From a virus: a DNA stretch of 27,540 bases. A program made the position numbers and the translations under genes. Position 1 is the stretch's first letter, and each line of letters begins with the position of its first letter. Positions 1 through 27,540 of this stretch are shown here, in pieces. The stretch is from positions 1 through 27,540 of IMG/VR virus record IMGVR_UViG_3300023049_000004. One strand, written 5' to 3'. The notes under the pieces were generated by a model. It had not been told where the DNA came from, searched no databases, and saw only the letters and a list, made by a program, of their open reading frames with translations.

Positions 1-127
1 TTGCGTCAACCGCCATGTCAGCAAGCACCTCATTGATGAGTTTTGCAGCTTTCTGAGCTTTGCGACGGTTTCGCAGGAATTTGACAGCGTCATCAGTTTC
101 ATCAGCTGACGGCTCAGTGTCTGAGTC
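1..127. repeat. Left copy of 127-bp terminal overlap
   Basis: These 127 bases are identical to bases 27414-27540. Both copies lie inside the 3' part of the prohead protease gene. A perfect overlap of exactly 127 bp is what an assembler with k = 127 leaves at the ends of a circular contig, and merging the copies restores one continuous reading frame. It is therefore read as proof of circularity or circular permutation, not as a biological terminal repeat. Confidence 0.9.
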
Positions 128-988
128 ATCGTCTGAGTCCTCTGAATCGTCGTCAGTCCCCTCACTCTCCGAACCTGCAACATCAGCGGTTTCGCTGTTC
201 TTGCTATTCTCTAAAGTTGAGAGACGACTGTCGATGCTACCGATTGCAGCGAGAATTTTCTCAGTGTCAGTCGGCTCGATTTCCTCATCACTACTTTCAA
301 TGACCTCGTCGACAGGTGCATCAGTTGTTTCAACATCAGCAGTCTCATCGTCGTTTTCATTTTCAAGTATAGCATCGTCATCGTCTTTGTCATCGTCTTG
401 ATTCACAGCAACGTCATCGCCAGTCTTGAGGTCTGCAACGAGCAAGCCTTTTGCAGCAAGCTCAGCAACATCGAGACCCGCCTCACGAATAGCGTGCACA
501 TGAGGGTTTGCAGGAATTGGCACAAAAGAGAATTCGAGCAGCTCTGATTCAGTTATCATGTTGCCCTCTCGTTCTTTTTCGATGAACCCGATTGAAGTTG
601 CAGCGACACCCATGTCGTACAGTTCACGTTGACCTTGTGCCTGAGCGTGTGATGCGAATACACCCTTTGCTCGAGTCACCATTTTGCCGTCTCGTTCCTC
701 TTTTGAGATTTCAGTACAAACACCGATTGGCAGCCCCCATGAGTTGTGCCCGAATAGCACGACAGGGTTTTTCATGAATGACTCAGTGTTGAGCCCCGAC
801 TGTCGCACGATTTCACCGTGGCGGTCGATGTCATCAGTTGAGATGACAACGTCGAAAGTCCCGTTTGTTGCAGCGAGCTTTTCGAGACCACTCACAGCAT
901 CGGTTGCACTTTTGCCAGTGATTGCCTTGAGCAGTTCACTTGCCATTTCATCAGTATATTTGATGTGATTTTGTTTTGTCTTTTCCAT
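1..988 (-). CDS. Prohead protease with acidic C-terminal extension (5' part; continues across the circle junction)
   Basis: HK97-type (S78 family) prohead maturation protease, which would cleave capsid and scaffold proteins inside the prohead. The ATG is at 988. The frame runs off base 1 and continues at 27413 to a TAA at 27400, giving 333 aa. The family core is visible: an N-terminal strand region around residues 45-65, the likely catalytic His81 in LFGHN, the likely Ser132 in AATSIGF, and the following LLEFSFVPIPANP segment at 151-162. After about residue 190 comes a roughly 100-residue Asp/Glu/Ser-rich stretch with a short helical segment (241-262) and a basic C-terminus. This resembles a fused scaffold or delta domain, which is an inference. 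It lies directly before the major capsid gene, as usual for this family. Confidence 0.9.
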   Translation of the reverse strand, partial: MEKTKQNHIKYTDEMASELLKAITGKSATDAVSGLEKLAATNGTFDVVISTDDIDRHGEIVRQSGLNTESFMKNPVVLFGHNSWGLPIGVCTEISKEERDGKMVTRAKGVFASHAQAQGQRELYDMGVAATSIGFIEKEREGNMITESELLEFSFVPIPANPHVHAIREAGLDVAELAAKGLLVADLKTGDDVAVNQDDDKDDDDAILENENDDETADVETTDAPVDEVIESSDEEIEPTDTEKILAAIGSIDSRLSTLENSKNSETADVAGSESEGTDDDSEDSDDDSDTEPSADETDDAVKFLRNRRKAQKAAKLINEVLADMAVDA

Positions 989-1044
989 ATTTTATGAATT
1001 AGTTTTGAGTAATGTTGTGAGTGGTGTGAGGTAGTAAATAGGCT

Positions 1045-1320
1045 TTATTTTTGACTGTCAGCCTTGAGCAGTTCGATGAGCTGTTCACTCGTCATCTCGG
1101 GTTTGCTTTCACCCCCGATTTTGCGAGCAACACTGTCAACCGTCCCGATACCTGCAACCGTGATGAGGTAGATTTTCACTATCTCAAGAATGCCTGCAAT
1201 ATCAGTGCCCCCGACCTGAGATTCAAGAATTGCGACAATCGCTGTGAGAGTCACAACCCAGAATCGAACCGAGCCGAAAAGAGCTTTGATTTTTGCTGTG
1301 AATGTGTTTGATGTATTCAT
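1045..1320 (-). CDS. Small two-helix membrane protein, probable holin
   Basis: The protein has 91 aa with two predicted membrane segments, at about residues 19-35 and 43-62, and a charged C-terminal tail. Size, topology and position directly after the endolysin gene fit a phage holin, which would permeabilise the inner membrane at lysis. No specific holin family is recognised. The ATG at 1320 lies only 6 nt behind a TGATATAAT box (1327-1335), so the mRNA from this promoter would be leaderless. That would allow holin expression to be timed separately from the read-through late transcript. There is no Shine-Dalgarno sequence. Confidence 0.65.
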   Translation of the reverse strand: MNTSNTFTAKIKALFGSVRFWVVTLTAIVAILESQVGGTDIAGILEIVKIYLITVAGIGTVDSVARKIGGESKPEMTSEQLIELLKADSQK

Positions 1321-1326
1321 AAATTT

Positions 1327-1335
1327 ATTATATCA
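1327..1335 (-). promoter_or_regulatory. Extended -10 promoter of the holin-like gene (leaderless)
   Basis: On the minus strand this reads TGATATAAT, followed by AAATTT and the ATG at 1320. A start site 6-7 nt behind the -10 box would fall on the ATG itself. The element AAATCAAT lies one base upstream of the box and recurs before other promoters here. No clear -35 hexamer is present, as is usual for extended -10 promoters. Confidence 0.55.
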
Positions 1336-1342
1336 GATTGAT

Positions 1343-2638
1343 TTATAAAGTTTTTGTTTTTATTCGGTACTTGAGCTCATCAATCATGTCGATTGTTGCA
1401 ACCCCTGCAAGCGGTCGAGCAGGCTCAACCACAACAGGCGGTGTCATCAAGTCTCGAGCCCATGTGTCACCGAGCAGTTTGCCGTAGCAAGATTTTGCTG
1501 AGTAGTCTCGATGCGGGTGAATCTCAGATGCAGCGATATTGTATTGCTGCATGATTCGTTCCATGAGGTGAGCGAGTGATTTTGTTTGAGCCTCAGTCGG
1601 TAGTGTTGCGTCAAAGTTACCTGAGAGACAGATGCCGATTGAGCTGCGATTCTGACCGATAGTGTGAGCACCCTCAGTTCGCTCATCACGACCTGCGACA
1701 ACCTTGCCGTCTTTTTCAATCACCCAGTGATACCCGATGTCAGACCACCCGAGACCGTTCACATGCCAGTTCTTGATGATTGCAGCAGTGTGGTGTGATG
1801 TGTCCTCAAGTGGGTTTTTGTCAGTGCCCCCAGTGTGATGCACGATGATTCGAGCAGGCACGTTTGTGACAGCGACAGGTGTCTCAACGACAGGCGGTTT
1901 CGGTGCAATGTTCTTTTCGTATTGAGCGATGATTGCCTCTGACCGTGTGAATGATGTGAACATTGACCACCCGTCATGCTCAGTCACTGATGCGAGTGTT
2001 CGCTGATAATTGCCGTCTTTTGTGAATGGTTTGCTGTTTTTGTAGTATTCAACAACCTTGCCGTCGACGATTGTGCTGTCCATGTGGTCGACAACCTCGC
2101 TCAGACCGCCTCGCTGACACCTTTTGACTATTGCGTGCATCATCTCGTGAATCACTGAGTCTCGAGCCTTTTCCAGCCCCTCAGACGGTCGATTGTTCAC
2201 CTCGAGCTCAGTGTATTCAGTATCAAGATAGAATTCATTGAAAAATGACCATGATGTCACATACCCCTTGCCTTTTCCTCGCCCTCTTGAGTCGTACAAT
2301 GAACCCCACAAGTCAGATTTCTCAGCATCATACGCAAACAGCACCATGTGAAACTGACCGAGGTCATGCAAAGTGTTGAGGGGTATCGCTTGACGAGCAA
2401 TATCTTTGCCGTTCTCAGTACCGAATGCAGGATTGTCACCCCCTTTTCGCTTGAATGCTTTGAGCCTGACTTGTTCATTCGTCACTGAATTGATTGCTGT
2501 GATTTCGAGCTCAGTGTCAGCGAGCTTTTCGATGTTTTTGTCCCACAGCTCTTGCACATATTCCTCAATTTCCTTTCGCCAGTCGTCACGCACCTGATGC
2601 CATACGATGCCGAGCCTGAATGTTTTTTTGTTTGCCAT
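1343..2638 (-). CDS. Endolysin: HExxH metallopeptidase-like domain plus N-acetylmuramoyl-L-alanine amidase
   Basis: The protein has 431 aa from the ATG at 2638; a further in-frame ATG upstream at 2722 overlaps the preceding gene and is less likely. Residues about 262-395 form an Amidase_2/PGRP domain. It has a His-His pair at 267-268, and HPHRD with His376 followed eight residues later by Cys384, matching the T7-lysozyme zinc ligands. Residues 1-235 are a separate domain with a zincin HExxH motif (HEMMH, 164-168) and possible further ligands at His185 or Asp187. This suggests a second peptidoglycan or protein cleavage activity, but that is inferred from the motif only. A Pro/Val-rich linker (245-261) joins the domains. 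It is expected to degrade host peptidoglycan at lysis, unless it is carried in the virion. The location between portal and protease genes is unusual. Confidence 0.85.
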   Translation of the reverse strand: MANKKTFRLGIVWHQVRDDWRKEIEEYVQELWDKNIEKLADTELEITAINSVTNEQVRLKAFKRKGGDNPAFGTENGKDIARQAIPLNTLHDLGQFHMVLFAYDAEKSDLWGSLYDSRGRGKGKGYVTSWSFFNEFYLDTEYTELEVNNRPSEGLEKARDSVIHEMMHAIVKRCQRGGLSEVVDHMDSTIVDGKVVEYYKNSKPFTKDGNYQRTLASVTEHDGWSMFTSFTRSEAIIAQYEKNIAPKPPVVETPVAVTNVPARIIVHHTGGTDKNPLEDTSHHTAAIIKNWHVNGLGWSDIGYHWVIEKDGKVVAGRDERTEGAHTIGQNRSSIGICLSGNFDATLPTEAQTKSLAHLMERIMQQYNIAASEIHPHRDYSAKSCYGKLLGDTWARDLMTPPVVVEPARPLAGVATIDMIDELKYRIKTKTL

Positions 2639-2645
2639 AGTGAAT

Positions 2646-2804
2646 TTATTTATATTTTGTATAAGACTGACAATCTCTGAGCAGTGAAAGCGTACCGAGA
2701 CATGACGAGTGAACATCGTCACTCAATCGGGTTGCCATGAATGCAGATGCTGTGAAAACTATTGCAGCAACGATGATGAATGTGATGACTGATTTCATGG
2801 TCAT
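2646..2804 (-). CDS. Small protein with N-terminal hydrophobic segment, unknown
   Basis: The protein has 52 aa. The ATG at 2804 overlaps the TGA of the preceding gene as ATGA, and the stop is 7 nt before the endolysin start, so the frame fills its gap exactly. Residues 4-23 form a strong hydrophobic helix that could be a signal peptide or membrane anchor, followed by a short polar tail with Cys35 and Cys45. No family is recognised. Its place directly before an endolysin and after two other membrane proteins suggests a role in lysis or envelope modification, for example a spanin-like or accessory holin peptide. That is inference only. Confidence 0.65.
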   Translation of the reverse strand: MTMKSVITFIIVAAIVFTASAFMATRLSDDVHSSCLGTLSLLRDCQSYTKYK

Positions 2805-3406
2805 TGTGTTATCTCAACCGACTCGGGTGAGGTGATATTGATTTCAATCACTTGAGTTGTCGGCAAAATAGTGAATGAGTTTGAGCGTTTTGTGACAATA
2901 TCAGTTCGGTCTTTTGTTGTGTCGAATTCAAAAACCCATGTCCAGTAATACGATTCACCCACCTCAAGTGATTCGAGAACACTTTGAGGCACTCTCGGGA
3001 ATTGTTCGGTCACACCTGTCACGGGGTTGATGCGGTCAATTTGTTCTGACCAGTCACGAACGAATGAAACGTTGTTGTCCTCTTGCACCTCAAAAAGAAT
3101 CGGTACTTGATTTTTTTGAGTAGCAAAGAAAAATGTTTCTGAGGTGTCGCCCTCTCGAGTGAGTCTCAGCTCTTGAAAGGTTTGACCGAATAAGTCTTTG
3201 CGAACCTTTCGAGTCAGTGAGATATTTTGCGACCATGTGCCGTGTTGCATATCACCAACCTCGAGCTGCTGTACATCAACAAAGTATTCAACGGGGGCAA
3301 ATTCCTCAATCAGTGTGGTGAAAAATAGCGGTACTATGATGAACACTGAGGCAAAGAATGCCATGTTGATGAGTCGGTGTCGTTTTGTGAGTTTGTTTTT
3401 TTGCAT
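2801..3406 (-). CDS. Membrane-anchored protein of unknown function
   Basis: The protein has 201 aa from the ATG at 3406, one base behind the previous stop. The longer upstream extension of the frame overlaps the preceding gene and is rejected. A basic N-terminus (residues 1-13) is followed by one membrane helix at about 14-35. The rest looks like a mostly beta-stranded, acidic extracytoplasmic domain rich in Val, Thr, Phe and Glu. The family is unknown. A single-pass protein with a large outer domain inside the lysis-like cluster could act in envelope interaction, superinfection control or lysis; the sequence does not decide. Confidence 0.75.
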   Translation of the reverse strand: MQKNKLTKRHRLINMAFFASVFIIVPLFFTTLIEEFAPVEYFVDVQQLEVGDMQHGTWSQNISLTRKVRKDLFGQTFQELRLTREGDTSETFFFATQKNQVPILFEVQEDNNVSFVRDWSEQIDRINPVTGVTEQFPRVPQSVLESLEVGESYYWTWVFEFDTTKDRTDIVTKRSNSFTILPTTQVIEINITSPESVEITQ

Positions 3407-3407
3407 A

Positions 3408-3692
3408 TTATTTTCGCAATCCTTTGATAAGGTCAGCAGGATTTTTGTCATAAAAGAAACCGACAATCGCCCCGAATATACCGTGAATTGCAAACGGTGT
3501 CTGATAATCAGCCGACCCGATGTCATAGAGCACTGAGAGAACCCACACAATCAAAACAACGAACGAGATGATTGTTCGCTCGCTGCCCTCAAATTTTTCA
3601 TTTTTGATGATGTGCCTGAACCCGTACCCGAGCACGAACCCGACGATGAGACCTGCTGCGAATATCAATAATGGTGTGGTGAATAATTGCAT
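3408..3692 (-). CDS. Three-helix small membrane protein, possible holin
   Basis: The protein has 94 aa with three predicted membrane segments, near residues 6-24, 41-60 and 66-82, and a basic C-terminus. This is the size and topology of a class I holin or a holin regulator. The ATG at 3692 follows the previous stop by two bases. Together with the two-helix protein at 1045-1320 the phage has two holin candidates flanking the endolysin gene. One may be an antiholin or serve another membrane role. Confidence 0.6.
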   Translation of the reverse strand: MQLFTTPLLIFAAGLIVGFVLGYGFRHIIKNEKFEGSERTIISFVVLIVWVLSVLYDIGSADYQTPFAIHGIFGAIVGFFYDKNPADLIKGLRK

Positions 3693-3694
3693 GA

Positions 3695-3967
3695 TTATTT
3701 TTCTTTTATAGTATCAATGAGCTCTCGAATCGACGAGTCGATGCTCTTGAGATGGTAGTGAGTTTTTCGTGCAATCGCACTTTCGTTTTCTCTTGACTGC
3801 GTGCTTTGCTCAACAAGTGACTCATTCAATTTGTCAGTCACCTTTTTGCCTCGTATTGTTTCAAGACGTGCCATCACAGCTGTCTTGAGTATACTTGATG
3901 CCTCTTTGCTCAATCTCTTGTTGTTCACAATGAGCCTGATGCTTTGTTGTGCCTCATTAGTTTTCAT
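3695..3967 (-). CDS. Small helical protein behind the portal gene, unknown
   Basis: The protein has 90 aa from the ATG at 3967; an alternative ATG two codons upstream (3973) is equally possible. The start overlaps the portal-MuF stop by 11 nt, which implies translational coupling. The sequence is polar, charged and predicted mostly helical, without Cys clusters or membrane segments. No family is recognised. A head-assembly helper or a regulator of the following membrane genes are both possible. Confidence 0.65.
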   Translation of the reverse strand: MKTNEAQQSIRLIVNNKRLSKEASSILKTAVMARLETIRGKKVTDKLNESLVEQSTQSRENESAIARKTHYHLKSIDSSIRELIDTIKEK

Positions 3968-6152
3968 AGTCATTTTTCTCAAGTGTTTCAAGCATCTCGC
4001 TGAGGAATTTTTCCTCACTCTCGACCTCTTTTTCACTGACCTCAGTTTGTGATTTCCCGTAGTCAATTTCGCCCGCAACGATAGTGCATCGGCAACGTGG
4101 GTGCAGCGGTGCCCACGGCATATCGAGGAATGCTGATGCTGACGGTGACCCGCCTGCAATGTGCTCACCCTCTTTGTAGAATGTTGCCTCAACACTCACC
4201 TCTTTTGCGTGTAGTGGTGCACACATCGGACACACTCGCTCATCTTGAGCTGTGTACCATTTCTTTGTCTTGACCACACCTGACTGCACGAATGCGTCAT
4301 TTGTTGCCTGATTGCTGATGTCGAACGTCGTTGTCTTTGCCATAAGCTCAGCACGAACCTTGTCGGTGTAGTCGTACACCTCATTGATTCGCTTTTCGAT
4401 TTCTTTGACGTTTTCACCTGCATCAATACCCTCTTTGATTGTGTCTTTGAGAGCTGCGATTGTGGTTTCGGTGTAGCTACCTGATGCAGCACCGACGTAC
4501 TTGCTGAATCGTTCTTGAGTGGCAGCAGCATTCACATCAAATTTCACCATTGGATTGACAGCCATGATTGCAGCATCACCCTCACGTTGCAGCAAGTCAG
4601 TGAGAGCAGGTGACATGAGTTCGATTGTGAGAGCCATTTCGTCGGCTTTACTGAGTACATTGAGAGCTTTCTTTGTTTCGATACCTTTGCCCTCTTTGAT
4701 GTTCTCTCGTGCCCATTTTCGAGCCCTGCGAGCTTGCTGAGCATTGAAGTCAATCAAGTCTTGAGTGAGTTGCTCGTGCACCGCCTCAGTTCGATTCACT
4801 TTCTTTGTCCACGACTTGTGATGCTCTTTGTCCTCATCATCAGTGAATGATTTTTGACTGATGACAGCCACATCTTTGACGAGAGCTGCAATTTCATCAG
4901 CGGTGTCATTTTTTGTTGCCACTGAGTGACGCTTGATTCGCTTTTTCTTGTTGATTGCCTTTGAGGGTGTCCCGAATGGTGCGAACGTCTGAGGTTGAGG
5001 AATGATGTCACCACCGTCAACAGGTGAGAGACCGTCACGCTCACGAGCCTCGTTGAGTGTCATGTATGCCTGATTTGCGACACCAGCCTTGATTGATTCA
5101 AGCTCATGAGTCTTGTCAGCAGGTACGATTGAATCAAAGTCGAGATACAAGAGCCCTGTGGTGTCGAGGTCTTTGATGACAGTGTTGTTCAACCACTCAA
5201 CGAATCGTCTCATTTTCGGCTCAAGTGTGAAAAATGCGAATGAGTAGTTTTTTGCCTCAGCATCGGCTCGAGACATTCCTGACTCAGTGATTCCGAGAAT
5301 TGATTTCGGTACACCGAATGCAGCAAGAATCTTGTCACGATACCGATTGTCGAGCTCACTGAATTGCATGTCACGCATCGACTGACCGCCCTTGTTGAGC
5401 TTTGTACCATTCGGCAAGATTGCAGCGTTGTGAGCATTGCTCATGCCTCGGTGTTTCATTTCCCACCCTTTGCGAATGAGCTCGATTTCCTCTCGGGTTG
5501 TTGCTTGAGTCTCAAGCACGTCACCCACCTCACCGCCATTCTCGAAAAAGTTTCGATTGAATTCAGTTGCGAATTTTTCAACATCAATCCAGTCAGCAAT
5601 CTTTGCAGCAGTTCCGACACCGACAAAAGGGTTGTCGAGATTCGGGTATCGGTAGTGATAAATTTCCTCAGCAGGTACGTTGATTTTGCCCCCTGTGTTT
5701 GTTTTGATTTCGTACCCTGAAACAGAAAGACCGTCATCAGCGATTTTCACTGTGACGTTTTGAGGCGGTACGGGAATGAGTTGCTTGTCGACCTTTCGCC
5801 AGTAAGCGTTGCCGACTAGCTCTGAGTGACCGTGTGTGTGATACATGAGCTCACGACCGTCGAGAAAAGAGTTCGGCTCACTGAGCAGGTCGAGAATCGG
5901 GTGTGAGAATAGCTGCTCATCAGCTTTGTCATCAGCAGTTTGTCGCATGAGCTTGAGCTCAATGCCTGACAACGATGATGAGATTGTGTCGACACAAACA
6001 AAGACCCAGTTTTTGTTTGCCTGCATGAGTGTGGCAACATTTGAATCAGCTCGACCGAGACTGAAAGGTGTCCACGTTTGATTATTGAAAATATCGCCCG
6101 CTGATTTGACTGTGGTTGAGACAGCTGATTTGATTTTTGTGAAAATTGACAT
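3957..6152 (-). CDS. Portal protein fused to a MuF-like head morphogenesis domain
   Basis: The protein has 731 aa. Residues about 1-395 match a phage portal protein of the HK97 type: an early VFVCVDTIS helix, an FGVPKSILGI segment near residue 290, and the acidic ending YLDFDS. The portal forms the ring at the capsid vertex through which DNA is packaged. After a charged linker, residues about 450-700 carry a MuF-type (SPP1 gp7) domain ending in the paired Cys/His pattern CPMCAPLH and PLHPRCRC. MuF proteins associate with the portal and can be injected. The two are usually separate genes or, in some phages, fused as here. The gene follows the large terminase and has its own -10 box at 6173-6181. 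The acidic tail after residue 700 is probably disordered. Confidence 0.92.
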   Translation of the reverse strand: MSIFTKIKSAVSTTVKSAGDIFNNQTWTPFSLGRADSNVATLMQANKNWVFVCVDTISSSLSGIELKLMRQTADDKADEQLFSHPILDLLSEPNSFLDGRELMYHTHGHSELVGNAYWRKVDKQLIPVPPQNVTVKIADDGLSVSGYEIKTNTGGKINVPAEEIYHYRYPNLDNPFVGVGTAAKIADWIDVEKFATEFNRNFFENGGEVGDVLETQATTREEIELIRKGWEMKHRGMSNAHNAAILPNGTKLNKGGQSMRDMQFSELDNRYRDKILAAFGVPKSILGITESGMSRADAEAKNYSFAFFTLEPKMRRFVEWLNNTVIKDLDTTGLLYLDFDSIVPADKTHELESIKAGVANQAYMTLNEARERDGLSPVDGGDIIPQPQTFAPFGTPSKAINKKKRIKRHSVATKNDTADEIAALVKDVAVISQKSFTDDEDKEHHKSWTKKVNRTEAVHEQLTQDLIDFNAQQARRARKWARENIKEGKGIETKKALNVLSKADEMALTIELMSPALTDLLQREGDAAIMAVNPMVKFDVNAAATQERFSKYVGAASGSYTETTIAALKDTIKEGIDAGENVKEIEKRINEVYDYTDKVRAELMAKTTTFDISNQATNDAFVQSGVVKTKKWYTAQDERVCPMCAPLHAKEVSVEATFYKEGEHIAGGSPSASAFLDMPWAPLHPRCRCTIVAGEIDYGKSQTEVSEKEVESEEKFLSEMLETLEKNDYEN

Positions 6153-6172
6153 ATTGTTTTTTTGCTAAAATT

Positions 6173-6181
6173 ATTATAACA
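6173..6181 (-). promoter_or_regulatory. Extended -10 box before the portal gene
   Basis: The minus strand reads TGTTATAAT, with 20 nt to the portal ATG at 6152. It lies in the 32-bp gap behind the large terminase stop. This would give a short A/T-rich leader of about 13 nt without a Shine-Dalgarno sequence. No obvious -35 box. Confidence 0.45.
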
Positions 6182-6184
6182 GAC

Positions 6185-7558
6185 TCATATCCACATCGGT
6201 GCAAGGATTCCCCCCTCAGTGGGTTTTTGAAACGTCAGTGCGAGAGCATCACCGACGTTCGGTGATTTCACACCACGTTTCGCCATATCGTCCTTGCTCT
6301 CGAGTTGTACCTGACCTTTCGAGGTCAATTTGTATTTCGGTGCTGCGAGTTCATACCAGTCAGTGTGTTGCTCAAGTATCGCATCTTTGAGCCATTCACG
6401 CATCGCTTGCCACCCCTCAGCTCTCAGATTCAAGAATTGTTCTTTGTCTTGAGCATTCACTGCGACGTTCACCCCCTCGACACGGTCACTCACAGCAGGT
6501 TGCTCTCTCAGTCGGTCAAACGTACCTGCACCGAGACCGATGATGTCGATTCTCAATCGTGCATTCGGGTACTCTTTGAGGTACTTGATTGATTTACCTG
6601 CGAGCACCATTGTGTCAGTTTTCTCAATCGTCTCGAGCACCTTTGCTTTGTTGCCTTTGCGATAAATGAAAGCAGCAACATCGTGACCCTTTCGACTCGG
6701 GTCAAGACCGATGAATTCGTCCTCGCCATATTCCTCACGCTCAGCCTCAATCGCATTCTCAACGAGGTCGAATGAGATGAGTGTGTCAGTGTCCTTTTTC
6801 GGGAATTCACCGAGCACACGCACACGGTACACGTCTGAGTCCTCACCGTATTTTGTTTTCACGTCCTCAATCCAGTTAGTCGTCACAAGACCATGAATCA
6901 CTGTCTCACCTGCAATCACGTTCGGTGTGTCGAATGCACTGATGTGAATCTTGTTGTATAGCGGTGATGAGAATGAATCAAAAAAGTCACCTGACGGCTT
7001 TGTCGGGTTGCCGATTTCAACGAGCCGAGAGCCCTCACTGATGAGACCCCCCTCAATAGCCTCTTTGACATGACGACCGACACCCGACGACTCATCAATC
7101 ACAAAAAGAATGTTCGGTGAGTGCCACCCCTGCATTGATTCCATTCCTGAGTCACCGTCTTTTGTTGCCACCCCGATTGCATACCAGTCATCAGCAAATT
7201 CGAGCTCAGTCTGTTTGACATAGCCACCGAGATTGACCTTTGCGTGAGCATGAGAGCGTTTGATGTTTTTCCACAGTTGGTTTTTTACCTGCTTGAAAGT
7301 GGGTGCAGTTGTCACCACAATGCACGGTGCATACGCATAGAGATACCACAGCACAGCATCGCCCATGACTTTTGTTTTGCCCGCTGAGTTACAAGAGCGA
7401 ACCGTTGTGCGTTTGTGGTCACGAATACTCTCAACAATCTCGAGCTGCTTTTCCCACAACGAAACACCGAGAGTCTTTTCAAAAAAGAGATTCGGGTCTC
7501 GTCTGATGTTTTCTTGATACTCAGTGCCGAGTGATTTTTTATCTTGTGTGCTTTGCAT
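6185..7558 (-). CDS. terL: Terminase large subunit
   Basis: The protein has 457 aa from the ATG at 7558, overlapping the small subunit by 20 nt. It is the packaging motor ATPase and nuclease acting at the portal. The ATPase domain shows a Walker A-like motif (RSCNSAGKT, 54-62) and Walker B with catalytic Glu (ILFVIDE, 150-156). The C-terminal RNase H-like nuclease shows FIGLDPSRKG with Asp286, a second acidic strand RIDIIG (Asp338) and NVGDALAL with Asp437. Length and motif order are typical of intact terminases. An upstream ATG in frame lies inside the small subunit gene and is not preferred. Confidence 0.95.
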   Translation of the reverse strand: MQSTQDKKSLGTEYQENIRRDPNLFFEKTLGVSLWEKQLEIVESIRDHKRTTVRSCNSAGKTKVMGDAVLWYLYAYAPCIVVTTAPTFKQVKNQLWKNIKRSHAHAKVNLGGYVKQTELEFADDWYAIGVATKDGDSGMESMQGWHSPNILFVIDESSGVGRHVKEAIEGGLISEGSRLVEIGNPTKPSGDFFDSFSSPLYNKIHISAFDTPNVIAGETVIHGLVTTNWIEDVKTKYGEDSDVYRVRVLGEFPKKDTDTLISFDLVENAIEAEREEYGEDEFIGLDPSRKGHDVAAFIYRKGNKAKVLETIEKTDTMVLAGKSIKYLKEYPNARLRIDIIGLGAGTFDRLREQPAVSDRVEGVNVAVNAQDKEQFLNLRAEGWQAMREWLKDAILEQHTDWYELAAPKYKLTSKGQVQLESKDDMAKRGVKSPNVGDALALTFQKPTEGGILAPMWI

Positions 7559-8132
7559 TTTTTTCAATTTCTTTTCGCATCTTGATTCCTGTCGACTGAG
7601 CAATCATGTCAGCGAGTGAATCTTGAGCCCCATGATTCACGTTGATGTCCTCTGACCACGATTCGACCACTTGCAGCCATAGCTTTTGAGCGAACACACC
7701 GCCACGGGTTGCCCCCTTGAATATCGAGTGCATCACAGCAGGTGTGAGTGACCGCCATGTGTCAGATTGCATGTCGAATTTCATCATCTTGATGTGACGG
7801 TCGATTGATGAGGTTGAGAGTCCTGTTTCCTCAGCAAGTTCAACAGCAGTCGGCTTTCGCTTTTTCTTTTTGAGTAGTTTGATGAAAGCATCTTGAATGA
7901 GCACCTGATTGAATTCCCAGTCTCGACGTTTTGAATCAGCTGCACTTTTGTCAAAAGACGGCTTTGCCTCACTTTGCCTCACATCAACACTCTTGCCCTT
8001 GCTTGCACTCTTTGTTGATTTCGCCCCTTTTTTCGCTTGAATAGGTTTTGATGCAGCACGTTGAGCCCCACCTGATTTTGATTCGGGTGTCTTTTTCCGT
8101 GTCGCTTTCTTTTTTCCTTTGTTGGTTGCCAT
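7539..8132 (-). CDS. Terminase small subunit-like DNA-binding protein
   Basis: The protein has 197 aa. A Lys/Ser-rich, probably disordered N-terminus (1-65) is followed by a helix-turn-helix around residues 93-116 (PTAVELAEETGLSTSSIDRH) and a helical C-terminal region. Position immediately before, and overlapping, the large terminase, together with a DNA-binding HTH, fits the small terminase subunit that recognises the packaging site. No strong family signature is seen, so a late-gene regulator is an alternative. It is the first gene of the late block, behind a terminator (8174-8205) and a TGATATACT box (8144-8152). Confidence 0.7.
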   Translation of the reverse strand: MATNKGKKKATRKKTPESKSGGAQRAASKPIQAKKGAKSTKSASKGKSVDVRQSEAKPSFDKSAADSKRRDWEFNQVLIQDAFIKLLKKKKRKPTAVELAEETGLSTSSIDRHIKMMKFDMQSDTWRSLTPAVMHSIFKGATRGGVFAQKLWLQVVESWSEDINVNHGAQDSLADMIAQSTGIKMRKEIEKNAKHTR

Positions 8133-8143
8133 ATAGTGCCTTT

Positions 8144-8152
8144 AGTATATCA
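8144..8152 (-). promoter_or_regulatory. Extended -10 promoter of the late operon
   Basis: The minus strand reads TGATATACT, 11 nt upstream of the ATG at 8132, predicting a leader of only a few bases. It lies just behind the intrinsic terminator at 8174-8205, so it is well placed to start the terminase-head-tail transcript independently of early transcription. Confidence 0.5.
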
Positions 8153-8173
8153 GACCACAACAATGCGAACAGT

Positions 8174-8205
8174 AAAAAAGCCCCACGTTTTCACATGAGG
8201 CTTTT
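8174..8205 (-). terminator. Strong intrinsic terminator with GAAA tetraloop
   Basis: On the minus strand AAAAGCCTCATGT pairs over 13 consecutive positions (two or three G-T pairs) with ACGTGGGGCTTTT around a GAAA loop, and is followed by a run of six T. It separates the early block and the short ORF at 8235-8303 from the terminase operon. Confidence 0.85.
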
Positions 8206-8234
8206 GCTCGTCTATTCCGAGCCGTCAAGATTGG

Positions 8235-8303
8235 TCACCCCCTTTCAGTTGTCAGTGGGTAGTGATACTCACCGAAAAATTCAAAGAAAAGTTCAAGCTG
8301 CAT
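8235..8303 (-). CDS. 22-codon leader ORF with a true Shine-Dalgarno
   Basis: This short frame starts at the ATG 8303 and ends at TGA 8235-8237. It encodes a hydrophobic/aromatic peptide beginning MQLELFFEFF. It is preceded by GGAAAGGAGA (8311-8320) at normal Shine-Dalgarno spacing, the only convincing one I found in the genome. It is followed 29 nt later by the intrinsic terminator. A TGATATACT promoter (8327-8335) would start the RNA about 15 nt upstream. The arrangement promoter, SD, short ORF, terminator is that of a transcription-attenuation leader or of a small terminated RNA with a peptide. No peptide family is recognised. Confidence 0.5.
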   Translation of the reverse strand: MQLELFFEFFGEYHYPLTTERG

Positions 8304-8326
8304 TTTGCGTTCTCCTTTCCTCTCAC

Positions 8327-8335
8327 AGTATATCA
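8327..8335 (-). promoter_or_regulatory. Extended -10 promoter before the leader ORF
   Basis: The minus strand reads TGATATACT. Its TGA is at the same time the stop codon of the 47-aa gene at 8333-8476. It would give an RNA starting near 8320 that contains the SD and 22-codon ORF and ends at the terminator 8174, about 145 nt long. Confidence 0.5.
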
Positions 8336-8476
8336 CCCCTCGCAGCTGACGCAGGTGCTCTCACTGTTGTTGTGAATGCGAGGCTTTGTTTGAGTCGGCT
8401 CAACCTTGTCAAAAAATGAGTCGAGTGATTCGGTTTCAGTATCGTTCTCGGTCTTTGTTTCAATTTCAGTTTTCAT
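8333..8476 (-). CDS. Small acidic protein with C-terminal CxxC, unknown
   Basis: This 47-aa frame is too short for most gene callers. Residues 1-20 are Thr/Glu-rich and acidic, followed by a short FFDKVEP stretch and a C-terminal CVSC pair. The ATG at 8476 lies exactly 6 nt behind a TGATATACT box (8483-8491), predicting a leaderless mRNA. The stop codon forms part of the next promoter. Function is unknown; a small regulator or host-takeover protein is possible. Confidence 0.5.
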   Translation of the reverse strand: MKTEIETKTENDTETESLDSFFDKVEPTQTKPRIHNNSESTCVSCEG

Positions 8477-8482
8477 GAGTCC

Positions 8483-8491
8483 AGTATATCA
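8483..8491 (-). promoter_or_regulatory. Extended -10 promoter of the 47-aa gene (leaderless)
   Basis: The minus strand reads TGATATACT, then GGACTC and the ATG at 8476. The TGA of the box is also the stop codon of the upstream gene (8489-8491). A 6-nt gap from -10 to ATG places transcription start at the start codon. Confidence 0.5.
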
Positions 8492-8740
8492 CTTTCGTCT
8501 TGAGCGTTGTGCGGGGTTTGTGCGAGCGAGTTCCTCAAGCGTTGTGCGGTCATTCATGTAGTCATTGACCCCTGTCATACGTCGCCTTGCATACTCAGTC
8601 ACAGGCTCGTTTGATTCTTTGAGTGGTTTCGGTTGTGGTTTTGGTCTCGGGGTGTGTGAGGGTACATCATCGCAGTCATTGCAAGTTTTCCATGAGGGCA
8701 CAATGAGAGTTCGACCGCATTTTCGGCATGTTGATTTCAT
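8489..8740 (-). CDS. Small zinc-ribbon protein
   Basis: The protein has 83 aa from the ATG at 8740, ten bases behind the preceding stop and preceded by the G-free ACAACACT. Two CxxC pairs (CRKCG and CNDCD, residues 5-22) form a probable zinc ribbon. A Pro/Lys linker and a basic, Arg-rich C-terminus that may bind nucleic acid follow. The family is not recognised. The longer in-frame extension upstream overlaps the previous gene and is rejected. Confidence 0.7.
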   Translation of the reverse strand: MKSTCRKCGRTLIVPSWKTCNDCDDVPSHTPRPKPQPKPLKESNEPVTEYARRRMTGVNDYMNDRTTLEELARTNPAQRSRRK

Positions 8741-8750
8741 AGTGTTGTGA

Positions 8751-9140
8751 TTAGACTTTGAGCAAGATGCGGTATGCGTCACGGCATTGCTCGACAGTAA
8801 AGTCACCGAAGTGACATTGTGCTCGAGTGATGTTCATCTCACGAGAGAGCCAACAGTATGCCGACTCTTTGAGATGCTTGTCGCATTTCCACACACCCAT
8901 GAGGCATTTGTTGATGAATAGTTTCTTTGTCAATTTGCGAGCTTTTCTCATATGAGCGTTTGCCATTTGCCCGAGTGGTTTTCGAGTGTTGTTGTGGCAA
9001 CCGACGTATGCGTCACACTTTCGGCATAGCCATATCATGTGAGCTTTTTCATTGTATATTCTACCATATATCGCCTCATGAGAGACCCATTCAGCAGGTG
9101 AGTTGCAGAAAGGGCAGTCGATGTGAATGTTCTTGCTCAT
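8751..9140 (-). CDS. DUF3268-like zinc-finger protein
   Basis: The protein has 129 aa. The N-terminal CPFC (9-12) pairs with CRKC (39-42), followed by DAYVGCHNNTRKPLG, which is the hallmark pattern of the phage and plasmid DUF3268 zinc-finger domain as I remember it. The C-terminal half carries the expected WLSREMNI and CHFGDF segments. Its role is unknown; such genes sit among phage replication and recombination genes, as here. Its ATG overlaps the preceding TGA (ATGA), so translation is coupled. Confidence 0.75.
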   Translation of the reverse strand: MSKNIHIDCPFCNSPAEWVSHEAIYGRIYNEKAHMIWLCRKCDAYVGCHNNTRKPLGQMANAHMRKARKLTKKLFINKCLMGVWKCDKHLKESAYCWLSREMNITRAQCHFGDFTVEQCRDAYRILLKV

Positions 9141-9700
9141 GATAGTCGCTTTAGGATTTCAGCATCTTGCATACCCTCAGCCATTTGACCGATTTGAATT
9201 TGCCGTCGCATTTCCTCTCGTTGCTCAGCCGCTGATTTTTCTTTCTCTTTGCCGATGCGTAGGTCTGACTCGTCGGTCTCACCTTTGAAAAACAGGTCAT
9301 GTTTTTGCACGAATGCGTTGATTGCGATTTGTTGAATTTTCTTGAGTTCTTTTTTGTATAGTGGCACAAGCACGTCGATTGCATGAGTCACCTCGAGATG
9401 CTCTGAGTCAGTGAGGTCAGTGATGAGAATCTTGAATCGCTTGTTGATGAGCACTTTGTCATTGCCACCGTATCGCAGCATGATTTGATGCAAGATGTCC
9501 TGATTGATGCTTTTGTACGAATACTCACGTTGAGTGCGTTTCGTTTTCTGATTCATCACCTCATCAATGTCGATGTTGTGTTTTTTGCAAAGATTCTCGA
9601 GCACTCTTTGTGCAGCATCAGATTCGTGACCGAGATTCGCCTCAATTTTGTTGATGAGAGCTTTGATGATTCTCTCGTGCCGTTCATCATTTTTTGCCAT
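9137..9700 (-). CDS. DUF2786-like protein, unknown role
   Basis: The protein has 187 aa. The first 50 residues have the pattern of the DUF2786 domain: ERHERIIKALINKI, then ESDAAQRVLENLCKKHNID. This domain is found in phage and bacterial proteins of unknown function. The middle is mixed alpha/beta, and the end (150-187) is a charged, probably coiled helix. The start overlaps the preceding stop by 14 nt and the stop overlaps the next ATG, so the gene belongs to a coupled set of four. No catalytic residues can be assigned. Confidence 0.65.
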   Translation of the reverse strand: MAKNDERHERIIKALINKIEANLGHESDAAQRVLENLCKKHNIDIDEVMNQKTKRTQREYSYKSINQDILHQIMLRYGGNDKVLINKRFKILITDLTDSEHLEVTHAIDVLVPLYKKELKKIQQIAINAFVQKHDLFFKGETDESDLRIGKEKEKSAAEQREEMRRQIQIGQMAEGMQDAEILKRLS

Positions 9701-10130
9701 AGCTCATTTTTTCAGTTAGTGCAGCAAGCCCCTCGATTGGTTTGCCTGCGGGTGCTGATAATTGAGGAATGTCGACACCTTTGCCGAGCATTTGCTGCTG
9801 ATTGTTTTCAACGAGGTATGTCACTCGCTTTTGAATGAGACCTTGCACGCCTTGATAGTGCTTGAGTACCCCCTCACGCTCAGCGTGATTGCGGTCATCG
9901 GGGTCAGACCCGAACACATAGTCATCATTGAACCCGAGGTGCTTGCCATAGTGAGGCAGTATGTCGAGAATTTGAGAGCCTTTGAGTGGTCGACCGTTGA
10001 TGATTGTTTTCCCGTCGAATAAAAAGACAAAATACGCTTTCTCAACCTCGAGCTCATCAGCGATGATGTACTCGTGCGGTTTGTAGCCGATTTTGACCTT
10101 GAAAAAATGTTTGTTTGGTGTGTTGTTCAT
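9687..10130 (-). CDS. Conserved-looking phage protein, unknown
   Basis: The protein has 147 aa. The first 100 residues look like a compact alpha/beta domain with strands around residues 8-20 and 32-45 and the motif GRPLKGSQILDILPHYGKH. This recalls hypothetical proteins next to phage replication genes, but I cannot name a family. The C-terminus is Gln/Pro-rich. It follows the replisome-organiser gene by 11 bp and its ATG is preceded by CCAACACC without a Shine-Dalgarno sequence. A role in replication is inferred from position only. Confidence 0.6.
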   Translation of the reverse strand: MNNTPNKHFFKVKIGYKPHEYIIADELEVEKAYFVFLFDGKTIINGRPLKGSQILDILPHYGKHLGFNDDYVFGSDPDDRNHAEREGVLKHYQGVQGLIQKRVTYLVENNQQQMLGKGVDIPQLSAPAGKPIEGLAALTEKMSYGKK

Positions 10131-10141
10131 GGTGTTGGTTT

Positions 10142-10927
10142 TTAGAGAATCACGTTTGACGTTTTGTCAGCGTGTTCATTTTTTTTGCGAATAAATGCGT
10201 TGCTCAGTGCGTCCCATTTGTCAGCGAGTTGAGTCGGGGTTGTGATTTGTGGGAAGTACGGCAGCAAGTTTGATTTCGGCAGTAGTGTGATGACTTTCAT
10301 CACTTGCTCAAAGGTGTGAGTCTTGATGAGGTGCTCAACCGACGAGCGTTGAGTCTTGTTTGCATACCACCGAGTGTTTGATGAGTTGACGACAACGAAT
10401 GCGTCAATCACGTCTACAATTTGCTGATTCTTTTTTTTTGATTCATTAGTCTCGACCGCATCGTCAGATGCAGGGTTTTTCTCCTCTCCTCTACTCTCCT
10501 CTACTCTACTCTGAGCGTCCGAGCTGGAGACATTTTGGAGACATTTTGGAGACATTTGTTTTGAGCCTTTGATTGCAACGGTTTTTTCGGTGTATGCTTT
10601 GTTTTCCTTTACATCAAGAGTCTTTTTTTCATCGGTGTACACAGTTGCTTGATAGCGGTCTGTTTTGATTCTGTTGTTGTTGATATGCCAGTGTTTGATG
10701 ACACAGACACCTGACTCAAAAGGCATGATGAATCGTTTTGCGATGAGCAATTTGAGGTCATCGTCTGCTGCATTTATCATTTTTGCGATTCTTTTCGGTG
10801 ATGCCACGAACCCGTCATCGTCTGCTCTCATACCGAGATGAAAGTACAAACATTGTGTCGAGTTCGGCATGTCGATGAAAGCATCGCTGTCAATGATTTT
10901 CATGCTGAACATTCTTTTTTGTGCCAT
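10142..10927 (-). CDS. Replisome organiser / replication initiation protein (DnaD-like)
   Basis: The protein has 261 aa. Residues 1-100 match the N-terminal winged-helix domain of phage replisome organisers: MFSMKIIDSDAF, then LYFHLGMRADDDGFV and later GVCVIKHWHINNNRIKTDRY. This domain binds the origin. A Ser/Glu/Lys-rich linker (115-165) leads to a helical C-terminal domain (170-240). That domain is expected to recruit a host helicase or loader, as no phage helicase or polymerase is encoded. The ATG is preceded by AACACACC and an unusual 120-nt structured leader with its own promoter at 11051-11059, which may include the origin or an autoregulatory site. Confidence 0.8.
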   Translation of the reverse strand: MAQKRMFSMKIIDSDAFIDMPNSTQCLYFHLGMRADDDGFVASPKRIAKMINAADDDLKLLIAKRFIMPFESGVCVIKHWHINNNRIKTDRYQATVYTDEKKTLDVKENKAYTEKTVAIKGSKQMSPKCLQNVSSSDAQSRVEESRGEEKNPASDDAVETNESKKKNQQIVDVIDAFVVVNSSNTRWYANKTQRSSVEHLIKTHTFEQVMKVITLLPKSNLLPYFPQITTPTQLADKWDALSNAFIRKKNEHADKTSNVIL

Positions 10928-10981
10928 TGATTTTTTGGTGTGTTAGTAGGCTGATAATGTGCAGGCTCGAGTATCGTCTCA

Positions 10982-11050
10982 TTGAGTGAGTCATCACCCC
11001 TTGCAAGTGTGATGAGTCACTCGACGAGTGCAAGGGTCGAGCGTCCCTTG
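10982..11050 (-). promoter_or_regulatory. Structured leader with overlapping inverted repeats and possible pseudoknot
   Basis: Three main inverted repeats overlap. IR-A: GAGTGAGTCATCAC (10984-10997) with GTGATGAGTCACTC (11009-11022), 13 of 14 pairs. IR-B: CCCTTGCA (10998-11005), inside the loop of A, with TGCAAGGG (11029-11036) outside A, which makes an H-type pseudoknot possible. IR-C: CAAGGG (11031-11036) with CCCTTG (11045-11050) next to the -10 box. B and C use the same arm and exclude each other. The element fills the region between promoter and replisome-organiser gene. It could be a riboregulator, repressor operator or replication origin. Confidence 0.6.
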
Positions 11051-11059
11051 ATTATATCA
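11051..11059 (-). promoter_or_regulatory. Extended -10 promoter of the replication operon
   Basis: The minus strand reads TGATATAAT, preceded by AAATCATT two bases upstream, the same element as at other promoters. A perfect dyad GATTTT-CAC-AAAATC (11065-11079) covers the -35 area and another dyad (CAAGGG/CCCTTG, 11031-11050) covers the start site, so repression or activation at both sides is plausible. Confidence 0.55.
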
Positions 11060-11077
11060 TGAATGATTTTGTGAAAA

Positions 11078-11482
11078 TCACTCGGGCTCAATCAGCTGTG
11101 CATTTCCTGTGAATATCTCAACGATGCAATGTGCGTCCTCATCTTTTTCGCATTTTCGACAGCCCTGCATTGTGTATTTCACATACTGATTTGAGTCGTC
11201 GGGCATGAGTCCTGCGTGCACGAACCCGTCCTCAATCATCTTGACCATTGCTGAGAGATTCGATGAGTCGAGCAGATTGCCTTTGAGAGCGAATGTGTAT
11301 TTGATAATGACAGGGAATTCGGCAACCTCGAATGTGATGTCATCGACAGCCTCTCGAGCAGCCCAGTAGTACGACTCGTGCAACGGTGAACGTGATTTAT
11401 AGTGCATTCGATAGTACGCATTTGTGCTCACCTTTTCATGAATGATGACCTTGATGTGGTCGTCGTTTATTTCCTCAATCAT
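11078..11482 (-). CDS. rusA: RusA-type Holliday junction resolvase
   Basis: The protein has 134 aa. The C-terminal two thirds match RusA: KGNLLDSSNLSAMVKMIEDG followed by LMPDDSNQYV. The acidic residues expected for metal binding are visible at Asp72, Asp85 and Asp95/96. RusA dimers resolve branched DNA from recombination or replication and can trim DNA before packaging. A small Cys pair (CRKC, 108-111) near the end is an added feature. It is coupled to the gene upstream through an ATGA overlap and ends the first early operon. Confidence 0.8.
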   Translation of the reverse strand: MIEEINDDHIKVIIHEKVSTNAYYRMHYKSRSPLHESYYWAAREAVDDITFEVAEFPVIIKYTFALKGNLLDSSNLSAMVKMIEDGFVHAGLMPDDSNQYVKYTMQGCRKCEKDEDAHCIVEIFTGNAQLIEPE

Positions 11483-12093
11483 AAGCCGAGCTCTTTGCGA
11501 GTTTTATTGTACAGCGTCTCAAGACTCGGGAATGGTACATGAATGCCTGCAAGAGCAACGTGTCGATTGAAAATGTCGAATACCTCGTTGATTTCCTGAG
11601 TGGTGAGGTCATTCGTTGATTCTTTTCCTGTGTGCTCAAGTTGAGCTGCACGCCATATCTCTTTGACATGCTTTGAGTTGACAGGTACATCAATCGTCGG
11701 GAATTCCTCAAGCAGTTTCATGAGACCGTACCCTGCAGCGTCGTATTCTTTTGCGACGAATGTGAAAAGCAAGTGCATTGATTTTCGCTGTTGGTCTGAG
11801 GTTGTTGATTTTTGATTTTCAGTCTCGTCGAGTGGTGTACCGATGTGACGACCGCACTCACTGCACTCGTGTCGATGTTCCCAGTCGTTGTTTGAGTTGA
11901 TTTTTGCTTTGCAGCAGTCTGAGAGTTGTATTGTCATAGTTGGTTTTTGTTTGCATGAATAGCATTCTTTTGCGGGCACTTTCGGCAGCTCGCAGATGCT
12001 GTGCTGATATTTTGTCGTTTTCTTTTTCTCGTCAGTGAGTATCTCAATCGAAAAACATCGTTTGCATTGAGAGAGAATTTCACCCTGCATCAT
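11479..12093 (-). CDS. Zinc-finger protein with a phage-specific helical domain, unknown
   Basis: The protein has 204 aa. The N-terminal 85 residues carry several CxxC pairs (CKRC, CYSC, CCKA, CSEC), suggesting two zinc-binding sites. The C-terminal 100 residues have the pattern HLLFTFVAKEYDAAGYGL, then EIWRAAQLEHTGKEST, and the ending HVPFPS. From memory this recalls a widespread uncharacterised family next to phage recombination genes; I cannot check that here. Its start codon overlaps the preceding TGA and its stop overlaps the resolvase start, so it may act with RusA in recombination. Confidence 0.7.
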   Translation of the reverse strand: MMQGEILSQCKRCFSIEILTDEKKKTTKYQHSICELPKVPAKECYSCKQKPTMTIQLSDCCKAKINSNNDWEHRHECSECGRHIGTPLDETENQKSTTSDQQRKSMHLLFTFVAKEYDAAGYGLMKLLEEFPTIDVPVNSKHVKEIWRAAQLEHTGKESTNDLTTQEINEVFDIFNRHVALAGIHVPFPSLETLYNKTRKELGL

Positions 12094-12554
12094 CGGTTGA
12101 ATTCAGATGCCCTCACGACCCGACCTGACTCGATTGTGTACCCGAGACCTTGCCAGTATGGTGCATCTTTGCCGAGTAATTTTTTGAGAGTAGTCTTGCC
12201 CTCAGATTCAATGTGACCGAGCGTTTTCTTTGTTGCTTTTTCGACAGCAACGACTTTCCATATCTCAGCACCGTTGAGGAATTCAACCCCCTTGCGAGTG
12301 AGCACCCAGTTGCCGTGTTCTTTGTGCTTTGCGACGAGACCGTGGTCACCGAGCACTGTCATGTTGACCCGTTGAGGCAGTGTGAACAGACCTTGCTTGA
12401 ATAGTTCTTTGTCGGGGTGCACTACATTCACGCCTTTTTTCTCGATAAATTCTGAGATGATGACAAGCATCGTGGCATATCCTTTTGACAGCACAGCGGG
12501 TTTGTAGAGTCTTTGCGAGCAGCACTCGCAGCGTTCGTCGATTTTGTTTGACAT
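12090..12554 (-). CDS. Zinc-ribbon / winged-helix-like protein
   Basis: The protein has 154 aa. The N-terminal CECC cluster (9-12) is followed by a winged-helix-like region near residues 30-95 with the wing segment WVLTRKGVEFL. The C-terminal part (105-150) is a small mixed domain. This suggests DNA binding, possibly transcription control of the early genes, but no family is recognised. The ATG follows CAACACACACC and a very strong hairpin at 12576-12618. The stop overlaps the next gene as ATGA. Confidence 0.65.
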   Translation of the reverse strand: MSNKIDERCECCSQRLYKPAVLSKGYATMLVIISEFIEKKGVNVVHPDKELFKQGLFTLPQRVNMTVLGDHGLVAKHKEHGNWVLTRKGVEFLNGAEIWKVVAVEKATKKTLGHIESEGKTTLKKLLGKDAPYWQGLGYTIESGRVVRASEFNR

Positions 12555-12575
12555 GGTGTGTGTTGGTTATGCTCA

Positions 12576-12618
12576 AGGGCTGTGAGAGAGTCGCTGAGAG
12601 TGACCCTTTCACAGCCCT
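12576..12618 (-). other. Long near-perfect hairpin between two early genes
   Basis: AGGGCTGTGAGAG (12576-12588) pairs with CTTTCACAGCCCT (12606-12618) and, after one mismatch, GTCGCT (12590-12595) pairs with AGTGAC (12599-12604) around a 3-base loop. This makes 19 base pairs in 43 nt. There is no T run behind it on either strand, so a simple terminator is unlikely. RNA processing, mRNA stabilisation, attenuation or a DNA-level cruciform are possible. Confidence 0.75.
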
Positions 12619-12635
12619 CGAGCTGTGATTGATAA

Positions 12636-12917
12636 CTACTTGAGCCCGAGCTCAGCTTTGATTGCTTTCACGTCAGCGATGAGGTTGACGAGAATTTCAG
12701 ACCGCAACCCGTCAGTCAATATGCCGATGTAGTTTGCGATGATGAGAATGTTCTCAGCGTCGAGCTTGTTGTACGTCTGAGGTGAGTTCGGGAATGCGAA
12801 CCGCACCTCACCTTTTGCCCCCTTTTTTGGTTTTTTAGTTTTGGGGTCGATTGGTGCGTCAAGTTTGATTTCTTTGAGGTCTTTGATTGTGAATTCCTTT
12901 TTTGTTTTGGTTGCCAT
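12636..12917 (-). CDS. Small lysine-rich protein, unknown
   Basis: The protein has 93 aa. The first 45 residues are strongly basic (KKEFTIKDLKEIKL, PKTKKPKKGAKGE) and the second half is helical and hydrophobic-patterned. No family is recognised; DNA or RNA binding is suggested by charge only. The ATG is preceded by CAATCAACACA, part of the recurrent non-SD start context. It lies between the small membrane peptide and the hairpin at 12576-12618. Confidence 0.6.
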   Translation of the reverse strand: MATKTKKEFTIKDLKEIKLDAPIDPKTKKPKKGAKGEVRFAFPNSPQTYNKLDAENILIIANYIGILTDGLRSEILVNLIADVKAIKAELGLK

Positions 12918-12929
12918 TGTGTTGATTGA

Positions 12930-13025
12930 TTAGTCTTTGAATAAAAGGTGCAAGATGACCCACCCTGCGACCCATTTCCACGATGCCCCCGTGACGAGAG
13001 CGATGAGAGCGATGAGAGCAAACAT
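12930..13025 (-). CDS. 31-aa hydrophobic membrane peptide
   Basis: The frame starts at the ATG 13025, one base behind the preceding stop, and encodes one almost entirely hydrophobic helix ending in KD. A longer frame from 13136 exists but would run inside the upstream gene. The tight spacing and the membrane composition support a real small gene. Such peptides may act as toxins, lysis modulators or membrane anchors; no family is recognised. Confidence 0.5.
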   Translation of the reverse strand: MFALIALIALVTGASWKWVAGWVILHLLFKD

Positions 13026-13026
13026 A

Positions 13027-13245
13027 CTACTGTTTTGAGTGATACTCGTCGGCACACTTTTGACAAAATTTCGACCCGTTTCGCTTTTCACCCTCACAGC
13101 CTGAGAGTTTGATTTCGATGATTTGGTATGACTCACCGTCGTCAGACATTTTCACCTCTGAGCTTTGATACGCTGCATTTACACAGCACTTTTTGCTGAT
13201 TTGCTGAGCAATTCGCATCTTGATGTCGATTTCAGAAAGTTTCAT
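13027..13245 (-). CDS. Small protein with four-Cys zinc site
   Basis: The protein has 72 aa. A helical N-terminus (1-16) is followed by a CC pair (20-21), then CEGEKRNGSKFCQKC, which looks like a zinc knuckle near the C-terminus. The ATG follows the SSB-like stop by two bases. No family is recognised. It is one of at least five small Cys-rich proteins in this early block and may bind DNA, RNA or a host protein. Confidence 0.6.
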   Translation of the reverse strand: MKLSEIDIKMRIAQQISKKCCVNAAYQSSEVKMSDDGESYQIIEIKLSGCEGEKRNGSKFCQKCADEYHSKQ

Positions 13246-13247
13246 GA

Positions 13248-13550
13248 TTAGAATGGTATGTCCTCGGGGTTGATTTCCTCTTGAGGGTACTCGGGCATGA
13301 CACTCGCTGAGTTGTTTTGTGCAGCAGGTGCAGAATTGTTTTGCTGACCGCCCCCGTTGTTATTTGTTTTTTGTTCAGCCTCGAATACTGAGAATGTGAC
13401 GTTGTTGTCATTCATCTCGATGATTCGACTGACTGAGCCGTCCTCTTTGTGGAATTCGGTCATTGTGCCGACGTTCGCCCAGAATGTTTTTTCCTCATTG
13501 TTTGAGGTGTACTTTTTTGGGTTGACGATGTTGAATCTTTTGACTTGCAT
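13248..13550 (-). CDS. Single-stranded DNA-binding protein-like
   Basis: The protein has 100 aa. It ends in the acidic tip EINPEDIPF, the signature of SSB C-termini that dock replication and recombination partners. Before this comes an Asn/Gln/Gly-rich flexible linker (60-90) and a short N-terminal beta domain with FWANVGTMTEF. It is shorter than bacterial SSB (about 170 aa), so the OB fold is compact or divergent. It sits between the exonuclease/annealing genes and the replisome organiser, which fits a role in recombination and replication. The start is preceded by ACACATC and no Shine-Dalgarno sequence. Confidence 0.75.
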   Translation of the reverse strand: MQVKRFNIVNPKKYTSNNEEKTFWANVGTMTEFHKEDGSVSRIIEMNDNNVTFSVFEAEQKTNNNGGGQQNNSAPAAQNNSASVMPEYPQEEINPEDIPF

Positions 13551-13565
13551 GATGTGTTTTGTTGG

Positions 13566-13778
13566 TTATGCGATTGCTCGCTTGAAGTGATAAATAATTG
13601 AGGCAGTTGTTCCACCCCATGAGACCCCTGTGTTCCCGCTGATTGGCACGACTGCGACGAGTTCCCACCCGTGTGCACCGTGACTGTTCAGCATCGCCTC
13701 AGTTGCCTCTTTGTCAATTGAGCGACCTGTGAGACCCTTTTTCATTTTCGGGGTCTCAGTCATGTATTCGTATTGCAT
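13566..13778 (-). CDS. DUF4177-like small protein
   Basis: The protein has 70 aa from the ATG at 13778, two bases behind the preceding stop; an upstream in-frame ATG (13808) would overlap the previous gene. The pattern MQYEYMTE, then NSHGAHGWELVAVVP and the final IIYHFKR, is that of the DUF4177 family. That is a small beta-rich domain of unknown function common in bacteria and phages. Confidence 0.75.
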   Translation of the reverse strand: MQYEYMTETPKMKKGLTGRSIDKEATEAMLNSHGAHGWELVAVVPISGNTGVSWGGTTASIIYHFKRAIA

Positions 13779-13780
13779 GA

Positions 13781-14116
13781 CTATTTTTTTGAACCGTGAA
13801 TCGGGCACTCGTCATTTTCACAATCATGATTCGCACGGTCAAGAATTGAGCCGAGCATGTCATCAAGTGATGATGAGCGTTCAGCGAATGTGCTGACGAA
13901 TTTTGCTTTGTTGTATTCGACACAGACGAGCAGGTTGCCGATTTCACCGACGTTTACACTTTTTACTGTGTACCCCTTGTGGTCACCGACGAGCACTGAT
14001 GCTTGCATTGCGAGTGAATGGTCACCGTGCTCATTTTGATATTCTTTGATGAGGTCATGCACGTCTGACAATGCTTTGAGGATTGTTGCGAGTTCTTTTT
14101 TTTGTTCTTTTTTCAT
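13781..14116 (-). CDS. Hypothetical protein with C-terminal Cys/His motif
   Basis: The protein has 111 aa. It has a basic helical start (MKKEQKKELATILKALSDV), a mixed middle with a strand pair LLVCVEYNKAKFV, and a C-terminal CENDECPIHG that could bind zinc. No family is recognised. The ATG is directly preceded by AAACACACC, a clear example of the non-SD start context of this phage. Confidence 0.65.
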   Translation of the reverse strand: MKKEQKKELATILKALSDVHDLIKEYQNEHGDHSLAMQASVLVGDHKGYTVKSVNVGEIGNLLVCVEYNKAKFVSTFAERSSSLDDMLGSILDRANHDCENDECPIHGSKK

Positions 14117-14143
14117 GGTGTGTTTTTTGAATTAGTCTGATTA

Positions 14144-14983
14144 TTATTTCAACGTCTTTGCGATGACGGGGTCGATTCGATGCACGTCGAGCAGGGCTTT
14201 GAATACCTTGAATGATGTGACCAGTTCGCCACGACTCACCGTGTGTGTCATGTATGACCCCGCTTTGCGAATCACGTTTTGCTCTTTGTCGAGCACGTCA
14301 TCTTTTGTGAAGTTCACAATTTTGGCACCGTGCACCTTTTGACCTGTCATTTCCTCATACGCTTTCATGTATGCAGCGATTTGATACACCTGAGACGTGT
14401 ACACGCCCTTTGATGTTTTATAGTCAACGATGTACAGCTTGCCGTCGATTTCAGCGAGAGCGTCGCATTGACCGACAAAGTTGTGTCGCTTTGAGTAGAT
14501 TCTGAATTCACTCGAGATGAATTTCGGGTTGACCTCAGATTTCCACTCATTGAATGCTGCAACCCCTTGAGTCGCAAGCACCTTGTCAGTGTCAGACAGC
14601 TCATTGAATTGCTCGACCTCATTGATGTCAGTTCGATTGTGCTCAGCAAAGTCGTGAACCACTGACCCCACGTCAGCAGCCTCTTGCTTTCGTTCATTGT
14701 ACGCATTCTTTGCGATGTTGAGCATTGCCACAACGTCGTCACGAGTGAATTGTGCACCGTCTCGCATGTGCTCGAGCATTCGTTCCTCAAACATTCTCAC
14801 CGCCCATGACATGAGCTGAGGTGACTTGTCGAGTTTGCCGACCACCGCTGAGGGTGATGCAATCCACTGACCCACCTCGACCCCGTCGACACTGATGAGC
14901 TTGTATCGGTGTGATGTTGGGTAAAAGTCGATGACCACTGTGTCGTTGTAGAGCGTGAATCGCTCAGTGATTGTTTTTGCCAT
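14144..14983 (-). CDS. PD-(D/E)XK exonuclease (RecB/Cas4-like)
   Basis: The protein has 279 aa from the ATG at 14983, one base behind the previous stop. It shows the full nuclease motif set of the RecB-like PD-(D/E)XK group: His110 in GSVVHDFAEH, Glu159 in SSEFRIYS, Asp174 in GQCDAL, VDYKTSK with Asp187 and Lys189, and the QVYQIAAY motif at 198-205. It would resect DNA ends to give single strands for the annealing protein encoded upstream. With the Sak4-like ATPase, SSB-like protein and RusA it forms a complete phage recombination set. No Cys cluster for an iron-sulphur site is seen. Confidence 0.88.
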   Translation of the reverse strand: MAKTITERFTLYNDTVVIDFYPTSHRYKLISVDGVEVGQWIASPSAVVGKLDKSPQLMSWAVRMFEERMLEHMRDGAQFTRDDVVAMLNIAKNAYNERKQEAADVGSVVHDFAEHNRTDINEVEQFNELSDTDKVLATQGVAAFNEWKSEVNPKFISSEFRIYSKRHNFVGQCDALAEIDGKLYIVDYKTSKGVYTSQVYQIAAYMKAYEEMTGQKVHGAKIVNFTKDDVLDKEQNVIRKAGSYMTHTVSRGELVTSFKVFKALLDVHRIDPVIAKTLK

Positions 14984-14984
14984 A

Positions 14985-15941
14985 CTATTTGCTCGCCTGA
15001 GCATTAGAGATTGCAACAATCAGCTGAGTCTTTGTGCCTGATACGGGCAACCCGAGACTCTTTGCCATTTCTTTGAGGTCAATGAGGCTCAAGTCACCGA
15101 GTTCAACGTCCTGTGCTGCGTTCTGAGCGTCAATTTGTGCTGAGTCGACCTTTGTGTCGGTTTCAGCGGGTACGCTTGAATTTGGCACGGTTTCGTTCGT
15201 TTGTGCAGGGGTTTTGACCTCGTCAACGGGTGCTGCTGTGTCATGTCCGAGCTGAGCTGCAATATATCCGTATTCGGGCTTGATGTACTTGCCGAGTTTT
15301 CCTGTTCGGTCTTTTGATACTCGAGACTCGTCACTCGGGTCGAGAAAGAGCACACGCTTTGTTTCACTCTCACCTGATTCGTCATTCTTTTTTGTGACAA
15401 CCCCCATGTATGCCACGATGTCGACCATTGTGATGAGTTCGTCTGAGAGCTTTGTTGCAATCATCGGTCGTCGCACGATAGTGTCACCGTCAGTCTTTTC
15501 ATCAACGTGAGCAACGATGACAATGTTCTTGTTGGTATCTCGCAGCCATTTGATGAAGTTTCGCATTTTCTTTTTCACCTCGCCCCACCCTGCAATCGTG
15601 AGGTCACCTGTACCGCCTTGACGATACTTTGCCCCGTTGATGCTTTGTGATTCCATGAGCTTTTGCATTGCCTCACCGATTGGGTCGACGATGATTGTGT
15701 CATAGTTTGCAATCACTGTTTTGAGCTGATTGAAGTCCTCTTGTGTGAACCACTCTTTTTGTTGAGCAACGTCCACTGAGATGCCTCGTTCACCGAAGTA
15801 TTTTGCACCGTTCTCAAAGTCGATGAGCAGTGGTCTCGGGAATGATGCAGCGAATGTTGTCTTACCCACCCCGCCCATGCCGTAGACAATCATCATGATT
15901 GAGGCATTTTTCGGGTATTCTTTTGTGTTAGTAATTTGCAT
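14985..15941 (-). CDS. Sak4-like RecA-fold ATPase / annealing protein with C-terminal SAP-like domain
   Basis: The protein has 318 aa from the ATG at 15941, preceded by CAACACACCATT; a further upstream in-frame ATG is not preferred. The Walker A motif GMGGVGKTT (21-29) and Walker B DTIIVDP (81-87) match the phage P-loop family that includes Sak4 single-strand annealing proteins. The core ends near residue 215. A Pro/Thr/Ala linker (220-275) leads to a short helix-extended-helix segment (about 283-316, LSLIDLKEMAKSLGLPVSG) of SAP/HeH type that should bind DNA. It works next to the exonuclease downstream. A homologous DNA-binding tail occurs on the protein at 25700-26098. Confidence 0.82.
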   Translation of the reverse strand: MQITNTKEYPKNASIMMIVYGMGGVGKTTFAASFPRPLLIDFENGAKYFGERGISVDVAQQKEWFTQEDFNQLKTVIANYDTIIVDPIGEAMQKLMESQSINGAKYRQGGTGDLTIAGWGEVKKKMRNFIKWLRDTNKNIVIVAHVDEKTDGDTIVRRPMIATKLSDELITMVDIVAYMGVVTKKNDESGESETKRVLFLDPSDESRVSKDRTGKLGKYIKPEYGYIAAQLGHDTAAPVDEVKTPAQTNETVPNSSVPAETDTKVDSAQIDAQNAAQDVELGDLSLIDLKEMAKSLGLPVSGTKTQLIVAISNAQASK

Positions 15942-15960
15942 AATGGTGTGTTGATTATTT

Positions 15961-16245
15961 TTATTTTGAGCGTGATTCGGGTCGTCCGAAAGCAATCATG
16001 TGTGATGCTGTGAATGCGAACGAATCATTGCTCGATTTGTAATACTCATACTTGACTGAGCCGTCAGACTCAACGTGAGCACGAATTTGTTTTTTTGTTG
16101 GTGCTGAGTCGAATACCACTCTTGAGCTACCCTCGACTAAAAGGTCGAAAGGCTCTTTGCGATATACATGACCCATGTCTCGCACCGTGTAGCCTGATTG
16201 CCACAGCTTTTTTTTCACTACTTGTTTTTTTTCGTTTTTGGTCAT
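15961..16245 (-). CDS. Hypothetical basic protein
   Basis: The protein has 94 aa. A Lys-rich N-terminus (1-13) is followed by a beta-rich domain with GYTVRDMGHVYRKEPFDLLV and VVFDSAP. The pattern recalls the first strands of restriction-endonuclease-like folds, but no E-x-K catalytic pair is visible, so nuclease activity is not claimed. It is the first gene behind a canonical promoter (-35 TTGCTC, 17 bp, -10 TATAAT) whose -10 is 8 nt from the ATG, giving an mRNA with almost no leader. Confidence 0.65.
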   Translation of the reverse strand: MTKNEKKQVVKKKLWQSGYTVRDMGHVYRKEPFDLLVEGSSRVVFDSAPTKKQIRAHVESDGSVKYEYYKSSNDSFAFTASHMIAFGRPESRSK

Positions 16246-16253
16246 GCTAGTTC

Positions 16254-16282
16254 ATTATAAATGATTTATGATGAGAGAGCAA
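16254..16282 (-). promoter_or_regulatory. Promoter of the recombination operon
   Basis: The minus strand has TTGCTC (16277-16282), a 17-bp spacer and TATAAT (16254-16259), then 8 nt to the ATG at 16245. The spacer carries TCATCATAAATCATT, nearly identical to the spacer of the promoter at 17911-17939, so both are probably controlled together. Confidence 0.65.
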
Positions 16283-16315
16283 TGAATCGAGTGTGAATTG
16301 CGTCTTGCAATGGTG

Positions 16316-16705
16316 CTATTGAGTCGATGCTAGATGTCGCAAAATTGCGTCACCATACGCACATGAGTCGAACGGTACACCGTACCTGTTGACCCCGCTT
16401 GAGCATGTTACCGTCCCCCCATTCCACACATGAGCAATTTGTCGCTCACTGAACCCCCTGTCGAGTAATTGTTGAATTTTGAGGATTGCCACAGTTTCCT
16501 CATTCTTGCACGTCTGTTTCGGTATCTCTTTGAGCATTTGCTCAGCGTACAATTTCCACGTTGCAGGCATGAATTGATATGCCCCGTTTTCGCCCGAGAG
16601 ACCTTGAGCCGAGCAATCGCCTTGACTCTCATGTCTCTTGATAGCTGCTGCTATTCGTTGAGCGTCGGGGCTGACCCGAAAGACACGAGACCATGTCTCA
16701 CGTTC
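16316..16705 (-). CDS. SLT/lysozyme domain in a frame without a start codon
   Basis: This open frame of 129 codons has no ATG, GTG or TTG before its catalytic region. It encodes a lytic transglycosylase-type lysozyme: catalytic Glu26 in IKRHESQG, then the core GENGAYQFMPATW (38-50), HVWNGG (92-97) and GVNRYGVPFDS. Starting at the only ATG (MPATW) would delete the catalytic Glu. The frame overlaps the end of the upstream membrane/coiled-coil gene in the -1 frame (16651-16705). The expected product is therefore a fusion of membrane helix, coiled coil and lysozyme, made by -1 frameshifting or broken by a one-base error or mutation. From memory the domain resembles CPR lysozymes. Confidence 0.7.
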   Translation of the reverse strand, partial: ERETWSRVFRVSPDAQRIAAAIKRHESQGDCSAQGLSGENGAYQFMPATWKLYAEQMLKEIPKQTCKNEETVAILKIQQLLDRGFSERQIAHVWNGGTVTCSSGVNRYGVPFDSCAYGDAILRHLASTQ

Positions 16706-17130
16706 TCAAGTTGAGAATCGAGACCCGCTTTTTCAGCGTCTAGCTCAGCAGTTTTTTGTGCCTCTTTTTCATCGAGTTGAGCGATGAGTGCAGCACGTTC
16801 TTTACTGAGTTCGTCGAGTGTGTTTGTTCGACGTTCGGCAAGTTCGGCACGTTGCTCGTTGATGTAGATTTCCTCAGCGAGCAATGCTTGCTGTTGTTGG
16901 AATTCCTCACGAGTCTTGATTGCCTCAAGAGCCTCACGCTTTGATTTTTCGTCAGCTGACTCAGTGTCAATCACTTTCGACACAGTTGAGGTTGAGTGTT
17001 CTCTCACGAATGTTTCAGTGCTCGAGAGCATTCCTGTATTCGTGAGCAACAGATACCAACCTGCGACAATGATTGTAATGAGCAACACCGTTGTGATTGT
17101 GAGCTTTCGTTTTGTTGATTTTTTTTGCAT
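16651..17130 (-). CDS. Membrane-anchored coiled-coil protein (upstream part of lysozyme fusion)
   Basis: The protein has 159 aa. A basic N-terminus is followed by one membrane helix (about 10-30), a Ser/Thr-rich stretch, and a long Glu/Ala/Lys coiled coil (about 55-145) with ALLAEEIYINEQRAELAERR. The last 20 residues after LENV are not helical and end at a TAG while the lysozyme domain continues in the -1 frame. Topology predicts a C-terminus outside the membrane, where a peptidoglycan-cleaving domain would work. No slippery heptamer of the X-XXY-YYZ type is obvious in the overlap, so a natural mutation or a sequencing error is an open alternative. Confidence 0.7.
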   Translation of the reverse strand: MQKKSTKRKLTITTVLLITIIVAGWYLLLTNTGMLSSTETFVREHSTSTVSKVIDTESADEKSKREALEAIKTREEFQQQQALLAEEIYINEQRAELAERRTNTLDELSKERAALIAQLDEKEAQKTAELDAEKAGLDSQLENVRHGLVSFGSAPTLNE

Positions 17131-17138
17131 AAATTTTG

Positions 17139-17381
17139 TTATCGAATAATTGCACCGTATGAGTCACGAACCGTTGTGTCGATTTCAATACCCGCAGCGT
17201 CGCACCGTTGCTTTTCTGATTCGGTGAGATAAAAGTCCCGATATTCCTCTGACTGTGACTGCAATTTGATACAAGTCACCTCAGATTGTTTGTCGAGTGC
17301 TGCGATGAGAGCAAAAACAAACAAACAAACAAGTGAAAGACCGAGCACTATACCCACAAAGTTTTGAATGATTTTTGTCAT
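17139..17381 (-). CDS. Single-pass membrane protein, unknown
   Basis: The protein has 80 aa from the ATG at 17381, which overlaps the preceding TGA as ATGA; the upstream extension in frame is rejected. Residues 8-30 form a very hydrophobic membrane helix. The outer part has two Cys (about 37 and 60) and is polar. No family is recognised. It is next to the membrane-anchored coiled-coil/lysozyme gene and may work with it at the envelope. Confidence 0.65.
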   Translation of the reverse strand: MTKIIQNFVGIVLGLSLVCLFVFALIAALDKQSEVTCIKLQSQSEEYRDFYLTESEKQRCDAAGIEIDTTVRDSYGAIIR

Positions 17382-17704
17382 ATTTTTAGAATGGTTATTT
17401 GTGCACCACAATGGTGACAGTTGATAGATTCGTCAGTCGTGCTGAGCGATGTGAGCAGTTGCTCGCATTGATGATTCGGGCACAGCTGTCGGTTGCAGTA
17501 GCAGACCTCGTCATACTCGCAGATACCGTGTCGGTCGTAGCAATACGCCTGCGGGTATTCGAGAATGATTTGTTGCTTGAGCACAGGGTTGAAAAATTTG
17601 CTGAATGGCAGTGCGATGAGTACATGATATTTCAATGATTCCCATGCGTTGTGCAGGTCAACGAATTTTTCTGCTGTGCTTTTGTTACGCATTCGCTCGC
17701 TCAT
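17378..17704 (-). CDS. Cys-rich zinc-binding protein, unknown
   Basis: The protein has 108 aa from the ATG at 17704; a second ATG four codons later (17692) is possible. It overlaps the preceding gene by 20 nt. A helical N-terminal half is followed by at least eight Cys and several His in CYDRHGICEYDEVCYC, CPNHQC and CHHCG, which could hold two or three zinc ions. The spacing does not match a family I know. It may be a nucleic-acid or protein-binding adaptor. Confidence 0.65.
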   Translation of the reverse strand: MSERMRNKSTAEKFVDLHNAWESLKYHVLIALPFSKFFNPVLKQQIILEYPQAYCYDRHGICEYDEVCYCNRQLCPNHQCEQLLTSLSTTDESINCHHCGAQITILKI

Positions 17705-17846
17705 AGTCGTCGATGTGATTTAGAGTTCGATTGAGCACTGCGATTGATTCCTCGAATGTTGTGACTTTCGCCATTTTTGCATCGAGGTACTCGCCCATTT
17801 CCTGCATCATTGTTTTGTCTTTGTTGTTTGTTGTTTTCTTTTTCAT
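17685..17846 (-). CDS. Small charged helical protein, first gene of the early operon
   Basis: This 53-aa frame is too short for most gene callers. It has a Lys/Asn-rich start (MKKKTTNNKDKT) and then an amphipathic helical region to the end. The start is preceded by CAACACACCAAAATC, the typical start context of this phage, and the frame begins about 50 nt behind a good promoter (17911-17939). Position as first gene of the early transcript suggests a very early host-interaction role. That is inference only. Confidence 0.6.
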   Translation of the reverse strand: MKKKTTNNKDKTMMQEMGEYLDAKMAKVTTFEESIAVLNRTLNHIDDYERANA

Positions 17847-17910
17847 GATTTTGGTGTGTTGATTCGGTTGATAATTGGTGAGGTCGACCCCCTCTCTCTC
17901 ACCTCTTTAT

Positions 17911-17939
17911 ATCATAATTGATTTATGATGAAAGTGCAA
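17911..17939 (-). promoter_or_regulatory. Early promoter
   Basis: The minus strand has TTGCAC (17934-17939), a 17-bp spacer TTTCATCATAAATCAAT, and TATGAT (17911-17916). An overlapping TGATATAAA (17906-17914) is an alternative -10. It sits directly behind the late terminator and reads into the early block. The spacer matches that of the promoter at 16254-16282. A GGTGAG/CTCACC inverted repeat lies in the leader behind it. Confidence 0.65.
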
Positions 17940-17978
17940 CCCTTGTCATCACATTGTGTGGATAATTTTCGGACATAG

Positions 17979-18001
17979 AAAAACACCCACCGAGGTGAGT
18001 G
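17979..18001 (-). terminator. Intrinsic terminator of the late operon
   Basis: The minus strand reads CACTCAC-CTCG-GTGGGTG followed by TTTTTCT. The stem has 7 pairs (one G-T) with a 4-base loop and a T run. It lies behind the last tail gene and before the early promoter, closing the late transcript. Confidence 0.85.
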
Positions 18002-18053
18002 CCTTTCAGTATTGATTGTGTCTCGTTTTATCAAGACCATACCAACACACCAT

Positions 18054-18081
18054 GCTGACCGAAGTCAGCGGGGTTATTATA
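18054..18081 (-). other. UUCG hairpin with upstream -10 box behind the last tail gene
   Basis: The minus strand has TATAAT (18076-18081) followed by GCTGAC-TTCG-GTCAGC (18054-18069), a cUUCGg-capped 6-bp hairpin of very high stability. No T run follows. The hairpin could protect the 3' end of the late mRNA, or the -10 box could start a terminated RNA of about 90 nt ending at 17979. Confidence 0.5.
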
Positions 18082-18088
18082 CTACACA

Positions 18089-18637
18089 CTAGAGCTCTCT
18101 GATAGTGAGATATGTGTTTGCAGACCCTGCGTTCATTCTCATTTGTCCTGAGCGATAGCAGATGACATATATTTTGATTGTGTCGCCTGCATCAAGTTGA
18201 ACAACATCACTCACCGCCACCCCCGCTAGACCTGTTGAGTTTTCTGGTTTAGAGTGCACAGCTCTTGAATGCTCAACCCCGTTTTTGTATATCATCGCAG
18301 CCTCAGCATCATCACGCGACCCGAGGGGTTGCCCCGCACCATTGAAATTGATGTCATAAAAGCCGTCATTCGGTGCGGTGAAAGTATAAGTGACAGGGTC
18401 AAAAAGACCGTCATCATCAAAAGATTCTGAATCAAGAGTGACAATTGTCGCTGTTGTTGTGATTGTTTGATTGCTTGTTGAAAATACACGCACAAACGCT
18501 TTTGCTACTGACGAGAGAAAACCCGGGTCAATTTTTCCGCCCGCTTTCGTCACGGGAATTTTGCCCGCACCGCCTGTGCTCTCATCATGAAAGTCTGAGG
18601 CTAGTATTGAATTTCCTGCTGTTTTTGCTTGTGCCAT
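18089..18637 (-). CDS. Putative receptor-binding/tail tip protein with C1q-like domain
   Basis: The protein has 182 aa. A short Gly/Ala-rich N-terminus (10-40, GGAGKIPVTKAGGKIDPGFL) resembles tail-fibre attachment segments. Residues 50-182 look like a C1q/TNF-like jelly roll: YTFTAPNDGFYDINFNGAG, a central AAMIYKNG strand, and VQLDAGDTIKIYV near the end. Such trimeric domains end phage fibres and bind host surface ligands. It is the last gene of the tail module, where adsorption proteins are usual. The ligand cannot be deduced. Confidence 0.7.
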   Translation of the reverse strand: MAQAKTAGNSILASDFHDESTGGAGKIPVTKAGGKIDPGFLSSVAKAFVRVFSTSNQTITTTATIVTLDSESFDDDGLFDPVTYTFTAPNDGFYDINFNGAGQPLGSRDDAEAAMIYKNGVEHSRAVHSKPENSTGLAGVAVSDVVQLDAGDTIKIYVICYRSGQMRMNAGSANTYLTIREL

Positions 18638-18638
18638 A

Positions 18639-19127
18639 TTATGATGCTATGAAAGTGATTTGATAATTGATGAGTGTGTCCTCGCCACTCGCTTTTGAAA
18701 AGGCAGGCTCGATGACTGAGCGAGCAAAAAGCTGAGCCCCGCAAAAAATACCGAATTCAGAATACGAACCATTTGCGAGCTCAGCATCAGTGATGAAAAA
18801 GTCCATTGTGATTGAAGTTGAGTCACGACCCGTGATGTCAGCTCGAGCAATACCAGTCAAGACGGGGGTCTCGAGAGCTGTGTCGCTTGATGAGGGGTCA
18901 GTGAGCCCCGTGCCGATTGCAGCAGAATCAATCTCAAGCGGGAATGTTGTCACCCCTGCGAGGTGTTGAGTGATGAGGTCGAGACCTGCGTTTGTTGTAG
19001 CAACAACAAGATTCTCGTGATGAGTCTCACGCAAAAGCTCTTTCGTGCCCGCTTTGAAAACTTTGAGTGTGTACTCACCCTTGATTTTCATGCCTGCATT
19101 TTGTTGTATTGTGTTGAGTTTTTTCAT
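18639..19127 (-). CDS. Tail-tip or fibre-associated protein
   Basis: The protein has 162 aa from the ATG at 19127, one base behind the preceding stop. After a strand-rich start it shows TTNAGLDLITQHLAG and then an AAIGTGLTDPSSSDTAL segment, a pattern seen in tail or fibre proteins next to receptor-binding genes. IARADITGRDSTSITMDFF and ELANGSYSEFGIFCG follow. It is expected to be part of the baseplate or fibre base between the hub protein and the C1q-like fibre. No exact family name is claimed. Confidence 0.65.
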   Translation of the reverse strand: MKKLNTIQQNAGMKIKGEYTLKVFKAGTKELLRETHHENLVVATTNAGLDLITQHLAGVTTFPLEIDSAAIGTGLTDPSSSDTALETPVLTGIARADITGRDSTSITMDFFITDAELANGSYSEFGIFCGAQLFARSVIEPAFSKASGEDTLINYQITFIAS

Positions 19128-19128
19128 G

Positions 19129-19440
19129 CTATTTTTCTTTTTCCTTTTTTACCTTTTTAGTTTTGGCGGGGTTTGTGTCGATGACGATTGAGGGTTGTTT
19201 TTTTGATTCACGACTGAATGCCTCAAGGTCAGTCACAATTTTATCACGTCGCTCAGTCATCTTTTTGATTCCCGCCTCGATTTGACTGAGTTGAGTTTCA
19301 AGCACTTTTTTGTCGAGTTTTCTTTTTGTGACGACAAGGTCAGACTCATCATCGACGACACGTTTTGTCACCTCAATTACCTCATTCTCAATCGGGTTGA
19401 GAACATTTTTTTGTGTGATGTAGCTGATTGCTTTTTTCAT
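19129..19440 (-). CDS. Coiled-coil protein, unknown
   Basis: The protein has 103 aa. A beta-like start (ISYITQKNVLNPIENEVIEV) is followed by a long charged coiled coil (about 38-75) and a Lys-rich tail. It is in the tail module and may be a structural linker or chaperone for the following tail-tip proteins. The ATG at 19440 lies 6 nt behind a TGATATAAT box, predicting a leaderless transcript for the last three tail genes. Confidence 0.65.
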   Translation of the reverse strand: MKKAISYITQKNVLNPIENEVIEVTKRVVDDESDLVVTKRKLDKKVLETQLSQIEAGIKKMTERRDKIVTDLEAFSRESKKQPSIVIDTNPAKTKKVKKEKEK

Positions 19441-19446
19441 ATTTTG

Positions 19447-19455
19447 ATTATATCA
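19447..19455 (-). promoter_or_regulatory. Extended -10 promoter inside the tail module (leaderless)
   Basis: The minus strand reads TGATATAAT, then CAAAAT and the ATG at 19440. Spacing of 6 nt equals that at 1327 and 8483. It would allow extra expression of the receptor-binding genes. Confidence 0.5.
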
Positions 19456-19460
19456 AGTTT

Positions 19461-20894
19461 TTATGCAAACGTAGCATAACTATACCGCCCTTTGTTGACT
19501 GTTGTCTCAGGGTCGTTGCTGTATTTGTACGGTGCTGAGGTCACTGTCGGGGCACTGACTGTGTCAGAGACACCGATGTTCTCACTTGCTTGAATATAGT
19601 TGAGCAAGGTGATTGATTCACCGTCACGCAGGTCGTCACTATCGAGTTGACCGAGTAAATAGTCAATGATACCGAGTGACCTCAATGATGCAAAATTGAC
19701 GCTGTATTCGGGTTTCAGCCCCTCATGGTCACGATACTGCATTGATACTGACTGAATCAGCACACTGAGCGATTTTGAGCGTGCTGTGCTGTTGATATTG
19801 AGCACCTGACCTGCTCTCAAGCCTGTTGTGTAGGTTTTGAATGAGCCGTCATTGATTGTGGCAGCGTATGCAGATAGTTCAGCTTTTGCTCGAGCGATTG
19901 CTTGTTCATTTGAGACGATTGATTTGTCTTTGATGATTGACTCATAGAGACCATATTGAGCGATTGAAACAGCAGACGGCACCCTCACAAGAATCGGTAT
20001 CAGTGGCGTGCCTATCATTTCAATGTTGCGAGTTCCCGCAGCAGGAATGTTGCCTGCTGTGAACCTGATTGTTTTTTCATTATATGACCACATGCAATCG
20101 AAGTCAGCATCATCATTGAACCCGTCGACACCGACAGTGACAGGAATACCCCCCACCTCGATAACAGGTTGATTGCTGAATTTCACCACAGTGTCGAACA
20201 CATCAATCACACCGTCACCGTCAGCAAAAATTGACCTCTCATCACCGATTTTTGTACCACCCTCAACAGTGATTGAGTTCCTGATTTGACTCAAGTCCTC
20301 AGTGATGACAAGTGAGTCGTATATATATTTTTTTGAGGTGTCAGTAATTGAGAAAGGTGCAGGCTCAGTGTTTTTGCTGAAAAAGTGAATGTCTTTGTCA
20401 TAGTCGACATACCATGAAAAGTTTGTGAGCTTGCTCAGTTTTTTGAGGCACTCTGAGAGTGGTATTCGATTGAATGCAATCGAGGCAACAGTGACACTTG
20501 CCCCACCCACGTTTGAAACAGTGAACGAGTCAGCTGCTGCATAATTTGTGATGAGGTCATCAATGATTTCATACACGGTCTCATTCTCATATCGTTCAGT
20601 GACCATTTTTCGGTCAAGATATTGAGAATAATCTTTGCAGGTGATGTCATACCGCACGATTTTTCGCTCAGTAGTTTGAGAGATTGCCACAATCACACCA
20701 CCGAATACCTTTGTGCCACCCTCAGTGAGTGTCACCTCTTGATTGATTGCAGGCACGAATGTTTTTGCTGCGTGAGTAGTCACCTCAAAAGACAACGAGT
20801 CGACTCGTTCATTGAGGTTGTCTTTTTTTCTGATTGATGTCGACACAATACTCGATGTACGGTCGACAGCATTGATTGTGAGGATTGTTGACAT
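19461..20894 (-). CDS. Tail hub / tail-associated protein
   Basis: The protein has 477 aa from the ATG at 20894, seven bases behind the tape measure stop; the longer upstream frame overlaps that gene. The N-terminal 120 residues show the strand pattern of a hub domain ending in RYDITCKDYSQYLDRK. ETVYEIIDDLITNYA and IPLSECLKKLSKLTNFSWYV follow, typical of gp27-like or late-control-D-like baseplate hub proteins. The rest is beta-rich and ends in a low-complexity region. The protein should form the tail tip hub that receives the tape measure and carries fibres. No peptidase domain is seen. Confidence 0.75.
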   Translation of the reverse strand: MSTILTINAVDRTSSIVSTSIRKKDNLNERVDSLSFEVTTHAAKTFVPAINQEVTLTEGGTKVFGGVIVAISQTTERKIVRYDITCKDYSQYLDRKMVTERYENETVYEIIDDLITNYAAADSFTVSNVGGASVTVASIAFNRIPLSECLKKLSKLTNFSWYVDYDKDIHFFSKNTEPAPFSITDTSKKYIYDSLVITEDLSQIRNSITVEGGTKIGDERSIFADGDGVIDVFDTVVKFSNQPVIEVGGIPVTVGVDGFNDDADFDCMWSYNEKTIRFTAGNIPAAGTRNIEMIGTPLIPILVRVPSAVSIAQYGLYESIIKDKSIVSNEQAIARAKAELSAYAATINDGSFKTYTTGLRAGQVLNINSTARSKSLSVLIQSVSMQYRDHEGLKPEYSVNFASLRSLGIIDYLLGQLDSDDLRDGESITLLNYIQASENIGVSDTVSAPTVTSAPYKYSNDPETTVNKGRYSYATFA

Positions 20895-20901
20895 GATATT
20901 T

Positions 20902-22551
20902 TTAGTTTGCGAATCGGGTGTTGAGTTGATATTCTCGAATGATTCGGTCACCCATTTTCTCAGCGAATTCACGCTCACCGACCATTGTGTTGATGTTGAT
21001 TGTTACACCACCGCCACCGACACCGAAGTTCTTGAGCTTGTCGAGTGGAATCACCGCCTCAGCACCCGCCTCACCGATGTTTGCGAGTGTGCTTTGAGTC
21101 ACAATACCACCCTCAGCAAGTCGTGGAATGTCCACACGAGCGATTTCCTCGACGTTCACACCGAATGTGCGACCCCCGATTTTTGGCACCCAGTCGGGAA
21201 TGCTCACCTGAATTTTGTTCATGCCTCGAATCAAAAAGTTGAGTGCACTGATGACCCCGTTCGCCATTGATTCAAAAAGAGAGATGATGCCGTTGATGTA
21301 GGTTGCAAAAGCCGATGCGATTGCTTTTGCGACGATGACTGCACCCTCTTTGATGTTGTTCCACACACCTGAGATGAGTTCACCCATTTTTGTGAAAATA
21401 CCTGCGACGAATGTATACATTGAAGTGAAAGCACTCACGACTGCTGTGCCGATTGAGCTGAAAAGATTTGTGAACCATGCGAGCATCGGTGCGAGAAAGT
21501 CGAGAAAGTTTTGCCATGCCCACTTGATTGTCTCAAGATTCTCAGACCAGTTTGCGACGAACCATATCACAACAGCCACAATCGCAACGATTGCAGCAAT
21601 GATGAGCCCGATAGGTGAGAGCAAGAATGCGAACCCGAGAGCGAGCAGCTGTACACCTGTGATGATTGTCGGCAACACAAGCCCGATGATACCGAGCACA
21701 GCAACAAGACCTGCGAGAGCACCCGCAACGATGATGATTTGCCCGAGCAGTTTCGGGTTTTCAGCAGCCCACACCGAGAATTTCTCGATGATTGGTGTGA
21801 CGGCAATGAGTAGACGCTCAACAGCAGGCAAAAGAGCCTCACCGATGACCCCTTTGAGGTTTTCAGTTCCCGCTTTCATTCTGTCCATTCGGTCAGCTAC
21901 TGTGTCAATCGGGTCACCGAGTTTCGTCATCGTCACCTCGGCTTGTTCCATGACGGCAGTGTTGAAAGCCACCTCTCGAGTCATGCCCTCAGTTGAGACC
22001 ATGAGTTCCTCGATTCGCTCTCGCACTTTTCCTGATGAGATACCGAATGAGTCGAGACGCAAGATTGACTGATTCGCCATCATCAATGCAAAGTTTTCCA
22101 TTGATTCAGTTGCACCGTTACCCATAGCAGTACCGAGACGAGTCGAGATTTGTGCCAGTTTTTGCATTTCATCTTGAGATGTCGCCAGTCCCATTGCCAT
22201 GAATTTGTTACCTGCGAGCATGAGGTCAGTGTCAGCAACCATGCCTCGAGTTGAGTCTCGCAGCTTTTCGATTGATTCACTTGAGATTGCCCCGATTGAT
22301 TTGTTGAGTGCATCGAACGTCTGAGCAGCACGCTGACCCTCAGCAGCTGCGTCGATTGCTTGCTTTGCCCCGTATGCAATACCCGCAAAAGCTGCTGTAC
22401 CAACAGCAGCCATTTTCGTGAATGTAGCAGACATGCCTTGCAGTTTTCCTTTGAGCCCGTCAAGTGACTGTGATGCACCTCGAAAGGCTTGCTGAGTTTT
22501 ATTCTCACCAGTGATGACGACTGCAATTTTTTTGGTGTTGTCTGATGCCAT
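20902..22551 (-). CDS. Tail tape measure protein
   Basis: The protein has 549 aa. Helical N-terminal half with MSATFTKMAAVGTAAFAGIA and a long coiled region, two or three very hydrophobic segments (about 245-325), more membrane-like helices to about 430, and the typical tape measure C-terminus AEGGIVTQSTLANIG followed by EAVIPLDKL. It determines tail length and is threaded into the tail tube; the hydrophobic segments may insert into the host membrane at DNA ejection. The length is short for the family, predicting a short flexible tail. It starts three bases behind the GT frameshift product, the classic order. Confidence 0.92.
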   Translation of the reverse strand: MASDNTKKIAVVITGENKTQQAFRGASQSLDGLKGKLQGMSATFTKMAAVGTAAFAGIAYGAKQAIDAAAEGQRAAQTFDALNKSIGAISSESIEKLRDSTRGMVADTDLMLAGNKFMAMGLATSQDEMQKLAQISTRLGTAMGNGATESMENFALMMANQSILRLDSFGISSGKVRERIEELMVSTEGMTREVAFNTAVMEQAEVTMTKLGDPIDTVADRMDRMKAGTENLKGVIGEALLPAVERLLIAVTPIIEKFSVWAAENPKLLGQIIIVAGALAGLVAVLGIIGLVLPTIITGVQLLALGFAFLLSPIGLIIAAIVAIVAVVIWFVANWSENLETIKWAWQNFLDFLAPMLAWFTNLFSSIGTAVVSAFTSMYTFVAGIFTKMGELISGVWNNIKEGAVIVAKAIASAFATYINGIISLFESMANGVISALNFLIRGMNKIQVSIPDWVPKIGGRTFGVNVEEIARVDIPRLAEGGIVTQSTLANIGEAGAEAVIPLDKLKNFGVGGGGVTININTMVGEREFAEKMGDRIIREYQLNTRFAN

Positions 22552-22554
22552 AGA

Positions 22555-22994
22555 TTATTTTTTGTTCATCTTTGCGTACTCTTGATTTCGCTTTTTCAAT
22601 GCGTCACTGAGTGCCTCGAGGTACGCTTGAGAGTTGCTTTTCAGCTCGCTCTCAGTCCACCCCATATCGAGACACAAGTTCGCATACGGGGCTAGCCTTT
22701 TTTTGCCTCGAATTTGTTTTGCTCGATGACAGCTGTCATTTCCTCGAGTGCTGACACATCGAGTTTTTTGATGTTCTCAGCGTTCACAGGCAGCTCTTGC
22801 TCATTCTCATCGGTAAAATTCCATGACTTGATGAGAATCGGCAGCATGAACAATGCTTGTGACATTGGTGAGGCGTTTGAGTCAAAGTTTTCAATCTCAC
22901 CGACTAGCAGTGAGGTGTACATTTCAACCTCAGCCCCCTCGTATGATTTGAGCTTGAGTGTAGTTGTTTTTCGTGAGTCTTTTAGTATTGGCAT
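22555..22994 (-). CDS. Tail assembly chaperone GT-like -1 frameshift product
   Basis: Expected 146-aa product. The first 99 codons are those of the G-like gene; at GCA-AAA-AAA-GGC the ribosome can slip -1 on the heptamer A-AAA-AAA (22698-22704). It then reads 47 more codons to TAA at 22555, ending in KMNKK. The extension contains LDMGWTESELKSNSQAYLEA, consistent with T domains that bind the tail tube protein. The frame after the shift is open without its own start, ends three bases before the tape measure gene, and otherwise the gap 22555-22691 would be empty. This matches the lambda G/GT arrangement. Confidence 0.85.
22692..22994 (-). CDS. Tail assembly chaperone G-like
   Basis: Unshifted product of 100 aa ending KFEAKKG at a TAG. 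It lies between tail tube and tape measure genes, the fixed place of tail assembly chaperones. The sequence is mixed alpha/beta with a helical C-terminal half and no detectable motif, as usual for this fast-evolving family. It should coat the tape measure protein before tube polymerisation. A short ATG context without Shine-Dalgarno (AAAATCACATCATC) precedes the start. Confidence 0.8.
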   Translation of the reverse strand: MPILKDSRKTTTLKLKSYEGAEVEMYTSLLVGEIENFDSNASPMSQALFMLPILIKSWNFTDENEQELPVNAENIKKLDVSALEEMTAVIEQNKFEAKKG

Positions 22995-23029
22995 GATGAT
23001 GTGATTTTATGGTTTGAATAATTGTGCGA

Positions 23030-24010
23030 CTAGTATGCAGCTTGCCCGTTGATGAGGATTGCGTGCACCATTTTTGCGTCTGCTACTGAGTACAATGCCT
23101 TGAATGATACTGATGCACTGATGAGGTCACCGTTGCCATAGTTTCGAGTAAAGTCATTGATGTGAGCCTTGTATACGTCGAGAGTCAGCTGCGGGTAGTT
23201 ACTTGAGCCGAGGTCAGTTGTGTCGTTGAGCATATCAAGTCGCAGTGCGATTTTTGAGTTTGCGAGTTGCTGAGTTTTGAATGTCTCAGCGTCAAAGAGC
23301 ATTTCGATTTCACCCTCACATGAAAACATTTTTGTGAGAAAGTCTTGAGGTGTTGAGTCCCCGAGTGCGATGTCCTCATCAGTCGCTTTGTCGAATGAGA
23401 GATTGAAGTTTTGCACTTTCACCTCAGTACCTGCATCGAGCCCTGATTGAGCTGTTGCGTATTTCACTGTGATGTTTTTCGGCAAAAATAGATTCTCAGT
23501 CAAGTATGACGGTGTCGGGTCAGCCATTGTTTCACCCGCCTTTGCTTTGAATCCTGATGTGAATTTCACATATTGACCGATTTCAGCACTGATGCCGAAT
23601 GATGTCAGTACCCCGAGAGCGTGCTTGTAAGATTGCACATTGTCTTTTGAAAACAGTGTGAATGCTTGTTGCTGTGCTGACTGAGCGAGGTTGAATGTGT
23701 GAGTGTTTGAACCCGCAGCAGGTGTTGACGCTGCTGATGACACACCACCGAAAAGAGCGAGCAAAAGATACCCGACTGATTTGTCTCTCACGTTCCCCTC
23801 AAGACTCATTTCAGCTGATGTTTTCACATTGTCAGCGTTTGGTGCGTCCTCGAGTACCCCGAGAGCTGATTCGTCATTGATTGACTCAGTCTTGTCGTCG
23901 AGACTGACTGAAAGTCGAGGAATCCACACGTCAGCTGATGTCTCAGCCGTTCCTCGTGATGCCTCTTTTGCAAGCCCGAAAGCTGCTGTACGTCCTGTTG
24001 ATTTTGCCAT
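23030..24010 (-). CDS. Major tail tube protein
   Basis: The protein has 326 aa. It begins GRTAAFGLAKEASRGTAETS and has a beta-rich pattern with repeated Ser/Thr/Gly strands; the end is SFKALYSVADAKMVHAILIN. This matches tube proteins of long-tailed phages, whose hexamer rings form the DNA channel. The length is larger than the minimal tube (about 150-200 aa) and suggests an added outer domain. The position directly before the G/GT chaperone genes strongly supports the call. Confidence 0.85.
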   Translation of the reverse strand: MAKSTGRTAAFGLAKEASRGTAETSADVWIPRLSVSLDDKTESINDESALGVLEDAPNADNVKTSAEMSLEGNVRDKSVGYLLLALFGGVSSAASTPAAGSNTHTFNLAQSAQQQAFTLFSKDNVQSYKHALGVLTSFGISAEIGQYVKFTSGFKAKAGETMADPTPSYLTENLFLPKNITVKYATAQSGLDAGTEVKVQNFNLSFDKATDEDIALGDSTPQDFLTKMFSCEGEIEMLFDAETFKTQQLANSKIALRLDMLNDTTDLGSSNYPQLTLDVYKAHINDFTRNYGNGDLISASVSFKALYSVADAKMVHAILINGQAAY

Positions 24011-24021
24011 GATAATTGTTG

Positions 24022-24210
24022 TTATTTAGCGTTTGATAATGCTGCGATTTTCTTTTGATAAATTTCCTCAGCCTCTCGTGCTGAATCAGCCTCAATGCTC
24101 ATCGCAGGGGCATTGACTGAGGGTGTGAAGTTGTACACATTTTTTGAGCTCTTGTCTTTGACACCTTTGCTCTCAGATGTGATTTGTTTGTTTTTGTAGT
24201 CTGATTTCAT
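24022..24210 (-). CDS. Small hypothetical protein in the tail module
   Basis: The protein has 62 aa. The first 25 residues are Lys/Ser-rich and polar, then NFTPSVNAPAMSIEADSARE and a helical Glu/Lys tail. It fits its gap exactly, between the tail completion gene and tail tube gene. A TGTTATACT box lies 33 nt upstream (24244-24252) but inside the end of the previous gene. No family is recognised. Confidence 0.6.
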   Translation of the reverse strand: MKSDYKNKQITSESKGVKDKSSKNVYNFTPSVNAPAMSIEADSAREAEEIYQKKIAALSNAK

Positions 24211-24231
24211 AATGTTTTTGTAGCTCTTTGA

Positions 24232-24672
24232 TTAGCTAGTAATAGTATAACAGACCCGAGGTTTGATTGTGACAACGAATGTCACAAGCTGTGCACCGTT
24301 GAATTCATCTTGCTCAATCGGTGAGACCGCAGGTGATACACCACCCTCAGCGACACCGTCGAGAGTGAAGTCATCATCGAAAGCGTTTGAGATTGTCTCA
24401 GCGAGGGTCTCAATTTGGTCGATGCTTGTGATGTCATCACCTTTCATAATGACCACCATGTCAAAAGTATATGTTCGCTCGTTTGTTGCTGTATCGAGCT
24501 CAATGCTCTCGAATGACGGGGGTTGCAGTATCACAGCAGGGAATTTTGTCAGATTCGGGTCAGCAAGCGGGTGTGCTTTGAATGAACGGTTGAGCACAAG
24601 CGACAAGTCACCCGAGACAACGAGTGTGTCGAGTATTGCTTTGATTTTTGTTCTGAGGTTTGCAGCTATCAT
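24232..24672 (-). CDS. Tail terminator/completion protein
   Basis: The protein has 146 aa. A helical start (MIAANLRTKIKAILDTL) is followed by FPAVILQPPSFESIELDTAT, then a long helix with ETLAETISNAFDD and a final strand region. Size, pattern and gene order (connector, gp10-like, this gene, tail tube) fit the tail terminator that caps the tail tube at the neck. The ATG overlaps the preceding TGA. Confidence 0.7.
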   Translation of the reverse strand: MIAANLRTKIKAILDTLVVSGDLSLVLNRSFKAHPLADPNLTKFPAVILQPPSFESIELDTATNERTYTFDMVVIMKGDDITSIDQIETLAETISNAFDDDFTLDGVAEGGVSPAVSPIEQDEFNGAQLVTFVVTIKPRVCYTITS

Positions 24673-25049
24673 ATATTTTTTATAAATGCGTCCATTGCAT
24701 TGTTGATTTCTTTGTTCACGTTCTTTTCACCTGAGTCAGCGATTCGTTTCATGAACGGGTTTGACTTGATGAATCGAGTCCCCTGATGCACAAACACTGA
24801 GTAGTATGTCGTCGGTCTGATTGACCCATACAGGTGCTTGAGTTCGATACCTTTCCCGAATGATGCCCGAGTGGTATGAGTCGGCTTTTTGAATTGCAGG
24901 TTTTCAGCCTTTTGAGATTCCTCATGTAGTCTGAAAATTGCACCATGCAGACCCTTTGTCAGATACTCAGCAGCTTTCATCGGTGAGGTTTTGAGTGCAG
25001 CTTTGACCGCTGACTCATTCCTGAGCTCGATTTTGATTGCTACACTCAT
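24669..25049 (-). CDS. HK97 gp10-like neck protein
   Basis: The protein has 126 aa from the ATG at 25049, which overlaps the TGA of the connector gene; the upstream frame extension is inside that gene. The pattern AAEYLTKGLHGAIFRLHEES, then SIRPTTYYSVFVHQGTRFI and NPFMKRI, is typical of HK97 gp10-like proteins that join head and tail (from memory of the family). It is likely a neck or tail-completion component. Confidence 0.8.
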   Translation of the reverse strand: MSVAIKIELRNESAVKAALKTSPMKAAEYLTKGLHGAIFRLHEESQKAENLQFKKPTHTTRASFGKGIELKHLYGSIRPTTYYSVFVHQGTRFIKSNPFMKRIADSGEKNVNKEINNAMDAFIKNI

Positions 25050-25672
25050 AGCCCGAGTGCATGGTTTCGCTTGTAAGGTGCGATGAGAGCCCACTCAGCT
25101 GCTGTGATGAGCGATTCCCATGTGATGTTTGATTCAGCAAAGTTCGATGTACTTTGACCCTCGATGCTGCGTTTGTTGTACAGCTTGACACACAGTCGCT
25201 CAGCAAAGTCACTGAGGTCAGCAGGCAGCGTGTGCAGTGCGTCGTCAGTAAAGTTTGCAAAGTCGATTTTGTACCCGCCCGTATATGTCACTCGCAGGTT
25301 TTGATGCCCTCGAGGTAAAAAGCCCCCCACCATTTGAATGCCGTTGAGCAGTTCGTCGAGATAGTAGCTGTTTGCATCAATAGCAGCCCATGACGGGCTT
25401 GTGAGTGACCCCTGATTGCTCTCAAACGTCGTGAGAGCTGTCACAGGTGCATTCGGCAGCAACAAAAAGTCAACAGCGTGGTTTTGATTCAGACCGTTGA
25501 AAATTTTGTTTGTGTATGTCGTCTTTTTGAATCGTCGACCGAGATGCTTTTCGATGAGGTCAGTCACTGCGTAAGTCATACCCACGACAGTGTCATCAAC
25601 ATCAGCATTCGTGATGCCGAGCCGAGCTTTCACACGTTCTTTTGTTGTGAGTGCATAGTTTTTTGTAGACAT
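25046..25672 (-). CDS. Head-tail connector (gp6-like adaptor)
   Basis: The protein has 208 aa. The helical N-terminus with TTKERVKARLGITNADVDD and then AVTDLIEKHLGRRF, and the strand pair LLLPNAPVTALT, match phage gp6-like/gp15-like head-tail adaptors that dock on the portal after packaging. The C-terminal LPADLSDFAERLCVKLYNKR helix is also typical. It follows the capsid and decoration-type genes, in the standard position. Confidence 0.82.
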   Translation of the reverse strand: MSTKNYALTTKERVKARLGITNADVDDTVVGMTYAVTDLIEKHLGRRFKKTTYTNKIFNGLNQNHAVDFLLLPNAPVTALTTFESNQGSLTSPSWAAIDANSYYLDELLNGIQMVGGFLPRGHQNLRVTYTGGYKIDFANFTDDALHTLPADLSDFAERLCVKLYNKRSIEGQSTSNFAESNITWESLITAAEWALIAPYKRNHALGL

Positions 25673-25699
25673 ATTTCGTGGGTATAGTTATGCAACGAA

Positions 25700-26098
25700 T
25701 TACTCGCTGTCAGTTTCGTCAGACTCAGTTGCAAGTCGAATTCGCTCGATGAGAGCAGCCTTTGACCCTGATGTCGGCAGTTCCATTTCAGCAGCTTTTG
25801 CTTTCAAGTCAGCAGCAGACATTTCATCAAGACCGTCAGAATCATCGTCAGATGAGTCGTCGTCGTTTGAATCGTCGTCACCACCTGTTGATGCAGCTGC
25901 ATCGCCTGAAAGTGTACTTGTTGCCTCGAGGTCAGCATTGGTTGAACCGAGGAATTTTTCATCGGTCACCTTTGCATCAGTTACCTCAAGAAAACGAGCG
26001 AACCGCTTTGCCTCAGCCTTTGACAAGGCAACGACAGCACCTTTCGGCACTCGACCGTATGATGATGCAATCGCAGCAAGTGTTTTGTAGTTTTTCAT
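25700..26098 (-). CDS. Acidic protein with C-terminal SAP-like domain, behind the capsid gene
   Basis: The protein has 132 aa. Residues 1-60 form a small domain with VPKGAVVALSKAEAKRFARF; residues 73-88 are an Asp/Ser-rich acidic linker; 93-122 form a SAP/HeH-like helix pair (MSAADLKAKAAEMELPTSGS) that may bind DNA or capsid. It lies between the capsid and connector genes, where small head or decoration proteins are common. Function is not known. The same domain type ends the Sak4-like ATPase at 14985-15941. Confidence 0.7.
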   Translation of the reverse strand: MKNYKTLAAIASSYGRVPKGAVVALSKAEAKRFARFLEVTDAKVTDEKFLGSTNADLEATSTLSGDAAASTGGDDDSNDDDSSDDDSDGLDEMSAADLKAKAAEMELPTSGSKAALIERIRLATESDETDSE

Positions 26099-26135
26099 GA
26101 TTGTGTGATGTGTTTGATTGATAATGATGCGAGAC

Positions 26136-26192
26136 TCGTGCCCTCAGTCATGGTCACCTTTGATGCTCATGACCGAGAGCACGAATGCTCTC
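26136..26192 (-). other. Two competing hairpins between capsid gene and next gene
   Basis: Hairpin 1: GAGAGCA (26175-26181) with TGCTCTC (26186-26192), loop CGAA. Hairpin 2: 26136-26151 with 26169-26184, 14 pairs and two mismatches, including TCGTGC with GCACGA and GTCAT with ATGAC. They share 26175-26184 and exclude each other. No T run follows. Position behind the capsid gene suggests mRNA processing or partial termination that sets capsid levels. Confidence 0.6.
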
Positions 26193-26205
26193 AGTAACAG
26201 TTTGA

Positions 26206-27375
26206 CTATGAAGTCGCACCAGTTGATACCACCACCGCAGCAGCAGGCAAGCCCACTGTGATTGCGTGACGGTGAGTGACTCGGAATGCAGTTTGATTTG
26301 CAGCAAACACGTTCTTGCCCCCCACAGTCGCAGAATCAGATTTTGCGAATGATAGTCGTTCTCGGTCTCCGAAAAAGATTGCCTTGTTCAGATTTGCGAA
26401 AACGATGAATGATTCCTCGGGTGAAGTTCCCGCATCGTATGCAGGGAAGTGAGCAGACAAGTACACAGGGTACTCAGCAAGCACACCTGACGGCTTGATA
26501 CCGTCAACCTGATATGCAGCAGCGAAAGCGTTGCTGTTTTGCCCTAGCAGTTTTTGACCTGCTGTGTCCTCAAGAGTCTTGAGGTGAGCCCACATTGTCG
26601 GGTGCATGTACCATGCAGCACCTTGATGCAGTGATGCAGGCAGGTTTGCAACAGCCATTTCAGCATCGTCGATTGTAAAGTCAGCGTGCGAATCAGCAGT
26701 TGTTGCCATTGCGTACTGAGTCACGTTTGCGTCTGCAAGCAGACCTGTGAACGGTGACCCTGTACCTGCGAATGCTTGCTTGTCAATCATGTTCGCAAGA
26801 CCCTCAGCTGCTAGTGCGAGCAAAAAGTCTCCGATGTCAGCTGACGCATCAGCGAGCAACGGGTTTGATACACGAAAGATTGTGTACCATGTCTTTGCTG
26901 CAAGTGTTGCAGTTCCGAAAGTGATGTCTGTTTCAGTTCCAACAGTGTCATCGTTTGTGTAGTACGCACCCTCAAGGTCTGAGCCTGCGTATCGTGGCAC
27001 GTTCATCTCGTCAGTGCTCATCGGGAATTTCATTGCATCTCGCAACACATATCCATTTGATGCAGCGATTCGCAAGATTCCACGGTGAACCTCAACAGGT
27101 ACTGTGTACCCACCTTGTGAGTCAACAGTTTCAAGCAATGCAGCCTTGTATGACCCACCCCCGAAAGTTCCTTTTCCGATTGCAATCATGTCAGCAGCGA
27201 ATGCAGACTTTTGTTCCTCGTCAAGACCTGACTTGTCACGTCCGAATAGTTCACGGTCGAGACGCATTTTGCGTACTGTCTCTTTCACGACCTGAGCAGT
27301 TTTTTCACCTGCGATTGTTGCAAGATTCTTTTCGATACTTGCATCAATAGCAGCTTTGATTTGTTCTGAGTCCAT
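26206..27375 (-). CDS. Major capsid protein, HK97 fold
   Basis: The protein has 389 aa. A helical N-terminal arm (1-75, similar to a delta domain) with KMRLDRELFGRDKS is followed by the HK97-type shell domain: KAALLETVDSQGGYTVPVEV, the spine and P-domain region, the WYMHPTMWAHLKTLED motif, LLGQNSNAFAAAYQ, and the strand FRVTHRHAITVG. This is the phage capsid family that forms icosahedral shells. The protease directly upstream probably removes the arm around residues 70-105. No separate scaffold gene is present, which fits an arm or the acidic part of the protease acting as scaffold. Confidence 0.93.
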   Translation of the reverse strand: MDSEQIKAAIDASIEKNLATIAGEKTAQVVKETVRKMRLDRELFGRDKSGLDEEQKSAFAADMIAIGKGTFGGGSYKAALLETVDSQGGYTVPVEVHRGILRIAASNGYVLRDAMKFPMSTDEMNVPRYAGSDLEGAYYTNDDTVGTETDITFGTATLAAKTWYTIFRVSNPLLADASADIGDFLLALAAEGLANMIDKQAFAGTGSPFTGLLADANVTQYAMATTADSHADFTIDDAEMAVANLPASLHQGAAWYMHPTMWAHLKTLEDTAGQKLLGQNSNAFAAAYQVDGIKPSGVLAEYPVYLSAHFPAYDAGTSPEESFIVFANLNKAIFFGDRERLSFAKSDSATVGGKNVFAANQTAFRVTHRHAITVGLPAAAVVVSTGATS

Positions 27376-27399
27376 AATAATAGTTTGATTATTGATAGG

Positions 27400-27540
27400 T
27401 TAGTAATGCTTTTTTGCGTCAACCGCCATGTCAGCAAGCACCTCATTGATGAGTTTTGCAGCTTTCTGAGCTTTGCGACGGTTTCGCAGGAATTTGACAG
27501 CGTCATCAGTTTCATCAGCTGACGGCTCAGTGTCTGAGTC
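27400..27540 (-). CDS. Prohead protease, 3' part (same gene as 1-988)
   Basis: This stretch encodes the last part of the protease, ending with AVDAKKHY and a TAA at 27400-27402, 24 nt before the capsid gene. Bases 27414-27540 duplicate bases 1-127. After merging the ends, the gene runs from 988 through 1 and 27413 to 27400 (1,002 nt including the stop, divisible by three). Confidence 0.9.
   Translation of the reverse strand, partial: DSDTEPSADETDDAVKFLRNRRKAQKAAKLINEVLADMAVDAKKHY
27414..27540. repeat. Right copy of 127-bp terminal overlap
   Basis: Identical to bases 1-127; see that entry. True unit length is 27,413 bp. Confidence 0.9.

Follow-up and report, generated by a model that had tools for sequence, protein, structure and literature searches.

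A widespread and previously unnamed phage RNA element, which unites a complement of the 16S rRNA 3' tail, an AUCUUGRC motif and a hairpin with a GA(N)AGA loop, was identified directly ahead of the terminase genes in the window, and its status as a unit is well supported. The window, i.e. the whole stretch of DNA that was analysed, comprises the 27,540 bases of a virus record and bears a terminal repeat of 127 bases. As defined here, the element consists of an 11-15-nt complement of the whole 16S tail, followed after 1-5 nt by AUCUUGRC and then by a hairpin of 4-5 bp with the GA(N)AGA loop, and it is often followed by an intrinsic terminator. We give roughly even chances to the reading that a terminated RNA of about 150 nt carries this element, that its tail complement docks the 30S ribosomal subunit without acting as a start site, and that the hairpin provides a second contact.

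Organization of the minus-strand unit

The initial annotation had described a promoter box, a Shine-Dalgarno sequence (SD), a 22-codon ORF and a 13-bp GAAA-capped terminator in this region, and all of these were found on the minus strand, where the box is an extended -10 box and the terminator a strong one. That reading was confirmed as correct yet incomplete, the 16S complement, the conserved hairpin and a separate TATACT box having been overlooked. A search with the large terminase yielded four relative contigs (L002, L003, L004 and L005), to which the following list of features refers.

8335-8327, minus strand: TGATATACT, an extended -10 box that may serve the small RNA as promoter, recognized from sequence
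8172..8320, minus strand: predicted RNA of about 150 nt, with ends placed from the -10 box distance and the terminator, and with a predicted fold
8320-8311, minus strand: SD of the 22-codon ORF, GGAAAGGAGA, 16S-tail pairing -13.4 kcal/mol
8303-8235, minus strand: 22-codon ORF, MQLELFFEFFGEYHYPLTTERG and stop codon, kept in L005
8246-8233, minus strand: 16S rRNA 3' tail complement GAAAGGGGGTGACC, spanning the whole single-stranded tail and overlapping the ORF stop codon
8224..8231, minus strand: conserved AUCUUGAC (family AUCUUGRC), from alignment A2 and pattern scans
8222-8206, minus strand: conserved hairpin GCUCG-GAAUAGA-CGAGC, covarying stem, model match E about 2e-8
8174..8205, minus strand: intrinsic terminator, 13-bp stem (8205-8176), GAAA loop, six T after; stem kept in L005
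8144..8169, minus strand: putative terminase-operon promoter TTCGCA-14-TATACT, at the same place in L003, L004 and L005
7539..8132, minus strand: putative gene for the small terminase (HTH), with the large terminase gene (6185-7603) immediately after it

The ATG of the ORF (8303-8301, minus strand) follows GGAAAGGAGA after a 7-nt spacer, and the last codons of the ORF are themselves GAAAGGGGGTGACC, which is followed by AUCUUGACG, then by the hairpin, which abuts the terminator stem, and then by the terminator. The latter (8205-8176) ranked first of 26 terminator-like sites when positions 5000-20000 were scanned, and the folding of the region beat 200 of 200 shuffles (z -2.65). The -10 box is of the same type as those before leaderless genes of this phage, and L005 has TGATACAAT at the position matching TGATATACT. 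The promoter-like box, the terminator and the deeply conserved core support the proposal that the site encodes a small RNA, terminated after about 150 nt.

The description of the genome as nearly free of SD sequences was borne out, as the best of 28 gene starts paired with the 16S tail at -9.7 kcal/mol and most were weaker than -4, compared with the value listed above for the SD of the 22-codon ORF. The pairing of GAAAGGGGGTGACC was calculated at -23.7 kcal/mol, the strongest genome-wide on either strand, with a 16S tail from which that of the phage's host may differ. TATAAT/TATACT boxes lie 6 nt before the ATG at positions 1332, 8488 and 19452 on the minus strand (TATAATAAATTTATG, TATACTGGACTCATG and TATAATCAAAATATG), which may indicate leaderless mRNAs and a host that perhaps uses SD sequences only slightly. 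Beside the element, at about 8477-8334 of the window and about 8276-8408 of contig L041, two different phages encode small proteins whose C-termini are of one kind (RIHNNSESTCVSCEG and RVHIGGSTCEGCEG).

Statistical tests of the unit

Covariation counts from alignment A2 were biased, as the model had picked paired sites, and pattern scans offered a cleaner test. The pattern ATCTTGRC-N5-GGAANAGAC, which requires neither pairing nor an SD, matched at least 78 distinct sites; among the 78 listed, 61 had a stem of at least 4 bp and 61 had an SD-like 16S complement just upstream. The stems found with this pattern were diverse (CTAG/CTAG, GCAG/CTGC, GTAG/CTAC, CTCG/CGAG, CCGG/CCGG and others). The reverse pattern, consisting of the complement and AUCUUGRC only, matched 64 distinct sites, with a hairpin of at least 3 bp next in 49. 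All site counts given here include related phages, and the events are not independent.

The complementarity was strong: 69 of 91 hairpin sites paired with the 16S tail at -14 kcal/mol or better, compared with 0.7% of shuffled sequences. The median pairing energy of these 69 sites was -22.0, versus -7.15 for 390 ATG starts from the same loci, and -20 was reached by 75% of the sites versus 0.26% of the starts. The complement was linked to termination, since a strict terminator occurred within about 70 nt at 42% of the 69 complement-bearing sites, at 4.5% of hairpins without the complement and in 0.2% of shuffles. It also abutted the stop codon of an ORF of at least 60 codons at 26 of the 69 sites (random positions, 3%). 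Short ORFs and SD-like strings are common, and an ordinary ORF with an SD and a terminator might have come together by chance, but recurrence in unrelated phages and the pattern-scan, shuffle and pairing counts rule this out, so that we regard it as next to impossible.

Conservation at the RNA level

Conservation acts on the RNA, as the stems retain pairing through double changes, and the strand of the RNA was agreed upon by G-U wobbles (UUGRC orientation), by neighbouring tRNAs on the same strand and by the terminators. The last GG of the complement lies mostly 11-12 nt from the UUG, beyond the usual SD spacing, and this long distance and the pairing with the whole tail argue against an ordinary start site. 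A real start site, at which the SD drives synthesis of a tiny peptide from the UUG (MTARNRR...), would account for a near-perfect SD that is followed by UUG and for TARNR being encoded at many sites; the shared peptide is nevertheless a consequence of the conserved RNA, the loops shift the frame (six-base loops in 10 of 69 sites, eight-base loops in 2 of 69), the peptide ends vary freely with a median of 13 codons to the stop, and some Clostridia copies have no UUG, which makes this explanation highly improbable. The greater openness of the UUG frame was considered as evidence for coding and rejected, this openness being built in by the UGA and UAG inside the motif.

Comparison with close relatives

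L002 is almost identical to the window. In L005 the two SD-like sites are retained, the hairpin is unchanged, and the changes in the terminator stem preserve pairing. The L005 peptide is MQLELFFEFFGEYHYTPTTIERG, from an ORF with a 3-nt insertion; this insertion is in frame, and therefore the 22-codon ORF may be translated. A search for the 22-codon peptide in phages gave no match, and a scan of viral contigs for the ORF found only the contig of L005 and the near-identical contig L021. The ORF is confined to one small phage group; it is the RNA core, and not the ORF, that other phages have conserved.

An HNH endonuclease gene replaces the ORF, SD, 16S complement and hairpin in L003 and L004, and the terminator and the promoter-like box are retained. 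This gene (4152-4420 in L003, 805-1066 in L004) lies between the same flanking genes in both, marking a swap site before the terminase operon. The TATACT box of the window lies between the terminator and the putative small-terminase gene, 11 nt before its ATG; the corresponding box in L003, L004 and L005 reads TTGACA/TTGACT-14-TATACT/TATAAT, and each of the four relatives has a promoter-like box after its terminator. The 14-nt spacer between the -35 and -10 elements (8169-8144 in the window, and L003-L005) is unusually short for sigma-70 promoters, and the pair is conserved.

Attenuation leader peptides of the trp or tna type combine an SD, a short ORF and a terminator, and the unit in the window is like them in all three respects. 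It differs from them in that the downstream genes have their own promoter-like box and that the terminator can be conserved where the ORF is missing. The initial annotation had proposed an attenuation leader governing read-through into the packaging genes, and had named relatives that hold the terminator without the ORF and SD as evidence against it; L003 and L004 are such relatives, and in the window, L003, L004 and L005 a separate TATACT/TATAAT box for the small-terminase gene stands right behind the terminator, which leaves the proposal unsupported. Translation-controlled attenuation, in which ribosomes on the 22-codon ORF reinitiate at the SD-UUG and traverse the terminator to allow terminase transcription, would fit the strong SD, the ORF kept in frame in L005, the overlap of the second SD with the stop codon and a UUG frame that is open through the terminator. 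It is at odds with the promoter-like box after the terminator in every relative, with the loss of ORF, SD and hairpin in L003 and L004, with the other core-carrying phages that have no such ORF and with the long SD-UUG spacing, and we consider it unlikely. The predicted fold of both the window and L005 was dominated by the terminator stem, and no clear competing stem was noticed. Because L003 and L004 keep the terminator and the promoter box without the leader, the leader seems to be dispensable for the terminase operon. Attenuation via the 22-codon ORF could at most be an extra layer peculiar to the window and L005.

Distribution and genomic neighbourhood

The full unit was found in phages of Streptococcus, Proteus, Citrobacter and Salmonella and in many uncultured phages, and the hairpin without the 16S complement in Acinetobacter phages, crAss-like phages and tRNA arrays. 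Distant blastn matched positions 8245-8207 to gaps that bear no annotation in Salmonella jumbo phages (E=3e-4 to 3e-5; E=3e-5 for the 42-nt core against SPFM1) and to a crAss-like phage. The 22-base pattern TTGRCGGCTCGGAAYAGACGAG occurred in 19 viral contigs and 3 bacterial genomes, and additional copies with different stems were present in L036 (at least four) and in the crAss-like phage L034 (four). A model built from 24 sequences gave further matches in 15 of 295 Enterobacteriaceae genomes and in Clostridia, and the weakest of these matches are perhaps due to chance.

Several other observations were made on these contigs. Blocks of about 60 bases are in reversed order between two deposited jumbo-phage records, L033 (LR535901.1, about 1360-1780) and L035 (MT679221.1), and the SPFM1 record appears scrambled. 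A sub-threshold type-P1 twister ribozyme match (L034 772-827, E 0.002) starts the crAss-like noncoding stretch that holds the four hairpin copies. A conserved GAAGUG...stem...UGCGA and no terminator follow the hairpin in Gram-negative members (L038-L040, L042, L053 and L121-L161), which probably form a second subtype.

In most of the annotated phages examined, the element lies among head, packaging or lysis genes. It is located between the portal/minor-head and scaffold/major-capsid genes in Streptococcus phages, between the Rz and terminase genes in Proteus phage vB_BPM-V3, and between the large terminase and portal genes in L041; Acinetobacter phage Brutus has the hairpin with no complement, in a gap of 529 bases that follows its head genes. 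Association with head genes is a tendency with exceptions, because some sites fall within tRNA arrays or early regions, and that of Aeromonas phage AsC4_1 is close to a repair exonuclease.

The frequent position among head or packaging genes, and the occurrence of hairpins that have no complement next to tRNAs and in long noncoding stretches, where one stretch can hold several copies, would suit a hairpin that mainly binds protein, such as a head or packaging protein of the phage or an RNA-binding protein of general function from the host, with the SD-like part helping some phages only. The near-fixed distance between hairpin and complement in 69 of 91 sites suggests one unit instead, and the sites in early-gene or tRNA regions also speak against such a protein site, to which we assign about one chance in four. 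Docking of the 30S subunit cannot be the only role of the hairpin, because the hairpin also occurs without the 16S complement (tRNAs, crAss-like phages, Acinetobacter noncoding stretches).

Comparison with known RNAs

The nearest known behaviour to the proposed docking is that of STAB-SD of the cry3A mRNA of Bacillus thuringiensis, a non-initiating SD-like sequence that can pair with the 16S 3' end, and at which 30S binding was proposed to block RNase J1 and protect the mRNA (PMC4113751). The element is likewise SD-like and able to pair with the 16S 3' end (at the energy given above for the window). It differs from STAB-SD, a short 5'-end stabiliser, in that its complement covers the whole tail and in that it is tied to AUCUUGRC and the conserved hairpin, often before a terminator. 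A UUG follows the complement, usually at the 11-12 nt already noted.

The put RNA of HK022, of about 70 nt, forms two stem-loops and binds the RNA polymerase beta-prime zinc domain (PMC9378689). Both put and the element are phage RNAs near terminators, and put is cis-acting; the HK022 genome gave no match at E of 1 or better with model R1, and similarity to put sites in sequence or structure was not borne out. GOLLD and ROOL RNAs are phage noncoding RNAs often found near tRNAs, and ribosomes were reported in GOLLD pull-downs (PMC12286853); the element shares the frequent proximity to tRNAs and is much smaller. Rfam GOLLD matches (L230 2171-2562 and L048 1904-2318) are separate from the element, about 0.5 and 1 kb away.

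No Rfam 15 family covered the element at gathering or relaxed thresholds. T4 rnaC and rnaD did not match it, nothing convincing was found in HK022, lambda, P22, P1 and Mu (best E 0.055), and E. coli genomes searched with two Enterobacteria-type elements gave no near match. Mimicry of RNase E rne5 (RF00040) was considered and rejected: L105 gave a match in the rne leader, but the UUG falls in a paired stem there, and the rne5 consensus does not include the hairpin. A literature search by sequence did not find the element, which papers beyond the searched set could describe.

Proposed mechanism and implications

We infer that the 30S subunit binds the element and that this binding has consequences. 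Pairing of the complement with the 16S tail would dock a 30S subunit at a place that does not work as an ordinary start site. The hairpin, which comes directly after, would be a second conserved contact, fixing or blocking the docked subunit. Docking would then protect or regulate the end of the message by the terminator, or hold the 30S subunit, at the borders of late (head, packaging) units. We hold a more far-reaching version more tentatively: that the element defines a new class of phage RNA, found in phages of several bacterial phyla, which clamps the full 16S tail, places its hairpin near the decoding site and captures or parks 30S subunits late in infection at the borders of head genes.

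These proposals are testable now in cultured phages. If true, an RNA that annotations have missed makes contact with the small ribosomal subunit at its most conserved part in many phages, including well-studied ones of Streptococcus and Proteus, and this RNA may explain the terminators and the long unannotated gaps among head genes in late phage operons.
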